Program-made: the position numbers and the translations under genes
The notes under the pieces: generated by a model
What the model saw: only the letters and a program-made list of their open reading frames with translations
Databases searched by the model: none
What the model was told of the DNA's origin: nothing
Part shown: positions 1 to 64,000 of the stretch, piece by piece
Layout: each line of letters begins with the position of its first letter
How positions within the stretch are numbered: the first letter of the stretch is position 1
DNA from: an uncultured Sphingomonadaceae bacterium
GTDB lineage: Bacteria; Pseudomonadota; Alphaproteobacteria; Sphingomonadales; Sphingomonadaceae
DNA length: 64,000 nucleotides
NCBI GenBank assembly: GCA_947501325.1
Contig: CANMVC010000004.1
Location: forward strand, 1 to 64,000
Direction: 5' to 3'

Positions 1-44
1 TCCGCGATATCGCGGACCTTCTTCAGTATGGCGGCGCGTGCCAA
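1..44 (-). CDS. possible 5' end of a minus-strand gene (TetR-like?), cut by the window edge
   Basis: On the minus strand a TTG at 44-42 follows an AGAGGGGA-like ribosome site and opens a frame reading MARAAILKKVRDIA up to the window edge. This resembles the first helix of TetR-type regulators, but fourteen codons are too few to be sure. It would be divergent from the HTH gene that starts near 113. Confidence 0.22.
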   Translation of the reverse strand, partial: MARAAILKKVRDIA

Positions 45-112
45 ATCCCCTCTTTCCTACAACGTACCATATAGGTTATATCATGTGCTTTCCATAACCG
101 ATGAGAGAAAGC

Positions 113-951
113 ATGATGACCGAGCTATCCCCCAAGCAATTAGACACTGAAACCTTGAACGCGCCCGCACCGCGCTGGACGCCGGAGAAGCAGGGCCGGT
201 TTCTCGAGGCCCTCGCGCGCTGCGGGTCGGTGAAGGCGGCGGCGGCTTTTGTGGGGATGAGCCGGGAGAGTGCGCATCGGTTGAGGCGTCGCGATGAGGG
301 GCGGGCCTTTTCGCGGGCCTGGGATGCAGCGCTTATTCATGCGCGGGATCTTTATGCCGAGGAAGTGCTGGAGAAGGGCTTAATGGCTGGGCCGAGCCTG
401 TCTGGTATCATGGCGAGGAAGTGGGGGAGCGGCAGCGTTTTTCTGTGCCCTTGTTACTCGCGGCACTCGCGCGGCTGGATGCCAAGGCGGATGAATGTGA
501 TCTGGCGGGCCATCCGGCGCGCGCGGCTGCTGCCGAGTTTGACGAGATGGTCGAGGCGATCAGCCAGGGCAGCGATTGTGCAGAGATGCTGGAGGCGCAG
601 GATCAGGCGGGGCAACCGGTAGCGTCCTCCCCTTTCACAGGATTCGACAATGGTGAGCTGCTACAACGGCTGCGCGAAAAGCAGGAACGGGAAAAAATTG
701 CCGCCACCGCTCCGGAAGATATCGACATATCCGATCTCGATCCCGACGAAGCGGCTGACTGGGACGACCTGCAATGGGAGCGCGCCTTGCGCAGCGGCAT
801 AAGCGATGATCCCGATTTCTGGACACGGGTCAGGGCGAGCGAGGCTGCGGCGGGCATTGTCCATGAGGATGACGAGATGTTTGAAGGCTTTATGCCAGGC
901 GAAGACATGCCCGCATCGGGGGCGCAGGCACTTCCGCTTCAGGGTGTGTGA
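113..951 (+). pseudogene. frameshifted HTH protein of the small-terminase-like family
   Basis: Two overlapping frames form one broken gene. The first, from ATG 113 or 116 after a GAGAGAAA ribosome site, encodes a helix-turn-helix region (GSVKAAAAFVGMSRESAHRL, about residues 35-55). It is conserved up to EEVLEKGL and then runs out of frame. Near 380-382 the conserved text continues in the next frame as NGWAEPVWYHGEEVGERQRF and on to the TGA ending at 951. One base is missing there. HTH followed by a YHG-E-V segment is also the layout of the small-terminase-like protein at 42117-42680, so the two look like distant paralogues. The acidic C-terminal half is otherwise unrecognised. A sequencing error could give the same picture. 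Confidence 0.6.
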
Positions 952-1154
952 CCCCGTGTGACCCTGGATGGATCGATGGACTTAGCCCGCCATCGTCCGC
1001 GGCCGGGCCTGGCCCATATGATCGGGAAGCATCCGATATTGTGCGCATGAGCTATCCGGCAGTCGGGCATTTCGGCAAAGCCTGTATCCTTGTGGTGGCT
1101 GCCCGGTCATATGGCAGGCTCTGGGATACATATTGGTAAAGAGGAATAGCTGTT

Positions 1155-2174
1155 GTGAGAAAAACCAAAGGTGGATTCACCTTCGTTCAAAAAGCGCTTC
1201 TTGGCTGTGCTGTTCTGGCACTGGGCGCTTGCACACCGAGCGTCCCAGAAGACACGCAATTGAGCGCAAAGGAATTGGAAAGCTATCAACGCCAATTGGC
1301 GGAGCGTCTGAAAGATCCTGTCGAACGGTCAAAACTCATTGCTAAAGTAATGGGGTCAACCGTTGAAGACGAGCGCCATGCGTTCCTGAAATTCCATGTC
1401 TTCGGCTTTGGCGGTGACGGGAATATCATTCCGTTTTTCACGATGAACAATTATGTTGTGCAAAAATGGGCTCCCGATGGCGAGGACGGCGACTTTATCG
1501 TGCAACATTACGAGGTCGCCTATTATTCCAAATTTGACGAAGAAGAGCCCATAGATACATTTGAAAATCCGCTAACGGGCGAAATTGTGGAGATACCCCA
1601 TTTTGTTCTGGGCCCGCTGAGCCGGCAATATACGGCCGAGCGATCGGACAATCGCGCGACCTTTGCTCCTGATCCCCTGAATATCACGATGATCGGGAAC
1701 CGGGTATATATTCCGACTTTGACGACCCTTGCCTTCCCCAATCGGATGCCGCCGGGAGATTGGGGGCCATATGATACGGGACCGATGACCTATTGGGATT
1801 CCATGCTGGTCTTCTCCGCCGATGTGGAAGACGTGTTTAACGACAAGCTTACCCATACCGATGCCGAGATGCACATGCAGAATCTGGTCAGTTGGGCGCC
1901 GTATCTCAAGGTGGGCCAGGCGCCCGGAAGAACCATGGTGCGCGCCTATGGGCAGCATATTTCGGGCTATGACGCTCTGCCGGCCAATATCCGGAAGAAC
2001 CTGGAAAAACATACACCGGAAATTTTTGACATCGAAGGCTGGACCGAGACACGCATAGACTCGCTGGATCTGGTCAATGATCTGATGGAAAAGCGCGCCA
2101 AAGGCACGCTGGATATTGACCAGCCCGGCTATGTCGCGCCAAAGGTGAAGGTGCCGGTTAAAGCCTCAGAATAA
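1155..2174 (+). CDS. DUF1838 family lipoprotein
   Basis: A 339-residue protein starting at GTG 1155, ten bases after a GAGGA ribosome site. The N-terminus has basic residues, a hydrophobic stretch and a lipobox (LALGAC, Cys about 26), so it should be an exported lipoprotein. The rest matches the DUF1838 family: many aromatic and Pro-Gly residues (GDWGPYD, TYWDS, a GRTMVRAYGQ-like segment). The function of the family is unknown to me. It stands alone, convergent with the DMT transporter gene. The 200 bases before it hold only an imperfect inverted repeat (1007-1026 with 1102-1119). Confidence 0.72.
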   Translation: MRKTKGGFTFVQKALLGCAVLALGACTPSVPEDTQLSAKELESYQRQLAERLKDPVERSKLIAKVMGSTVEDERHAFLKFHVFGFGGDGNIIPFFTMNNYVVQKWAPDGEDGDFIVQHYEVAYYSKFDEEEPIDTFENPLTGEIVEIPHFVLGPLSRQYTAERSDNRATFAPDPLNITMIGNRVYIPTLTTLAFPNRMPPGDWGPYDTGPMTYWDSMLVFSADVEDVFNDKLTHTDAEMHMQNLVSWAPYLKVGQAPGRTMVRAYGQHISGYDALPANIRKNLEKHTPEIFDIEGWTETRIDSLDLVNDLMEKRAKGTLDIDQPGYVAPKVKVPVKASE

Positions 2175-2212
2175 GGAGAATTATTTGATCATACTCCCAT
2201 TCCAATATGCCT

Positions 2213-3175
2213 TTAGCTAGCGGCATCGTCGGTCTGTCGAAAATTGGGTGCAACCGGCTTGGCTTTGCGCGCCCTGAGCGCAACCAGCAATCCGGTCATC
2301 GCCAGAAGCGCGCCGGCAACGGGCAATGCGGTCCACATATAATCCTCGAACAAGGTCGACAAGATCATCGCCACCACCGGGACCAGCACACTGGAATAGG
2401 CCGCTTTGCCAGCGCCGATTTCTCTGAGAAGAGAGAAATAGAGCGGGAATGTTATGACCGAACCGACGATCGCGAGATAGACAATGCCACCAAGATAGGC
2501 CGCGCGCATTTCGATGACAGGTGGCCCGACCGTGATCCAGGACAACAGGATATTGATCGATGCGCCCCAGAACATCGCCCATGCCAACAGCGTCAGGATC
2601 GGATAGGTTTTAAGCTTCGGCAAAGCCTGCATCACATTGGCGACGGAAGCGGACAATATCCCGCCGACGGTGAGCGCGACGCCCAGCAAGACATCGGCCA
2701 ATGTGGCCGGGGAGCTTTTATATTCATGCCAGAAAAGCAGCGCAATACCGACTGCTGCAATGGCGGACCCGGCCATGAACGCGCCGTTGATGCGCTGGCC
2801 AAGAAATATGCGCCCCAATATCGCATTGGGCACCATCAACAACGCAAACAGCACCGCGACGAGACCCGAGGTGATGTAAAGCTCGGCATTATAGACGAAG
2901 TTAAAGTTGAAGGAGAATTGCGCAATACCAATCAGAACCGCCCAAAACTGGCCCTTTGCCCCCAATCTGAATGGCAACCGTTTGAAGCCGACCAGAACGA
3001 ACATCGCTGCTGAGGCGATGATGAAACGGTAGCTTACAGACCAGCTTGGCGGGACATCGGAAATTTGATCCTTGATGACGAGCCAGGTCGAGCCCCAGAT
3101 CAGCGACACCAACAGAAACGGGAGCAATATGCGCGGGTTGAGTAGACTGGGCTCGCCGCCTTGATCGGCCGTCAT
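2213..3175 (-). CDS. EamA/DMT family transporter
   Basis: A 320-residue inner-membrane protein with about ten hydrophobic segments in two tandem EamA halves. The first half opens with FLLVSLIWGSTWLVIK, a signature of drug/metabolite exporters. The ATG at 3175 overlaps the stop of the upstream threonine aldolase gene by four bases (ATGA), so the two are probably cotranscribed and translationally coupled. Members export amino acids or metabolites. Coupling to an aldolase acting on threonine suggests, by inference only, an amino-acid-related substrate. Confidence 0.85.
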   Translation of the reverse strand: MTADQGGEPSLLNPRILLPFLLVSLIWGSTWLVIKDQISDVPPSWSVSYRFIIASAAMFVLVGFKRLPFRLGAKGQFWAVLIGIAQFSFNFNFVYNAELYITSGLVAVLFALLMVPNAILGRIFLGQRINGAFMAGSAIAAVGIALLFWHEYKSSPATLADVLLGVALTVGGILSASVANVMQALPKLKTYPILTLLAWAMFWGASINILLSWITVGPPVIEMRAAYLGGIVYLAIVGSVITFPLYFSLLREIGAGKAAYSSVLVPVVAMILSTLFEDYMWTALPVAGALLAMTGLLVALRARKAKPVAPNFRQTDDAAS

Positions 3176-4173
3176 AAGGCGGCAATAGCCTCTGCCAATG
3201 GACGAATATCCTCGGCGCTTTGGTTCCAGCTGGTGACCAGTCGCGCCTGCCCTTCGCCCCAGTCATAAAAGTCAAATCCGCCCGCGCGAAGGCTTGCCGC
3301 TTCGGCTGCCGCCAGTTTGATGAAAATCTCGTTGGCCTGCACAGGGTATAGCAATCGCTCGCTGGCCGCCTCCGCAATGATCTGCGCACCCTGATTGGCG
3401 GCGCGGGCATTGGCGAGCCACAGGTCGTCCTCCAGCATCGCCAAGAGCTGCGCCGCGAGATAGCGGCCCTTGGACTGCAAATGCCCGGCCCGCTTGCGGC
3501 GATAATGGGTTGCGCGCGCCATCTCCTGATCGAAAAACACCAGAGCCTCTGCGCCCATACCGCCGTTTTTCACGAAGCCAAAGCTGAGGACATCGACGCC
3601 CGCCTTCCAGGTCACATCGGCCGGATGACAGCCCAAGGTCGCCACTGCATTGGCAAAGCGCGCCCCATCCATGTGCAATCCAAGACCACGCTTTTTACAA
3701 ACCTCTGCGACAGCCGCAACCTCGCTCGGCGCGTAAACCAACCCATATTCCGACGCGTTGGTAATCGATACCGCCGCCGGCTGCACCTGATGCACATCGT
3801 CGCGGATCGCGGCGCACATCGTATCAATGGTCTCGGGCGAGAGTTTTGCGCCTTCCCCGCCCGCCAGCATCAACTTTGCGCCACCAGTATAGAAGCCCGG
3901 AGCACCTGCTTCATCCTGTTCAATATGCGCTTCCTCGTGACAAATCACGCCCTGATGCGGCTGACACATCGCTGCCAGGGCCAGCGAATTGGCTGCTGTC
4001 CCGGTGGCCACCCACATCGCCTCGACCGCTGTTCCGAACAGATCAGAAAAAGCGCCATTCAATTGTGCGCTTAGAGCATCTCCATCATAAGCGGTATCTT
4101 GGTGGTTGGCTGCAGCCAAAGCCGCCATAACATGGGGATGAACAGAGGCTGCATTGTCGGAGAAAAATCGCAT
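3172..4173 (-). CDS. ltaE: low-specificity L-threonine aldolase family protein
   Basis: A 333-residue PLP-dependent fold-type I enzyme of the beta-eliminating lyase/threonine aldolase family, expected to cleave threonine or allo-threonine to glycine and acetaldehyde. Visible signatures are SDNAASVHP at the N-terminus, the cofactor-site glycine/threonine segment VATGTAANSLAL (about 55-67), HMDGARFANA (about 168-177) and FGFVKNGGMGAE, whose Lys is the likely Schiff-base lysine. The length is typical. It is the first gene of a two-gene unit with the DMT transporter. Substrate preference cannot be read from sequence. Confidence 0.86.
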   Translation of the reverse strand: MRFFSDNAASVHPHVMAALAAANHQDTAYDGDALSAQLNGAFSDLFGTAVEAMWVATGTAANSLALAAMCQPHQGVICHEEAHIEQDEAGAPGFYTGGAKLMLAGGEGAKLSPETIDTMCAAIRDDVHQVQPAAVSITNASEYGLVYAPSEVAAVAEVCKKRGLGLHMDGARFANAVATLGCHPADVTWKAGVDVLSFGFVKNGGMGAEALVFFDQEMARATHYRRKRAGHLQSKGRYLAAQLLAMLEDDLWLANARAANQGAQIIAEAASERLLYPVQANEIFIKLAAAEAASLRAGGFDFYDWGEGQARLVTSWNQSAEDIRPLAEAIAAL

Positions 4174-4264
4174 AAGACGGCCATGCTGCCAAGCGGCCGC
4201 TGCGTCAAGATTGTGATTACTCCCGCTGATTATTAATATCGCAGTTGCGTGCTTCTAAAACAGG

Positions 4265-4762
4265 TCAGACAGTTTCAACGGCGCCGTCAATCGTAATTCC
4301 TGCATCCTTCTCCGCAACAGCAGAAGGCCCAGTCCCCCCAAGAGCTCTCATCCGGGTGTGCTGAAACAATTGCTCGATCTGGACCATCGCTTTTTCCGTC
4401 AGCAATATGAAAGGTTCGCCCTGACCTTCAGCATCTTCTTCATAGTGTAAAAGCCCATCAGCCGATAACAGGTTGACATAGCGAAGGGTCAATTTTTCGG
4501 CTATTTTCGCGTTGGTCGCAATCTCCGATAGCCGTAGCTTCTCTCCCGAGCGTTTTGCGTCATAGAGTTCCAGCAAGACGTCCCAAATATTGCCAGCGCA
4601 ATATTCATCGGGGAAAACGCCAATTCTAGAGCGACGGAGAGCGATTGCAAATTGGCCGAGATCAATTGTTTCAATCGCACGTTCCCGATGTTGGTTCTCC
4701 AACCGCTCCAGCCTTTGCTGAATGTCTTGTAGTAGCAACGTTTGTTCGCGCGCTTGATCCAT
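4265..4762 (-). CDS. winged-helix (MarR-like) DNA-binding protein
   Basis: A 165-residue protein. The first 30 residues look like a short coiled coil (LLLQDIQQRLERLENQ). A winged-helix region follows: LSEIATNAKIAEKLTLRYVN as helix-turn-helix, then a 'DGLLHYEED...PFILLTEKA' wing typical of MarR-type regulators. It is divergent from the LuxR-type gene at 4924, with about 160 bases between the starts, so the two may regulate each other. Ligand and targets are unknown. Confidence 0.65.
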   Translation of the reverse strand: MDQAREQTLLLQDIQQRLERLENQHRERAIETIDLGQFAIALRRSRIGVFPDEYCAGNIWDVLLELYDAKRSGEKLRLSEIATNAKIAEKLTLRYVNLLSADGLLHYEEDAEGQGEPFILLTEKAMVQIEQLFQHTRMRALGGTGPSAVAEKDAGITIDGAVETV

Positions 4763-4923
4763 TATATTTCTCTACTTCAATATCGGGGGGGTGTTTTAAT
4801 AATCTCGACTGGCAGACTCGCACTGATAGGCGTGGAATCAAGAAATTCTGTCACCCAAACGGGGGACAACTTGAAAAATTTTGTAAATTGCCGCATGATT
4901 AGACTTGGGGGAATAGCGGGGCA

Positions 4924-5664
4924 ATGGCTACAGGCAATGACGATTTCCATATCGGGAATGTTTTCCGACAGATAGCATCACTATCTTCACTCTCGGATAT
5001 TCTGGAGCTTGTCCGGGTATCTGTTGTCAAACTTGGTGCGAACCGGACCAGCTATCACTTTACCCCAAAATTGAAATCGCAGACAGATAATGCCGTACAG
5101 CTGGCGACGTGGGGCTTTTCGAAGGAATGGCTGAAACTCTATGAAGAAGCAGGTTTTCGGAAATGCGATCCGATTCCGGATATTATCATGCAGCATGGTG
5201 AGCCGATGTTGTGGCAGGACGCATTGGGCTCGCGCCGGCTGAATAAAGATGAAACCCGTTTTGTCAGCCAGCTGACAGCCCACGGATTGAGCGAAGGACT
5301 CGGTATCCCTCTGTTTGGTCCAAAAGGGCGACATGCTTATTCAGCATTTACCTTCGATCCCGCTAAACTCATGTTTGACGAGCACATCGTCGCGACCGTC
5401 GCGGCCTTGTCTGGCGCAGCGCATTTGAGAATATGCAATATACTCGACAAGCAGTACGAGCGAAAAGTTGATCTATCAGAACGGGAATCGCAGGTTATCC
5501 GGTTGATCGCTCATGGCCATTCGAACCGAGCGATTGCGGCTGAGTTGAAAATTGGAGGTTCGACGGCCGATACATATGTTCGCAGAGTTTTTGCCAAACT
5601 GGACGCCAGTGACAGAACCGGCGCTTCTATCCGCGCACTCGAATTAGGGATCTTGCGATTGTAG
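4924..5664 (+). CDS. LuxR-family transcriptional regulator with autoinducer-binding-type domain (solo)
   Basis: A 246-residue protein. Residues about 15-165 fit the autoinducer-binding fold: a W..Y motif in KEWLKLYEEAGF, the CDP motif and a W in EPMLWQDAL. Residues about 178-246 are a LuxR-type HTH: LSERESQVIRLIAHGHSNRAIA then TYVRRVFAKL. No luxI synthase lies in the window, so it is a LuxR solo here. The ATG at 4924 follows GCGGGGCA. It is convergent with the GGDEF-EAL gene. The signal, acyl-homoserine lactone or other, is not predictable by eye. Confidence 0.85.
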   Translation: MATGNDDFHIGNVFRQIASLSSLSDILELVRVSVVKLGANRTSYHFTPKLKSQTDNAVQLATWGFSKEWLKLYEEAGFRKCDPIPDIIMQHGEPMLWQDALGSRRLNKDETRFVSQLTAHGLSEGLGIPLFGPKGRHAYSAFTFDPAKLMFDEHIVATVAALSGAAHLRICNILDKQYERKVDLSERESQVIRLIAHGHSNRAIAAELKIGGSTADTYVRRVFAKLDASDRTGASIRALELGILRL

Positions 5665-5672
5665 TAGCAAGA

Positions 5673-8024
5673 TCAAGCTTTCTTGCGTCTCCGGTCGGTT
5701 ATGACGGGCACTTCCGCTGCGGGCAGATATACGGTTTTCACATGGGGAATCGTTTTATCGCTGGACCGCAGATCCGTATATTCTTCCAAGGCTTCGGCTT
5801 TTCCATATAGGAAACCTTGAACCTGGTCACAGCCCTCCAGCCGCAATTCTTCGACCTGATCTTCGCGCTCCACACCTTCAGCTGTTGTCGTCATGCCCAA
5901 ATTCTGGGCTAGGCTGATCACAGAGCGAATAATGGCCCGGCAATCTTCGCGCGTATCAATCTCGCTAACAAAGCAGCGATCAATCTTGATTTTGTCGAAC
6001 GGAAAGCTGCGCAAGTAGTTAAGCGAGCTATAGCCTGTGCCAAAATCATCCAGAGAGATGCGGATGCCAAGGTTACGGAGCGTATGCAATGTCCGGATAT
6101 TGGCCTGGCTATCTTGCATCAATATGCTCTCGGTTATCTCCAGCTCCAATCTGCCGGGATCCACACCCGAACTGGCAAGGGCGTTGACGATCGTGGACAC
6201 GAGACTCGCACTGCGCATTTGCGTTGGTGAGAGGTTTATGGCCACCGTCAATTGCTCATCCCAGTTTGCCGCATCGTCCAGCGCTTTGCGAATGACCCAT
6301 TCACCCAACTGGACGATCATCCCGGTTTCTTCGGCCACGGCGATAAAATCATCCGGCATGACCACACCGCGCTCGGGATGTTTCCACCGCAACAGCGCTT
6401 CGTAGCCAATCTTATTCTGCGTCTTGAGGTCTATAAGCGGTTGATAATGCAGACGCATTTCGTCGCGGCCCAGAGAAGCGCGCAGATCGAGTTCCAGATT
6501 GCGCCGCGCCTTTGCCGCTACATCCATACCCTCTTCAAAGAACGCAACGCGGTTCCGGCCAGCCCCTTTTGCAGAGTAAAGCGCCAAATCGGCATATTTC
6601 AAAAGCTGATTAGCGTCATCCATAGGGGGTGCCCATGCTGCGACCCCGACACTGACACCCGATACAATATTATGGTCATCGATCAAAAATGGTTCACCGA
6701 TTTTCTCGACAATCGAACCCGCCACAACATCGGCACAGTCCGCACGCGCGCCGGTCAAAAGCAGCGCAAACTCATCACCGCCAATACGCGCGAGGAGATC
6801 GCCAGGTTTCGCCAGCTTTTCAAGTCTGCGTGCAATCATTTGCAGTAACTTGTCGCCAATAGGATGACCCAATGTATCGTTGATCGCCTTAAAATGATCT
6901 AGGTCAAAGAAGATGAGCGAGACCTGATCATCCGGTTCAACCCGATGAATTGTGCGATTGAGCGTCTCTGTAAACAGGCGCCGGTTCGGCAGGTCGGTGA
7001 GGCCGTCAAAATGCGCCATATAGCTGACTTTTGCTTCCGCATTTTTTTGAGCCGTAATATCTTCGATCACGCCTCTGAGAGCGACATTCTCAGGGCCAGA
7101 AACTTCGTCGGTAGCGCGGGCACTGATCGTCCACCATTGCTGGTCGCCCCCTACATCAATGGAAACAGTGATCTCACGAAAGGGGCGTCCGTTCACGATG
7201 TGATCAGTTAGCAGCTGGCGATGGTCTTCATCTTTAATCAACGATATCAGCTTCATGCCATTCATGGCTTCTCGCGGCTGCTGTGCCGCTTCCGCAAACC
7301 GGTCGCATACATCAACCAGCCGTCCGTCCGCATCCGCCGAAAATAACCAGCTCGAGGCCTGCTCCTCAAAGTCATTGAGCAACAATTTCACTGTTTCCGC
7401 CGAGCGCCGTATTTCCTGACCTGCCACCAGTTGATTGGCGAAATTGTCGAAAATATTTCCGCAGTTAACATAGAGGACCGCAGCAAACATGACCAGCAGC
7501 GCAATCGCTGCATAGCTTTCGATACCGCCAAGATAGAGTAGTCCCGCTGTCAGACCGACACAGACAATCAGCGTCCATGCGCGTGAGGCTTCCGGGATGT
7601 GCCGATACGAAACGACTGCTGTACTCATTTTACCAGCACCGATTATGGCCAGCAGCATAAGCTGGTTGGGCGTTGCAACGGACAAGAGGCACGCCACACC
7701 GGTACCCCACATGTGGGCATAGCCAGCCGCATTAAATGTAATCCGCTTTTTCAATTTCAACATGTTAGCGCGCGATAGGTCCATGGTTTTGGGCTGTTCG
7801 GCCAAATGCAATCGGCTGATGGAAAGATAGGCAAACATCGCGTACCACAGGATATGCATGGCAAGCGGTGCCTGGTCAAAAAACAGGGCCGACAGGATCA
7901 CAGCATTGACGATATTCGCGAACACCGTCACCCGCACAGATTTCCCGTGTTCGGCAAGTTGTTCCCGCAATATCAGGTCTTGATCGGATTGCGGCAGCTC
8001 TCCGGTATTATTATCGTCTAGCAT
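5673..8024 (-). CDS. membrane-anchored GGDEF-EAL cyclic-di-GMP protein with PAS domain
   Basis: About 783 residues if translation starts at ATG 8024, which has GTGGGGA just upstream; a GTG at 8036 is the alternative. Order: a multi-helix membrane sensor region (about 35-200), a PAS region (about 215-335), a GGDEF domain with an intact RIGGDEFALL active site and an EAL domain with YEALLRWKHP, DDFGTGYSSL and KIDR. Both catalytic signatures are intact, so it may make cyclic-di-GMP, degrade it, or do both under control. It presumably governs attachment or motility. It is not in an obvious operon. Confidence 0.9.
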   Translation of the reverse strand: MLDDNNTGELPQSDQDLILREQLAEHGKSVRVTVFANIVNAVILSALFFDQAPLAMHILWYAMFAYLSISRLHLAEQPKTMDLSRANMLKLKKRITFNAAGYAHMWGTGVACLLSVATPNQLMLLAIIGAGKMSTAVVSYRHIPEASRAWTLIVCVGLTAGLLYLGGIESYAAIALLVMFAAVLYVNCGNIFDNFANQLVAGQEIRRSAETVKLLLNDFEEQASSWLFSADADGRLVDVCDRFAEAAQQPREAMNGMKLISLIKDEDHRQLLTDHIVNGRPFREITVSIDVGGDQQWWTISARATDEVSGPENVALRGVIEDITAQKNAEAKVSYMAHFDGLTDLPNRRLFTETLNRTIHRVEPDDQVSLIFFDLDHFKAINDTLGHPIGDKLLQMIARRLEKLAKPGDLLARIGGDEFALLLTGARADCADVVAGSIVEKIGEPFLIDDHNIVSGVSVGVAAWAPPMDDANQLLKYADLALYSAKGAGRNRVAFFEEGMDVAAKARRNLELDLRASLGRDEMRLHYQPLIDLKTQNKIGYEALLRWKHPERGVVMPDDFIAVAEETGMIVQLGEWVIRKALDDAANWDEQLTVAINLSPTQMRSASLVSTIVNALASSGVDPGRLELEITESILMQDSQANIRTLHTLRNLGIRISLDDFGTGYSSLNYLRSFPFDKIKIDRCFVSEIDTREDCRAIIRSVISLAQNLGMTTTAEGVEREDQVEELRLEGCDQVQGFLYGKAEALEEYTDLRSSDKTIPHVKTVYLPAAEVPVITDRRRKKA

Positions 8025-8114
8025 TTTGGTCCCCACGGTCAGCGGGTTAGCTAAGAAGCGTAAATATTTTATTATTTTCCCTATTTTACATAGGTTTACA
8101 GATCTCGAGTTCCG

Positions 8115-8294
8115 TTAGCGCTTTTTCGCTATCTTGAGTTTGTCTGTCTTGGCGCGTTTCCTGATCGACTCTTCGCTGCGAGTCAAAGCTTTGGATATCG
8201 CTTTCAGGGTCATCCCCTTTTTCGCAAAAGCATGGAGTTTCTGGGCTTCTTCACTGGTCCAGGGCTGTTTGTGGCGTTCAAAATGATCTTTCAT
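8115..8294 (-). CDS. 59-residue Myb/SANT-like HTH protein
   Basis: A minus-strand frame from ATG 8294-8292 to TAA 8117-8115 encodes 59 residues: MKDHFERHKQPWTSEEAQKL, then a helix-turn-helix-like stretch (GMTLKAISKALTRSEESIRK) and a very basic tail. The W-T-S-E-E start and the spacing fit the small Myb/SANT-like DNA-binding proteins common in alphaproteobacteria. The start overlaps the stop of the upstream photolyase-like gene by one base (TAATG), which supports coupled translation. Its target is unknown. The coding look and overlap make it a probable real gene. Confidence 0.65.
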   Translation of the reverse strand: MKDHFERHKQPWTSEEAQKLHAFAKKGMTLKAISKALTRSEESIRKRAKTDKLKIAKKR

Positions 8295-9508
8295 TACAGC
8301 TCCATTCCGATGGCACGCAGCGCGTCAGGCGCTTTTTTCTTCACAGGAAAGAAACCCTTGGTCGCGAGCGGCCAGATCGCGGCGTCATAGTCGCGCACCA
8401 CCCATCGGGTGTTGTTACCCCTGATCTCCTTCCCAATCGAATCTTTTAGCGCGCCGACCGGCAGCCAGGACGACAAGAGCCGCTCGATCTTGGCATTGGC
8501 CAAAACAGCGCTCAATTTTTCACCCTTGTTCCATATGACAGAATCACAAATAAAATGCTCCGCCGCGCGCGCCACTGCGTCCGCCACAGCTCCGTTTGAA
8601 AAGGCGCGAACCTTTTCCGAAACACCTTTGGGGCTCTTTCCATCTGGACCGCTCACGCCGATGATCAAAGATGGTTTCTGAGGCAAGTTAAGGCTTTCGG
8701 GATGGCAATCTTCTTCATGTACCAAAAGCGCAAAGGCCGCGGCAGCCGGCGGAGCTGGAGGTATCTTGAACGGCCGCAATTTGTAAGTTTTATCTTCTTC
8801 CAGCGGAGTCGTTTCTGCGGCCAAACCTATGGGCGTGAAGCGACCATCGGTAAATTGCGCTATATTCTCTTTGGTCGCGAGATACGTTTTGCCCTTCGTA
8901 TGCAATCCCCCGACCCAGCGCCATGACAGGGTATTAGAAGCCGCGTCTCCGTCCAGCAGGTGCTGGAGAAAGAAGTCAGCGCCTAATTCCCAAGGCAGCT
9001 TCAACGTGAATATCCAGATGCTCGCAAACCACATCCGTGCATGGTTATGAAGATAGCCGGTCTCAACAAGCTCCTTCGCCCAATGGTCAAAAGCATCAAT
9101 GCCGGTCCGGCCTTCGGTCGCCTGTTCATAGGTTTTGCGGACACTGCCCTGTGATTTGAGCTGTTTGAATTTGGCGTCCCTGCTCGCAACATAGTCGGCC
9201 CAAACCTCGGGCCGCTGTTCCAACCAGCCTTTGAAATAGCCGCGCCAGAGCACTTCCGCGATATATTTGTCCGCGCCTTGCGCGCCATGGGCCTTAATCG
9301 CCGCCGCAATCAATTCCTGTTCGGTGAGCAGCTTGTGCCGGATATAGGGCGATAGTCTGGAGACATTATCACGCCACTTATCCCGTTCAATATCCGCATC
9401 CGGACCATAGTCAAAATTGCGTTTATGCGCATAATTATGTCCCATATTGACGGTGAAATCGGCGAGGCGCGATAACGCGGCGGCTCTTGTGGGTGCGGGA
9501 TGTGTCAT
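8294..9508 (-). CDS. cryptochrome/photolyase-type FAD-binding domain protein
   Basis: A 404-residue protein carrying the C-terminal FAD-binding half of the cryptochrome/photolyase family: LWRGYFKGWLE, then HNHARMWFASIW and DGDAASNTLSWRWVGG (about 150-225), the signatures around the flavin pocket. The usual N-terminal antenna-binding Rossmann domain is absent from the start. Instead an extra C-terminal region of about 150 residues follows the FAD domain. It is therefore a short-form relative whose photorepair activity is not assured. A DNA glycosylase gene precedes it and a small HTH gene overlaps its end, fitting a DNA-repair or light-response unit. Confidence 0.8.
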   Translation of the reverse strand: MTHPAPTRAAALSRLADFTVNMGHNYAHKRNFDYGPDADIERDKWRDNVSRLSPYIRHKLLTEQELIAAAIKAHGAQGADKYIAEVLWRGYFKGWLEQRPEVWADYVASRDAKFKQLKSQGSVRKTYEQATEGRTGIDAFDHWAKELVETGYLHNHARMWFASIWIFTLKLPWELGADFFLQHLLDGDAASNTLSWRWVGGLHTKGKTYLATKENIAQFTDGRFTPIGLAAETTPLEEDKTYKLRPFKIPPAPPAAAAFALLVHEEDCHPESLNLPQKPSLIIGVSGPDGKSPKGVSEKVRAFSNGAVADAVARAAEHFICDSVIWNKGEKLSAVLANAKIERLLSSWLPVGALKDSIGKEIRGNNTRWVVRDYDAAIWPLATKGFFPVKKKAPDALRAIGMEL

Positions 9509-9580
9509 GGCGGCCCTATCGCAGCAATGAACAGCCTTGCCAACTCCGCAGTTCTGCCAAGTTCACCAACACCATGATCG

Positions 9581-10156
9581 TCAAGCCTGCCAGCAATCCG
9601 CCATATGATCGTCGACCATCCCGATAGCCTGCATATAAGCGTAGATTATCGTGCTGCCGACAAAGCTCATTCCGCGCTTTTTCAGGTCTTTGGAGATCGC
9701 ATCGCTCATCGGTGAGGTGGCCAGCATTTCAGTACTGTCAGTCGGCCGATTCACGATCGGCTCTCCGTCAACATGCGCCCAAAGCCAGGCATCGAAGCTG
9801 CCAAATTCCTTTTGCATCTCCAAAAAGACCAGAGCGTTTTTGCGAGTAGAATATATTTTCAGTTTGTTCCTGATGATCCCCTCATCGGTTCGCAAGGCTT
9901 CCAGCTCATCATCGGTCATGGCTGCAACGCGCGCGATATCAAAGCCGTGAAAAGCCCGGCCATAACCGTCGCGCTTGCGGAGCACCGTCTCCCAGCTCAA
10001 ACCGGCCTGCGCGCCTTCCAATATCAGATTTTCGAACAGTTTCTGATCATCATGCTCGGGAACGCCCCATTCCTCATCATGATATCGCCCGTAAAATTCT
10101 TTCCCTGCTTGTCCGCCAAAACAGCGAAGTTTTCCGTCTGTGCCGATGACTGTCAT
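9581..10156 (-). CDS. tag: DNA-3-methyladenine glycosylase I
   Basis: A 191-residue HhH-superfamily base-excision enzyme that removes 3-methyladenine from alkylated DNA. The zinc ligands expected from E. coli Tag are all present: Cys12 (LRCFGG), His26 (YHDEEWG), and His184 and Cys188 (DDHMADC). The base-pocket segment ILEGAQAGLSWETVLRKR is intact, and the length is typical. It lies 72 bases upstream of the photolyase-like gene on the same strand, so the two may be cotranscribed. Confidence 0.93.
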   Translation of the reverse strand: MTVIGTDGKLRCFGGQAGKEFYGRYHDEEWGVPEHDDQKLFENLILEGAQAGLSWETVLRKRDGYGRAFHGFDIARVAAMTDDELEALRTDEGIIRNKLKIYSTRKNALVFLEMQKEFGSFDAWLWAHVDGEPIVNRPTDSTEMLATSPMSDAISKDLKKRGMSFVGSTIIYAYMQAIGMVDDHMADCWQA

Positions 10157-10206
10157 CGGCAGACCTTAAAACCAAGCTGCTGTTTTGGATAGCCCGAACG
10201 GTAAAC

Positions 10207-11526
10207 CTATTCGGCAGGTTGAATATCGGGTCCCGCCTTGTCCGCATCCGGCCACCAGCCGATTTTCACTTTCAGCCAGTTAATCGCGCGCGGTATGGGT
10301 GCGTTGCGGTCCATCCACTCAGCATATTCCTTATAGGCAGGATCGCTGAGCAGGTGCTTTTCTTCGGTTTTTGCGCGCCAATAATAGATGCCGCTGACGG
10401 CAGCGATAATGACAGTGTTGCGCACCATATCGGTAAAGCTGTTCGATGTGACCAGAAAGGGCATGGTCGCCAGCCACCAATAGAGGTTTTTGGCCACATA
10501 TGCCGGATGTTTCGTAAACCGGTAAGGTCCATTAGTCAGGATACCGCGATGGGTAAGATTGGAAAAACGCAAGCCAAAAGCAACCGTCGCCCAAGCATAG
10601 ATGGCTGTCAGAATGACCAACATCCCGCCCCATATCGTCAAGAGGGTATCGTGGCCCTCCAGCCAAAAGGCCCAATCGGCGGTGTTGACATGATAGTTGA
10701 GCGGGCCATCCATCAGAATGAATGGCGGATAGCAAATCAGCGCCGCGACCCAGCCGGCGAGATAAGGATTGGCGGTGCGGATATGGGCGTCCAGCGGCTT
10801 CATCGTAAGCAAATAGCCAACAGTGGCAAATTGCACATCAACCACGAACATCGCGATAATCAACCAGTGGGCTATAGCCACAGGATTGTTCATGACTTGC
10901 GCGATATCCAGACGCACAATGTCGCCAAATCCGCCAGGCACAATGGAAATCATGAATGCGAGGAAAAAACCCTTTACCGCCCAGGCACGCAGATGATGAT
11001 AAATCTGCTCACGATCATATTCCCCGCGGGCGCCCATCAGGAACTGTCCAAAATGCCACGCTCCATCCCGCGGTTCAACAAAGCGCCGGTCCATCCACAT
11101 CACATAGGGGATCGACAAGCCCAGTACGAAAGGCGCAGCGGCCTCCATCATATCCATCGAAAACTGATACTGGCCGGTCCAGTACCAGCGCCCGACGCAA
11201 TAGATCAGCGCGATGATGGCCCATGTCGCCCATAGGCCTGCTAGCTTGGCCACACTGACATCGAAAGTTTGCCTCAACGGTTTGGGATTTTTCCAGTCAA
11301 TTCCGGTAGATGTCCGCAAATGCACCTTCTCATAGAGCAGAGACCAGACGACCATTGGAACGCCACAGGCCGCACAAGCGACCAGGGCAGAATAAGGCCC
11401 ATCCATGCCATATTGCCGCGCGATCAGAATCCAGGACAGCAAGCCAATCAGGCCAGCAATGCCAACGCCGCCCGACACCGCCGATGGCGGACGCGGGTCA
11501 CTGGCATCTGGTTTTGTTGCAAACAT
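10207..11526 (-). CDS. membrane methyltransferase of the isoprenylcysteine carboxyl methyltransferase/PEMT type
   Basis: A 439-residue polytopic protein with about nine hydrophobic segments. The C-terminal part carries the signature of this methyltransferase superfamily: TNGPYRFTKHPAYVAKNLYW (about 350-370) and RAKTEEKHLLSDPAYKEYAEW (about 395-415), where the HPAY and E-E-L residues form the SAM-contacting site. The long N-terminal membrane region is unusual. The methyl acceptor, lipid or small molecule, is unknown. It is divergent from the sugar dehydrogenase gene at 11680. Confidence 0.7.
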   Translation of the reverse strand: MFATKPDASDPRPPSAVSGGVGIAGLIGLLSWILIARQYGMDGPYSALVACAACGVPMVVWSLLYEKVHLRTSTGIDWKNPKPLRQTFDVSVAKLAGLWATWAIIALIYCVGRWYWTGQYQFSMDMMEAAAPFVLGLSIPYVMWMDRRFVEPRDGAWHFGQFLMGARGEYDREQIYHHLRAWAVKGFFLAFMISIVPGGFGDIVRLDIAQVMNNPVAIAHWLIIAMFVVDVQFATVGYLLTMKPLDAHIRTANPYLAGWVAALICYPPFILMDGPLNYHVNTADWAFWLEGHDTLLTIWGGMLVILTAIYAWATVAFGLRFSNLTHRGILTNGPYRFTKHPAYVAKNLYWWLATMPFLVTSNSFTDMVRNTVIIAAVSGIYYWRAKTEEKHLLSDPAYKEYAEWMDRNAPIPRAINWLKVKIGWWPDADKAGPDIQPAE

Positions 11527-11679
11527 ATTCCAGGGCTTTAACCAGAAATAGTAAGTAACCGGTGAACATCCGTTTTCGACGCGAATGCTCTATGATTTGC
11601 CAGTATAATCGGTTATATTTTCGCACAACACTATCAGCAACTTACTGGATCATATTATAAAATGGCTATGGGAACGAAT

Positions 11680-12843
11680 ATGAGAAATCTTACAATTACC
11701 ACTGCATTATCGATCATTCTCATTGCTTGCAGCAACGGCGGCGATGCGCAGGCCTCAAAAAGTGGCGAAGAAGCGCAGGCGGCTGATATATCTCCGGTGG
11801 ATCGCATAGCTTTTGAAAAGACCGAGATCACAACGTTTGACGAACCATGGGCTATGACATTTCTTCCCGATGGCCGAATGCTGGTTACTGAGAAAAAAGG
11901 CAAATTGCTGCTGGTCGATCAACAGGGGTCAAAAACCGAAATCGGGAATGTGCCAACGGTCGATTATGGCGGTCAGGGTGGGTTTGGCGATATTGTCTTG
12001 GCCCCGGATTTTGCGACCAGCAACAGAGTCTATCTCAGCTGGATTGAAGAGGGCGCCGATGACACCCGCGGAGCGGTGGTAGCCCACGCGACCCTCGATG
12101 TAACCGCTGACCAGCCCACTCTGCAGGATTTAAAAACGGTTTGGACCCAAAGCCCGAAAGTAACCGGAAAAGGCCATTATTCTCATCGGATCGTATTTTC
12201 TCCTGATGGCAAATATATGTTTATCGGCTCAGGGGAGCGGCAGAAATTTGATCCGGCGCAGGATATGACTGGCAACCTCGGCAAGATTGTCCGTTTGTTC
12301 CCTGATGGGACGGTCCCGAAAGACAATCCGTTTGTAGATGAAGAAGGGGCACTTCCTGAAATTTGGTCGCTGGGACACCGCAATATTCTTGGCATGGCCT
12401 TTGACGACGAAGGCAAGCTGTGGAACCAGGAAATGGGACCAAAAGACGGCGACGAATTAAATCTCGTTCAACGCAGCGCGAATTACGGCTATCCGATTGT
12501 ATCGGAGGGCGATCATTATGACGGGAGAAAAATCCCTAACCATGACACGCGACCTGAATTTGCTGCGCCGAAAGTGGCCTGGGTGCCAACCATCGCGCCA
12601 TCGGGTCTGATTTTCTATTCCGGCGATCTTTTCCCGGCTTGGAAGGGCAGTGCCTTTATCGGCGGCCTAGCCAGTGAAGCAATCATTCGCGTGTCCTTTG
12701 ACGGCGAGGAAGCCAAAGAAGCCGAAAGATTGGCCATGGACGCCCGAATCCGTGAAATCGAACAGGGTCCAGAAGGCGCGCTTTGGGTGTTGGAAGATGG
12801 TGAAGGTGCCAAGCTTTTGAAACTAACACCTGCCAGCCGCTAA
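11680..12843 (+). CDS. PQQ-dependent sugar dehydrogenase-type lipoprotein
   Basis: A glucose/sorbosone-dehydrogenase-type beta-propeller. ATG 11680, preceded by GGGAACG, gives a better signal peptide than ATG 11662. The N-terminus is short and basic, then hydrophobic, with a lipobox ending at Cys (SIILIACS). Propeller signatures follow: PWAMTFLPDGRMLVTEK, GGQGGFGDIVL, SHRIVFSPDGKYMF, WSLGHRN and QEMGPKDGDELN, which include His, Arg, Gly and Asp positions of the PQQ/Ca site. It probably oxidises an aldose in the periplasm using PQQ. No PQQ synthesis genes are present here. It stands alone. Confidence 0.85.
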   Translation: MRNLTITTALSIILIACSNGGDAQASKSGEEAQAADISPVDRIAFEKTEITTFDEPWAMTFLPDGRMLVTEKKGKLLLVDQQGSKTEIGNVPTVDYGGQGGFGDIVLAPDFATSNRVYLSWIEEGADDTRGAVVAHATLDVTADQPTLQDLKTVWTQSPKVTGKGHYSHRIVFSPDGKYMFIGSGERQKFDPAQDMTGNLGKIVRLFPDGTVPKDNPFVDEEGALPEIWSLGHRNILGMAFDDEGKLWNQEMGPKDGDELNLVQRSANYGYPIVSEGDHYDGRKIPNHDTRPEFAAPKVAWVPTIAPSGLIFYSGDLFPAWKGSAFIGGLASEAIIRVSFDGEEAKEAERLAMDARIREIEQGPEGALWVLEDGEGAKLLKLTPASR

Positions 12844-12871
12844 ATATATTGTCCGATCAGCCCATTAGCAA

Positions 12872-13603
12872 CTACCGGCAAATACGATAGCCCATCGCGC
12901 CGCGTGCGGCCTGATCGAGATGAAAGTGATCGGCATGCGCCGCATTATAATCCGGCGACAGAACGCTGGAGAAAAGATCGCATGATCCATCGTGGACAGC
13001 CCTGAGAAATCCCGCTTTCCGGTCATTGCTATTCCAATGGCCGCTCAAGGAAATCACCGTGCCATCGGCCAGAGTGAATGCTGCAATATCAATGGCATTG
13101 CCAGTGGCATGCTCGCTCCAGTTATCGCCGCCAGCGATTCTGCGGCAGCTATAGGAACCCAAATGCCGGATACTAACCACGGGCTGGCCAAAGGCGGCCC
13201 GAGCGGCGGGTTGCACCACCTGATCCTCCCATATGGTCAATCCAGCCGCCACCGGACAAGACGGCGCAAGCGTCTCGGGAACGAAACCGATCTGGCCCGG
13301 TTGAGGTTTCAACAAACGAACATTGTCGTCGCGAAAACATTGATCGGATCCGACCGGCGGCAATGGTATGTAAACAACGCCCGCTTGGTCCAATAACATC
13401 TGACAACGGTCAAAGTCGGCATCGAGACTGGCCAGCTTTCTGCCAGTAAACATTCCGATCGGTTGATCTAGCCTCAGCTCTGTCCAAGGCAGATCCTGTG
13501 GTCGCTGCCGCAAATAAGACAATAGAAGCAGCGCCATAAGCGCTAAAGCCGTTAACAGTACCAGCAGTTTGACCAATCGCCTGACTCGTCGCAATAGCGC
13601 CAT
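12872..13603 (-). CDS. extensin-like C-terminal domain protein
   Basis: A 243-residue protein with an N-terminal membrane anchor (LLVLLTALALMALLLLSYL, about 13-31), then the extensin-family domain found in many alphaproteobacteria. It contains six cysteines and the pair SEHATGNAIDI and HADHFHLD (near the end). That H-x6-D ... H-x-H layout matches zinc-dependent LAS-type peptidoglycan peptidases, so a cell-wall hydrolytic role in the periplasm is a reasonable inference but unproven for the family. It lies just downstream of the DUF1499 gene on the same strand. Confidence 0.8.
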   Translation of the reverse strand: MALLRRVRRLVKLLVLLTALALMALLLLSYLRQRPQDLPWTELRLDQPIGMFTGRKLASLDADFDRCQMLLDQAGVVYIPLPPVGSDQCFRDDNVRLLKPQPGQIGFVPETLAPSCPVAAGLTIWEDQVVQPAARAAFGQPVVSIRHLGSYSCRRIAGGDNWSEHATGNAIDIAAFTLADGTVISLSGHWNSNDRKAGFLRAVHDGSCDLFSSVLSPDYNAAHADHFHLDQAARGAMGYRICR

Positions 13604-13627
13604 CAGCCAGTGAACCTCACCAGAAGC

Positions 13628-14491
13628 TTATTGCGAGGCGGCGGTCGTTGTTCCCGACAGATCGCTCAAAAACTGACGCACACGCTTGGCGTTCGCACCA
13701 AGATCATGGACACCAACGCGTGACACCGAGCGCATGTCAATAATGCTCGACGCGCCATTTTCAGCCGCCCGCGCGCGGATCACAACATCATCCTTGAAAC
13801 GGAATAGCGAAATCGTATCTGTTGCCTCGAGATGACCGGAAGCTGGTTCGACACTGACAATTTCCCAGCCGCGATCTTCAGCCAGCCGTTTGGCTTTTTC
13901 GATCACTTCTGCAACCGGACGATCAATGCGCACCGACCGAATATCGGGATAAGCATCCTGATGGACCGTCGCCCAACGCTGGCGTGGGTTCATGCCACGC
14001 ATTTCGCTGTCATCAGCACCCGGAATATTATCCCAATTATCAGCGCGTAAGGGCAAAGCCGAAAATTGCGGCGGATCAGCCAGATCGGTGGTGATATCAT
14101 GGATCGCGGGCAACGAGGCTGCGGTCATGATATAGCTCAGCAGATAACCAATAAAGCCTAGGGACACGATGGTCCCGAGGCCAAGCAACGGCCAACGTGT
14201 CTTGCGCGATTTCCGGCGATCCAAGATGTAGCCGACAATAGCGATTACCAGCGCCAAAACCGCAGCAAGTCCAGTCCATGGCAGAGCAGCCAGGCCAGCC
14301 TTCCAATCCCACAAACCAATGCCGGAACCGAACGCGATGCCGAAAAAAGCAATCACCGCTCCAACCGCGAGAACAAAAACGATCCAGCCTTTGGGGTCCT
14401 TACGCAAGCCCGCCAATTTTCCGGTTACAGTTTCGGTTGCACTGGTCGCAGTCTGATCCTTGTGCGATTGCTGGTCCTGATTACTGTTCAC
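13628..14491 (-). CDS. DUF1499 family membrane protein
   Basis: The best start is GTG 14491, which sits nine bases after AAAGGGGAG and gives about 287 residues; ATG 14539 upstream has no clear ribosome site. Three hydrophobic segments (about residues 35-60, 70-90, 105-130) are followed by a soluble DUF1499 domain (ADPPQFSALPL ... MRSVSRVGVHDLG). The family is common in proteobacteria and its function is not known to me. It is the first gene of a likely pair with the extensin-like gene. Confidence 0.8.
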   Translation of the reverse strand: MNSNQDQQSHKDQTATSATETVTGKLAGLRKDPKGWIVFVLAVGAVIAFFGIAFGSGIGLWDWKAGLAALPWTGLAAVLALVIAIVGYILDRRKSRKTRWPLLGLGTIVSLGFIGYLLSYIMTAASLPAIHDITTDLADPPQFSALPLRADNWDNIPGADDSEMRGMNPRQRWATVHQDAYPDIRSVRIDRPVAEVIEKAKRLAEDRGWEIVSVEPASGHLEATDTISLFRFKDDVVIRARAAENGASSIIDMRSVSRVGVHDLGANAKRVRQFLSDLSGTTTAASQ

Positions 14492-14656
14492 GCGCTTAAC
14501 TCCCCTTTGATAAATGGCTTTTAGACGTGCCGGCGCCATAGTGCAATCAACACTGCGCGACAGGATTCGTTCCTGTCATAGTGTTGCTCGACACCATCGC
14601 TCAATCACGTTAAACGCGCCGCTCCTAAAGCCTCTTGAGAGAATTGGACCCTTGCT

Positions 14657-15181
14657 TTGACGACCATCATGCCCCTGGCCGAAATTGATCCTGCGCTGGT
14701 CGAAGACCTGCTGGATGCTGCATTCGGGAAACAGCGTAACCAGCGCACTGCCTATAAAGTCCGTGAAGGCATGGAAATGCTGGAGGGCTTGAGCGTTGCC
14801 GCAGTAAATATGGCGGCGAATGAATTGCTCGGATCTTTACAATGCTGGCCGGTGGCGCTCACCGACGAAACAGGCAAAATGCATCCGATGATCATGGTCG
14901 GGCCAGTTGCCGTTTACCCCGATTGTCAGGGCGAAGGCATCGGGCAGGCGCTGATGAAGGGACTGCTCAAAGAATTACAGCAGGACGAGAGCTTGCCCCT
15001 CGTGATGATCGGCGACCCCGCCTATTATGACCGCTTTTTCGGTTTCTCACCTGAGCGGACGGGCGGATGGAGCCTGCCGGGGCCTTGGGAACCGGAGCGA
15101 CTGCTGGTACGCGCACCAAAAGATGCGCCGTTACCTGCCAAGGGCAAGCTCGGACCATGGAAAAAACCGGATCTCGATTGA
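14657..15181 (+). CDS. GNAT family N-acetyltransferase
   Basis: A 174-residue acetyltransferase of the YhbS-like GNAT group. The acetyl-CoA pyrophosphate loop is VYPDCQGEGIGQALMKGLL (about residues 92-110, with Q-G-x-G-I-G), and PAYYDRFFGFSPE follows, typical of these proteins. The start is uncertain: TTG 14657 or ATG 14669, neither with a good ribosome site. It lies 77 bases before the DUF1285 gene and may lead that operon. The acceptor substrate is unknown. Confidence 0.82.
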   Translation: MTTIMPLAEIDPALVEDLLDAAFGKQRNQRTAYKVREGMEMLEGLSVAAVNMAANELLGSLQCWPVALTDETGKMHPMIMVGPVAVYPDCQGEGIGQALMKGLLKELQQDESLPLVMIGDPAYYDRFFGFSPERTGGWSLPGPWEPERLLVRAPKDAPLPAKGKLGPWKKPDLD

Positions 15182-15258
15182 ACAAAAACTAGCGGCAAGA
15201 ATATTTTGCCCGCAAGCCAGCACTTTACACTGGGCGCCACCCGCAATAGGCAAATATT

Positions 15259-15837
15259 ATGCCTTACACACCACCACCTGAACTGGCCTCCCTTTCTCTC
15301 TCGGAAATTGCAGAGCTTGCAGAAGCGCAAAAATTGCCGCCTGTAGATCAATGGGAACCGCAAGAAACCGGCGACAGTGAAATGCGCATTGCCGCTGACG
15401 GGACATGGTTTCATCAAGGCTCACCGATAAATCGCCCCGCCATGGTGCGTGCGTTTTCCACTTTGCTTCGGCACGAAAAAGACAATAGCTACGCTCTGGT
15501 CACGCCTTATCAGAAGCTCCATATTCAAGTCGAAGACGCGCCGTTTGTTGCGGTCGAGATGGAAAGCGAGGGCGAAGGACAGGATCGCAAGCTCGCTTTT
15601 CGATTAAATACCGATCATCTGGTTGTCGCAGACGACTGGCACAAGCTTAGTTTTCCAAAAGCAGAGCCCAAACAGCAACAGGATGGGCGCCCCTATCTCC
15701 ACGTTCGCGGCGGGCTGGAAGCGGTATTGGCGCGGCCGGTTTATTATGAGCTGGCGGAGCATGCGCTCGCCGATGATCTCGATCCCTTTGGTCTATGGAG
15801 TCACGGTGCCTTTTTCCCGATTGATAAGCCGGAATGA
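15259..15837 (+). CDS. DUF1285 domain protein
   Basis: A 192-residue soluble protein of the DUF1285 family, with GTWFHQGSPINRPAMVRAFS (about 48-67) and a C-terminal DDLDPFGLWSHGAFFPI end. The family usually lies directly before a NUDIX hydrolase and the CCA-adding enzyme in alphaproteobacteria, as here. The stop overlaps the next ATG by four bases (ATGA). The biochemical role is unknown. Confidence 0.88.
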   Translation: MPYTPPPELASLSLSEIAELAEAQKLPPVDQWEPQETGDSEMRIAADGTWFHQGSPINRPAMVRAFSTLLRHEKDNSYALVTPYQKLHIQVEDAPFVAVEMESEGEGQDRKLAFRLNTDHLVVADDWHKLSFPKAEPKQQQDGRPYLHVRGGLEAVLARPVYYELAEHALADDLDPFGLWSHGAFFPIDKPE

Positions 15838-16445
15838 CAAGCACGCTTGATCTGAGAACAAAATTGGCGCGAGCGCTGGAGAGCGGCCATGCCAATGATC
15901 TGGATCATGCATTGTCCGACGAACGTAATTTCATCAAAGACCTCAATAGCCTGCGCAGCGCGGCGGTTTTAATCGCGATAACCGATCGACCAGATCCTGG
16001 CGTCATCCTGGTCCAGCGCCCCGACTATATGCGCAGCCATCCCGGACAAGTCGCCTTTCCCGGCGGCAAGATTGATCCGGACGACAAGGATGCAATTCAC
16101 GCGGCGCTTCGGGAAGCGGAAGAGGAAGTCAGCCTTGATCCCGGCCTGGTTGACATAATCGGTCCGACCGACCGCTACCATTCCGGCAGCGGTTTCAACA
16201 TCCAACCGATCGTGGGCGTGATCCCGCCCGACCTGCCGCTAGTGCCTTGCCCGGAAGAGGTGGACGACTGGTTTGAAGCGCCGCTCGACTTTGTGCTCGA
16301 TCCGAAAAACCAATCGGCTCATGTCGGCGAATGGCGCGGTGCCAAGCGTGAATATTACCAGATTAACTGGGAGAATCGGCGTATCTGGGGCATTACAGCG
16401 GGCATATTGGTCAATTTGTCGAAACGGCTGGATTGGTTGTCATGA
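15834..16445 (+). CDS. NUDIX hydrolase, CoA pyrophosphatase type
   Basis: A 203-residue NUDIX protein. The Nudix box is at about 77-99: GGKID, then the REAEEEV core with the metal-binding glutamates intact. The preceding RSHPGQVAFPGG segment is the signature of the CoA pyrophosphatase (NudL/YeaB) group, which hydrolyses CoA or acyl-CoA to phosphopantetheine and 3',5'-ADP. It overlaps the genes on both sides by four bases, so the three are translationally coupled. Confidence 0.88.
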   Translation: MTSTLDLRTKLARALESGHANDLDHALSDERNFIKDLNSLRSAAVLIAITDRPDPGVILVQRPDYMRSHPGQVAFPGGKIDPDDKDAIHAALREAEEEVSLDPGLVDIIGPTDRYHSGSGFNIQPIVGVIPPDLPLVPCPEEVDDWFEAPLDFVLDPKNQSAHVGEWRGAKREYYQINWENRRIWGITAGILVNLSKRLDWLS

Positions 16446-17656
16446 AATTACCGGAAGCGCCCTGGCATCAGCGACCATCTTTGAAAAACCTGATCGCTGT
16501 GCTGGATGGCAGCCATGGCGCTACCCGCTTTGTGGGCGGCGCGGTACGCGATACACTGCTCGGGTTGCCAGTGAAGGATATTGATGTCGCCACAATTTTG
16601 ACCCCCGATGCGGTTATGGCCCGGCTGAAAGATGCCGGCATCAAAGCTATTCCCACTGGCATTGAGCATGGCACGGTCACCGCCGTCACCGCAGATGGTC
16701 CTGTTGAAATTACCACGCTGCGCCGAGATGTCTCAACAGACGGACGACGCGCGACGGTGGCGTTTAGCGACGACTGGAAAGAGGATGCAGCGCGCCGGGA
16801 TTTCACCATCAACGCGCTCTTTGCTGATCCCGATACGCTGGAAGTTTTCGACTATTTCGATGGGCTGATCGATTTGGAGAAACGCCATGTCCGCTTCATC
16901 GGATCTGCCGAGCAGCGGATTGCCGAAGACCATTTGCGGATCATGCGCTATTTCCGTTTTCTGGCCCGGTTCGGCCAACATGCCGTCGATCAAGCGACCT
17001 TTGATGCCTGCCGCAAAGCGTCTCGAGAGCTTGGCAAGCTATCCAGAGAACGGATAGCGGATGAGTTGATGAAATTGCTCGACGCGGCTGACCCCGTTTA
17101 TGCCGTGCAGGAGATGATCCAAGCAGATGTCTTTGCCAATATTGTCGCTGAAATTGATCCCCATGCGGGAGAGATATTGGCTACACTTATTATAAGCGAA
17201 GAAACGCACGATATCGCGCCCGATGCGATACGGCGTCTGGTCGGTCTGCTGCCCAAAGATGCAGACAAGGCTGATGCCATTGCCAAAAGCCTGCGAATGT
17301 CGAACAAAATTCGCAAGGCGATCCGGCACCGTATTCCCGCATCTGGGCTCCAGGCCGCCGCTCCAACGCCGGAGACCGTTCGTGCCCGGGCCTATCACAC
17401 CTCCATCGCAGCCGCACGCGACCAGGCGCTGCTATTTGGCGCGGACGATGATGTTGCAGGGATGTTGGCCAAACTCAAAGACTGGACGCCCCCTGCGCTC
17501 CCGATAACCGGCGGCGACTTGATCGCCATCGGCCTGAAACCGGGGCGGATTGTCGCGGAAAGCCTGAAGGCTGTCGAAGCCGCCTGGATTGCCGAGCAAT
17601 TTCCGGACGAAGACCGGGTGCGCACGCTTGCCCATGATATTATTAAGGGCCTGTAG
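16442..17656 (+). CDS. cca: CCA tRNA nucleotidyltransferase
   Basis: About 404 residues from ATG 16442, which overlaps the upstream TGA (ATGA); an in-frame TTG at 16433 is less likely. Class II nucleotidyltransferase signatures are intact: VGGAVRD (31-37), the catalytic DID (46-48), RRDFTINALF (118-127) and HLRIMRYFRF in the neck domain. It adds or repairs the 3' CCA of tRNAs. It is the last gene of the DUF1285-NUDIX-cca operon. Confidence 0.93.
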   Translation: MKLPEAPWHQRPSLKNLIAVLDGSHGATRFVGGAVRDTLLGLPVKDIDVATILTPDAVMARLKDAGIKAIPTGIEHGTVTAVTADGPVEITTLRRDVSTDGRRATVAFSDDWKEDAARRDFTINALFADPDTLEVFDYFDGLIDLEKRHVRFIGSAEQRIAEDHLRIMRYFRFLARFGQHAVDQATFDACRKASRELGKLSRERIADELMKLLDAADPVYAVQEMIQADVFANIVAEIDPHAGEILATLIISEETHDIAPDAIRRLVGLLPKDADKADAIAKSLRMSNKIRKAIRHRIPASGLQAAAPTPETVRARAYHTSIAAARDQALLFGADDDVAGMLAKLKDWTPPALPITGGDLIAIGLKPGRIVAESLKAVEAAWIAEQFPDEDRVRTLAHDIIKGL

Positions 17657-17702
17657 ATTTTAAGATCTCTGGCCCCAACGTCGATCACAAAAGGATAAAT
17701 AT

Positions 17703-18539
17703 ATGAAAATCGAAAAGGATATGGTCTGCTTTATCACCGGCGGCGCTGCGGGTATTGGCTTTGCCATAGCTGGCGCAATGGCGGCGCGCGGGGCCAAGCT
17801 CATGCTGGCGGACATCCATCAGGACAAGCTCGACGAGGCCGCCGCAGCTCTGAGCGCGAGTGGCGCTGACGTCGCCACCGTCCTGTGCGATGTCGCAGAC
17901 GAAGCGCAGATGCGCGCGGCGGCTCAGGCGACGATCGACCGATTCGGCAAAGTGCATATTGTCGTGAACAATGCCGGCGTCGCCTTGGGCGGTATGCCCG
18001 GCGAGATTGCGATGAAAGACTGGCGCTGGATCGTTGATATCAATCTGATCGGCGTTGCTCACGGTGTCGAAATATTCACTCCACTCATCCAAAGTCATGG
18101 CGAAGGCGGCTATTTCATCAACACCGCATCAATGGCGGGCCATGGCGCCGCGCCGGGAATGGCACCTTATAACGCGACCAAATTCGCGGTAGTTGGCTAT
18201 TCCGAAGCTCTGAAGCAGGAACTGGCGCCGAGCAATATCGGCGTCAGCATTTTGTGCCCGGCATGGGTCAAAACCAACATTCACCGTAGCGCTTTTGATA
18301 AACCTACCGGTGGAAGCGACGAAAGCGATCCCCGATTCAAGGAAATGGCCGCTGTCATCGACGCCGGAATCGACCCGGCCGATGTCGCGGAATGGACGGC
18401 GCAATGCGTTGAAGCAGACCGGCTCTATATCTTCACCCATCCCGAATTTTCCGGGGCCATTGATTATCGCCATGCGATGATCAAGGCTGACTATGATGCC
18501 TGTTCTGATATTCCAGCGTTTCAGAAAAAGGATGCGTAG
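17703..18539 (+). CDS. SDR family NAD(P)-dependent oxidoreductase
   Basis: A 278-residue short-chain dehydrogenase. The cofactor glycine motif TGGAAGIG is at 12-19, ADI and CDV acidic positions follow beta-2 and beta-3, NNAG is at about 90-93, the catalytic Ser is in NTASMAGH and the Tyr-Lys pair is in PYNATKFAVVG. It is a complete classical SDR with all catalytic residues. The substrate is unknown. A strong hairpin terminator follows 38 bases downstream. Confidence 0.9.
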   Translation: MKIEKDMVCFITGGAAGIGFAIAGAMAARGAKLMLADIHQDKLDEAAAALSASGADVATVLCDVADEAQMRAAAQATIDRFGKVHIVVNNAGVALGGMPGEIAMKDWRWIVDINLIGVAHGVEIFTPLIQSHGEGGYFINTASMAGHGAAPGMAPYNATKFAVVGYSEALKQELAPSNIGVSILCPAWVKTNIHRSAFDKPTGGSDESDPRFKEMAAVIDAGIDPADVAEWTAQCVEADRLYIFTHPEFSGAIDYRHAMIKADYDACSDIPAFQKKDA

Positions 18540-18576
18540 TAAAACGAACCGCGTCTAGGCTACCGTATGACAATAG

Positions 18577-18610
18577 AAAAAGGCTCCCCGCGCAAACGGG
18601 GAGCCTTTTT
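18577..18610. terminator. strong intrinsic terminator between convergent genes
   Basis: AAAAGGCTCCCCG and CGGGGAGCCTTTT form a 13-bp stem around a six-base loop, followed by a T run. A-rich and T-rich flanks on both sides make it usable for the SDR gene and for the convergent PEP-CTERM gene. Confidence 0.9.
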
Positions 18611-18649
18611 AATATCGAACCTTAACCCGACAGAGCTGGGTCAGAGGAT

Positions 18650-19363
18650 TTATGCCAAAGCTGGTTTGGCCGTCAAAGACTTGCGGTTGCGACGCATTGC
18701 GCCACCGACCAGACCAAAGCCGAATATCATCATCGCCCACGTCGCGGGCTCAGGAACCGGTGCGCCGATTTCCAGCACGACATTGTCAAGCAAAGGACCA
18801 ACATTGTCGGCGCTGCTGGAACCAAATTTGAAATTCAGTGATCCAGCTTCTCCAGCGGTGAAGAAAATCGAACGGGTGAAGAACGGCGCGTCAAAGGCGA
18901 TCCCTGAAGAAGTAGTGATGTTGGAGGTGTTTGTTGATGGGATAACAATCTGATCGGTACCAGTAAAATTGAAACCATAATCATCGACCATGATGGACGA
19001 ACCAAAATTAAATCCAACGAAATAACCATCGCTACCGGAACGGCGCTGATTGCCACCGAGATCGAAGGAGAGTCGTACAAAATCACCAGCGTTAAATGCG
19101 AAGCTATTGAGGCTGGTCAGCTCACCAGGTCCGGGCGAACCATCAAGATCCACACAGGATCCTGAACATGCGATTCCGAAGTCACCGTTTTTAACAACGT
19201 CGGTTGTGCCAGCACCAGTTGAAGCGAAATTGGCATAGCCAGTGTAGTTGGTAGCTGAATTTCCGCCATTCTCACCGTCAAAATTGTCTGAAAAGACCAC
19301 ACCCGCATGAGCCGGTGCGATGGTTGCAGCTGATAGTGCCAGCGCTACTAGTAACTTACGCAT
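18650..19363 (-). CDS. PEPxxWA-CTERM sorting-domain exported protein
   Basis: About 237 residues from ATG 19363, which has AGGGG seven bases upstream; an upstream frame extension to 19384 is unlikely. A signal peptide (MRKLLVALALSAATIAPAHA) leads a beta-rich domain with two cysteines (ACSGSC). The C-terminus is VPEPATWAMM, a hydrophobic helix and RRNRK: the PEP-CTERM sorting signal recognised by exosortase. It is therefore probably exported and processed in the cell envelope. Its specific role is unknown, and no exosortase gene is in the window. Confidence 0.9.
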   Translation of the reverse strand: MRKLLVALALSAATIAPAHAGVVFSDNFDGENGGNSATNYTGYANFASTGAGTTDVVKNGDFGIACSGSCVDLDGSPGPGELTSLNSFAFNAGDFVRLSFDLGGNQRRSGSDGYFVGFNFGSSIMVDDYGFNFTGTDQIVIPSTNTSNITTSSGIAFDAPFFTRSIFFTAGEAGSLNFKFGSSSADNVGPLLDNVVLEIGAPVPEPATWAMMIFGFGLVGGAMRRNRKSLTAKPALA

Positions 19364-19542
19364 AAATACCCCTCGTGCCGACATGACGGCATTAAATCAT
19401 CAAAATACACGAAATCGAATCGCTCGCGACCCCTCACGACCATTCGTATTGTTCTAATGCACCGAAAAACTCAAAAAAGTCAAACTTTTGGCAAGGTTTT
19501 GTTAACCTTTTACCTGTTGTGTCATTTTGGCACAGCCTCGAC

Positions 19543-19719
19543 TTAGACTGTGGCGCTGTCCAGTGGAAATCCCGCCTTTTTTGAAGAGCTCGCTTTGGGA
19601 TCACAGGCGGAGCAAACAGACCCACGAAACGGATCAGCGGCGATCGACTGCAACGCTTTGGCGCTGGAACTTTTACCAACGCTGCCGATGCCGTTGAGAA
19701 TTATGGTTCTTGGTTTCAT
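19543..19719 (-). pseudogene. truncated P-loop kinase, chloramphenicol phosphotransferase-like N-terminus
   Basis: From ATG 19719 the frame reads MKPRTIILNGIGSVGKSS and continues SAKALQSIAADPF, a Walker A loop (GIGSVGKSS) in the context of chloramphenicol-phosphotransferase/zeta-like kinases. After ADPF the text no longer resembles the family and a stop comes 26 codons later. The rest of the usual roughly 170-190 residue domain is absent, so this looks like a gene whose 3' two thirds were lost. It starts ten bases after the GFA gene stop, so it was probably cotranscribed with that gene. Confidence 0.5.
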
Positions 19720-19727
19720 GCCGGATT

Positions 19728-20138
19728 TCAATCGAAACCTTCGGGAAATTGCGGTGCATCGTCGGTAATCTCAACCCATGGGGCTTTGGAAGCGACGTGA
19801 ACATGGGCTGCATAGCCGCGATGCCCCGGATCGTCATCCAATAGACCGGCCGGGACAAAATAGATTTTCTCACTGTTATCGCTATGCGGCACAGGGCTTC
19901 CGCAGGTTCCACAAAAGGATGACTGCCAACCATTCCCATCCGGCAAGCGATAGCTTCTGATGCCCTGCTCTCCGCGAAGCCAGCGAAAATTGTCTGCATT
20001 GGCATAGAATACGGCGTTGCCATCGGTGCCGGAAACCTTGCGGCATTTGGAACAGTGGCATTGCCCGATCGGGCCGGTTTTTCCGTCAATCTCAAAAGCA
20101 ACAGAACCACATAGGCAGCTTCCCCTGATCGACATCAA
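19728..20138 (-). CDS. GFA-family (glutathione-dependent formaldehyde-activating enzyme-like) zinc protein
   Basis: A 136-residue protein of the GFA/CENP-V fold. Zinc-binding cysteines appear in the usual pattern: SCLCGSVAFE (about 7-16), QCHCSKCRK (about 26-34) and FCGTCGSPVP (about 94-103). The length is typical. Family members bind zinc and some react with glutathione adducts; no substrate can be assigned here. A truncated kinase-like frame follows on the same strand. Confidence 0.88.
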   Translation of the reverse strand: MMSIRGSCLCGSVAFEIDGKTGPIGQCHCSKCRKVSGTDGNAVFYANADNFRWLRGEQGIRSYRLPDGNGWQSSFCGTCGSPVPHSDNSEKIYFVPAGLLDDDPGHRGYAAHVHVASKAPWVEITDDAPQFPEGFD

Positions 20139-20165
20139 CTTTCCTCTTTGTCTAGTTTTGACTCA

Positions 20166-22439
20166 TCAATCAAACTTTCCCGTCTTCGGGAAACCTGTCG
20201 GCGGCAAGCGCCCTGCCGCGCCGCGGGCTACCCGCCACATGGTCAGATCATGTTCGGTGCGGGTGCGACCGGTATCACCGCCCATTGCCCAGCTTAAGCC
20301 TTCTTCCAGCTTGAACACCGTGGCGTCAGACAGTCCGCCGTCTTTATAGCGTTGCAGCATAACGCCCTGCCCCTTGGCCATTTCCGGCATTTCGGACAGC
20401 GCGAAAACCACCAGCTTGCGGTTTTCGCCTATGGCGGCAACATGGTCGGCATCAGCAGGCACCGGGCGCACAACCAGCAATCTGGCGTCGCCTTTCAGGT
20501 TTACGACCTGACGGCCCTTTTTGGTTTCCGCGACGACATCAGCAATATTGGTGACGAAGCCCCGGCCCCAGGTTGAGGCGATCAGTAATTTCGCTTTCAT
20601 ATCCGCTACCATCATCGCAATGGGTTCCGTGCCCGGGTCCATATCAACCATAGAGGCAACCGGTTCGCCAAAGCCGCGTGCGCCGGGCAATTTGTCCGCG
20701 CCTAGGGTATAGAACCGCCCATTGTCACAGCACATCAACAGCTTGTCTGTCGTCTGTGCGTGGAAGGCGAATTTGGGACCGTCGCCTTCCTTGAACTTGA
20801 AGCTGTCCGGCGCGCTGAGATCGGCATGGCCCTTCATCGCTTTGATCCAGCCGCGCTGCGACATAATGACAGTAACAGGTTCTTTCTCGATAAAGGCTTC
20901 GAGCGAAATTTCCCGCGCTGGCGCTGCCTCGATCAGCATCGTCCGGCGGGCACCCAGCGCCGTATCCTCGGCATAGAGTTTGCGCATGGCCGCCAGGTCT
21001 TTTTTGAGCCGTGTCTTTTGCCGTGCCGGGCTGTCTATCAGTTTCGCCAGCCCCTCGCGTTCTTCGAGCAACTTGTCCCGCTCGGTCCGCAGTTCCATTT
21101 CCTCAAGCTTGCGCAACGACCGCAGCCGCATGTTGAGGATCGCTTCGGCTTGACGGTCATTAAGCTTGAACTCCTCCATCAGGAGCGGCTTCGGCTCGTC
21201 ATTATTGCGAATAATCTCGATCACGCGATCGAGGTTGAGATAAGCAATGATATAACCTTCGAGCAGCTCCAGCCGGGCATCGATCTTGTCTATGCGATGC
21301 TGAGACCGGCGCACCAGCACCTCGATCTGATGAATAATCCAGTGCTGCAGGACTTCGGTTATGCCCATGACTTTGGGCGTACGGTCCTTGTCGAGCACAT
21401 TCATGTTGAGCGAGAAACGGTTTTCCAGATCACTCATCCGGAACAGGGCGTTCATCAGATCATCGGGATCAACCGCGCGGCTTTTCGGTTCCAGAACGAT
21501 GCGAACCTGTTCGTCGGATTCGTCGCGAATGTCCGCCAATATGGGCAGTTTTTTGTCTGCGATAATCTGGGCAATCTGTTCGATCAGTTTGCCCTTTTGC
21601 ACCTGATAGGGAATTTCAGTGACAACAATCTGCCAGGCACCACGCCCTTCGGCGTCTTCTTTCTCCCATTTAGCCCGCACACGCATCGCACCGCGACCGC
21701 TTTCATAGGTCGCATCAATGACCGATTTCGGATCAACCAGCGTGCCGCCGGTCGCAAGGTCGGGGCCTTTGATAATCGCCATGATCTCGGCATGCTCGGC
21801 CTTGGGACTGTCGATGAGCAAGGTTGCAGCATCGATAATCTCGTGAACATTATGCGACGGAATGCTGGTCGCCATGCCCACAGCAATGCCGCTCGCGCCA
21901 TTGGCGAGCAGATTGGGAAACAGACCCGGCATGATTTCCGGTTCTTCGTCTTCGCCATTATAGGTGGGCTTGAAATCGACCGTGCCTTCGTCGAGCCCGT
22001 GCATCAGCTCGATCGCCGTGCGTGTCAGGCGCGCTTCGGTATAGCGGTAAGCCGCGGCATTATCGCCGTCGATGTTGCCGAAATTGCCTTGGCCATCGAC
22101 CAAAGGATAGCGCAGCGAGAAAGTCTGCGCGAGGCGGACCATCGCGTCATAAACGGACTGATCGCCGTGGGGGTGATATTTACCGATGACATCGCCAACA
22201 ACGCGCGCGCATTTCTTATAGCCTTGCGACGGATCCAGTTTCAGCAGCCGCATCGCCCATAATAGCCGCCGGTGCACCGGTTTCAGGCCATCACGCAAAT
22301 CGGGCAGCGACCGTGCGGTAATCGTCGACATCGCGTAAATCAGGTAACGCTCGGACAGGGCCGCATCAAAGGGCGCGTCGACTATAGCATCAAATTCATC
22401 TTCAGGTGCCGCTTCGGGCGGGTCGGTTACATCACTCAT
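20166..22439 (-). CDS. parC: DNA topoisomerase IV subunit A
   Basis: A 757-residue type IIA topoisomerase subunit that cuts and rejoins DNA to decatenate chromosomes with ParE. Signatures: [20 protein letters not shown] (44-63), [15 protein letters not shown] (86-100, the quinolone-region helix) and YRYTEARL with the catalytic Tyr at about 133. The position equal to E. coli ParC Ser80 is Gln and that of Glu84 is Asp; Gln there is, to my knowledge, common in alphaproteobacterial ParC and not a resistance mutation. The length and the beta-propeller-type C-terminus are normal. Confidence 0.95.
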
Positions 22440-22510
22440 GGAAGATGCGATAGCAGGGTGGATTCATGCTGTGTAGTGGGAAAGTGGGTTTGATCAGAGT
22501 GACATCCCAA

Positions 22511-22669
22511 TCCTCTCCCCTTGAGGGAGAGGACAGATTTGCTTGTCAGTTTACTGACTAGAAAATCTTGGTGAGGGGTTGAGAGGATGCGCTGCGCCTC
22601 CACCCCTCTCCAACTTCGCTAGGCAGCAAGCTGCCAAGCTCTCATTTCCTCTCCCTCAAGGGGAGAGGA
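22511..22669. repeat. palindromic repeat family B, copy 1
   Basis: The arms TCCTCTCCCCTTGAGGGAGA and TCTCCCTCAAGGGGAGAGGA bound about 160 bases that carry further internal complementarity (AGCAAGCTGCC, CACCCCTCTCCAACTT). The same ends and internal words recur at 36905-37080 and 51324-51509. The right arm abuts the stop codon of the NTF2-like gene, so it could act as its terminator. Confidence 0.85.
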
Positions 22670-23122
22670 TCAGGTGTCGAGCCACTCCTTCGGCAGGTCC
22701 ACCCCCTCGCGCTCATTGTCCCAGATCATCGCCATGATCCACCATCGGCCAGAACAATTGGGCGCATCATTCCATAAATGCACCATATTCACCCCGCGAA
22801 ACTGGATGTCCGGATGATCCGGTGTCTCCCGCGCTTCATAGCTCGAATAGACATGTGCAATCTGGCCAAACACATCTGTCTTGCGGCCAATTTCAATTTC
22901 GTAAAATGACCTTCCTTCGAGCAGCGGAATGGTCGCCTCGACAAAATCATCGTAAGTGAAGGGAAAGATAACCGGCTCGCCGTCAACAATCCGCGTGCGA
23001 TTAATCAGCGCTTTGGGATGATAAATCTCGCGGTCGCGCTCCCAATCCTGACCGCCTGGTGGTCCGGATATACAGTCATAAAGCGTTGCCATCACTTCAT
23101 CGATCGTGCCATATTTTGCCAA
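22670..23122 (-). CDS. NTF2-like/SnoaL-fold protein
   Basis: A 150-residue protein starting at TTG 23122, six bases after GGGAG. It has the layout of the NTF2-like superfamily: an N-terminal helix ending before HPKALINR, then curved-sheet segments (GRSFYEIEIGRKTDVFGQIAHVY) and a C-terminal RWWIMAMIWDNE strand. Such proteins are small enzymes or binding proteins. No catalytic set is clear. It is a single gene with a family B repeat directly after its stop. Confidence 0.65.
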   Translation of the reverse strand: MAKYGTIDEVMATLYDCISGPPGGQDWERDREIYHPKALINRTRIVDGEPVIFPFTYDDFVEATIPLLEGRSFYEIEIGRKTDVFGQIAHVYSSYEARETPDHPDIQFRGVNMVHLWNDAPNCSGRWWIMAMIWDNEREGVDLPKEWLDT

Positions 23123-23225
23123 AAACCACTCCCTGCAACGCTTCGTCGCTCAAAATAAACGCTTTATCGTTGACTATGTGATAATATTACATTACTCATT
23201 CTGACCCTCAACATGGAGAGAATAT

Positions 23226-24152
23226 ATGCGAATGCGCAAGACCTTATTCGCGACCATAGTAATTTTAGGGCTCGCCGGATGCAGCGGTGTCGACCAGACA
23301 GCCTCCGAATATGATCTCGCTGAAACCGAGGCTGCGGGGGCAGACGCTGACATCGCTCGCGAACCTGCGTTGGCATCAATGGCTTCGCCAGAAGAGCCGG
23401 CAAATAGCGAAATCCCTGTCAGCCAACCTCAAATTGCTTACAGTTATGATTATGGCTTCCGCCTGCCCTCGTCCGAGATTCCAAAAGCCCAGCAACAGCA
23501 TATTGCCCTGTGCAACCGGCTCCCTGCCAATGGTTGCCGGGTCCTTAACATGTCCAATAGTGGCGGCGAAGGGGACTATGCGACCGGCCGCCTGCATCTT
23601 GAAGTGGCAGCCCCGAAAGCTATGGCTTTTGGTGAACAGCTGGCCGAAGCCATTGATCAAAGCGGTGGCAGCCAGATTGCGGCGTCAATCAGTGGCGAAG
23701 ACCTGTCGAAAATAATTGTCGATACTGAAGCACGCCTGCGCAGCCGTGTTCTGCTTTCTCAACGTCTGACTGAACTGCTGCGGACCCGCAAAGGAACGGT
23801 AGCCGAGCTTGTCGAGGCGGAACGCGCCGTCACCAGCGTGAATGAGGAAATTGACCAAGCACGCAGCTGGCTTAAAGAAATGCGCGGACGCGTCTCTTAT
23901 AGCACCGTGATGATCAACTATCAGTCGAGCGCACCGGGCGCCGGCGGTTTCTCCCAGCCCATCCGCGAGGCTTTGGGTGATATTTCAGCAACCCTTGGAT
24001 ATTCGATTGCAGCCGTGATTACGCTCATCGCGATTATGCTTCCATGGATATTGCTGCTGGCCCTCGCCATTTATCTGCGCCGCCGGTTCAAGGCTGCAGA
24101 CCGCAGTTTTTGGGGCCGAAAACTGGAACCAGCCGCGCCAGCAGAGGATTGA
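23226..24152 (+). CDS. DUF4349 family lipoprotein
   Basis: A 308-residue exported protein: a signal peptide with lipobox (LGLAGCS, Cys about 19), a central DUF4349 region with a coiled-coil stretch (EAERAVTSVNEEIDQARSWL), GRVSYSTVMINY, and a C-terminal transmembrane helix (about 260-290) followed by basic residues. ATG 23226 follows GAGAGAATAT. Family members are membrane-anchored envelope proteins of unknown role. It lies upstream of purC but about 120 bases away. Confidence 0.82.
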   Translation: MRMRKTLFATIVILGLAGCSGVDQTASEYDLAETEAAGADADIAREPALASMASPEEPANSEIPVSQPQIAYSYDYGFRLPSSEIPKAQQQHIALCNRLPANGCRVLNMSNSGGEGDYATGRLHLEVAAPKAMAFGEQLAEAIDQSGGSQIAASISGEDLSKIIVDTEARLRSRVLLSQRLTELLRTRKGTVAELVEAERAVTSVNEEIDQARSWLKEMRGRVSYSTVMINYQSSAPGAGGFSQPIREALGDISATLGYSIAAVITLIAIMLPWILLLALAIYLRRRFKAADRSFWGRKLEPAAPAED

Positions 24153-24273
24153 TTGCGCCATCATCTGCTTTGGCTTATAGAGATAAATCGCTGCCCCGAT
24201 CTGTCCGAGTTCGCTTGATTCGCACAATCGGGGCTTGGTTTTTGATGCTTCTTCCTGTGAGTAGGAATCCGAT

Positions 24274-25053
24274 ATGTCCCGTCGCCGCCAAATCTACGAA
24301 GGCAAGGCCAAAATCCTCTATGAAGGACCCGAGCCTGGCACGATCATTCAATATTTCAAGGATGATGCGACCGCCTTCAATGCCGAGAAAAAAGGCACGA
24401 TCAACGGCAAGGGCGTGATCAACAACCGCGTGAGCGAGCATATCTTCACGCTGCTTAGCCATATCGGTATACCCAGTCATTTCATCCGCCGCCTGAATAT
24501 GCGCGAACAACTGGTGAAGCAGGTGGAAATTGTTCCCATCGAAGTCATCGTCCGCAACGTCGCTGCTGGCTCATTATCCAAACGCCTGGGTATCGAAGAA
24601 GGCACACCATTGCCGCACACATTGCTGGAATATTGTTATAAGGATGACGCGCTGGGCGATCCCCTGGTAGCCGAAGAGCATATCGCCTGTTTTGGCTGGG
24701 CGACGCAGGAGGAAATGCAGGACATTTCCGCCATGGCGATCCGCATAAACGACTTCATGGCCGGTATGTTTGCGGGAATCGGTATTAAACTGGTCGATTT
24801 CAAACTCGAATTTGGCCGCCTTTTTGATGGCGATTTTTCAAGGATCATATTGGCCGATGAAATCAGCCCCGATGGCTGCCGTCTGTGGGATATCGAGACC
24901 AATGAAAAGCTCGACAAGGACCGCTTTCGCCGTGATCTTGGCGGAGAAGCCGAAGCATATCAAGAGGTTGCCCGGCGCATGGGGTTGTTTCCCGAAGGTG
25001 GTCTCAGCGAAGTACTCGATCTGGATAGTGAACGGAAAAAGCGCGGAAAGTAA
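24274..25053 (+). CDS. purC: phosphoribosylaminoimidazole-succinocarboxamide synthase
   Basis: A 259-residue SAICAR synthetase, joining CAIR and aspartate with ATP in purine synthesis. Signatures: [14 protein letters not shown] (N-terminal ATP site), [13 protein letters not shown] (about 29-41), [14 protein letters not shown] and [10 protein letters not shown] (about 203-212). The length and motifs are standard. In many alphaproteobacteria purC is followed at once by purS and purQ; here they lie 3 kb downstream with two envelope genes in between. Confidence 0.95.
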
Positions 25054-25207
25054 CCATAGTTTTTCGGGCTATTGTTAAAGGATATGATGCAACTCGTTCC
25101 CAGGGGGCGGGCAGTTCACCCATAAAATAGCGTGATGGTTTACGCGAATTTAACCAATAGACTGATAGCACCGCCCTCATGTGGAACTCATGTGAGGAAT
25201 TTTTCCG

Positions 25208-26515
25208 ATGCGCCTTTTGATCTTGTTAGCCAGTACAACCATGCTTGCCGCTTGTGGCGGCGCGGGCCCCCAATCTGCAGGTAGTGTTGCAGCACCGACC
25301 GGCTCAGGCGGTGGTGTCGGAGACGGTAGCGGAGAAACGCATACATTTGTCAATCCGACGGAGCCGAAAAGCTATAAAGCCGTCGGGGCCTCTCACAGTT
25401 ACAGAAATTCGGTCGCGGATGCTGGCGGACTACTGAGAGACACTGATGGCAATGTCGTGCTGGATGCAGGAGGAAATGCCATCGCGACACAACGTACGCT
25501 GAGACAAACATCACAAGATGCGCAGCTGTATCAAGGCGATGCAACAACCGTCAGAAATTCCAACCTGACTATAGAATACAATCCTCGTGACGCTATTTTC
25601 AACGTCAGTTTCAACAACGCTTTGGCAGGCACCTCTGCAGTGAGTCGTTTTCAAGACCCCTTACACCGGACAGATTTCGGCGGTGCTGTCGAACCGCAGA
25701 TGGGGACGCCCAATTTGGGGTCAGCCGCATGGAATATACCCGGGATCAATTATTTGGAAACGGGCAGTTCTGACAATGTAGCTTTTTCACAGCCCGTCGT
25801 TGGAGCGCCTACAGAATTTGTTTTCGACTTGATCGACCGCACGGTAGGTGGAAGCTACAATTCAACGACATTCTTTTATCAAACACCGGGTACCGACACG
25901 CAGTATGTCACGTTTGCCGGTTATCTCAGGAACCAAGCAGGTGTATCGTATAATCCGACCACCGACATAACAACCCAAACAAATACGCTAGAACGAGGCG
26001 CGTTCGCTTATGGTGAACTTACTGTAAATGACCAAGTGCCGACAAGCGGCACCGGTTCTTTTGAAGGCGCGATGCTGGCATCGATGGTCTTTAACGACCA
26101 ACCAGATACCAATCGCAATTTTGATACATATTTTCAGTGGATTGCTGGCCAAGCGACAACAAACATTGATTTTGGTGCCAATACGTTCGCGCTTTCATTG
26201 GACGGAACAGTCGGAGCGCCATTCTTCGATGGCACAGACAGCCGACACAGCGTATTTGAAGGAGCGCAATTTCGCGCCAACGGCGCTGGCCAGATTGATC
26301 TAGTTGCCGCCGGTGGTTTCTTCGGTCAGTTTAATGAAGCGTGGTTTGTTAATCCAGGTGGCGCAAGGCTCGACCTTAATATTGCCGGCTCGAGCATCGA
26401 TGGCGCTTTCTATGGCCCCAATGGCGAAGAAATTGGTGGCGGATATCGCATTGTCGGCGGTACACCAGATGAGCGGATTGATATTTTAGGAACATTTGTC
26501 GGCAAAGGAAACTAA
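25208..26515 (+). CDS. surface lipoprotein with TbpB-like beta-barrel domain, probable Slam substrate
   Basis: A 435-residue protein with a signal peptide and lipobox (LAACGG, Cys about 16), then a Gly/Ser-rich linker typical of Slam-dependent surface lipoproteins. The body is rich in short beta strands. The C-terminus ends in SIDGAFYGPNGEEIGGGYRI and a final GTFVGK strand, the signature of the transferrin-binding-protein-B beta-barrel (TbpBBD-like), found in iron- or haem-binding surface proteins. The Slam gene starts nine bases after its stop. The ligand is unknown: haem, iron protein or other. No Fur-like box was evident upstream. Confidence 0.78.
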   Translation: MRLLILLASTTMLAACGGAGPQSAGSVAAPTGSGGGVGDGSGETHTFVNPTEPKSYKAVGASHSYRNSVADAGGLLRDTDGNVVLDAGGNAIATQRTLRQTSQDAQLYQGDATTVRNSNLTIEYNPRDAIFNVSFNNALAGTSAVSRFQDPLHRTDFGGAVEPQMGTPNLGSAAWNIPGINYLETGSSDNVAFSQPVVGAPTEFVFDLIDRTVGGSYNSTTFFYQTPGTDTQYVTFAGYLRNQAGVSYNPTTDITTQTNTLERGAFAYGELTVNDQVPTSGTGSFEGAMLASMVFNDQPDTNRNFDTYFQWIAGQATTNIDFGANTFALSLDGTVGAPFFDGTDSRHSVFEGAQFRANGAGQIDLVAAGGFFGQFNEAWFVNPGGARLDLNIAGSSIDGAFYGPNGEEIGGGYRIVGGTPDERIDILGTFVGKGN

Positions 26516-26523
26516 GCGCCGAT

Positions 26524-27978
26524 ATGTCAATACGGACTGCCACAAAACGAGCGCTTTTTTTGGGAAGCGGTCTCGCTATCGCACTGTCGGCTGCTCCAGC
26601 ATTCGCCGAGGCCGGAATTGGCGACGATGCTGGCGCCGAGACATTGGCAGGCTCCGTAACCCCGGCTGCATCACCAGCGTGTGATATATCCGGCACTTGT
26701 CGTTTCCAAATTACGCCGGCACAGCTACTAGCAAAGGCGGAAGCCCTGGTTCTGGCCAAGGAATTTGACCGTGCTCGGCCGCTGGTAGAGATGTTAGGCC
26801 AAGTACCAAATTTGCAAATGCAACAGCAGTTTTTAGCTGGCTATATTGCCGTGGAAACCGGTGACCTGAAACAAGCGATCAAGACATTTCGTTCACTATT
26901 GCACGAAAACCCTGGACAAACTCGGGTCCGGCTGGAACTTGCTCGCACCTATTTACTAAGTGGCAAAGAAGTGAGCGCAGATTACCATTTTCGTTTAGCG
27001 CAGAATGACAATAATCTGCCAGACGAAATTTCGCGAACAATCCGCAATACCCGCAGCATATTGCGAGATCAGCGTGTTTGGCGATTCAGCTTCGATTTCG
27101 GTTTTGCGCCGGATACCAACATCAACGGTGCAACCAATGCTGAAACCATCGATGTCAATTTTGGCGCCATTTTCCCTATACTCGGTGACGCGCAAGGCGA
27201 ACTAGAGCTAGATGAAAGCGCGCGGCAAAGATCGGGCATAGGGCAGACCGCTGGTTTCTCTGGCGGCGTAAGGTTAAAGGCCAGTGATAAGCTCGCTTTC
27301 CTTTTCGATGCTGACAGCAAAATCATAAACTATCAAGGCAAAGATGCTGATGATTTTGTCGGTCAAATTGCCGTGGGTCCGGAACTGCGCATTGCACGCT
27401 ATGCCAGCGTTTCCCTGCAAGCGGTTGGGCAGCAGCGCTGGTTTGGCGGCAAGCTCGCTACGCGGGAATATGGCGCGCGAGTTGGTTTTCAGGCCGCTCT
27501 CAGCCAAGGGCAGCGGGTTGGTATCGAACTGGATGGACGGCGAACGGACTCGAAGCGTAGCGACAGCTTTAGCGGTTGGCAATTGGGTGCCAATGTAACT
27601 TATGAACATTTGATCGGCAAATCACTGATCGCCTCCGCCAGCATCTTTGGTCGCCGTGATCTCCTAACATCGGATGCCTTTTCCAGCACCAACTATGGCG
27701 TAAACTTGGGCATTGGTGGTGAGTTACCACTCGGCTTAAACGCCGGCATTTCGGGCAGCATAAGCCGCTCGACTTTTGACGAGGCGATCGCATTATATTC
27801 TACCGAAAAACGCAAAGACTGGCGGAGTTTCGGGCGCGCCTATATTGGCAGCCGCCAGATCAAGTTTCTCGGTTTCTCGCCGTCGATCGACTATAATTAT
27901 TCGCGCGTTGACAGCAATTATGACTTGTATCAGATGAACCGGCACCGGGTGAATTTCAAACTTGCGAAATTTTTCTGA
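26524..27978 (+). CDS. Slam-type outer-membrane translocator (TPR plus DUF560 beta-barrel)
   Basis: A 484-residue protein with signal peptide (ALSAAPAFA), N-terminal TPR-like helices (about 70-190; AGYIAVETGDLKQAIKTFRS, TRVRLELARTYLLSG), then a beta-barrel with alternating aromatic strands ending in FKLAKFF, a proper outer-membrane C-terminal Phe. This is the architecture of the surface lipoprotein assembly modulator family, which moves lipoproteins such as TbpB to the cell surface (type XI secretion). Its position directly after a TbpB-like lipoprotein gene supports the pair. It lies between purC and purS on the same strand. Confidence 0.8.
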   Translation: MSIRTATKRALFLGSGLAIALSAAPAFAEAGIGDDAGAETLAGSVTPAASPACDISGTCRFQITPAQLLAKAEALVLAKEFDRARPLVEMLGQVPNLQMQQQFLAGYIAVETGDLKQAIKTFRSLLHENPGQTRVRLELARTYLLSGKEVSADYHFRLAQNDNNLPDEISRTIRNTRSILRDQRVWRFSFDFGFAPDTNINGATNAETIDVNFGAIFPILGDAQGELELDESARQRSGIGQTAGFSGGVRLKASDKLAFLFDADSKIINYQGKDADDFVGQIAVGPELRIARYASVSLQAVGQQRWFGGKLATREYGARVGFQAALSQGQRVGIELDGRRTDSKRSDSFSGWQLGANVTYEHLIGKSLIASASIFGRRDLLTSDAFSSTNYGVNLGIGGELPLGLNAGISGSISRSTFDEAIALYSTEKRKDWRSFGRAYIGSRQIKFLGFSPSIDYNYSRVDSNYDLYQMNRHRVNFKLAKFF

Positions 27979-28095
27979 CGACAGCAAACCGGTCGCGATG
28001 ATTCACTGCATCGCCTGATAACCACCTCTTGCTCCCTGCGACGACCACGCTATAGGAAATAGCGCATCATGTCGGCCATCGGAAAAGCGAGATCC

Positions 28096-28350
28096 ATGAA
28101 GATAAGAATATTTGTGACCCTAAAAAATGGCGTCCTCGACCCACAGGGAAAAGCCATTCACCACGCCTTGGAAAGTCTGGACTTCAAGGGTGTGAATGAC
28201 GTACGCGCCGGCAAGCTGATTGAACTCGACGTGGATGATGGAACCAGCGACAGCGACATTGAAAAGATGTGCGAGAAATTGCTCGCCAACACCGTCATTG
28301 AGAATTTTGAAATTGAGAAACTGGCCGATCAGGCCACAGAAGAAGTCTGA
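28096..28350 (+). CDS. purS: phosphoribosylformylglycinamidine synthase subunit PurS
   Basis: An 84-residue protein from ATG 28096, the start that gives the canonical MKIRIFVTLKNGVLDPQGKA N-terminus; an upstream ATG at 28069 in frame is less likely. It is the small structural subunit of the three-part FGAM synthase, bridging PurL and PurQ. It is three bases from purQ, so both are coupled. purL is not in the window. Confidence 0.93.
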   Translation: MKIRIFVTLKNGVLDPQGKAIHHALESLDFKGVNDVRAGKLIELDVDDGTSDSDIEKMCEKLLANTVIENFEIEKLADQATEEV

Positions 28351-28353
28351 CCG

Positions 28354-29010
28354 ATGAAATCTGCTGTTCTCGTTTTCCCCGGCTCCAACTGTGATCGGGA
28401 TATGGCTGTCGCGCTTGAAACCGTGACCGGCAAGACACCACATATGGTCTGGCACGGCGATAGCACACTGCCCGATGGCCTTGATATCATCGCGATTCCA
28501 GGCGGTTTTTCCTATGGTGATTATCTGCGATCCGGCGCCATGGCTTCTCGCGCGAATATTATCGATGCGGTGGTTAAGGCAGCCAATAGCGGCGTCAATG
28601 TTTTGGGCGTGTGCAACGGCTTTCAGATATTGACGGAAATCGGGCTGTTGCCCGGCGCCTTGATGCGCAACGAAAATATCGACTTTATATGCAAGGACGT
28701 CGCTCTATCGGTCGGGCAGTCCCAATCCGTGTTCACATCCGGATATAAAAAGGACGAGACGATTACCATTCCGGTCGCCCATCATGACGGCAATTATTTT
28801 GCGGATGATGACGGTCTGAACCGCCTGGAAGATAATGATCAGATCGCTTTTCGCTATGCCAAAAATATCAATGGCTCGGCACGTAATATTGCGGGGATTT
28901 TAAATGCTCATGGCAACGTTCTTGGGATGATGCCGCATCCGGAACGCGCAATTGATAGCAAACATGGCGGAGCAGATGGCCTGCGCTTGTTTGAAAGTCT
29001 TCTGAGCTAA
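28354..29010 (+). CDS. purQ: phosphoribosylformylglycinamidine synthase subunit PurQ (glutaminase)
   Basis: A 218-residue class I glutamine amidotransferase providing ammonia to PurL. Motifs: [10 protein letters not shown] (8-17), [17 protein letters not shown] (48-64), the nucleophile in GVCNGFQIL (Cys87), and the His-Glu of MPHPERAID near the C-terminus. Full length. It ends at the edge of a decayed nuclease gene on the opposite strand. Confidence 0.95.
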
Positions 29011-29560
29011 TCATCTCGGCTTTGGATCGGTGGCCATTGGGTCGCCGCATGGAGCGTATCAATACAGGCATCCAAATCCCGGAAGGCATCGGATGCAGGA
29101 CCAGGGTCTCTCTTATTAAGGCGGAGCTGCGCCAAGCCGCGGCCGAGAAGGGCCTACCGCAGCGCCTGTTGCAACAAGCTGATCCGGAAGCGGAAAAATT
29201 CACGACGATCACCCCCGCCAACGAAGCTCTCGCTAAGGCTGACAATGCGAAACATCCAGTCAATAACCAATTCATTATAGCGAGGATGGGGCCCCCGGTG
29301 CAGCGGATGCCCGGTTTCAAAGGCAGTTTGTTCGTCAGAGGGTAGCAAGACCCCATTCCGGTCAAAATCATCAAAGTCAAAACTATCCGCCAAATCCGAT
29401 TGAGCGGTTTGATACTATCGGTGACCGAAGCTGCTTGCAGCGGTATCAAGTGATGGCGTTGATAGTTCGGATTATATCCCTCAGCATTTTTTCGGTTTAT
29501 CGCAGAAAAACGGGTAATAGCCATCATCCGCAGAAAAGATGGTTCAGGCCTAGCAGTCAA
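29007..29560 (-). pseudogene. decayed HNH/AHH-type nuclease gene
   Basis: On the minus strand one frame gives GYNPNYQRHHLIPLQ (near 29480-29435), the His-His motif of AHH-type nucleases. Near 29400-29395 the conserved text jumps frame: DFDDFDRNGVLLPSDEQ, then HPLHRGPHPRYNELV and FRFRISLLQQALR. An amber TAG at 29154-29156 stops it, yet the same frame continues as ALLGRGLAQLRLNKRDP to a TAG at 29007. The gene thus carries at least one frameshift and one nonsense change. Similar intact genes are familiar in sphingomonads. The start is near ATG 29527 or TTG 29560. I infer loss of function; sequencing error alone is unlikely to explain two lesions. Confidence 0.6.
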
Positions 29561-29664
29561 GCACCTAGCGGCGCTGCAAAGGACCGAATTGATCGATATC
29601 GGTTCTATCTATCTTTGTGGAAATTGCGCCACCGACGGGCACCGTTTAGACGGATCGCACAAAC

Positions 29665-29697
29665 AAAAAGGGCCAGTCCGAAGACCAGCCCTTTTCA
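29665..29697. terminator. hairpin terminator after the ompA-family gene
   Basis: AAAAGGGC and GCCCTTTT, with an inner GTC/GAC pair, form a stem around CGAA, with A-rich and T-rich flanks on both strands. It lies 22 bases past the stop of the minus-strand OmpA-family gene. Confidence 0.8.
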
Positions 29698-29718
29698 TTG
29701 TTTCGAGATTGAAAGTTA

Positions 29719-30825
29719 TTAGTTTCCTGAACCAGGACCGTACATAACTTCAACACGCCGGTTTTGCGGCTCACGAACGCCGTCTGCGGTTTCAACGCGA
29801 GGACGCGATTCACCGAAGGCTTCGCTGGAGATCGCTCCGCCGCCGATGCCGCGTGATTCGAGATAAGCCCGAACCGAAGCGTTACGACGTTGGGACAAGC
29901 CAACATTGTAGCTAGCCGAACCAGATTTATCAGCGTGACCCGCCAACATAACCTGAGCCGAACCACAATCACCATATGCTGTAACCGCATTGTCCAGAAC
30001 TGTAGCAGCTTCTGGTGTGATGTCTGACTGATCCCAGTCAAAGAACACGATATACGGTCCAGGTGCACACACAGCAGCCGGTGGAGGCGGCGGTGGTGGT
30101 GGTGGAGGCGGTGGTGGTGGTGGAGGCGGTGGAGGCGGTGGTGCATCCGGTTCGCCGCCAAAGTTGTAGATCAAGCTTCCGAGAACGGAATGGGTCCGCA
30201 AACGGGTGCTAACATCGTTACCAACTTGGTCAACAAGATCAATCTTGTCGGCGTTGAAGAAACGATATTTCAGACCAACGTCCCAGCTATCGCTCAATGG
30301 CGCGCGGATACCCGCGATGGCCTGCCAAGCGAAACCAGTGTCCGAATCGTCAAGATACGGACCAGCAAAAATATTGGTGATCTCGGTACGAGCTACACCA
30401 ACACCGCCGCCTACAAAGCCTTGAATGCCATCATCATCGCCAAAATCAAGCAAGCCGTTAAGCATAAAGCTCAAAGCATTAACTTCGCCGTTTATAGGTG
30501 TGGTGCCGGTAAAAATGCCGGAACCATCAGCAGCGGCCGGAATGCCCGGCGCACCGACTTGAAGCCGGTCAGCAGATGCTGCTTTGTAAGCAACTTCTGT
30601 TTCCAAACGGAAACCACCGAAATCGTAACCTACGATACCGTCAAAATCGTAACCTGTGTCATGGTCAACTTCTGACGCGTTATTATTTGTACCGATGTCA
30701 GATGTAATATCTTCAACCAGCATCGCGCCGCCTTCTACGCCCACATACCATTGGCCATCACGGGCCAGGGCAGGTGAAGCGAGCGCCGTGGAGGCAAGCG
30801 CCAATCCTATGGCAAGCTTCCGCAT
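29719..30825 (-). CDS. OmpA-family outer-membrane protein with polyproline linker
   Basis: A 368-residue protein: signal peptide (ALASTALASPALA), an N-terminal eight-strand OmpA-type barrel (about 25-225), a linker of about twenty consecutive prolines (about 229-250), and a C-terminal OmpA peptidoglycan-binding domain (about 258-360). The latter has VFFDWDQSDIT, AGHADKSGSASYNVGLSQRR and EPQNRRVEV, including the Asp/Arg residues that hold diaminopimelate. It anchors the outer membrane to the wall. The proline tract is coded by a run of near-identical GGTGGC/GGAGGC units. A promoter and an AAGGGG ribosome site precede it. Confidence 0.93.
   Translation of the reverse strand: MRKLAIGLALASTALASPALARDGQWYVGVEGGAMLVEDITSDIGTNNNASEVDHDTGYDFDGIVGYDFGGFRLETEVAYKAASADRLQVGAPGIPAAADGSGIFTGTTPINGEVNALSFMLNGLLDFGDDDGIQGFVGGGVGVARTEITNIFAGPYLDDSDTGFAWQAIAGIRAPLSDSWDVGLKYRFFNADKIDLVDQVGNDVSTRLRTHSVLGSLIYNFGGEPDAPPPPPPPPPPPPPPPPPPPPPAAVCAPGPYIVFFDWDQSDITPEAATVLDNAVTAYGDCGSAQVMLAGHADKSGSASYNVGLSQRRNASVRAYLESRGIGGGAISSEAFGESRPRVETADGVREPQNRRVEVMYGPGSGN
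30075..30145. repeat. triplet/hexanucleotide repeat coding for polyproline
   Basis: A run of GGTGGT, GGAGGC and GGTGGC units within the OmpA-family gene, read as CCN proline codons on the minus strand. Such a tract can change length by slippage in whole-codon steps without breaking the frame. Confidence 0.85.
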
Positions 30826-30865
30826 TTATATTCCCCTTCTCATTTAGGTTCTGAATTCACGGCGC

Positions 30866-30894
30866 TTTGTAACCTTTCCCCCAAGGCAGTGCAA
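30866..30894 (-). promoter_or_regulatory. sigma70-type promoter of the ompA-family gene
   Basis: On the minus strand TTGCAC (30894-30889) and TACAAA (30871-30866) are separated by 17 bases. The expected transcript start is about 30 bases before ATG 30825, which has AGAAGGGG upstream. Confidence 0.5.
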
Positions 30895-31008
30895 GCCGAC
30901 AAATCGTGTAACTGTTGCGAAAATGTCGCCATTTTCGTGATTTACCCGAAAAAATGCCTTCTAAGGTGCTGCAATCAGGGTAAATTGTGGGTCAGGATTA
31001 GAAACATC

Positions 31009-31461
31009 CTAGCTGTTTTGCGGAAGAATCGCGACTGTTCTTAGGGCGTTCAATATCGAATCAATCGCAGATCGCGCTTCCAAATCGACAATTGCTCCGC
31101 CGACCGGACCATCAACGGCATCGATAAACTGCCAGACATTGTTCCGGTAGATGGCTGATTGCAGCGTTTCGACAACGAAAATCTTCATTGTTTCCTGTGG
31201 TTTAATAAAGTGCCATCCGCCGGATGACCAACCGGCTATCTGATTGTCCTTACCGCTCCATTCCGCCATTGCAGTGGGCGCGACGAGACAGCATTGCCCT
31301 GCGAGCGGCAATAATGACTGCGGATCAGCGGCAACAGCTTGCACCACAGGATGAATCAAAAAATCAAGTAATAAGAGGGCTTCATTATGAAATAGCTCTT
31401 TATGCGCCTGACCCGCCGCCAGTAAGGGTAATGCAAAACGCGTGGTTTCAAATATTGTCAT
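31009..31461 (-). CDS. DUF2793 phage/GTA tail-associated protein
   Basis: A 150-residue protein of the DUF2793 family. The signature RFALPLLAAGQAHKELFHNE lies at about 7-26, followed by LLDFLIHPVVQA and a WHFIKPQE segment. The family occurs at the end of phage and gene-transfer-agent structural operons in alphaproteobacteria. ATG 31461 follows AAAGGAAA. It is the last gene of the operon here. The role is not established; a tail-tip or fibre-associated role is inference. Confidence 0.8.
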   Translation of the reverse strand: MTIFETTRFALPLLAAGQAHKELFHNEALLLLDFLIHPVVQAVAADPQSLLPLAGQCCLVAPTAMAEWSGKDNQIAGWSSGGWHFIKPQETMKIFVVETLQSAIYRNNVWQFIDAVDGPVGGAIVDLEARSAIDSILNALRTVAILPQNS

Positions 31462-31503
31462 CTGCTTTCCTTTGAATAGTTAAATGAGAACCGGATGGTA
31501 CGG

Positions 31504-33504
31504 CTATATTTTGACGGCGAATGACAGTGGGTCGGAGATATTGTGCCGACCGACCTGCCGCACCTCGAGTGACAGCTTGGCCACACCCGATTGCCGGAAA
31601 TCCTCAATCTGGTCAGCCGATATGCTGATCGACGACTGTTCTTGTTCCAGCGGCGCGTCGGCCCAGTCGCTATTGCGCTTTTCATGGCCCGACAGGGTGG
31701 TGACGATATCGGTCGAAAAGCCCGGCGACACCGCCGCGCCCTGCCCGATGGCGAGCGGGAATTGCACGTCGTCAAACGCGTTCATATCATCCTCCTGTTC
31801 CTGAAAATAGGTGAACCCATCGCGCGCGACCTGTGGCAGCGCCCAGATGAAAATCTCCGGCGTGCCGCGCGCCCGAGCGGCCGCCACCGCATCGACCATA
31901 TTGGGCCAGATAAAACTGTCGTCAGCGGTCAGCACAAAACCGGAAAAATAATGCTGCCGCGCCATCGGATAGCCGAGCCGCTGCGTCGCGAGATCAATGC
32001 CGCGCTCGGTCTCCGACTGGTTGCCCGCGATGACCCAGTCATAATCTTCCAGCTGCAATATATCGAAGGCCGGGCTGGCCCAGCCGACGGGCAGGTTCGC
32101 GCGCTTGGCCTCTGGCGCGGCGGCATCCAATATCGTCGGCAGATAGGCGAGCAGCAGCGTCTCGACCGGCGCGCCAAGCGCCTCGTCCTTGACCGCTGCG
32201 ACGAGATCGGCGGTGGACTGGGCCAGCATCGCGCCCGCCTGATCCAGCATCGCTTTCTGCGCGGCCGTTTTCGGCCCGCGTATGTCCGCAATGCTGACCA
32301 GCGCATCGCCAAAGGCCGCCCTCGCCGCCGCATCATAGAGGCAGATCCGCCCGTCTTCCGGCATCACCCACCACCACGGTTCGCCGACCTGAAATTTGAT
32401 CGCCGCCCCGGCATCGCGCGCAATCGCGGTGAACGCCCGCGCCACCGCCTGGAGATAGCGCATCGCGGGCGCGCGCGCGGGAGACAAGAGAGCCGATGGC
32501 GGCACCCAGCCGGTCAGCGCCGGATCGCCATTTTCCGCGCGCTGTTTCCAATTGTTCCAGCAATGGGCATTGAACAGCTCATAGGACAGCGAGAAAATGA
32601 CGGTAAAATCCATCGCCTCCGCGCGGGTGACAAAGTCGCGGTGCCAGACCGCGCAGGGCTGATTGATCGCGGCGAATTCCTCGCCCGGCTGCGGCGCGGA
32701 CAGGCTGACATACAGCCCCGCCCCATTGGTCTCCAGCCGGAAATAATGGCTCATCCCGACATAATGGTTGATCGCCCCGCGATAGCCGAGCGCGCGGATG
32801 GCGCGGAGCAGGCGTGCGGGCGTCTGGTTGAAACTGTCATCATAGCCGGTCGCCATCGACAGGCCATTTTCCGGCACCATGATATCGCCGATTTCCAGCA
32901 CCGCGCCGCCGCCATCGGCCGCAATCGCGCTCATCTCGACCCAGCCGGTTTTGGGCCTCGCATAGCGTGTGCCTGCACCGTCATAGTCCGGCGGGATGAT
33001 CGAGATGAACATCCGGTCAATGTCATTCGGATGCACCGGATCCGCTTCGCCCGGCAGCACAAAGCCGCCGTCCAGCGCGGAAAATTCCAGATCGATCAGC
33101 GCATCGGTCGGCGTGCCGCTGGCATAGTTCCACAGCCGCACATACCAGGCTTTGGGCTGGCCGCTGGCATCGCGTCCTTCGATCGTGAGCGTCGGGCCAT
33201 TGACCCGATTGAGCGGCATGATCCCCTGCGAGCGCCAGCGGAATTTCAGCCGCAGCCGCGCATAATCGCGGTTCGTTTCATAAGCGAGCAGCGGGTGATC
33301 GAGCGTATCTTCGCTGTCCCAGATCAAACCCGCCAAATCATCGCTGTTGTAGAAAACCGCATCGACCCGCAGCGCGTCCGGTGCGGTCGTCACCACCGAC
33401 GCCATCATCGGACGCGGAAAATTGACGGTCCAGAAGCGCGGATCAAAGCGCTGGATAAAGCTGGTCTGTTGCGCGCTGCGTTCTTTCGCTAGCCAGAAAC
33501 CCAT
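31504..33504 (-). CDS. large tail protein, tail-sheath/TIM-barrel type with a truncated DUF2460 (gp12-like) segment
   Basis: A 666-residue protein directly after the tape measure gene, ATG 33504 after GGGAGGGG. The N-terminal 200 residues look like a beta domain (KAWYVRLWNYASGTPTD). The middle (about 220-565) has a TIM-barrel-like pattern (GYRGAINHYVGMSHYF, FQVGEPWWWVMPEDG). This fits the non-contractile tail sheath-like proteins of some phages and sphingomonad prophages. Near residue 580 the text FDDVQFPLAIGQGA, then TTLSGHEKRNSDWADA, is the start of the DUF2460 domain of GTA gp12. It then switches to a short strand-rich end (SLEVRQVGRHNISDP) that resembles the last domain of tail-fibre proteins. 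An internal deletion fused to a fibre end would explain this. Confidence 0.65.
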   Translation of the reverse strand: MGFWLAKERSAQQTSFIQRFDPRFWTVNFPRPMMASVVTTAPDALRVDAVFYNSDDLAGLIWDSEDTLDHPLLAYETNRDYARLRLKFRWRSQGIMPLNRVNGPTLTIEGRDASGQPKAWYVRLWNYASGTPTDALIDLEFSALDGGFVLPGEADPVHPNDIDRMFISIIPPDYDGAGTRYARPKTGWVEMSAIAADGGGAVLEIGDIMVPENGLSMATGYDDSFNQTPARLLRAIRALGYRGAINHYVGMSHYFRLETNGAGLYVSLSAPQPGEEFAAINQPCAVWHRDFVTRAEAMDFTVIFSLSYELFNAHCWNNWKQRAENGDPALTGWVPPSALLSPARAPAMRYLQAVARAFTAIARDAGAAIKFQVGEPWWWVMPEDGRICLYDAAARAAFGDALVSIADIRGPKTAAQKAMLDQAGAMLAQSTADLVAAVKDEALGAPVETLLLAYLPTILDAAAPEAKRANLPVGWASPAFDILQLEDYDWVIAGNQSETERGIDLATQRLGYPMARQHYFSGFVLTADDSFIWPNMVDAVAAARARGTPEIFIWALPQVARDGFTYFQEQEDDMNAFDDVQFPLAIGQGAAVSPGFSTDIVTTLSGHEKRNSDWADAPLEQEQSSISISADQIEDFRQSGVAKLSLEVRQVGRHNISDPLSFAVKI

Positions 33505-33507
33505 GGC

Positions 33508-34089
33508 TCACCCCTCCCGATAGGCCAGCGCATTGCGCACCGCGCGCGCGACTTGCCGACTGGAGCGGCGCATCTGATCAGGCGCGCTGCCCTGGCCATG
33601 GTCGGATATGTTGATGGTCAGGCGGATATTGGGCGCTGCCCTCGCAGGGCCTTGCGGTTCGATCCGGCCCGCTGCTGTCGGTACAAATAGCTCCGGCCCC
33701 TGCTCCCCCACCATATAAGCGCGGCCACCGGTGACCGGTCCACCCGTCGCGCGCCCCGGCAGACCCAGAGCCGCGCCCAAGAGCGACGTTCCAAGGCCCA
33801 GCAAGCCGCCACCCGAACCGCCACCGCCGAGCAGGCTGCCAATACCGCTATTCACTGCGGCGCTGGCAATATCATCCATCACCGACAGAGCGACGCCTTT
33901 CAGGTCCTGAAAATCCAGCGACCCGCGCCGGATCGCGCGGCTGAGGCCGGTTTCGAGTGCAGAACCGGCGCGTTCCATTCCGCTGGCGAGCGGGCCATCC
34001 AGCTGGCCTTTCATATCCGCTACATCCTTTGCAAATCCGGCGGTATCCGCCCGCACGGCGATGACCAGACGTTCGATTTCTTCATCCAT
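33508..34089 (-). CDS. GTA-type tail tape measure protein (gp11-like)
   Basis: A 193-residue short tape measure protein. Features: MDEEIERLVIAVRADTAGFA at the start, a helical stretch to about 90, a Gly-rich region (LLGGGGSGGGLLG), and the family end GRAYMVGEQGPELFVP and APNIRLTINI. It is typical of the compact RcGTA gp11 class. The ATG overlaps the chaperone gene's end by eight bases, and its TGA lies four bases before the large tail gene. In known particles it sets tail length. Confidence 0.82.
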   Translation of the reverse strand: MDEEIERLVIAVRADTAGFAKDVADMKGQLDGPLASGMERAGSALETGLSRAIRRGSLDFQDLKGVALSVMDDIASAAVNSGIGSLLGGGGSGGGLLGLGTSLLGAALGLPGRATGGPVTGGRAYMVGEQGPELFVPTAAGRIEPQGPARAAPNIRLTINISDHGQGSAPDQMRRSSRQVARAVRNALAYREG

Positions 34090-34447
34090 GATGGAGGGTG
34101 TCTTTCAGTTGTTCGAGTTGGGTTTTGGTGAGGGGTTGGGTGCTTTGATGGACCGGACCAGCACCGGACAAAGCCTTCAGGATGGCGGCCAATTCGGCGG
34201 GTGTGGCGTTCCAATATTGGTCCGGGGTCCAGCCGATGGTTGCGGGTATCAGGCCAGCGAGATGGGCTGCAGAGGTGCGGAAGCCACTGTGCTCCTGCGC
34301 AGGCAGGAGCCCATCTCGTGCCGTTGCATCTGACGGCGCCAGAGAGGGAGTGCTCTTACCAGGAGACTGGCGCTCACCAATGCCGTTGCTGATCACCGAT
34401 GGATCAGGAGATGGATCCCTGCCTTCGCAGGGATACGGGATTGTCAT
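34082..34447 (-). CDS. phage tail assembly chaperone (rcc01693/DUF2376 type) with repeat-coded N-terminus
   Basis: The family core is residues about 62-121: LAGLIPATIGWTPDQYWNAT, PAELAAIL and a LTKTQLEQLKDTL end. Upstream, ATG 34447 overlaps the gp10 stop (TGATG), the normal arrangement. Between them a family A palindromic repeat (34289-34436) is read in frame as about 50 extra residues rich in Pro, Ser and Gly. No ATG or GTG lies between the repeat and the conserved core, so translation must begin inside or before the repeat. Function as a tail chaperone with gp10 is known from the family; whether this version still works is doubtful. Confidence 0.65.
   Translation of the reverse strand: MTIPYPCEGRDPSPDPSVISNGIGERQSPGKSTPSLAPSDATARDGLLPAQEHSGFRTSAAHLAGLIPATIGWTPDQYWNATPAELAAILKALSGAGPVHQSTQPLTKTQLEQLKDTLHHG
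34289..34436. repeat. palindromic repeat family A, copy 1 (inside a tail gene)
   Basis: The ends GTGCTCCTGCGCAGGCAGGA and ATCCCTGCCTTCGCAGGGAT are inverted repeats; the inner ends CCATCTC and GAGATGG also pair with the opposite arm. This copy lies wholly inside the open frame of the tail chaperone gene. Confidence 0.85.
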
Positions 34448-34682
34448 CACCGTCCCTGCAATATCTGTTTGAGCAGGATTTTGAGAACAGGCGTCACACC
34501 CGCCAGCCCGAGCGCCATCATCGCTTCGCCAAAATCCTCTCGCGTCAGACGATCAGATCGAACAGCGACCCCAGTTCCTCTTCCGCCGCGACCAAGGCCG
34601 CAAAACTGGGGCGCAAGATCAGCCGCTGGTCACCCAGCACCAGCTCCGCCTCACCGCGCAGCGCGTTTGCCCGCTCAGACAT
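34447..34682 (-). pseudogene. broken GTA gp10-type tail chaperone
   Basis: ATG 34682 overlaps the upstream tail gene's stop (ATGTCTGA), as in intact clusters. It opens MSERANALRGEAELVLGDQR, continues FAALVAAEEELGSLFDLI, and stops at TGA 34547-34545 after 45 residues. The conserved end of the same protein is in another frame just downstream: LTREDFGEAMMALGLAGVTP then LLKQILQGR, ending at TGA 34449-34447. The whole span is 236 bases, not a multiple of three, and the middle segment normally found between the two parts (about 25-30 residues by my recollection of the family) is absent. It is therefore a deletion plus frameshift. Confidence 0.7.
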
Positions 34683-35082
34683 TGATCACCGCGCCCGAGC
34701 TTTCGAGGCTCAACGTATAACTGCGCTCGCCATTATAATCGCCGCTATAGTCCAGCCGCGTGACCAGAAAATCACCGCGCATCCGGTCACCGCCTTCAAA
34801 GCTGAGTTCATAAGCGTCAATCACCCCGCCCAGCGCGTGGTTCTTGATACGCAGTTCCGCATCCGATCCGGTAAATACGCCGGCGCCCGATACCGATACC
34901 GACCGCACACCTGCGCCCGACAATAGCTCGCGCCAGCCGCCGCTGTCTTTATTGGTGATCGCGACGGGTTCGCCATTGACCGACAATTGCGTCGTGCGCA
35001 GACCGGCGATGGTGGAATAGCTCACCGGGTCCTGCCCGTCGCCAATTTTAAGGAGAAAGGCACTGCCTTTTTCTGCTGCCAT
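34675..35082 (-). CDS. phage/GTA major tail protein (gp9-like)
   Basis: A 135-residue tail-tube protein: MAAEKGSAFLLKIGDG, TTQLSVNGEPVAITNKDSGG (about 29-48) and a beta-rich C-terminus (YELSFEGGDRMRGDFLVTRL). This is the RcGTA gp9/TP901-1 major tail protein family. ATG 35082 follows AAGGAACC. It overlaps the broken gp10 start. A family A repeat lies between it and the upstream DUF3168 gene, so it has its own ribosome site. Confidence 0.87.
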   Translation of the reverse strand: MAAEKGSAFLLKIGDGQDPVSYSTIAGLRTTQLSVNGEPVAITNKDSGGWRELLSGAGVRSVSVSGAGVFTGSDAELRIKNHALGGVIDAYELSFEGGDRMRGDFLVTRLDYSGDYNGERSYTLSLESSGAVINV

Positions 35083-35111
35083 AGTTGGTTCCTTTTTTGA
35101 TAAATAAATTT

Positions 35112-35259
35112 GTGTCCCTGCGCAGGCAGGGATCCATCTCCTGTCGTTGCGTTTGACCGCAACAGATTGGGAGAGCGTCGCATGCGAGACCTTTATCCCT
35201 CCATTCAGTTGCCAATTGAGCAGAGGTCAGGAGATGGGCCCCTGCCTGCGCAGGGGCAC
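35112..35259. repeat. palindromic repeat family A, copy 2
   Basis: The arms GTGTCCCTGCGCAGGCAGGG and CCCTGCCTGCGCAGGGGCAC enclose a loop of about 100 bases, with CATCTCCTG and CAGGAGATGG as inner complementary ends. It lies between two structural genes of the GTA-like operon. Confidence 0.88.
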
Positions 35260-35283
35260 TAGGATATAGTTTTGCTCAGCGTT

Positions 35284-35304
35284 GCTCCGCACTTGATGCG
35301 GAGC
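35284..35304. repeat. small palindrome family E, copy 1
   Basis: GCTCCGCACTTGATGCGGAGC, a short hairpin also seen at 38516-38540 and, split into two halves, at 62422-62498. Confidence 0.6.
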
Positions 35305-35312
35305 ACGAACCT

Positions 35313-35720
35313 CTAGATCTCGGATATTTTCAAAACCCGGGCGCGATATTCAACGAGACCGCTCCAAGGGCTCACCGCATTTCGTAAAATCCGGCTCCGG
35401 CGAAAATCGAACGTGACGATCTGCCAACCGTCGGGGTCTGACAGACCGCTCTCCAGCGCCGCTTCCACCAGCGCCATCACCCGGTGCAATCGCGCCGCGC
35501 TATCGCCATCGTCATGCACGGTCAGCGCCAGGCTAAGCTCCCGGCCCGTGCCGCCTTTAAAGCTCCAGTCGAGCGATGCGCCCGTTGCCAAGGCGATATA
35601 GGGAAAGCGGGTACGCGGTGGCGGGCCGTCATGGATTCCGTTAATTGTATCCAGCAACGGCTGGTGCGCGTTCATCGCCGCAACCAGTTCCCGCTGCACC
35701 GCCTCAAGAGCGCTGGTCAT
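35313..35720 (-). CDS. DUF3168 tail completion protein (GTA gp8-like)
   Basis: A 135-residue protein of the DUF3168 family. Typical features: LDTINGIHDGPPPRTRFPYI (about 22-41), LALTVHDDGDSAARLHRVM and a C-terminal SPWSGLVEYRARVLK strand. In HK97-like and GTA particles it is the tail terminator/completion protein. Its ATG overlaps the upstream small gene by four bases. Confidence 0.88.
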   Translation of the reverse strand: MTSALEAVQRELVAAMNAHQPLLDTINGIHDGPPPRTRFPYIALATGASLDWSFKGGTGRELSLALTVHDDGDSAARLHRVMALVEAALESGLSDPDGWQIVTFDFRRSRILRNAVSPWSGLVEYRARVLKISEI

Positions 35721-35935
35721 CGAACACCCCGCATCAAAAAGGCGACATCGCGCAGGCTGTTATTCTCAACCATTTCCGCGCCAATGCCGCCACCGGAAAC
35801 GACAACCCCATCACTGGACTCCTCGATCGAAAACCGATCAGGCAGTTGCTCGTCCAGCGCCACTTTGACCTCTGCTCTGGTCTTCTCGACCGTCGCTTCT
35901 GCCAGGCTTTCCGCCTTGTTTTTCAGCTTCTCCAT
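35717..35935 (-). CDS. small unknown protein of the GTA-like operon
   Basis: A 72-residue protein: a helical, charged first half (LKNKAESLAEATVEKTRAEV) and a GVVVSGGGIGAEM segment in the second half. The start overlaps the gp7-like stop by one base (TAATG) and the stop overlaps the DUF3168 ATG by four, so it is a genuine operon member. A gene of this size in this slot is consistent with a connector accessory, but I do not recognise a family. Confidence 0.62.
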   Translation of the reverse strand: MEKLKNKAESLAEATVEKTRAEVKVALDEQLPDRFSIEESSDGVVVSGGGIGAEMVENNSLRDVAFLMRGVR

Positions 35936-36279
35936 TACCGTTTCTCCTCGGCTTCCAACATGGTTTTCGGAATGAAGCGATGGTCGGCGGACACGGTGCG
36001 GACGACCATGTTCCGATCACCCCATTTCAGGTGATCACCGGGACGGATCGCTTCCGTCTGACGCATCGTGAATCGCCATCGCGGCAAGGCCGAACGGCTC
36101 TCGGCGAGCGCTTCGCTGCCCGAGCCAAGCGGCTCGGCAGCCGCCCAGAAATCACCGACGATTTCGCTCTGGTCGGTCGCTGATCCGATGGCATCACGCT
36201 GCGCGGACCGGCGTGCAATATGGATGCGTTCGCGCAGCAGGCCGCTAAATTCCCCGCCTCCAAAATTTGAACCGCTCAT
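35935..36279 (-). CDS. head-tail adaptor (GTA gp7-like, head closure)
   Basis: About 114 residues from ATG 36279, which overlaps the upstream gp6-like stop (ATGA); ten further in-frame codons upstream are unlikely to be used. It contains GEFSGLLRERIHIARRSAQR, FWAAAEPL and the end RFTMRQTEAIRPGDHLKWGD, the pattern of the SPP1 gp16/HK97 gp10-like head-closure family. It joins the connector to the tail. Confidence 0.82.
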   Translation of the reverse strand: MSGSNFGGGEFSGLLRERIHIARRSAQRDAIGSATDQSEIVGDFWAAAEPLGSGSEALAESRSALPRWRFTMRQTEAIRPGDHLKWGDRNMVVRTVSADHRFIPKTMLEAEEKR

Positions 36280-36821
36280 GCGAGCCTCATCCGGCGATGC
36301 GGCCGCCATAAGGCTGTCACCGCGCTCGGCGGTGCGGCAACATCCGCGCCATCGCGATGGGAGTAGAGATAGCCTGCCAAGCGCACCACGCCTTGCCGCA
36401 AGGTTATTGGCACGGCGCCCCAGTCGGCGGCCAGCCCGGCTTCATAAGTGACAGCGATACGCTGGATATTATGGTAGCTATACAGCTTCACCCAGCCGAT
36501 ACCGTCGCCGTCGATATCCATCGCATAGGCGCTCGGGTCGAGCGGCGTCATATTGCCATCGATGGCCACGGCCTCGACCCGCGTAATCGCTTGTACCGGC
36601 CGTCTTTTAAGTTTCTGCCATTCTGCGCGAACCGGCAAGCGATCGCATTCCGGTCGGGTAATCAGCATCTGGCCGGTGAAATTCTCGCAAAGGTGCGCGG
36701 CGCTGCGGAGAAATTGCTCCAGCGCGTCATCATCTTCGCCATGGGCAAGGCGGAGAAATTCTTTGACCTCTTCGATCAGCTCTGCCGGGATCGCGGGCAG
36801 GCCTATAGGGGGGAAGCTCAC
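36276..36821 (-). CDS. head-tail connector (GTA gp6-like)
   Basis: A 181-residue protein from GTG 36821, nine bases after AAAGGACG. It begins with IPAELIEEVKEFLRLAHGED, typical of gp6-like connectors, then AAHLCENFTGQM and a central W-x-L-x-RRPV segment (EWQKLKRRPVQAI) before an AVTYEAGLA-type strand and a C-terminal helix LRQGVVRLAGYLYSHRD. It forms the ring under the portal. It overlaps the adaptor gene by four bases. Confidence 0.85.
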   Translation of the reverse strand: MSFPPIGLPAIPAELIEEVKEFLRLAHGEDDDALEQFLRSAAHLCENFTGQMLITRPECDRLPVRAEWQKLKRRPVQAITRVEAVAIDGNMTPLDPSAYAMDIDGDGIGWVKLYSYHNIQRIAVTYEAGLAADWGAVPITLRQGVVRLAGYLYSHRDGADVAAPPSAVTALWRPHRRMRLA

Positions 36822-36904
36822 GGTTCGGGCGTCCTTTCAGGTTGGGGTTTTTGGGGGGTGTGGGATTTGGGGGTTGAGGTTGTACACAATGGTGGCCGTT
36901 CCTT

Positions 36905-37080
36905 CATCCTCTCCCCTTGAGGGAGAGGACAGTGGAGCTTGCGCTGACTGGCGCTAGCGGAACTTGGAGAGGGGGGAGCGGTTATCGCTGACGATGGTGG
37001 TTGCCGCCTACCCCTCTCTAAGACTTGGCTTCGCAGCGAGCTGCCAAGCCAAGTCTTTTCTCTCCCTCAAGGGGAGAGAA
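36905..37080. repeat. palindromic repeat family B, copy 2
   Basis: The arms TCCTCTCCCCTTGAGGGAGA and TCTCCCTCAAGGGGAGAGAA bound about 175 bases. Inner words TTGGAGAGG, CTACCCCTCTC and CCAAGCCAAGTC are shared with the copies at 22511 and 51324. It splits the capsid gene from the connector genes. Confidence 0.87.
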
Positions 37081-37120
37081 AAAAGGTAGTGCGCCTATCC
37101 TACCCTCAAGACCATCATCC

Positions 37121-37241
37121 GAGCGCAGCGAGGCAAGGCCGACCGGCCGCCCGAGCTTATGCGAGGAAAGCCAAGGCGACGGATGTCGCCGCCCGGCGCT
37201 TGAGGGAATAAACAAAAACCCGCGCCCGGCGCTTGAGGTTC
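37121..37241. repeat. repeat family C, copy 1 with partial tandem end
   Basis: GAGCGCAGCGAGGCAAGGCC, then a CCAAGGCGACGGATGTCGCC hairpin and GCCCGGCGCTTGAGG (to 37205); the last part, GCGCCCGGCGCTTGAGG, is repeated at 37221-37237. The same words occur at 50591-50679. It follows a family B copy, so two repeat types have landed in this 450-base gap. Confidence 0.75.
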
Positions 37242-37273
37242 CAATAAAAACTCTCCCCCCTCCCCCACAACAA

Positions 37274-38452
37274 TCAACTCGCGCTAAACTGCATCAGCTT
37301 GATCGCTTCGCTGTTCATCACCTGACCGCCGACGCGCTTGGTTGCATAGAAATGCACAAACGGCTTGTTGGTGAACGGATCACGCAAGATGCTGGTCGCG
37401 CTGCGTTCGGCGATGAGATAACCGGCGCGGAAATTGCCGAAGGCGATGGACAGGCTGTCCGCCGCCACATCCGGCATATCCTCGGCCTCGACCACCGGAT
37501 AGCCGAGCAGCATGTCCGGCTGACCTGATGCCATTGACGCCTGCCACAAAAACGCGCCATCGGCGGTCTTGAACTTGCGGATCTGGGCCAGCGTTGCGCT
37601 GTTCATCACAAAGCTTGCGCCCTGCCGATAGGCGGGTTTCAGCGTGTGGACCAGATCGACCAGCGCATCTTCCCCATCCGCTCCCGCGAAACCGCCTGCT
37701 GCACCGGACGGCACATATTGCAGCGCCCCGAAAGCGCGCAAATCATCCGGCTCGTCGGTCACAGGGGCGTTCAGAAAGCCGCGCGGCTGGTTGATGCCCG
37801 AACCGCCGACAAAGGCCGCGCCCTCGGCCTGCGCAAATTCCCGCGCAATCTCATCGGCCAACCAGGCTTCGACATCAAAGGCCGCATCATCGAGCATCGC
37901 CTGGGACGCCGCCGGATTGGCATAAAGCTCTCCGGTCGGCGGCGCGATTTCGTTAAAATTGGGCGTTTCGGTTTCTGGCCGCCCCGCCGTTTCGCTGACC
38001 CAGCCCGATGGCGTGCCGCCATTGGTGACCAGCTTGCGATAGCCCGCGCTGCCGGTCTGCACGACGGTGGCGATGGACCGGATCGGCGAGACGTCTTTCA
38101 GCGTCCGCCCGATCAGCGCGTCAATTTCCTGCGGCACCGCAAAACCGCCTTCGGGGCCGGATGCTCCGGAAAAACTTTTCAGCTCGACACCTGCATGATC
38201 GCCCCGGCGGAGATATTTTGCGACGAAGTCTTTTGATGCAGAGGACGCCAATAAGCCTTTCGCGCCATCTAAAGCAGGCCGGGCGGATGCACGGGAGATA
38301 TCCGCCATCTGGCTCTTCAAACCATCAACATCGGTGCGCAATGCGGCAATTGCCTTGCCGTGTTGTTCGGTTTCTTCGGTCTGCAAAACCGCGTCAAAGG
38401 AAGCCTCCAGCGGGTCGGCTTTCGTTTCGAGGGGTGTAGTTGAAATGTCCAT
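37274..38452 (-). CDS. HK97-family major capsid protein (GTA gp5-like)
   Basis: A 392-residue capsid protein. The first 100 residues are a charged helical scaffold-like region (EETEQHGKAIAALRTDVDGL) expected to be removed by the prohead protease. Then the HK97 fold: FSGASGPEGGFAVPQEIDAL, SPIRSIATVVQT, SGWVSETAGRPETE, GELYANPAASQAMLDD, PDMLLGYPVVEAEDMP and the end FVHFYATKRVGGQVMN. Full length and apparently intact. ATG 38452 follows AAAGGAAC. Confidence 0.93.
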   Translation of the reverse strand: MDISTTPLETKADPLEASFDAVLQTEETEQHGKAIAALRTDVDGLKSQMADISRASARPALDGAKGLLASSASKDFVAKYLRRGDHAGVELKSFSGASGPEGGFAVPQEIDALIGRTLKDVSPIRSIATVVQTGSAGYRKLVTNGGTPSGWVSETAGRPETETPNFNEIAPPTGELYANPAASQAMLDDAAFDVEAWLADEIAREFAQAEGAAFVGGSGINQPRGFLNAPVTDEPDDLRAFGALQYVPSGAAGGFAGADGEDALVDLVHTLKPAYRQGASFVMNSATLAQIRKFKTADGAFLWQASMASGQPDMLLGYPVVEAEDMPDVAADSLSIAFGNFRAGYLIAERSATSILRDPFTNKPFVHFYATKRVGGQVMNSEAIKLMQFSAS

Positions 38453-38515
38453 GATGTTCCTTTCTTATGGATAATGAAAAACCGCCCGGTCAGGGGCGGC
38501 CAAAAGCTGGTGTTG

Positions 38516-38540
38516 GTGCTCCTCACTTGATGCGGAGCAC
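38516..38540. repeat. small palindrome family E, copy 2
   Basis: GTGCTCCTCACTTGATGCGGAGCAC between the protease stop and the capsid start, nearly identical in its right half to 35284-35304. Confidence 0.55.
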
Positions 38541-38547
38541 GGTCGCG

Positions 38548-38946
38548 TCAGATGATATGGTGCACACGCGCCAAGGGCTGCATTGGGTGCGTAACCAACG
38601 ATATTTCCGCCACATCCAGATCTATCAACGCGCGTGGCTTTTGGCCCGCCGCCTGCCGCACGCGATAGCCGAAACTGAGGCCCTTTACCGCACCGTCTTT
38701 CAGCATAGCCGACGCCTCTCGCCCTGCTCTTGTCACGGCTGAAAGACTACCGATCACCCGCAGGCCGCGCTGATCTTCGCGGGCATAGCTGATGCTGCCA
38801 ATGCGATGCTCGGCGCTATGTTGCCAAAGCAAGGGCAGCGATTGCCCCTCGGCGAGCGTCCCAAAAGCACCGGGTCGAATAATGTCACCGCCCTTGTCGA
38901 TGCGGTTAAAAATCGCGGCATAGCCAGCGAAGCGAATATCACTCAC
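38548..38946 (-). CDS. HK97-family prohead protease (GTA gp4-like)
   Basis: A 132-residue U35-type protease: FAGYAAIFNRIDKGGDIIRP at the start, the catalytic His in LLWQHSAEHRIG (about 38-49) and Ser in VKGLSFGYRV (about 88-97), then VAEISLVTHPMQPLA at the end. It cleaves the capsid delta domain during head maturation. It is shorter than many homologues but keeps both catalytic segments. Its ATG overlaps the preceding small gene by four bases. Confidence 0.9.
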   Translation of the reverse strand: MSDIRFAGYAAIFNRIDKGGDIIRPGAFGTLAEGQSLPLLWQHSAEHRIGSISYAREDQRGLRVIGSLSAVTRAGREASAMLKDGAVKGLSFGYRVRQAAGQKPRALIDLDVAEISLVTHPMQPLARVHHII

Positions 38947-39251
38947 GTCACCAAATTCCCGAACCCGAACCGCATCGCAATCCCGATGAGCAGCAGCGCC
39001 AGCGCCCCGCGCACAATCCAGGTGATCGCGGCTTTCCAGGCACTCGCCTTGGCATCGCGCCAGGCGCGCAGCAGCTCGCGCAGTTCGTCGAGATCATCCT
39101 GCGCCTTATGATCGGCAAGACCCAGCCGATCGAGCACACGCTCCGCACCGCTGTCGGTTGCCTCCTCGACTATCGCGCGGAGCGTGACCAGATCAGCCCC
39201 ATCGCCTTCCGCCTGCGCCACCAGGCGGGCGAGCATTTCTTCGTTTTTCAT
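38943..39251 (-). CDS. small membrane protein between portal and protease (DUF6127-like)
   Basis: A 102-residue protein: a charged helical N-terminus (LARLVAQAEGDGADLVTLRA), DDLDELRELLRAWRDAKASA, and one C-terminal transmembrane helix (GALALLLIGIAMRFGFG). It resembles DUF6127 proteins, which I recall from the same slot in sphingomonad GTA-like clusters. ATG 39251 follows AAGGATGAG. Its role is unknown. Confidence 0.65.
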   Translation of the reverse strand: MKNEEMLARLVAQAEGDGADLVTLRAIVEEATDSGAERVLDRLGLADHKAQDDLDELRELLRAWRDAKASAWKAAITWIVRGALALLLIGIAMRFGFGNLVT

Positions 39252-39277
39252 AATCTCATCCTTAAAAGCAAATTGCT

Positions 39278-39363
39278 GTGCTCCTGCGCAGGCAGGAGCC
39301 TATCTCCTGCCGTTTCGCGTAGATTCAGCAGCAGGAGATGGACCCCAGCCTTCGCCGGGGCAC
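39278..39363. repeat. palindromic repeat family A, copy 3 (short form)
   Basis: GTGCTCCTGCGCAGGCAGGA and CCAGCCTTCGCCGGGGCAC form the outer arms, CTATCTCCTG and CAGGAGATGG the inner ends. Only about 86 bases long, against about 150 for other copies. It lies between portal and the small membrane gene. Confidence 0.85.
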
Positions 39364-39373
39364 GGTCTTCTGA

Positions 39374-40510
39374 TCAAATCCCCAACATCGCCCGCTTCTC
39401 TTCCGGCGACAGAAAATCCGCTGCGCTCACTTGGCTCCACAGCCTCTCCCGATCCTCCGACAGTGCCGGAATTTGATCGCGGTCGATCGTCAGCTTCGCC
39501 TCCGGCCACCACACCCCCAGCGCGCCCGACAGGCCGTCCAAAATCTTACCGGCCAGCGGCAAGATCGTCAGCCGCCAGAGCGCCCGATTAGCCTCACGGT
39601 AATTGGCATAGCTATTGTCCCCGGGCAGCCCGAGCAGCATCGGCGGTACGCCAAAAGCCAGCGCAATTTCCCGCGCGGCGGCCGCTTTCAGCGCAACGAA
39701 ATCCATGTCGGCCGGGGTCATGCTCATCGACTGCCATCTGAGGCCGCCTTCAAGCAGCATCGGACGACCGGCATTGCCGGAGCCTGCAAAACTCGCCTCC
39801 ATCTCGGCCTTGAGCCGGTCAAACTGGTCCGCCGACAAGACCGACCCATCCGGCCCCGGATCAAACACCAAAGCACCCGAAGGCCGCGCGGCATTGTCGA
39901 GCAACGCCTTGTTCCACTGTGCCGCCGCATTATGCACAGCCACCGCCCTGGCCGCGGCGCCGAGACAGCCGAGACCATAATGGTCGTCGGTCGGGTGAAA
40001 GGCCTTGATATGGATGATCGCCGGACGGCCCATCGCATCCTGCGCGGCAAAGCGGGTCTGATGCTCGCCAGCGCGATAGGCATAGGCGACGGGCCAGCCC
40101 TTTTCATCCGGCTCGATCGTGATGCGGTCGGGCCGCAGCGCGAACAGTTCGACGGGCTGGTCGTCGGCGCCGCACATCACCTGCACATAGGCATTGCCAT
40201 GCAACAACAGATGCGCGGCGAGCGTTTCGAGCAAGGACTGGCCCGCACTGGTGGCGTTGACCAAGGTTGCAATGCCGTCGTCCATCGGCACGAGCGGCGC
40301 ACCGCCGACCCCCTCGGCCACAATGCGCACCGCTCGCTGGGCAATGGCGTTATTGATGTAAGCGTCGCGCACCTGTCCTTCGTAAGAATAGGGCGCTTTG
40401 CCGGTGAACGAAGCACCGCCGTAGGTGCCGATATAGCTACGCCCCAAGGGCGTCCGTGATTGTCCACCCCCGCCCTTGAAGGCGAGGGAAATATTTTCCC
40501 AGAATTTCAT
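39374..40510 (-). CDS. HK97-family portal protein (GTA gp3-like)
   Basis: A 378-residue portal protein: YSYEGQVRDAYINNAIAQRA (about 41-60), LLLHGNAYVQVM, LFALRPDRITIEPDEKGWPV, HIKAFHPTDDHYGLG, FDRLKAEMEASFAG and ALAFGVPPMLLGLPGDNSYA with NYREANRALWR, the standard order for this family. It forms the dodecameric DNA entry ring and binds the terminase. ATG 40510 follows AAGGAAATAAA. It appears intact. Confidence 0.93.
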   Translation of the reverse strand: MKFWENISLAFKGGGGQSRTPLGRSYIGTYGGASFTGKAPYSYEGQVRDAYINNAIAQRAVRIVAEGVGGAPLVPMDDGIATLVNATSAGQSLLETLAAHLLLHGNAYVQVMCGADDQPVELFALRPDRITIEPDEKGWPVAYAYRAGEHQTRFAAQDAMGRPAIIHIKAFHPTDDHYGLGCLGAAARAVAVHNAAAQWNKALLDNAARPSGALVFDPGPDGSVLSADQFDRLKAEMEASFAGSGNAGRPMLLEGGLRWQSMSMTPADMDFVALKAAAAREIALAFGVPPMLLGLPGDNSYANYREANRALWRLTILPLAGKILDGLSGALGVWWPEAKLTIDRDQIPALSEDRERLWSQVSAADFLSPEEKRAMLGI

Positions 40511-40526
40511 TTTATTTCCTTAACCT

Positions 40527-40673
40527 GTGCCCCTGCGGAGGCAGGGGTCCATCTCTTGCTCAGCAGCCGATGCGCTGCAGCCAAAGAGTGCTCGGGGCCC
40601 AAATCTTTTCCTGCCAAAACTGCTCCGATGAGATTATCCGATCGGAGCTGGACCCCTGCCTGCGCAGGGGTAC
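40527..40673. repeat. palindromic repeat family A, copy 4
   Basis: The arms GTGCCCCTGCGGAGGCAGGG and CCCTGCCTGCGCAGGGGTAC lie between the large terminase stop and the portal start. Confidence 0.86.
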
Positions 40674-40690
40674 AAAGCTCTATATCCTTC

Positions 40691-42127
40691 CTAAACCCGC
40701 ACCCTTGGCTCGCGCTTCCGCCGCAACATCAATTCCGTCAGCGCATAGACCAGCGCATCGGCGCGATCCGGGGACCGTCCCGGCCCTTCATAGCCGCCGC
40801 CGATGAGCAATCCGCAGAGTTCATCCTCCAGCCGCGGGAAAGCGCCCGCATGATAAACCCGCCCCGCTTCATACAGCGCCGCCACCGGTTCAGCCCGCGC
40901 AACCTTGCCGCGCGACGCGTGGACCAATCGCACCGGCAAAGATATATCCGCCGCCTGCAGGACCGATTTGACCATCGCTCCGCCCTGATTGGCCTCGGCA
41001 ATCACCCGGTCGGCGCCCCACTTGCGCGCCGCATCAGCCACCGCCCGCGCCCATTTTTCGGGGCTGGCTTTCTCAACGCTGCGATCGGCGAGGATCACGG
41101 CTTTGCAGTCAGGGCGCAATCCGGCGACGATGATCCCGCACGCGTCTCCGCTGCTCGAGGCGGGCGGGTCGACGCCGATGACTATTCTGGTGATAGTCTC
41201 CTTCGGGTTAGCGCGAGCCAATGGATGTAGTTCGACAGGCTCACCACGAACAGCAACAGATGACCCTTGCGTGTATTCCGTTCGTCCTGAGCCTGTCGAA
41301 GGACCGCTGTCGGTTGCCCCCAACGCGACCCGGCACCCCTCAATCATCGCCCGCGTCCATAGCGCGCCTTCCAGCTCCTCGATCAGTTCGCCGTCCAGTT
41401 CCTGCCGCCCCAATCGCGTACCGCCATAATCGGCCTTCATCACATTGATAAACGCAGACGGCAGGTTCATCACATTATCCTTTGTACTGCCGCGGGTTGT
41501 CACGACGCCGCTATCCTTCAACAACGCCCGCACCAGCGCCACCGGTCTTGGCGTCGTTGTCGCGGCAATTTTAGGCGCGCGGCCGAGACGCAATCCCATT
41601 TTCAGATTGTCCCATGCCGCCAGCGCCTGACCGCCATTATTCGCCCATTTGGCAATCTCGTCGCACCAGCTATGGCTATGCTGCGGTCCGCGCAGTCCTT
41701 CCGGTTCCGCGGCCGAATAGAGATAGGCCTCTGCCCCATTATTCCAGCGCAGGCGCTTCAGGGATGGTTCCCAGACAGGCCGGTTTTTCGGCGGCGCGAT
41801 CGACAGCAGGCCGCTCTCGCCCTCGACCATCACCATCCGCGTCTCCGCAAAATTCGCGCCGACCAGAGCAAAGCGCGCGCTGCCGTCGGCTTCGGCAATA
41901 AAGCGCACCCATTCCGCACCGGCGCGGGTCTTGCCAAATCCGCGACCGGCCATGATCATCCAGACGGTCCAGTCGCCAGCTGGCGCCAATTGTTCATCGC
42001 GCGCCCAATGGTGCCAGCTGGCTTCATATTCGAGACGATATTCCGGACCCAATGCGTCCAGAAAAAATTTTCGCTCTTCCGCCGTTAACTTCGCTAGATC
42101 GCGTGCCTTTGTGATATCATGCGCCAT
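40691..42127 (-). CDS. large terminase (GTA gp2-like) with a repeat-coded internal insertion
   Basis: About 478 residues from ATG 42127, overlapping the upstream gene by eleven bases. Walker A is AGRGFGKTRAGAEW (about 61-74), Walker B-like SWCDEIAKW (about 154-162), the coupling motif ATTTPRP (about 190-196), and the nuclease domain begins GVDPPAS (about 319-325). Between CRVALGAT and the nuclease domain lie about 38 unusual residues, including STGSGRTEYTQGSS and VAVRGEPVELHP. These are coded by a family D palindrome (41229-41304) read in frame. The insertion sits in the linker between ATPase and nuclease, where it may be tolerated. The protein packs DNA into heads. Confidence 0.9.
   Translation of the reverse strand: MAHDITKARDLAKLTAEERKFFLDALGPEYRLEYEASWHHWARDEQLAPAGDWTVWMIMAGRGFGKTRAGAEWVRFIAEADGSARFALVGANFAETRMVMVEGESGLLSIAPPKNRPVWEPSLKRLRWNNGAEAYLYSAAEPEGLRGPQHSHSWCDEIAKWANNGGQALAAWDNLKMGLRLGRAPKIAATTTPRPVALVRALLKDSGVVTTRGSTKDNVMNLPSAFINVMKADYGGTRLGRQELDGELIEELEGALWTRAMIEGCRVALGATDSGPSTGSGRTEYTQGSSVAVRGEPVELHPLARANPKETITRIVIGVDPPASSSGDACGIIVAGLRPDCKAVILADRSVEKASPEKWARAVADAARKWGADRVIAEANQGGAMVKSVLQAADISLPVRLVHASRGKVARAEPVAALYEAGRVYHAGAFPRLEDELCGLLIGGGYEGPGRSPDRADALVYALTELMLRRKREPRVRV
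41229..41304. repeat. palindromic repeat family D, copy 1 (inside terL)
   Basis: GTTCGACAGGCTCACCACGA and TTCGTCCTGAGCCTGTCGAA are inverted arms separated by about 35 bases. The same arms occur at 55522-55592 between genes. Here the element lies inside the large terminase frame and keeps it open. Confidence 0.88.
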
Positions 42128-42680
42128 CAATCACGCGATCCCTTTCCCCATCAGGGTCACCGTTTGAACCGTTGCGCTGTCGTCGCTTCTCTGCCTGAAA
42201 GGCGCGCAAGCGGACGTTTATCTTCTTGAGCTTCTCATCCAGCGTATCGCGCACCGGCTCTTCTTCCACGGTCAGTTCCGCCTGCGCCGCGCGCACCAGC
42301 GCCACGGTTTCCTTGTGCATCCGCAGCAGGGTCAGCGCCGTTTTATGGTCATAGTCGCGCACCGTCTCGACATGCTTGCCGTGATAGAAAATCTTGCGCT
42401 CCACGCCCTCTCGCGCCCGCTCCAGCATTTCCATCTCAAGCAGCGCATAGCCCTCGGCCAGCGCCTTCATCCAGGCGACTTCAAAATCCGGATCTCTATT
42501 CTTCCATCCGTAAAGCGTCGAGCTGGCGATACCGGCAACGGTCATGGATTTCTGGACACTCGATGTCATGGCCAGATGCTCCAGAAAAGTCGCACGCCGG
42601 GCGGCATCATAATCCGCGCGTGGATGGGGTTTGGGATTACATTGGGTATCGGTGTGCATGTCTTCGTTTGTTTCAGCCAT
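42117..42680 (-). CDS. small-terminase-like HTH protein heading the GTA-like operon
   Basis: A 187-residue protein from ATG 42680 after GGAGGAT. A helix-turn-helix (VQKSMTVAGIASSTLYGWKN, about 43-62) is followed by YHGKHVETVRDYDHKTALTL and a charged, helical C-terminus (TLDEKLKKINVRLRAFQAEK). First position before terL, HTH and a helical tail fit a small terminase (gp1-type). Its HTH plus YHG-x-x-V layout is shared with the frameshifted gene at 113-951. It overlaps terL by eleven bases. Confidence 0.75.
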   Translation of the reverse strand: MAETNEDMHTDTQCNPKPHPRADYDAARRATFLEHLAMTSSVQKSMTVAGIASSTLYGWKNRDPDFEVAWMKALAEGYALLEMEMLERAREGVERKIFYHGKHVETVRDYDHKTALTLLRMHKETVALVRAAQAELTVEEEPVRDTLDEKLKKINVRLRAFQAEKRRQRNGSNGDPDGERDRVIDGA

Positions 42681-42814
42681 ATCTATCCTCCAGCCCGGAT
42701 CGCTGAGGACCGCAGGCGTTAAAAAGGCCTGCGCGCTGAAACAGAAGCCACCCCGCCGGGATCGCCTTGTCCCAGAGCCGCTCGGCCCGAATCACAATTT
42801 CTCGATGTTCCTGA

Positions 42815-42843
42815 TATGTACCCAAACAGCGTGACAATGTCAA
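42815..42843 (-). promoter_or_regulatory. near-consensus promoter in front of the GTA-like operon
   Basis: On the minus strand TTGACA (42843-42838), a 17-base spacer and TACATA (42820-42815). An 11-base palindrome TGACATTGTCA overlaps the -35. A GTTC-N7-GTAC element, one base from the alphaproteobacterial LexA pattern GTTC-N7-GTTC, spans 42807-42821 (plus-strand reading) at the -10. The leader to ATG 42680 would be about 125 bases. Confidence 0.55.
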
Positions 42844-42854
42844 GTATTTTGTGC

Positions 42855-44552
42855 CTATTTGGTTATTTTTGAGCGTTGAGCCTTCGGCTGGTGCGGAGCG
42901 AAGCGCTCTCCAAAAATGCTATCATCATACCATAATGGTCGGGATGGAGCATTTGAGACCTCCAATGTGAGCAGGCGAAACACATCAGAAAATTTGGCCG
43001 ATACGTTGTAATCAATTGGTAGGGACAGATCATCAGACGGCTCATGATAATGCTCAACTAGAAATGAATCCCAGATCGCCTGTCCTTTATTTTTTCCGTC
43101 CATATCGGTAAAACCGTTATATAAAAAAAGTGCAGGTATGCCGCGTTTAACGAAGGAATATTGATCAGATCGGGTAAAGATGCCCTGTTCCGGAAAGGGA
43201 TCAGGAGCCAGCGTTAGCCCCATGTTTGAAATCGCTGTTTGGAGTTGCTCCCCCATTTGGGACTGTTCCGCACCAAATGCGATCACATCACTAAAGTCGT
43301 AAAATGGAAATCCGCCATCCAAGTTTATATTCGCAATGATCTGGGCTCGCGGAACGGTCGGAAATGCGGCGAAATAATCAGAGCCTAGCAGGCCCTTCTC
43401 TTCTGCACCGACTGCAAGGAACAAGATTGGTCTTGCCGGGGGCGTTTTTTGTGCTGCCAATACGCGGGCGACATCCAGCATTAGTGCTGTGCCAAAGGCA
43501 TTGTCCAATGCTCCATTGCAAATCTTGTCCTCCTTATCAGGTGCACAAATACCGACATGATCATAATGAGCGGTCAAGACGATGATTTCATCCGATAGAG
43601 CAGGATCTGATCCCGGTAGCAAAGCAGCAACGTTCCGGGACTGGCGCGTGTCATCATGTCTGGTTTGCAGGGACAGTTTGACACTCGCCTTTGACGCAAA
43701 GCCTTTCACCGGTCCAACTTCGCTTTTGGCAATTGCCTCTGCAGCTGTCATTGGTCCGCCCTCAAAGATAGCCTCCATTGCATCGCCCCGCACGAATGCC
43801 CGTAAGCTTATCTGGGGAGCTTCAATATTTGGTCTTCCTGTCGGATCGACCCACGTCATATTCCAAGAAGGGAACAGGGTCTTCAGGAGATCGAAAGGAT
43901 ATCGCTTTTCCAATGCCGGCGTCCAAATGATGATGACCCCAACAGCACCCTGTGCCTCGGCCATTAAGCGTTTTTGATCGGAAGAACCGAAATGTGCTGC
44001 TTCTTCCGAGGGTAAAAAAGATGGCGGGCCGCCGATTACAGCTACGACTTTGCCACGAACGTCCAAGCCATCATAGTCATCAATGCCCAGTTCCGGCGCC
44101 GTAATGCCATGCCCAGCGAAGATAATCTCTCCTGCAACAGACAGGTCGGTGCTTGCAAAACTGGCCGATACCGCAACGTCGCCGCTATTCTCAAACGACA
44201 GTGACCGATCGCTGGTTGCGATGGTAAATTTGAAATCAGACAGATCAAGCTGCGCCGAACGAAGTGGTACAGCTTGCAAAAACCCATTGTCTGTTCCTGC
44301 TGGTTTCAGTCCAAGAGCCTCAAATTGCGTGGCAATATAGAGGGCTGACCGGGCTTCGCCGACCGTACCCGCTTCACGCCCCTCCATGAGGTCATCAGCT
44401 AGAAATGCCATATGCGCTTTGATTACAGCTGCGCTTTTACTGCTGCTATCTTCCGCGAGCCGTACCGTCTCACCAGATTGAGCGTGAGATTGTAATGTGC
44501 CCAGATAAAGAATAGCACAAAAGGCGATCAAAACACGGCTGCGTATGGTCAT
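42855..44552 (-). CDS. M28 family zinc metallopeptidase with PA domain
   Basis: About 565 residues from ATG 44552, which gives a clean signal peptide (RVLIAFCAILYLGTLQSHAQ); the frame is open further to 44627. A PA-type insert domain (about 130-300, GVIIIWTPALEKRYPFD) lies before the M28 domain. The zinc ligands and catalytic residues are visible: LTAHYDHVG, CNGALDNAFGTAL, VGAEEKGLLGSDYF, INLDGGFPF and EHYHEPSDDL. It is expected to be a secreted or periplasmic aminopeptidase. It lies just outside the GTA-like operon on the same strand, its stop close to that operon's promoter. Confidence 0.87.
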   Translation of the reverse strand: MTIRSRVLIAFCAILYLGTLQSHAQSGETVRLAEDSSSKSAAVIKAHMAFLADDLMEGREAGTVGEARSALYIATQFEALGLKPAGTDNGFLQAVPLRSAQLDLSDFKFTIATSDRSLSFENSGDVAVSASFASTDLSVAGEIIFAGHGITAPELGIDDYDGLDVRGKVVAVIGGPPSFLPSEEAAHFGSSDQKRLMAEAQGAVGVIIIWTPALEKRYPFDLLKTLFPSWNMTWVDPTGRPNIEAPQISLRAFVRGDAMEAIFEGGPMTAAEAIAKSEVGPVKGFASKASVKLSLQTRHDDTRQSRNVAALLPGSDPALSDEIIVLTAHYDHVGICAPDKEDKICNGALDNAFGTALMLDVARVLAAQKTPPARPILFLAVGAEEKGLLGSDYFAAFPTVPRAQIIANINLDGGFPFYDFSDVIAFGAEQSQMGEQLQTAISNMGLTLAPDPFPEQGIFTRSDQYSFVKRGIPALFLYNGFTDMDGKNKGQAIWDSFLVEHYHEPSDDLSLPIDYNVSAKFSDVFRLLTLEVSNAPSRPLWYDDSIFGERFAPHQPKAQRSKITK

Positions 44553-44734
44553 AAATCTCAAAATAAACCAATAATAAGGTGCTAGCAATAGTAGCGAGAC
44601 GAGCGGGTCGAAACGCTTATTTTGCAAAGGACGCGGCCCAGTTTGTCAGCCGCCAGCGTGCAAAGTTTTTGCGCTCAAAGCGGCCACTAAAGCTCGGTTA
44701 AATAAAGCTCAGTTGGGCGAAACGACCTAATCGT

Positions 44735-45391
44735 CTACTTCACCTCCGCCAATACCTCGCGATAAATATCCGCCTTTTCGTCAATCGCCAACCGCTCTGC
44801 CTGTTCCAGCTTGATCGGGACGGCAAGCGGCTTGCCAGTCGCGCCATCGAATAAGGGCGACTTTTTAAGCTCCGGGTTGAACCGCGCCTTGATGGTGCGG
44901 ATCAGCAAGTTCCATAGCATGCCGGGCATGCTGGCGGTTTTCACTTTTCCCGGATCGCCCGCCCCGGACGAGACCGCGACATGTTCCACCGCGCGCCCCA
45001 GCACTGCATCGGTTTTGCCGCGATCAAATCCGGACAGGATCAGCGACAGAAAAGCAAAACGCGACGAGCTCAACGTATTGGCAATCGGCGTTTTGCACGT
45101 CGCGCAATACCAGCGCAGCAACGGCCCGCCCGTAACCGTGACACAGGCGAGCTGGTCCTGCCCCTTGGTAATTTCAAATTTCGACGAATCCATTTGATAG
45201 ACATGGGTTCCGGCATGGTCATCAAGCATCAGTTTTTCCTTGCCGAGATAATGGGCAAAGGCCTGGCAATCGTTGCAGTGGCACACCAGCCGCCGTCCGG
45301 TTGGCGGGGCGGATTCGTGGACGGTGCCCCGGATGGCGCCGCATTGGCATTTAAAATCAAGGGTTTGTGAGGGGTTGGCGGTGGGGGTCAT
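44735..45391 (-). CDS. DUF6151/GFA-like zinc protein
   Basis: A 218-residue protein with a GFA-like cysteine arrangement: FKCQCGAIRGTV (about 13-24), LVCHCNDCQAFAHY (about 35-48) and WYCATCKTPIANT (about 93-105), then a longer C-terminal helical region (GMLWNLLIRTIKARFNPEL) than classic GFA proteins. This fits the DUF6151 family. Zinc binding is likely and the function unknown. It stands alone. Confidence 0.75.
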   Translation of the reverse strand: MTPTANPSQTLDFKCQCGAIRGTVHESAPPTGRRLVCHCNDCQAFAHYLGKEKLMLDDHAGTHVYQMDSSKFEITKGQDQLACVTVTGGPLLRWYCATCKTPIANTLSSSRFAFLSLILSGFDRGKTDAVLGRAVEHVAVSSGAGDPGKVKTASMPGMLWNLLIRTIKARFNPELKKSPLFDGATGKPLAVPIKLEQAERLAIDEKADIYREVLAEVK

Positions 45392-45523
45392 AAGTCATCC
45401 TGATTCGAGAGATCTCGCTATTTAATGCGGATATCGTACCAGATATAGAGGCCCGGCTGAACGATAGATGAGGCGGGACGGGATGACGCGTCAGGATGGA
45501 ATCCACCTGTGGTGCTTACTGCC

Positions 45524-45671
45524 GTGCCCCTGAGCAGGCAGGGACCCATCTCCTATCATTACGGCCCTAAGTGGGTGTGGGGGATGCGTTGCGCTTTAGC
45601 CATCCTGTGCCTCTTGTCGCTCGCATATTTACGGGAATATGGGAGATGGCCCCCTGCCTGCGCAGGGGCAC
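45524..45671. repeat. palindromic repeat family A, copy 5
   Basis: The arms GTGCCCCTGAGCAGGCAGGG and CCCTGCCTGCGCAGGGGCAC, with CCATCTCCTA and GGGAGATGG inside, end seven bases from the stop of the patatin gene. Confidence 0.87.
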
Positions 45672-45677
45672 GGGCGT

Positions 45678-47465
45678 TTACAGATGTTTCAGCCCGGCGC
45701 TGTCGATCACCTGGCTGGCAATATATTCGGATGCCATTTCGGCCAGTTCGCGGCCCAAATGCCAGTCGAGTATCTGCATATCCGGGATGATCGGCGGATT
45801 GACCAGAATATCGTCCTCGCCGAGCATTTCCTTGGACGCCATCCGGCTGGCGACAACCATGGAGCGCGACATGATCTCGACAATCGAGGGGAATTCGGCC
45901 TCGCGTTTTTTGCGCAGCAGCACGTCTTTCATCAGGGTCCAACGCCCCCGAATATCGTCATATTCTACATCAGTGCGCCAGATTTCATCAGGATCGCCCA
46001 GCGACACGACAATATTGGGGCCGGTTTTCAGATCATGCATGACCTTTACCGGTACATTGTCGAGCACCCCGCCATCGACGAGGATATTGCCATCGCTGTC
46101 GATAAAGGGCGGCAATATGGTCGGCAAAGAACCCGACGCGCGGACGCATTCCCACAGCGGCCCGCGCCGGTGGACGTGCAGGCCGTTGGTCGACAAATTG
46201 GTCGAAACGCCAAAGAAGTTAATCGGCTGGTCGGCAATGTCCTTGGTCCCGTAGCGGCTGCGCAATTCGGCATCGAACACGGTCGGATCAAGCAGCGAAT
46301 AGAGCGGCAAGGTCAGCCGCCGCATCGCCTTTGCCTTGATGAACATTGCCTCCATCTGGTCGAGTGTTTCCTCGACCGTCATGCCGCGCGCAATCGCGCC
46401 GCCCATCGCGGCCCCTGCGCTGGCGCCGCCGATGAAGTCGATCGGGACATCCGCCTCTCTCAGCGCCTGAATGACCCCGAGATGCGCGCAGCCCAAAGCG
46501 CCGCCGCCAGCGAGCACCAAGCCCACCGCGCGGCCTGTCAGGAAGCGTGCAACCTTGGCAAAGTCGGCATCGCTATCGAGCGCAACATGGTGGTGCAGCT
46601 TGGGTTCGCGCGGGTCGATCCACGCCGCGCTTTTGGTAATCGTCTTGTCGGCCTTTTCACGGACCAGCAGCAAGGTCCGCTGCGGCGCGGCAATCCACCG
46701 CATCGCGCTTTGTTCCATCGCATTGGCTTCGGGTTCGGCGCGGCCAGGACGCCCCACCATGACCAGCGCATCGGCGTTGCGGCAGACCTGGTTGCTCCAC
46801 TCTTCCGACCCGCTGCCGTCAATCAGGACATAGGCGCCCTTGGCTTCCTGTTCCGCCAGCCATGCCTGATAAGCGGCGCTGTCCGACGCCTCGTTTGTGC
46901 CCTGGTCCACCGCGATTACCGGCGTGTCTGCTTTCACCACCGCTTCAAACGCCTCTGCCAACCGCGCCAGAAAGCCGTCCGGCAACTGGCTGGTCCCGGC
47001 GGGCAGCAAGGCAATCACCCGCGGTGTGCTGCTCCCCACCGAACCGGCACGGCTGGTGGCGACCACCAACCGTTCGGACACCAGTTTGAGCATGGCCTGT
47101 GTCAGTTCCGGATGCGTCCGTGCGATATCGTCGAATGCGCTGCGCGAGACTTTGAGAACCACAGAATCGCGGGTTGCGATCACATCGGCTGTGCGTTTTC
47201 CGCCAGCAAAAAAGGCGAGCTCGCCCACGGCTTCCCCCGCTTCGATATGGGCGACAATATGGACCTTGTTGACCACCACCCGGAACCGGCCGGATTCGAC
47301 GAAATAGAGCGCATCCGCGTCATCGCCCTGCAAAACCAGAATCTCGCCGCCTGACACGGATTTCAGGGTAGAAACGGCCTCAAGCGCCTCAAGCGCGGCA
47401 GCCGACACACCATCAAAGAGCGCATGACGGGCCAGATTCGGGCCGGAAACCGGTACTATATTCAT
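45678..47465 (-). CDS. cyclic-nucleotide-binding-domain patatin-like phospholipase (NTE type)
   Basis: About 595 residues from ATG 47465, preceded by GGGGATGG. The first about 130 residues are a cNMP-binding-type domain (GEILVLQGDDADALYFVESG, EAVGELAFFAGGKRTA). The C-terminal patatin domain has the oxyanion loop LVLAGGGALGCAHLGVIQAL, the nucleophile GGASAGA (about 350) and the catalytic Asp in ILVDGGVLDNVPV (about 467). Expected to be a regulated serine lipid hydrolase. Whether the cNMP domain still binds a nucleotide is not certain. Confidence 0.9.
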   Translation of the reverse strand: MNIVPVSGPNLARHALFDGVSAAALEALEAVSTLKSVSGGEILVLQGDDADALYFVESGRFRVVVNKVHIVAHIEAGEAVGELAFFAGGKRTADVIATRDSVVLKVSRSAFDDIARTHPELTQAMLKLVSERLVVATSRAGSVGSSTPRVIALLPAGTSQLPDGFLARLAEAFEAVVKADTPVIAVDQGTNEASDSAAYQAWLAEQEAKGAYVLIDGSGSEEWSNQVCRNADALVMVGRPGRAEPEANAMEQSAMRWIAAPQRTLLLVREKADKTITKSAAWIDPREPKLHHHVALDSDADFAKVARFLTGRAVGLVLAGGGALGCAHLGVIQALREADVPIDFIGGASAGAAMGGAIARGMTVEETLDQMEAMFIKAKAMRRLTLPLYSLLDPTVFDAELRSRYGTKDIADQPINFFGVSTNLSTNGLHVHRRGPLWECVRASGSLPTILPPFIDSDGNILVDGGVLDNVPVKVMHDLKTGPNIVVSLGDPDEIWRTDVEYDDIRGRWTLMKDVLLRKKREAEFPSIVEIMSRSMVVASRMASKEMLGEDDILVNPPIIPDMQILDWHLGRELAEMASEYIASQVIDSAGLKHL

Positions 47466-47540
47466 CCCATCCCCCAACAGGTGCGACCCCGTTTAGCGCG
47501 TTATCTGCCGTTACGCTCTGATAATCAATGGCTTTCCGTC

Positions 47541-48620
47541 TTATTCGAAGGCGCAGATCAACCCGCGATTGGGGGCCACCTTGTTGGCGAGCATTTCGAG
47601 ATAGGCGCTCTGCAAGGCGTCCTGACCGGAGAGATGCTCGACCGACAAATGACCCGCTGCTGTTGCAACAAAGGATGCAAACTGCTCATCCACCATCGCG
47701 CGGAACGTCGCGGGACCGACTTCTTCCATCAGCGATTCCGCCACCGTAGGTGCGAAGAACATGATAGGCTCGGGGCCCTTTAGCTCACCCCTGCCTGTGC
47801 GTGCTTCAAAGTGGGTCGCGCCGACCATGGAACTGAATTTCAGTTGGTCCTGCCAATGATCATGAATCGCCGCGAGCAGCTTGCTGTTACCGGCGAAATC
47901 AACCGAGACAGTTGGTTGATCCTTAACCGCCTTGCCAAGATCATCATAAGTCAGCACCTGATCATAGAGCCCTGTCTTCTCGACAAAATCGCGGTTGGGC
48001 GGCGACGTCAGGCCGATACGCTTGATATCGGGGCTCAGATTTTTGGCCACCAATGCCAGACCCAAAGCCGTTTTCGATGAGGCACTGGTAAGCAATACAG
48101 CCTCTGCGCCGTGCCAATCGGACTTGCGCATCATATCTTCGATCAGGAAGCTGGTGGTGAACAGGGGTTGATAGAGAGCGCGCTCGTCTTCCATTTGTCC
48201 GGCGTCCATGCCGAGACGGTGATATTGATTATAGATGATCGCCAGACCCTGGCGGTGTTCGGACTGATCCACAAAACCGGCATCAGTCACATTGCCGGGC
48301 GCGACGACAAGATGGCTGGCCATTGGCAAATAGCCGTAGACCCTCTCGCCAACAGCAATGCCATCCTGTTTCGATGCCACCACTTTGGCGAAACCCCAGA
48401 CCGGGACAATACCCCAGTCGGCATCACCGGTCGGGAAGAAATTCCAATAGCCAAAGCCGTCCCCTACGGCGGCATAGGTGATGTTATTGGCGGTCAGCGC
48501 ATATTTCTCGATCTCCAGCAAAATCTGTCCATCGGCCAGTTCCGGGGTCGGAGTATCGTGCCATTCGGCTCGGGGGAGATCGGATTTCTTTACCCAAAGA
48601 CTGCTGATCTGGTCACTCAT
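47541..48620 (-). CDS. DUF2855 family protein
   Basis: A 359-residue protein. The N-terminus (ILLEIEKYALTANNITYAAV, about 30-49) resembles medium-chain dehydrogenase/quinone-oxidoreductase folds, and VLLTSASSKTALGLALVAKN (about 173-192) looks like a cofactor-binding turn. This is the DUF2855 family, of unknown reaction. ATG 48620 follows GGAG. It is divergent from the AGCS symporter. Confidence 0.8.
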   Translation of the reverse strand: MSDQISSLWVKKSDLPRAEWHDTPTPELADGQILLEIEKYALTANNITYAAVGDGFGYWNFFPTGDADWGIVPVWGFAKVVASKQDGIAVGERVYGYLPMASHLVVAPGNVTDAGFVDQSEHRQGLAIIYNQYHRLGMDAGQMEDERALYQPLFTTSFLIEDMMRKSDWHGAEAVLLTSASSKTALGLALVAKNLSPDIKRIGLTSPPNRDFVEKTGLYDQVLTYDDLGKAVKDQPTVSVDFAGNSKLLAAIHDHWQDQLKFSSMVGATHFEARTGRGELKGPEPIMFFAPTVAESLMEEVGPATFRAMVDEQFASFVATAAGHLSVEHLSGQDALQSAYLEMLANKVAPNRGLICAFE

Positions 48621-48804
48621 ATGCGCTGCTCCATCTGAAAAGAATCATGATATTGGTTTTGATTTTCTAACTTTATCATAGGCTTTGACGCGCAATTGGC
48701 AAAAGCATTTGCCAAAAACGACGCGACTGCTAATCCTGTTGCGATTGTAATTAAATTACAGCCAGTATTTCAGCGCCAAGATGCGCGAAGCGGGGAGAAT
48801 TTGA

Positions 48805-50376
48805 GTGAGTACAGCGCCAGTTTCGGGGTTTGAAGCGGCTATTCAGCCAGTAACCAACGTATCGGACTTTATCTGGGGCGGGAGCTGGAACGGTGAACCG
48901 GTTCTTGCCATTGCTGGCCAGCCGATACCGCCGATGGTCATTATCCTGCTGGGCGCTGGCATCTACTTCATGATCGGTCTGCGCGGCTATCCGCTGCGCC
49001 GGTTATTCCCTGCTCTGGCTGGACTTTTCAAGAAATCCGACAAAAAGGGCGCAGGCGAAATTTCTCCCTTCGCCGCTTTGTCCACAGCTCTTTCCGGGCA
49101 AGTCGGCACCGGCAATCTCGCCGGAGTGGCGACCGCCATTACGCTGGGTGGACCCGGCGCGATTTTCTGGATGTGGGTGACCGCCCTTTTCGGCATGGCG
49201 CTCGCCTTTGCCGAAGGGTCCCTTGCCATCCGCTTCCGCGAGCAGGCCGCAGACGGTACCTATCGCGGTGGACCCATGACCTATATTACCCTTGGCCTTG
49301 GCCCGAAATGGACTTGGTTAGCGGTCCTTTTCTGTATCGGCGCGCTGTTTTCAGCGCTGGTTACCGGCAACGGTATCCAAGCCAATAGTCTGGGCGATAG
49401 TGCCAATGAACTCTTCGGTGTCGAGGAATGGATAGGCGGTGCGGTTGCCGCTGTTGCGGTCTTTGCGGTCATCATCGGCGGTATCAAATCCATCGGTAAA
49501 GTCGCTGAAACCATCGTTCCATGGATGGCTGCCGCTTATCTGGTGATGGCTTTCGTCGCATTGATGATCAACCTGCCTTATCTGCCCGAAACCTTTTCCC
49601 GGATCTTTGCCGGGGCCTTCGGTTATGACGCAGCTGCCGGCGGCTTTCTGGGTGCAATGATCATGATTGCCATTCGCGCCGGTGTCGCGCGCGGGCTGTT
49701 CTCCAACGAGGCCGGTCAGGGTTCTACACCGATCGCCCACGCGGTAGCACAGACCAATGATCCAGCCGCGCAGGGCCGCTTTGCAATGATGGGCACGTTT
49801 ATCGATACCATCGTCATCTGCACGATGACCGCCCTGGTCATGCTGACGGTCGCGGGGGACTTCACCCTTACCGATGCCAATGGCGTGAAAACGGTGGTGG
49901 AACATGCCTGGCAATCCGATCTCAATGGCTTTGCCATGACGTCGGGCGCTTATGCAGCGGCGTTCCCGTTCGAAGTGTTCAGTATTCCTATCGGCACACT
50001 CATCGTCTCGATTGCGCTGATCCTGTTTGTGTTCACGACTCTTCTGACGTGGAGCTATTATGGCGAGCGGGCGATCACCTATCTCTATGATCTGCTGCCG
50101 GGTTCCACGCTGAGCGGTGAGAAGAAACTGCATTTTATCTGGCGCGTCCTGTGGTGCGTGGTCATTTTCTTTGGCTCTTTCGCACCATTGCAGCTGGTCT
50201 GGCGCCTGGGTGACATTTCCAACGCAGTGATGACGCTGCCGAATATTGTTGCTTTGCTGGCATTGTCCGGTGTGGTCTTTGCCCTCGCCAAAGGAAACCG
50301 TACGGCCGGCACCGACCATGGCCGGGAAACACCGAAGGAATTGCAAGAGGAAGTGTCGGGGGCTGCGGGGCATTGA
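48805..50376 (+). CDS. alanine/glycine:cation symporter (AGCS) family protein
   Basis: A 523-residue polytopic transporter from GTG 48805 after GGGGAGAA. AGCS signatures: SPFAALSTALSGQVGTGNLA (about 83-102), GGPGAIFWMWVTALFGMALA, FSNEAGQGSTPIAHAVA and GTFIDTIVICTMTALV. It imports small neutral amino acids with sodium or protons. No glycine riboswitch was seen in the short leader. A family A repeat lies just after the stop. Confidence 0.93.
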   Translation: MSTAPVSGFEAAIQPVTNVSDFIWGGSWNGEPVLAIAGQPIPPMVIILLGAGIYFMIGLRGYPLRRLFPALAGLFKKSDKKGAGEISPFAALSTALSGQVGTGNLAGVATAITLGGPGAIFWMWVTALFGMALAFAEGSLAIRFREQAADGTYRGGPMTYITLGLGPKWTWLAVLFCIGALFSALVTGNGIQANSLGDSANELFGVEEWIGGAVAAVAVFAVIIGGIKSIGKVAETIVPWMAAAYLVMAFVALMINLPYLPETFSRIFAGAFGYDAAAGGFLGAMIMIAIRAGVARGLFSNEAGQGSTPIAHAVAQTNDPAAQGRFAMMGTFIDTIVICTMTALVMLTVAGDFTLTDANGVKTVVEHAWQSDLNGFAMTSGAYAAAFPFEVFSIPIGTLIVSIALILFVFTTLLTWSYYGERAITYLYDLLPGSTLSGEKKLHFIWRVLWCVVIFFGSFAPLQLVWRLGDISNAVMTLPNIVALLALSGVVFALAKGNRTAGTDHGRETPKELQEEVSGAAGH

Positions 50377-50383
50377 GTATAGT

Positions 50384-50535
50384 GTGCTCCCGCGTAGGCG
50401 GGAGCCTATCTCCTAATCGATCGGACAAGCAACAACATGAAATACGGCCAGATTGCTCGACAAAATCATTTGCCAATCTATCTGTAGCATCTAGAGCACT
50501 ACATTGGAGATAGGCTCCCGCCTACGCGGGAGCAC
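50384..50535. repeat. palindromic repeat family A, copy 6 (variant arms)
   Basis: GTGCTCCCGCGTAGGCGGGA and TCCCGCCTACGCGGGAGCAC are perfect outer arms, with GCCTATCTCCTA and GGAGATAGGC next inside. The arms differ from copies 1-5 by compensating changes (CGTAGGCGGG for CGCAGGCAGG), which supports selection for or replication by hairpin structure. It could serve as a terminator for the symporter gene. Confidence 0.87.
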
Positions 50536-50590
50536 AGCGCAGTTTATCGGAATCCGACCATGCCCGAAATTTCTAACTTAGCCACTATTC

Positions 50591-50679
50591 CGACGCGAAG
50601 CGGAGGCAAGGCCGACTGGCCGCCGCGCCTTCTTGGCGCGATAGCCAAGCGGGCGGATGCCCGCGCCCGGCAACTGAGG
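50591..50679. repeat. repeat family C, copy 2
   Basis: CGAAGCGGAGGCAAGGCCGA, then AGCCAAGCGGGCGGATGCCC, GCGCCCGG and TGAGG, matching 37121-37205. Its final GAGG (50676-50679) lies ten bases before the ATG of the DedA-like gene and probably serves as its ribosome site. Confidence 0.72.
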
Positions 50680-50689
50680 TAAAATAAAA

Positions 50690-51271
50690 ATGCTCAAACG
50701 CCTTTACGAATGGATGCTCGACAAGGCGGGTCATCCGCAAGCGACGAAATGGCTTTCCGGGATCAGCTTTGCAGAGTCGAGTTTTTTCCCCATTCCGCCT
50801 GATGTCATGCTGGCGCCTATGTGCCTGGCAAAGCCGAAAAAATCTTTCTGGTATGCCTTCATCTGCACCGTTGCGTCCGTATTGGGAGCCCTGCTGGGCT
50901 ACGCAATCGGGTTCTTCCTCTTCGAAACCATCGGCATCGCAATCCTCGAATTTTATGGCGTGACCGACAAGTTCGATACTTTTGCGCAAAGTTTCAATGA
51001 ACAGGGCTGGATCGTCGTCCTGCTCGCCGGCTTCACGCCACTGCCCTTCAAGGTGATCACTATCGCGGCGGGCAGTACCGCCATGCCGCTCTATATCCTG
51101 ATCATCGCCGCGATCATTGCGCGCTCGGCCCGGTTTTTTCTGGTGGCGGCATTGCTGCGCTTTTTTGGTCCGCCGATGAAAGAGTGGATCGACAAGAATT
51201 TCGCGCTGGCGACTACCTTGGGCGGGGTGCTGTTTGTCGGCGGCTTTGCTGCGGTGAAATGGCTGGTTTAG
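50690..51271 (+). CDS. DedA/YqaA-like membrane protein (VTT domain)
   Basis: A 193-residue inner-membrane protein of the VTT/SNARE-associated group. It opens LKRLYEWMLDKAGHPQATKW, then SFAESSFFPIPPDVMLAPMC (the E-x-x-x-x-P-x-P-x-D signature, about 26-45), AGFTPLPFKVITIAAG and a RFFLVAALLRFFG helix. Such proteins act in lipid flipping or membrane homeostasis. Its ribosome site is probably supplied by the end of a family C repeat. Confidence 0.87.
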   Translation: MLKRLYEWMLDKAGHPQATKWLSGISFAESSFFPIPPDVMLAPMCLAKPKKSFWYAFICTVASVLGALLGYAIGFFLFETIGIAILEFYGVTDKFDTFAQSFNEQGWIVVLLAGFTPLPFKVITIAAGSTAMPLYILIIAAIIARSARFFLVAALLRFFGPPMKEWIDKNFALATTLGGVLFVGGFAAVKWLV

Positions 51272-51323
51272 GCTGTGTTGCGGGAGAATATCGCCTTCCC
51301 GCGATTGAGAGCTGAACCACTTG

Positions 51324-51509
51324 TTCTCTCCCCTTGAGGGAGAGAACAGACTTCGCTTGGCAGCTTGCTGCGAAGCCAAGTCTTAGAGAGGGGAAGTGGG
51401 CGCCACCGCCGTTAGCGATTGCCGCCTACCCCTCTCCAAGTTCCGCTAGCGCCCCTGGTCAAGCCCAGGGCCGCAAGCTCCACTATCCTCTCCCTCAAGG
51501 GGAGAGGAT
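51324..51509. repeat. palindromic repeat family B, copy 3
   Basis: The arms TTCTCTCCCCTTGAGGGAGA and TCTCCCTCAAGGGGAGAGGA enclose AAGCCAAGTCTTAGAGAGGG and CTACCCCTCTCCAAGTTCCG, the same inner words as copy 2 in reversed order of detail. It fills most of the 319-base gap before gshA. Confidence 0.87.
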
Positions 51510-51590
51510 AGATCGTTACTAAACCTTCTCTCCTTCCGCCCGAATAAAATATTTCTAGCGATATTTCGGACACTTGCCTAAACGCAGATC

Positions 51591-52964
51591 ATGAGCACGA
51601 GACAAGTTTCAAATAGCAACGATCCTGTGATCGAGAATGTCAGCCAGCTTATCGAGCCAATGCAGGGCGGCGAGAAGCCAAAAGACGATTGGCGCATTGG
51701 CACCGAGCACGAGAAATTTGTCTATTGCACCACTGATCATCATGCCCCCAGCTATGACGAACCCGGCGGGATCAGGGACCTGCTGCTCGCGCTGCAGGAA
51801 TTTGGCTGGAAGCCGGTCGAAGAAAACGGCAAAGTCATTGCCATGGCCGGTGATGACGGCACCGTCAGTCTCGAGCCGGCAGGACAGCTCGAGCTATCCG
51901 GCGCGCCGCTGGAAAATCTCCACGAGACCTGTAACGAAACCGGTCGCCATTTACAGCAGGTAAAAGCCATTGGCGAAAAAACCGGCAAGGGCTTTCTCGG
52001 CATGGGCATGTGGCCGGACAAAACCCGCGCCGAGTTGCCTATCATGCCCAAGGGCCGTTATGAGATCATGCTCAACCATATGCCGACGGTCGGCAATCTT
52101 GGCCTAGACATGATGCTGCGCACCTGCACGATTCAGGTCAATCTCGACTATTCAAGCGAAGCCGACATGGCGCAGAAATTCCGCGTCGGCCTGGCGCTGC
52201 AACCGCTCGCCACCGCGCTATTTGCCAATTCGCCCTTCACAGAAAACAAGCCCAATGGCTTTGAAAGCTTCCGCAGCCATATCTGGTCCGACACCGATCC
52301 CCATCGCACCGGCATGCTGCCCTTCGTGTTTGAAGAAGGTTTTGGCTATGAACGCTATGCCGAATATATGCTGGATGTGCCGATGTATTTCGTCTTTCGC
52401 GACGGGAAATATATCAACGCGGCGGGTCTGAGTTTCCGGGATTTTCTGAAAGGCGAGCTGTCGGTTTTACCAGGAGAAAAGCCTACTATTGCTGACTGGA
52501 ATGACCACCTTTCGACGGCGTTCCCGGAAGTGCGCCTGAAAAGCTTCCTTGAAATGCGCGGCGCCGACGGTGGGCCATGGAACCGCATCTGTGCCCTCCC
52601 CGCTTTCTGGGTAGGCCTGCTCTATGACCAGACCGCGCTTGATGCTGCGTGGGACCGGGTCAAGGGCTGGAGCATGGAAGAACGTGAAGCATTGCGCAAC
52701 GCTGTGCCGAAAGAGGGTCTCAGCACGCCGCTGCCGGGTGGCGGCAAGCTGATTGATCTGGCGCACGAAATACTGGAAATTGCCTCCGCTGGTCTGACCG
52801 CTCGCGGCCGTCTCAACACCAGTGGCGACAATGAAAGCGGCTTTCTCGACCCACTGCGTGAAGTGGTCGCCAAAGGCAAATCTCCTGCGGCGCAGTTGCT
52901 CGAACGCTATCATGGCGAATGGAATGGCGATCTATCACATATCTATGACGAGATGAGTTTTTGA
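51591..52964 (+). CDS. gshA: glutamate-cysteine ligase (alphaproteobacterial/plant type)
   Basis: A 457-residue GCS2-type ligase making gamma-glutamylcysteine, the first step of glutathione synthesis. Signatures: RIGTEHEKFVY (about 31-41), VSLEPAGQLELSGAP (about 94-108), MPKGRYEIMLNHMP, MLRTCTIQVNLDYSSEADMA and EMRGADGGPWNRICALPAFW. The length fits the group found in plants and alphaproteobacteria. ATG 51591 has no strong ribosome site. The partner gshB is not in the window. Confidence 0.94.
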   Translation: MSTRQVSNSNDPVIENVSQLIEPMQGGEKPKDDWRIGTEHEKFVYCTTDHHAPSYDEPGGIRDLLLALQEFGWKPVEENGKVIAMAGDDGTVSLEPAGQLELSGAPLENLHETCNETGRHLQQVKAIGEKTGKGFLGMGMWPDKTRAELPIMPKGRYEIMLNHMPTVGNLGLDMMLRTCTIQVNLDYSSEADMAQKFRVGLALQPLATALFANSPFTENKPNGFESFRSHIWSDTDPHRTGMLPFVFEEGFGYERYAEYMLDVPMYFVFRDGKYINAAGLSFRDFLKGELSVLPGEKPTIADWNDHLSTAFPEVRLKSFLEMRGADGGPWNRICALPAFWVGLLYDQTALDAAWDRVKGWSMEEREALRNAVPKEGLSTPLPGGGKLIDLAHEILEIASAGLTARGRLNTSGDNESGFLDPLREVVAKGKSPAAQLLERYHGEWNGDLSHIYDEMSF

Positions 52965-53007
52965 GACTGGCCGCAAAACCACATTCTGACATCATTTTGT
53001 AACGCAA

Positions 53008-53037
53008 TTGCAACAGTTGTGGCAAATTCTGTACAAT
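53008..53037 (+). promoter_or_regulatory. candidate promoter of the TonB receptor gene
   Basis: TTGCAA (53008-53013), an 18-base spacer and TACAAT (53032-53037) form a good sigma70-like match. The leader to ATG 53159 would be about 115 bases; no known riboswitch was recognised in it. Confidence 0.45.
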
Positions 53038-53158
53038 CGCACCCCTTAACATCGCCGTAAACTTGACCGTTGCGGCCATGATGGTCAGGGGTTGCGGCAC
53101 GGGGAACAGGGTATTTCTCCGAGTCCCTATACCAAATTCATTGCCGGAGATTATCGTC

Positions 53159-55504
53159 ATGCGCCGCATATCCGTATCTGCTATTTCCCGTTTCGCCCTT
53201 GCTGGAGCCCTACTCGCGGGCGGTCTGTCACAACCCGTTCTCGCACAGGATGAAGCCGGTGCTGATGATGATCAACTCGGTACGATTGTCGTCACCGCAC
53301 AGCGGCGCGAAGAGAACCTGCAGGACGTACCGCTCTCAATCTCAACACTCAGCGATGACAAGCTCGCTGCCATCGGTGCCGGTGGTCAGGATGTCCGAGC
53401 CCTTTCCTCTCGCGTACCGAGTCTGGTGGTCGAATCCTCTTTCGGCCGGACCTTCCCGCGCTTTTACATTCGCGGTCTTGGCAATACCGACTTTGACTTT
53501 AACGCCGCCCAACCGGTCAGCCTCGTCTATGATGATGTCGTTCTTGAAAACCCGATCCTCAAAGGCTTCCCGATTTTCGATCTCGAGCGCGTCGAAGTCT
53601 TGCGCGGACCGCAGGGCACGCTCTTTGGCCGTAACACACCAGCGGGTATCGTGAAGTTTGACTCGGTTAAACCGGGCAATGACGTCAGCGGCTATGGCCG
53701 GATCAGCTATGGTCGCTTCAATGCGGTCAATGCCGAGGGCGCTGTGACGCTGCCATTGATCGACAATGTCCTGTCTGCCCGCATCTCGGCTCTCTATCAG
53801 CGTCAGGACGACTGGGTGGACAATACCAACCCGTCAGCGCCCGAAAATAACGCCTTTGAAGGTTATGACGAATTTGCCATTCGCGGGCAGCTTTTGTTCA
53901 CGCCAACCGATGAGCAGGAATTACTGATCACCGGCCAGTATCGCGATCTGGAAGGCACCGCGCGCGTGTTCCGCGCCAATGTGTTTACCCGCGGACAATC
54001 CGGCCTCAACGATGATTTCGAGCGCGATGAAGTTGCCACCGACGGCCAGAATGAGCAGAATGTTGAAACCTATAATATCGCCGCGCGCTATAGCTATGAT
54101 TTTGGCCCGGTTTCACTGATTTCGGTCACCAGCCTGTGGGGCGGTGATGCCACATCGGTTGGCGATGTCGATGGCGGTTTCGGTGCCAATTTCCTGCCAC
54201 CCGCACTATTTGGTCCGGGCGACATTCCCTTTACGGCAGAGACCCGCGACAGCGTTCCCTTCCTGACCCAGTTCACGCAGGAAGTGCGTCTTGAAAGCAA
54301 TGGTGATGGCCCGTTCAACTATCAGGCTGGCTTCTTCTATTTTGACGAACAGTTGCGCATCGACAGTGAGAATTATTCCACCCTGGGTGATCCGCTGAAC
54401 GCGCCCGGCGGCATCAATATTTTCGTGCGCCAACGTCAATCCAGCGAAGCCTTTGGCATATTTGGTGCGGTCACGTTCGATATCACGGACCGACTAAGCA
54501 TTTCCGGTGGTCTGCGCTATAATGACGACAAGCGCGACTATAGCGTTGTGCGGTCTCAGGACACGCAATTCCCGACCTTCCTGCAAAACCCGCTCGGCAC
54601 GGTCACCCGCTCGGTCAGCGATGACAACCTCACCTGGGACGCCAGCATTACCTACGCGGCCAGTGATGATATCAACCTCTATGCGCGCGTCGCCAAAGGC
54701 TATCGCGCACCGAGCATTCAGGGCCGGATTTTGTTCCCGCCAGCAACGGCGACCCCGTTGGAAGATGGTGTCACGATCGGCGATTCCGAAACCATTCAAT
54801 CCTATGAAGCGGGTGTCAAAGCCACAGTCCTTGATGGTCGCGGTCGGATCAACCTCAACGGCTTCCTTTATAATCTCAACGATGCGCAGCTCACTGCGGT
54901 CGGCGGCGGCATTAACGCGAACCGGCTGATCAACGCGAACAATGTTCGCGGCTATGGTTTTGAACTGGATACCGAATTCAAACCGATCCCCGAGCTGCTG
55001 CTGAGTGCCAGCCTTAGCTATAATAATACCGAGATACGGGATAATGGCCTGACGACAGCCGCTTGCGGCGCGACCCGGGTTGATACCTTCCCGGATGTAT
55101 CGCTTTGCACCATCCTCGATCCGGTTGTGACGCCAGCAGCACCCTTCTCGGCCGCCATCGTCAACATTGACGGCAACAGCCTGCCGCAAAGCCCGCGCTG
55201 GATTGCCAACTGGACGGCCCGTTATTCCATTCCGGTCGGCGATGGCGAAGTCTATGCCTTTACCGATTGGTCCTACCGTTCGAAAATCAACTTTTTCCTC
55301 TATGAATCGGTAGAGTTTCAGGATGGTGGTCAACTCGAAGGCGGCCTGCGCATCGGTTATCAGACCGACAGCTTTGATGTCGCTGGTTTCGTCCGCAACA
55401 TCACCAATGATGAATCGGCAGTAGGCGGAATTGATTTCAACAACCTGACCGGCTTCGTCAATGAACCGCGGATATGGGGCATTGAAGCCGGGTTTAAGTT
55501 TTAA
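53159..55504 (+). CDS. TonB-dependent outer-membrane receptor
   Basis: About 781 residues from ATG 53159, preceded by GGAGATTATC; the open frame reaches further back but that region is not needed. Signal peptide ends at VLAQ. The plug domain begins with GTIVVTAQRREENLQDVPLS, and IRGLGNTDFDFN and VEVLRGPQGTLFGRNTPAGI are classic plug signatures. The C-terminus ends GIEAGFKF with the terminal Phe needed for barrel assembly. The class is the large sphingomonad group of organic-substrate or iron receptors; the ligand is unknown and no neighbouring catabolic gene gives a hint. Confidence 0.92.
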   Translation: MRRISVSAISRFALAGALLAGGLSQPVLAQDEAGADDDQLGTIVVTAQRREENLQDVPLSISTLSDDKLAAIGAGGQDVRALSSRVPSLVVESSFGRTFPRFYIRGLGNTDFDFNAAQPVSLVYDDVVLENPILKGFPIFDLERVEVLRGPQGTLFGRNTPAGIVKFDSVKPGNDVSGYGRISYGRFNAVNAEGAVTLPLIDNVLSARISALYQRQDDWVDNTNPSAPENNAFEGYDEFAIRGQLLFTPTDEQELLITGQYRDLEGTARVFRANVFTRGQSGLNDDFERDEVATDGQNEQNVETYNIAARYSYDFGPVSLISVTSLWGGDATSVGDVDGGFGANFLPPALFGPGDIPFTAETRDSVPFLTQFTQEVRLESNGDGPFNYQAGFFYFDEQLRIDSENYSTLGDPLNAPGGINIFVRQRQSSEAFGIFGAVTFDITDRLSISGGLRYNDDKRDYSVVRSQDTQFPTFLQNPLGTVTRSVSDDNLTWDASITYAASDDINLYARVAKGYRAPSIQGRILFPPATATPLEDGVTIGDSETIQSYEAGVKATVLDGRGRINLNGFLYNLNDAQLTAVGGGINANRLINANNVRGYGFELDTEFKPIPELLLSASLSYNNTEIRDNGLTTAACGATRVDTFPDVSLCTILDPVVTPAAPFSAAIVNIDGNSLPQSPRWIANWTARYSIPVGDGEVYAFTDWSYRSKINFFLYESVEFQDGGQLEGGLRIGYQTDSFDVAGFVRNITNDESAVGGIDFNNLTGFVNEPRIWGIEAGFKF

Positions 55505-55521
55505 ATTCCCCGCAATAATTA

Positions 55522-55592
55522 CCGTTCGTCCTGAGCCTGTCGAAGGACAGCCCCAGGCCATAGCAGCACTTCGACAGGCTCAGTGCGAACGG
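55522..55592. repeat. palindromic repeat family D, copy 2
   Basis: CCGTTCGTCCTGAGCCTGTC and CGACAGGCTCAGTGCGAACG form inverted arms around about 25 bases. It lies between the convergent TonB receptor and dinB genes, where it could act as a terminator. It matches the copy inside terL. Confidence 0.88.
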
Positions 55593-55631
55593 ATGCGGTT
55601 AGGATGATTAAATCCCGCGGTTGAGGCAGCC

Positions 55632-56731
<1,100 letters not shown>

Positions 56732-56735
<4 letters not shown>

Positions 56736-58312
56736 CTGCCCTCTGAGACCGCCTGACGATAACGCGCCATCATCGCAGGTGGCACGTCCATTTTGATCAT
56801 CGGCGGGAAGCTCGCCCGCGCACCACAGCTGGCAAAGCTCGTGCCTGGCAATTCCTCGTCGGCGCGCAACCTGCCGGCGCGATAGACTTCAATCCGCCCA
56901 TCATGATAACGGAGCACCTGAAATTTTCGGGTCAAGCCCTCTTGTGTTCCGGACAGGCTATACCAGCCGGTCGCCGCATCAAAGCGGAGGCCTTTTGCCT
57001 CCAGAGTGCAAAGATGCGCATTGGCGCCGACTGCATCGCCATAAGCTTCCAGACTGCCGTCCGTGCTACGTTTGACCAACAGGCTCGCGCGTGCCTCGCC
57101 TGCCAATATAGGGACCAATTGCGCGTAGCTGGGCGACTGCGCAACATCCCCGGTCAACGGCAGCACCTCTTCAAAGAACAAAACTTCCTCGCCGGATTTC
57201 AACCAATCCGGCTCGCCCAAAAGTCCGATTAATTGACCGGCACGCTCATCATATGCCCTGCGCAGGCAATCGGCAGGATATTGCTCAGCACCGCAGGCAT
57301 TGCGCTGTTTCAGCCACGCTTTCTGGCTGGCCTTTACGCTGCGGTCCTGCTTGCGAGCCAGGCCATAAAGCGCCGCCACCTGCCGGTCAGATTGCCGCAT
57401 ATCGCCATTATATTCCCCGCAAATTTCTTTCTCGACAGCGGTTCCGGCTCTGGCGCAATCAAAGGATGGCGCATCATTGTCCGCCGCCGCCAGCGCCGAT
57501 GCCATCAGCACCGCCCATGTTTCGGGCAACACCATGACCTTTTGATCTCCGCCAGCGATAAATACGGCTCCCATATTGGATGCGTCTTTAAAATCGGTTA
57601 GCTGGCGCGGGCTGATGATCGTTTGGTTCAAGACCGCGCCGGTCAGGTTGGCGTCATAGAAACCAAAGCTGCTCAAATCGGCAAAGGCCAATTTGGTCCC
57701 CCGCGCGCTGATGCCGCTTCTTGCCAGCGGACAGCCATCGCTGACCGTGATCCCGCAATCAAATTTGAAACCGGTCAAGTCGGCGGCGTCGATATTCAGC
57801 CCCTCGACATCTCCCTCCCAGCCACCGTCCAATTTGCCGCTGCTCCAGTCTGCAGCCTTGGCATCAACGTGGGTGAACACGCTGCTGCGGATCAGGATAT
57901 CCTGCATTCGAGCGCCGATCATCCCGGCTGACTTCATATTCGATTTAATGAAACCAAGACCCGGAGCCCTTGTTCCGGTCCAGTCCGAACGGCTGAGGTC
58001 GCTTTCCACAAAACAGATGTTGGACAGTGCCACACCGGTAAAATCCCACCCGGAAAAATTGCCACCCTCGATCAGGATAGTCTTGTCACCAGCAGCTTCA
58101 GAATAGTCCGCGATCTGCTCTGGCGACTTGATTTGGGTGCCATCATAGGTCCGCATTCCTTCTGCCGCACGTTCGCCATCGCCGCCGCCATAGATATGAC
58201 CATAAGCATATTGGCAGCCCGGCACGGGCGGGGTTGGCAATTGGGCGGAGGCGGGCGCAGTACCGGCAAGCAGCGCAAGAACAGAGCCTAAAAGCAACAA
58301 TATGGTGCGCAT
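56732..58312 (-). CDS. periplasmic protein with pentapeptide-like repeats and LprI-type (DUF1311) domain
   Basis: A 526-residue protein: signal peptide (LLLLGSVLALLAGTAPASAQ), pentapeptide-like repeats at about 75-250 (FSGWDFTGVALSNICFVESD, ADLSSFGFYDANLTGAVLNQ), an LprI/DUF1311 domain at about 283-360 (FDCARAGTAVEKEICGEYNG, KQRNACGAEQYPADCLRRAY), and a C-terminal region with further cysteines. DUF1311 proteins include lysozyme inhibitors. The gene overlaps dinB, so the two are cotranscribed. Any link with DNA damage tolerance is inference. Confidence 0.78.
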
Positions 58313-58345
58313 GTCAAAAATACCGCAAACTCCCTGTTCATATGC

Positions 58346-58371
58346 TCACCTATAGCATTTTCACCTATAGC
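58346..58371. promoter_or_regulatory. tandem 11-base direct repeat in a divergent promoter
   Basis: TCACCTATAGC occurs twice (58346-58356 and 58361-58371) with a 15-base period, in the 63-base gap between the divergent pentapeptide/dinB operon and the MFS gene. The spacing suggests an operator for a dimeric regulator or a direct-repeat binding protein. Confidence 0.5.
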
Positions 58372-58375
58372 CACG

Positions 58376-59665
58376 ATGAATATTAGTTGCCATAGCCCGC
58401 CGGTGAATAACAAGTCTCTCCCTTTCCCGATTGGTCGCGTCGAGCTGATCATCATGATGGCCAGCCTGATGTCGCTCAATGCGTTGGCGATCGACATCAT
58501 GCTGCCGGCGCTCGGTCTGATTTCCGATGATTTTGGGCTAACGGGCGAGAATGACCGGCAATGGATCATCACATCCTATATCTATGGCATGGCCATCGGG
58601 TCGATCCTCTATGGATCGCTGGCGGATCGTTATGGCCGGAAACCGGTACTGTTGGTGACCACCGCCATTTATGTCGGCTTTGGCATCCTCTGCGCGTTTA
58701 GCGAAAGCTATGACCTGCTGCTCACCGCGCGGTTCATTCAGGGATTGGCGGCTTCCGCCATGGGCGTGCTTGCCAACAGCATCATTCGGGATCGCTACGA
58801 AGGTGATGCGATGGCGCGGACGATGTCGACCATCATGATGGTGTTTATGGCCGTGCCGGTGCTCGCGCCGATGCTGGGCCAGCTGGTGCTGGTTTTCGCA
58901 CCGTGGCAGATGATTTTTATCGTCCTGTCCGCCATCGGGGCCTTGGCGCTGCTGTGGTTGCTCATCCGTTTGCCCGAAACACTGCAACCTGAAGACAAAA
59001 CACTGATCAATCTGTCGTCAGTGACCAGCGCCTGGGCCAGCGTGATGTTGCACCGCAATGCGCTTGGCCATGTTCTCGCCAGCGGCCTGATGATGGCGCC
59101 GCTATTTGCCTTCATCGCGTCGGCGCAGCAGATATTTTTCACCACCTTTGATGCGGCTGATCTGTTTGTTTTCATCTTTGCGGCGAATGCCATTGCCATG
59201 GCTTTGGGTAATTTCATCAACAGCCGGATCGTCATGCGCTTTGGCGCGCGCCGGGTATCGCAGGCGGCGCTTTTATTCTTTATCTTCATCGCGATCATTC
59301 ATTTGGCGATAACGCTGGCGGGATGGCTGACCATGACGCTATTTGTGATTTTGCTCGCGACTTCCATGGGCATGGTCGGCTTTACCGGCGCGAATTTCAG
59401 CTCAATCGCCATGCAGCCCTTTGGCAAAACCGCTGGCGTGGCTTCCTCGTTTCAGAATTTTACCCGGACCCTGCTATCCGCCGCAATCGGCGGGGCGATT
59501 GGCCTGCAATTTGATGGTACGACCCTGCCGCTTGTCATCGGGTTTTTCTTTTGCGGCATTGCGGCTTTTCTGTTTATCCTGTGGGCCGAGAACGGCGTTC
59601 TTTTCCGCCGCGTTCAGACAGGGGCAAAGAAAGAACCTCTAAGGACGACCGAACAGACATTATAG
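58376..59665 (+). CDS. Bcr/CflA-type MFS multidrug efflux transporter
   Basis: A 429-residue, 12-helix major facilitator. The first helix region has SLMSLNALAIDIMLPALGLI (the Bcr/CflA D-x-x-LPAL motif), followed by GSLADRYGRKPVLL, the MFS loop 2-3 signature, and RFIQGLAASAMGVLANSIIRD. It exports drugs such as bicyclomycin-type compounds or other amphiphiles in known members. ATG 58376 is the likely start, although GTG 58403 is possible. Its promoter holds a tandem 11-base repeat. Confidence 0.88.
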   Translation: MNISCHSPPVNNKSLPFPIGRVELIIMMASLMSLNALAIDIMLPALGLISDDFGLTGENDRQWIITSYIYGMAIGSILYGSLADRYGRKPVLLVTTAIYVGFGILCAFSESYDLLLTARFIQGLAASAMGVLANSIIRDRYEGDAMARTMSTIMMVFMAVPVLAPMLGQLVLVFAPWQMIFIVLSAIGALALLWLLIRLPETLQPEDKTLINLSSVTSAWASVMLHRNALGHVLASGLMMAPLFAFIASAQQIFFTTFDAADLFVFIFAANAIAMALGNFINSRIVMRFGARRVSQAALLFFIFIAIIHLAITLAGWLTMTLFVILLATSMGMVGFTGANFSSIAMQPFGKTAGVASSFQNFTRTLLSAAIGGAIGLQFDGTTLPLVIGFFFCGIAAFLFILWAENGVLFRRVQTGAKKEPLRTTEQTL

Positions 59666-59674
59666 GGTGACGAC

Positions 59675-60103
59675 ATGACAGGATTATCAATAGCGAAAAC
59701 GGCCATATTGGTTGGCGGGTTATTGGCTGCATCTCCAGCATTGGCCGCTGATTCCATCAACGGCAATTGGATCACGCAAGACAAGGATGCCATCATCAAA
59801 ATCGGCAAATGCGGCGATACGGTCTGCGGTCGCATTTTGAAATATCTCGTCACCCCGCCCAATGGCGTGGGCCAAAAAGACGTCAACAATCCCAACAAGA
59901 AACTGCGCGACCGTAAGATTCTTGGCATTGCGATTCTGACGGGATTCAAGCCCGATGGCAAAATCTGGCGCGGCAAGGTTTACGATCCCAAGAGCGGCAA
60001 AACCTATCGCTCGGAAGTGAGCCTTATGTCGCCAACAAAGCTGAAGATGAAGGGCTGTATCGGGCCGTTTTGTCAGGGTCAGAACTGGACTCGCGCGAAA
60101 TAG
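59675..60103 (+). CDS. DUF2147 family exported protein
   Basis: A 142-residue protein with signal peptide (LLAASPALAADS), then the DUF2147 domain: GNWITQDKDAIIKIGKCGDT, CGRILKYL, GKVYDPKSGKTYRSEVSLMS and the end CIGPFCQGQNWTR with paired cysteines. Expected in the periplasm. The family function is not established. It starts nine bases after the MFS stop and may be cotranscribed with that gene. Confidence 0.88.
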   Translation: MTGLSIAKTAILVGGLLAASPALAADSINGNWITQDKDAIIKIGKCGDTVCGRILKYLVTPPNGVGQKDVNNPNKKLRDRKILGIAILTGFKPDGKIWRGKVYDPKSGKTYRSEVSLMSPTKLKMKGCIGPFCQGQNWTRAK

Positions 60104-60113
60104 CCAGCGGGCG

Positions 60114-61136
60114 TTACTTCTTCTCCATCTGTTCAATCCACTCGCTGAGCAAAGCCGCGCCTTCTTCATGCACCAATGACCGGCCGACTTCCGGCATTGC
60201 CACACCTGGCTCTAGGCTTTTGAGCCGGTGCATCATGATGCTCTGATCCGGCTCGCCCGGTGCAATCGCAAAGGCAAAGCCGCCGCTGCCGCGTCCGGCG
60301 GCAACCGGGCGCTTGCCGACACCCAGATGGACCGGCGATTCTTCCTCATAGGTCAGAAACAGCCCGCTATTGCTCGCCGAGCCTTCCCGGTTGTGGCAAT
60401 GGGCGCAGTTAATATCGAGATAGGCGCGCGCCCGGCTTTCCAGCGGCATCGCTGCATTGGCAAAGTCCGGTATCGGCGGATGATCGCGGCCCGGCTGTTC
60501 CAGCATCGCGTTGCTCAGCAACATATCGAGCGTATCATGCGTCAGGTTGCGCATTTTCGGGCCAATCGGCACCACAGCGTTGGAAAGCGAATGGCATTCC
60601 TTGCACTGGTTCTTGTTCGGCACGGCATAGCTGATGTCGCGCGCGTTGCCGGACGGATCGGTAAAGCGCACCGGAATCCGGGTTCCCGACACCTTAAGCG
60701 TCGCCTCGGTCTGCTCGGCATTCCACACATAGGGCAAGGCAATCCAGCCGTCGGCGCGGTGCAGCAGCACCCGGGTCTCGAGCAGCCGGTCTTCCCCATC
60801 AATCTTGTAACCGAAGCTCTTGATCAGAGCAGAACCAACCGGAAATTGCAGCCGGCCGTCACCATCGGCCACGGCCTGCTGCCCTGCGGGAATATAAATA
60901 TAGCGATATTTCTCGGCATAGTCGGTGAACAAGGCGCTATTGAGCCGGTAGAGCTTAACGCCCTTATTGGGCGTCCAGCCAGCGGCATCGGTAAAGAAAC
61001 CATATTCCGAGAGCTTTTTGGGCATGCCAGCCGCCATAATCACCGCATCGGACACCGGTGCTATTGGCTTTGTAGGCGCGGCGCTGACCGCAAAACCGGC
61101 AACGCAAAGGGTAATGGCGGCAAGGAAGGTTCGCAT
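60114..61136 (-). CDS. SO2930-type diheme c-type cytochrome
   Basis: A 340-residue exported protein (signal FAVSAAPTKP) with two c-type heme sites: CKECH (about residue 177) and CAHCH (about residue 245), plus KLYRLNSALFTDYAEKYRYI near the N-terminus and the end LEPGVAMPEVGRSLVHEEGA. This is the SO_2930 family, which nearly always sits next to a parallel beta-helix protein, as here: its ATG overlaps that gene's stop (TAATG). Its electron partner is unknown. Confidence 0.87.
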   Translation of the reverse strand: MRTFLAAITLCVAGFAVSAAPTKPIAPVSDAVIMAAGMPKKLSEYGFFTDAAGWTPNKGVKLYRLNSALFTDYAEKYRYIYIPAGQQAVADGDGRLQFPVGSALIKSFGYKIDGEDRLLETRVLLHRADGWIALPYVWNAEQTEATLKVSGTRIPVRFTDPSGNARDISYAVPNKNQCKECHSLSNAVVPIGPKMRNLTHDTLDMLLSNAMLEQPGRDHPPIPDFANAAMPLESRARAYLDINCAHCHNREGSASNSGLFLTYEEESPVHLGVGKRPVAAGRGSGGFAFAIAPGEPDQSIMMHRLKSLEPGVAMPEVGRSLVHEEGAALLSEWIEQMEKK

Positions 61137-62326
61137 TATTTCAGTGCCGCCTCCATCGAGGCAGGCAGGACGATGGGTGACAATGCGACGGCCTCGCCTG
61201 CCCCGCGTTCTGTATCGAGCGTTGGCTTCGCTTCCGTGGGGGACTGACCGACTTTTGTCAGCCCGAGATTGAGGATCGCAACCGCATCATTGACAATCAG
61301 GCCTGTCCCGAGACCATCATAAACAATCGCCGGAAGCGCGCCGCCAAAAGCCGCCGCCAATTGCTCGCCGCCATCGAAATCCGGGGCAAAACCGGCGCGG
61401 CCATAGACATTATCGGCGATATAGACATCGCGCGGTGTCGGGTCATAATTGGCATCGTCAAAACTCTGCGTATAGGCGACCACCATCACATTGGTCGTGC
61501 CATTGTTGATCATGGCATTTTCGACCACCTGCACGTTGCGGTTGGCCATCACCATCACGCCGGTGCCGGCTGGAACGCTGGCGACGATATTGCCCTCTGG
61601 CGCAAAGTTATCGGTATTGTTGTTGATGATCGCATTGCGCGCGACGAGCACATTATGCCCGCCCATTTGCGGCAGGTTCGGCAGGTCGAAAACCAATATG
61701 CCGCCGGTATTTTCGGTAACGAGATTTTCGGTAACTTCGGCATCAAAGCTGTTTTCGATCTCGATCCCCGCGACATTTTCGATTGCCGTGTTACGGCGGA
61801 CAATGATGTTTTTCGACTGACCAACATAGATACCAGCGTCAGACGCACCGCGCACCACGCTGTCCTGCACCAATATGTCGCTCCCCTCGACCGGGTAGAT
61901 GCCATAGGCGCCATTGGTCGCCTTTGGTCCGCCAGTCCATTCGACGCGGATCGCGTGATAAACAATCCGGTCCGCGCCCTTCGACTTGATCCCGTCGCCC
62001 TTACTATCCTCAACCGCAAAATCGCGCAGCACGACATCATCAGAGGTGACCAGCAAGCCTTCACCCGCGCCCAATTGTCCGGCGAAGCTGAGAATGCTTT
62101 TGTCCATCCCGGCACCGCGCACCGTCACATTATCCACATCGAGGGAGAGCCCGTCCGTTAGCGCGAATGTCCCTGCCCCCAGCTCGACAATATCACCGGG
62201 CTCGGCAAGGATCAGTGCTTCCTGCAATCGCTCCTGCGCATCGGCACCGGCTTCGACAGTAATGGTTTTTGCCAGCGCTGGCATGGTACAGCATAAAGCA
62301 GTGACGGCTAATAACGTGCGGATCAT
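61136..62326 (-). CDS. parallel beta-helix repeat protein (SO2931-type)
   Basis: About 396 residues from ATG 62326, after GAGAGAT; the frame is open further upstream. Signal peptide ends at ALAK. The body is a right-handed beta-helix built from repeats like DIVELGAGTFALTDGLSL, GIKSKGADRIVYHAIRVEW, DAGIYVGQSKNIIVRRNTAI and GIEIENSFDAEVTENLVTEN. It resembles polysaccharide lyase or copper-binding (NosD-like) helices. It is the obligate partner of the diheme cytochrome downstream; no function is demonstrated to my knowledge. Confidence 0.86.
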   Translation of the reverse strand: MIRTLLAVTALCCTMPALAKTITVEAGADAQERLQEALILAEPGDIVELGAGTFALTDGLSLDVDNVTVRGAGMDKSILSFAGQLGAGEGLLVTSDDVVLRDFAVEDSKGDGIKSKGADRIVYHAIRVEWTGGPKATNGAYGIYPVEGSDILVQDSVVRGASDAGIYVGQSKNIIVRRNTAIENVAGIEIENSFDAEVTENLVTENTGGILVFDLPNLPQMGGHNVLVARNAIINNNTDNFAPEGNIVASVPAGTGVMVMANRNVQVVENAMINNGTTNVMVVAYTQSFDDANYDPTPRDVYIADNVYGRAGFAPDFDGGEQLAAAFGGALPAIVYDGLGTGLIVNDAVAILNLGLTKVGQSPTEAKPTLDTERGAGEAVALSPIVLPASMEAALK

Positions 62327-62359
62327 ATCTCTCTCCCATTTGGCGAGATAATGACGCAA

Positions 62360-62708
62360 ATTTGATCGCTTGCCAAGAGCATTGACAGGGATGTCAGTAG
62401 GCTAGGGAAAAAGGGCCGACCGTGCTCGGTATGTGATGCGGAGCATAGCATGGGAAGGCGTAGCAACATCTCAGCGCTCCGCATCAAGTGCTGGGCACGT
62501 CAGCGGCGGCGAAAAAAGAGAGTCGAGGCCTAATAACCAACGCCAATTTCTATTGTTCATTATCGAAGATAGCTACCGTAACGGTTGGGTTTCGTTATAG
62601 AATTCGATGGAAAGACGAAGGGTTTCGACAAACGTTTATCGCAAGCCACCAGGCAAACATCAAAATATGATAAGTGCGATCAACGTCATATGTTTAAGGA
62701 TAACCAAC
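62360..62708. other. intergenic region with a split family E palindrome
   Basis: About 350 bases between the beta-helix gene and the NTF2-like gene. At 62422-62498 a GTGCTCGGTATGTGATGCGG half and a CTCCGCATCAAGTGCTGGGCAC half form an imperfect inverted repeat related to family E. No convincing coding frame was found in the rest. Confidence 0.5.
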
Positions 62709-63212
62709 ATGAAAATCTTATTCGCGATTGGCACTTTGGGAATGATCGCAACAGGGTTTTCTGCCTCCGCGGCGGCCAGCGATCCTGCGGTCTCGACCAG
62801 TGAGGCCAACAAAGCCATCGTTCTTGAGGTTTTTGAAGCGCTTGAATCAGGTGATCTGACAACACTGGAGCGATATTTTGACACCGAAAGCGACGTTATT
62901 CTGGGAATGGAGACGCGTAAACGCGGCGGACCTTACGAGCATTTCCGAGATGCCGCAGCGTTCCCCGGCTCGCTGTCCGATGTTTCTGTTGAGGTCGAGC
63001 ACGTGCTGGCGGAAGACGATAAGGTGGCGATCCAATCGCTCATCTGCGGGAACCATGCCAAGCCAATCCTGGGTTTCGAACCGACCGGCAAGCGATTATG
63101 CTCGCGCTACATCAATCTCTATACGCTCCGCGCAGGGCAGATTATCAGCAATTCGGTCAGTGTTTATCGCGACCAGCTCATTGATCAGCTTGAGGCGAAC
63201 AAAACGGGGTAA
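62709..63212 (+). CDS. secreted NTF2-like/SnoaL-fold protein
   Basis: About 167 residues from ATG 62709, eight bases after AAGGA; an upstream frame extension to 62607 lacks support. Signal peptide MKILFAIGTLGMIATGFSAS, cleaved near ASAAA. The mature part has the NTF2-like pattern: KAIVLEVFEALESGDLTTLE, YFDTESDVILGM and the C-terminal INLYTLRAGQIISNSVSVYR strand. A periplasmic or secreted enzyme or binding protein of unknown substrate. Confidence 0.72.
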   Translation: MKILFAIGTLGMIATGFSASAAASDPAVSTSEANKAIVLEVFEALESGDLTTLERYFDTESDVILGMETRKRGGPYEHFRDAAAFPGSLSDVSVEVEHVLAEDDKVAIQSLICGNHAKPILGFEPTGKRLCSRYINLYTLRAGQIISNSVSVYRDQLIDQLEANKTG

Positions 63213-63547
63213 CTCTTGATCCCTGCCACAGAAATAATTCCCCGCGCCTTTATCTCGATAGTCTCTAGCGTACAGCGCTGGCGGCAATTGGCTTCGTCGC
63301 ATTCACGGCAAAGCCGACGCTAGAAAAAGCGCTTTCCTACAGGGATCGGCTTGTGATAATCTCACGCAGTTCTTTCTCAGCTGTCGATATTCATCCGGCG
63401 TTCCGGCCTATTTTCGTTCCCGGAATCCGGGAAAATTTTTAAGGCTATTCTGTGTCGAAGCTGTAGAAACTCGCCGAGGCCGCCCAACCGGAAAACGATT
63501 TAACTGCCTGAAATATAAAGATTTCCCGTTGATCGAAGCCAGTAGTG
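63213..63547. other. intergenic region, nothing recognised
   Basis: About 335 bases between the NTF2-like gene and the racemase gene. No repeat of the families above, no RNA gene and no coding frame with family resemblance was seen. A GGCATTTTTA-type terminator is also not evident. Confidence 0.5.
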
Positions 63548-64000
63548 CTAAGCGTCCGCCAAAATCCAGTCGACCGCCGCGTCCGCATGGATTTCGGTGC
63601 TGTCATAGATGGGCAGAATATTCGCCTTGGCATCAATGATCAGGTCCAGTTCGGTACAGCCCAGGACAATCGCTTCAACCTCTTGTTTGGCGATATTGGT
63701 GATGAAGGTTTTCATCGTCCGTTCCGAATCACGTTTCACTTTGCTGAACATCAGCTCCTCGTAAATAATCCGGTCAATCTCCTCGACACGATCTTCATCC
63801 GGTGGGGTTAGCGTGATGCCTTTGCCGACCAGTCGTTTGCGGTAAAAGCCTTCTGTCATCACATTGCGCGTGCCCAGCAGTGTCGCGTTCTTGATGCCAT
63901 CCGCGACCATCTTGTCGCCAACGCAATCAGCAATATGCAGGATCGGTACGCCAACTTCAGGCTGCACTTGCTCGTAGATTTTGTGCATGGCGTTGGAGCA
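63548..64000 (-). CDS. aspartate/glutamate racemase family protein (5' part beyond the window)
   Basis: The frame runs to the window edge. At the edge CSNAMHKIYEQVQ carries the first catalytic cysteine segment (C-[NS]-[TN]-x-H-type). Later, VEAIVLGCTELDL has the second catalytic cysteine. Segments in between (GIKNATLLGTRNVMTEGFYR, ERTMKTFI) fit the aspartate racemase branch, which interconverts L- and D-amino acids without cofactor. About the first 80 residues are missing. Confidence 0.87.
   Translation of the reverse strand, partial: CSNAMHKIYEQVQPEVGVPILHIADCVGDKMVADGIKNATLLGTRNVMTEGFYRKRLVGKGITLTPPDEDRVEEIDRIIYEELMFSKVKRDSERTMKTFITNIAKQEVEAIVLGCTELDLIIDAKANILPIYDSTEIHADAAVDWILADA

Follow-up and report, generated by a model that had tools for sequence, protein, structure and literature searches.

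An RcGTA-like gene cluster of a sphingomonad, very likely inactivated recently by two deletions in its tail half

The window analyzed comprises 64,000 nucleotides of contig CANMVC010000004.1 from an uncultured Sphingomonadaceae bacterium (GCA_947501325.1). Gene transfer agents (GTAs) are virus-like particles, encoded by bacteria, that transfer DNA; the head-tail gene order of RcGTA, the GTA of Rhodobacter capsulatus, served as the reference for comparison. On the minus strand, the window contains terS, terL, portal, a DUF6127 gene, protease, capsid, gp6, gp7, a 72-aa ORF, gp8, gp9, a broken gp10, TAC_6/gp10.1, gp11, a 666-aa ORF, and a DUF2793 gene, in this order. Family matches confirmed the original prediction that gene order and families follow RcGTA from the small terminase to the tape measure.

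The g1-like small terminase gene terS (42117..42680, minus strand, as are all features below) matched the PHROG terminase small subunit (E 1.7e-20) and occupies the same position in relatives. It is followed by terL (large terminase, 479 aa, 40691..42130; Terminase_6N and Terminase_6C), the portal gene (39374..40510; Phage_portal, E 3.2e-73), a DUF6127 gene in the interval between portal and protease (38943..39251; family match), the head maturation protease (38548..38946; Peptidase_S78), the HK97-type major capsid (37274..38452; Phage_capsid, E 1.7e-89), the gp6 head-tail connector (36276..36821; TIGR02215, E 4.3e-23), and the gp7 head completion protein (35935..36309; Phage_HCP, E 8.2e-09). 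The adjoining 72-aa ORF (35717..35935) is without family match and is kept in relatives, with 60% identity in G031, the closest relative by cluster genes. The head genes had been described as intact. Their reading frames are indeed all open. In terL, however, the linker alignment shows a net in-frame repeat insert of 37 codons (111 bp) between the ATPase and nuclease domains (41186..41323; 138 bp compared with 27 bp in G031).

In the tail half, the gp8 tail terminator (gp17-like, 35313..35720; PF11367, E 4.7e-13) and the gp9 major tail tube (34675..35082; Phage_tail_2, E 1.3e-38) precede the gp10 tail chaperone (34450..34679). As predicted, gp10 is broken: it is 79 bp shorter than in G031 and frameshifted into two pieces (34548-34679 and 34450-34563). 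The 5' end of the gp10.1/TAC_6 ORF (34082..34450; Phage_TAC_6 at 71-116) carries a dispersed repeat, and a similar repeat was also seen in G006. The short tape measure gp11 (33508..34089; PHROG tape-measure matches) is 94% identical in G031. The cluster ends with the 666-aa ORF (31504..33504) and the DUF2793 gene (31009..31461; PF10983, E 1.1e-20).

Full homologous clusters with the same downstream flank were found at the same locus in G031, G006, G011, and other close relatives; that of G031 has gp10, gp12, gp13, gp14, gp15, and DUF2793. Comparison with the separate gp12 and gp15 genes of the relatives identified the 666-aa protein as a deletion chimera. Its residues 1-625 and 615-666 match two separate genes, and it consists of gp12 residues 1 to ~625 joined in frame to the C-terminal ~52 residues of gp15, which in relatives is a gene of its own (730-738 aa) located ~4 kb downstream. 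The gp12 part holds an NCTSP_N domain (E 1.6e-98), an NCTSP TIM barrel (E 2.3e-164), and 55 of 205 DUF2460 positions, which places it in the non-contractile tail sheath (N4-type NCTSP) family. At the deletion junction (31645..31661), 17 bp were aligned by BLAST to both ends, and 3,829 bp are absent compared with G031; the gap runs from within the distal-tail domain of gp12 up to the final ~52 residues of gp15. Among 31 genomes mapped, this layout was seen in this genome only. The DUF2793 gene likewise sits after intact gp15 genes in relatives and is thus the ordinary last gene of full clusters.

These alignments contradict the view that the tail end had been rewritten, with the 666-aa and DUF2793 proteins taking the place of the missing genes: ~3.8 kb are simply missing. 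With the 666-aa protein shown to be such a chimera, a new tail end was rejected. Of the two readings offered originally, a decaying GTA is supported. The other, a system that forms heads but delivers by a different end, finds no support: the supposed tail protein is of chimeric origin, the layout occurs in a single genome among the 31 mapped, and close relatives carry full homologous clusters at this locus.

The predicted lack of gp13, gp14, and full-length gp12 and gp15 was borne out for the window and for the rest of the assembly. A genome-wide search of the 3.58-Mb, 99.98%-complete assembly found no other copy of gp10 or of gp12-gp15 at any locus. The gp15 query was validated in relatives, where this tool recovered the gene. 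A local tblastn provided the positive control for the gp13 and gp14 query sequences; the genome search itself had no control of its own for these two. In a scan of genome_contigs, 12 loci were found, and those 85-90% identical carry the label 'uncultured Sphingomonadaceae bacterium'.

As the deletion is known from one draft assembly of 18 contigs, the possibility was considered that it arose through misassembly or during laboratory culture, with a full cluster in the natural population. The remaining genes show no decay, and a 33-mer spanning the junction had no match in viral_contigs (weak evidence, as this locus may not be represented in that collection); both would fit such an origin. However, the contig is 170 kb long and the junction sits 31 kb into it, gp10 carries a separate 79-bp lesion, and comparable deletions occur elsewhere, including in the single-contig genome G023. 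We consider this explanation unlikely, though it is the strongest of the rivals.

Large internal cluster deletions were observed in 7 of 32 genomes of the genus, namely this one and G005, G012, G014, G017, G022, and G023. Their endpoints mostly differ, and the deleted clusters are scattered over a one-gene tree. The frame is kept in two of the seven main joins (G000 and G017), close to the one in three that would arise with no selection on frame; selection for an in-frame fusion is therefore not supported.

The leftover genes of four genomes were tested for relaxed selection; for G005, G012, and G014 the comparison covered 102-127 codons. In the cluster of the window, relaxed selection was not detected in the remaining genes by branch dN/dS compared with the intact sister (0.124 vs 0.123; bootstrap difference -0.029 to 0.032). 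A different set of genes and taxa gave a similar picture, with 0.102 (0.080-0.124) vs 0.111. Since the remaining genes are without relaxed selection, the cluster was probably inactivated recently, and judging from these sequences they may look intact for want of time to decay. A retained function of the remaining genes would also give low dN/dS. Furthermore, both lesions lie in the tail half while the head is open, a distribution that fits two random events and a retained head function alike.

Such a retained function is the core of a second rival, a domesticated system in which selected head genes package DNA without tail delivery, or in which the chimera and the DUF2793 protein form a new tail tip. 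Head genes that are open and constrained, and a chimera that is in frame, are what it would predict. Yet the cluster lacks gp13 and gp14 and has a broken gp10; selection on what is left of it equals that in the intact sister and is explained by recency; the layout is missing from the 30 other genomes mapped; and the frame is kept at about the rate of chance over the seven joins. We regard domestication as very improbable.

In the interpretation that we consider very likely, a sphingomonad inherited an RcGTA-like head-tail cluster vertically, and two recent deletions inactivated it. The larger (~3.8 kb) would have taken out the 3' end of gp12, the whole of the hub gene gp13 and the peptidase gene gp14, and all but a short remnant of gp15, which encodes the baseplate 'megatron'; that the gp12 and gp15 stumps share a frame would be accidental. 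The smaller (79 bp) would have frameshifted the gp10 tail chaperone. The cell would then presumably have lost the capacity to assemble particles able to transfer DNA. If still expressed, the operon would be expected to yield at most tailless heads, because deletion of g14, the peptidase gene, was by itself sufficient to give empty heads without tails in RcGTA, as an excerpt of PMC7296036 describes; this also speaks against a domesticated head system.

Phage-type genes would equally be found in an ordinary prophage remnant unrelated to GTAs. Against such an origin, an OmpA gene lies directly downstream of the cluster in 27 of the 32 genus genomes, all those in which the flank could be assessed, no integrase was found among the family matches of the cluster ORFs, and RcGTA proteins are among the PDB structures related to gp15 and to the distal tail domain. 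This leaves the prophage reading with a negligible probability, and the locus appears as a fixed, vertically shared chromosomal site with RcGTA-like head-tail genes in RcGTA order.

The relatives make an open question testable, namely what maintains GTAs even though their producers die. Since a single genus holds both full and freshly broken clusters at one locus, losses can be dated and it can be checked whether broken lineages radiate. Tentatively, GTA loss in the genus may be frequent, repeatedly arising, and short-lived, with non-producers at scattered tips and the best-measured cases too young for decay; we hold this to be possible, at somewhat less than even chances. If true, it is the pattern expected where non-producers win locally but their lineages die out, and selection above the single cell would keep the GTA. 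This genus-wide pattern and the tail-tip architecture of the order are, in our opinion, more interesting than the broken locus itself.

Compared with RcGTA, gp12 of this order has ~570 extra N-terminal residues (NCTSP_N and TIM barrel), and its gp15 (~735 aa) is without GTA_TIM, unlike RcGTA gp15. The Dit domain of gp12 resembles RcGTA 6tba_6B (E 2.5e-44), and both ends of gp15 match RcGTA 6tba_8A. No match to GTA_TIM (PF13547) was found in gp12 or gp15 of G031 or across 147 genomes of the order. A transfer of the TIM barrel from gp15 to gp12 was not supported by hhalign (probability 1.5%, 10 columns), a comparison of two profiles that are both shallow (Neff ~2.4 and ~2.7), built from 40 NCTSP TIM sequences (28 kept by the program) and 13 GTA_TIM sequences from 13 of 22 genomes found. 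Tail proteins of phage N4 (9lc0, 9yf4, 9yf5) share NCTSP_N and the TIM barrel with gp12 (9lc0_M, E 2.1e-43; 9lc0_I, E 2.3e-16); the N4 sheath protein is known as gp65. In N4 these domains belong to other proteins (chains of 417 and 1,382 aa), whereas here they are fused to the distal tail protein. The predicted structure of a relative's full gp12, of low confidence (mean pLDDT 56.9), had N4 at Foldseek rank 1, and R4C was also matched. The real structural difference, the fusion of N4-type sheath domains to the distal-tail proteins of GTAs, is order-wide and not specific to this genome.

The full clusters of the relatives keep the RcGTA gene order from terminase to gp15, whereas the copy in the window is broken. 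An excerpt of PMC10883770 gives 14 of 17 head-tail genes as the criterion for a complete cluster; by this standard the window copy is incomplete, with g10 broken, g12 cut, g13 and g14 absent, and g15 reduced to ~52 residues. On its sequence, the locus would be an inactivated GTA and not a working one. An element from a 2017 study, cited as predicted RcGTA-like in an excerpt of PMC6821227, is presumably the same cluster. Pseudogenized or lost alphaproteobacterial GTAs are known and have been proposed to represent cheater lineages (PMC10883770). The present case shares with these a cluster that is defective in one lineage and kept by its relatives; beyond them, lesion endpoints are resolved inside one genus, and relaxed selection is testable in four genomes.

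The GTA-like operon predicted at 31009–42843, with an intact head part, is encoded on the minus strand; terS comes first (42680) and DUF2793 last (31009). Family searches identified terS, terL, portal, protease S78, HK97 capsid, gp6, gp7, gp8, tail tube, TAC_6, gp11, and DUF2793. The 666-aa open reading frame at 31504–33504 was found to carry NCTSP_N at residues 17–206, an NCTSP TIM barrel at residues 211–564, and DUF2460, the gp12 domain, at residues 578–632, the latter over the first 55 of its 205 positions only.

The 666-aa protein was searched against the window's genome plus those of 59 relatives, 60 in total, and found matches in 42. In the closest genomes, residues 1 to ~620–634 match one open frame of ~780–820 aa, and residues ~607–628 to 666 match the end of another one of 730–738 aa, located ~4 kb downstream. 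In the alignment with G031, the closest relative by cluster genes, the cluster and its downstream flank are collinear, and 3,829 bp present in G031 are missing from the window at 31645–31661 (size computed from alignment coordinates). The G031 piece compared starts at terS and the upstream flank lies outside it; in genome G009, the window's gene at 45721–47354 was found upstream of the cluster. In G031, the missing stretch comprises the final three quarters of gp12's DUF2460 domain, gp13 (PF09931 and PF09356), a 145-aa protein assigned as the gp14 peptidase by position and a Cys motif (a longer ORF scanned at this position gave no Pfam match), and nearly all of gp15 (Rcc01698_C, Phage-tail_3). 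Since residues 1 to ~625 and the C-terminal end match two genes of the relatives and 3,829 bp are missing, the 666-aa protein is a chimera in which gp12 is fused to the final part of gp15, and the tail end of the cluster is the result of a deletion rather than a rewrite. The original prediction had regarded this protein and DUF2793 as substitutes for the lost tail genes; neither assignment was upheld, as DUF2793 comes after gp15 in the full clusters of relatives, too.

The DNA of gp11 and gp12 at 31645–34282 is 91% identical to G031, compared to 78–87% in the other aligned cluster stretches. Similarly, dS is 0.29–0.40 for gp11/gp12 and 0.47–1.5 for the other cluster genes. Possibly, this segment was replaced by homologous recombination before the deletion.

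The gp10 gene is broken, as predicted: it is 79 bp shorter than in G031, with the frame shifted after ~44 codons, and its two pieces in the cluster are the sole gp10 matches in the window's genome. Within this assembly (3,581,291 bases, 18 contigs, 99.98% complete), DUF2460 was detected in the chimera only and gp15 only as the chimera's end, while gp13 and gp14 had no match on any of the 18 contigs. The same tool and gp15 query retrieved a full-length gene from 22 of the 32 genomes of the genus; the gp13/gp14 genome search had no positive control of its own, and the same sequences match both genes in mapped relatives (local tblastn). Of the genes predicted to be lacking (a full gp12, gp13, gp14, and gp15), the start of gp12 and the end of gp15 survive in the chimera.

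In RcGTA, the hub (g13) and the megatron (g15) are described as the baseplate core, and deletion of the g14 peptidase as resulting in empty heads and no tails (PMC7296036). With gp10 and gp12–gp15 damaged or gone, we infer that no transfer-competent particle is to be expected from the window cluster. The gene content of the full clusters of relatives does not by itself imply that they produce particles.

Large internal deletions of the cluster were found in 7 of the 32 genomes of the genus. Besides the window's genome (G000), these are G017 (portal to gp15), G023 (capsid to gp15), G014 (terL to gp14, then another in gp15), G005 and G012 (terL to DUF2793, endpoints nearly identical), and G022 (portal to DUF2793). 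Full-length gp15 is present in 22 genomes, one of them (G016) with an internal stop; in two genomes (G001, G004) the cluster is cut by contig ends, and one (G008, 82% complete) gave no match. Deleted clusters occur in 6 of the 24 genomes with ≥90% completeness and ≤5% contamination. The main join is in frame in two of the seven deleted genomes, close to the one third expected by chance. Smaller lesions were also seen, namely a split gp12 in G018 and stops in G010 gp12 and G016 gp15, some of which may be sequencing errors. In another genus (G035), locus L051 retains terL, portal, DUF6127, and gp12–gp15, with no match from capsid to gp11; ~270 bp separate gp12 from the end of a protease match holding two stops. 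This is probably another internal deletion.

The flanking OmpA gene gave a tree of 28 rows, 27 from the genus and G035, without G002 and G008 (not fetched) and G001, G004, and G018 (contigs ending before or inside OmpA). The seven deleted genomes require seven changes, five of which are forced by well-supported branches. Shuffled labels needed 6.4 changes on average, and as all 500 of 500 shuffles needed as few as observed, the deleted genomes show no clustering on this tree. It pairs G000 with G019, yet by cluster genes G031 is closest. The tree represents one gene and may itself reflect recombination: G010, with a full gene set, forms a group with G012 that leaves out G005, and the similar deletions in G005 and G012 would thus represent either two events or one event and later exchange.

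Distance-based branch estimates (2,976 codons) gave a dN/dS of 0.124 for the window and 0.123 for G031 (bootstrap difference −0.029 to 0.032), and a second set (2,702 codons, 19 taxa) gave 0.102 (0.080–0.124) for the window versus 0.111. Had the genes evolved freely since the loss, this could apply to only ~4% of the branch, given the upper bound of the first estimate. No relaxation was observed for G017, G022, and G023 either (0.093, 0.101, and 0.110), the comparison genomes of G022 and G023 being distant and their branches long (dS 0.90 and 0.69). Codon numbers were too small in G005, G012, and G014; G005 gave a higher point estimate, 0.308 (0.101–1.714). By itself, dN/dS is compatible with a recent loss and with remaining genes that are still selected; given the absence of gp13 and gp14, a recent loss is the simpler explanation.

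GTA pseudogenization and loss in several alphaproteobacterial lineages are already in print, where broken clusters are proposed to be possibly recently emerged cheater lineages (PMC10883770), and another paper describes a varying degree of conservation of the cluster in about half of Rhizobiales, Sphingomonadales, and Caulobacterales members (PMC9836097). A literature search, mostly at title and abstract level, returned no report of the present set of deletions.

An in-frame repeat insert lies at 41186–41323 in the terL linker between the ATPase and nuclease domains; 12 of 24 aligned terL sequences carry inserts at this site, of at least three repeat types by eye, and no stop was seen in the linker. 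The insert resembles the insertion of palindromic elements into genes as in Rickettsia. Paired inverted repeats of ~30–35 bp, ~20–90 bp apart, occupy several spacers, both within the cluster and beyond it (34287–34436, 35111–35259, 39276–39363, 40525–40674, 45524–45671, and 50383–50538), and represent a dispersed REP/MITE-like element. A longer repeat in the capsid–gp6 spacer (36906–37083) is 83% identical to 51321–51509 and ~72% to 22510–22667.

The full form of gp12, whose window counterpart is 31504–33504, is found at L032 and loci such as L063. A 783-aa gp12 query matched 81 of the 147 genomes searched in the order. Most of these matches span almost the entire query, and some are split, contain a stop, or cover one part only. 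Partial matches to this query were found in 430 phage records, only one of which covers ≥80%. GTA_TIM was found in none of the 147 genomes of the order and in 22 of 193 from a class-wide draw; four of the 193 carry the NCTSP TIM barrel, none of them among these 22. A profile comparison, with shallow profiles, gave no recognizable sequence homology between the two barrels. Second, diverged NCTSP matches (36–38% identity over the TIM part) at G015:C13, G046:C14, and G057:C6 are adjoined by separate DUF2460 matches; they look like neighboring unfused genes, perhaps of prophages or a second GTA-like locus.

Whereas RcGTA gp12 is a chain of 210 aa, sphingomonad gp12 is longer, with an N4-like N-terminal part: the RcGTA distal tail protein (6tba_6B, E 2.5e-44) is matched by its C-terminal ~205 residues, and phage N4 tail proteins (9lc0_M, 9lc0_I) by stretches within the first ~570. 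Sphingomonad gp15 (~735 aa) matches only residues 25–203 and 1024–1252 of the RcGTA megatron (1,304 aa). Given the N4-type non-contractile-sheath N-terminal and TIM-barrel domains that gp12 carries across the order, the shorter gp15, and the lack of GTA_TIM in the order, the sphingomonad GTA tip appears to be built differently from that of RcGTA, a feature that characterizes the order rather than the window.
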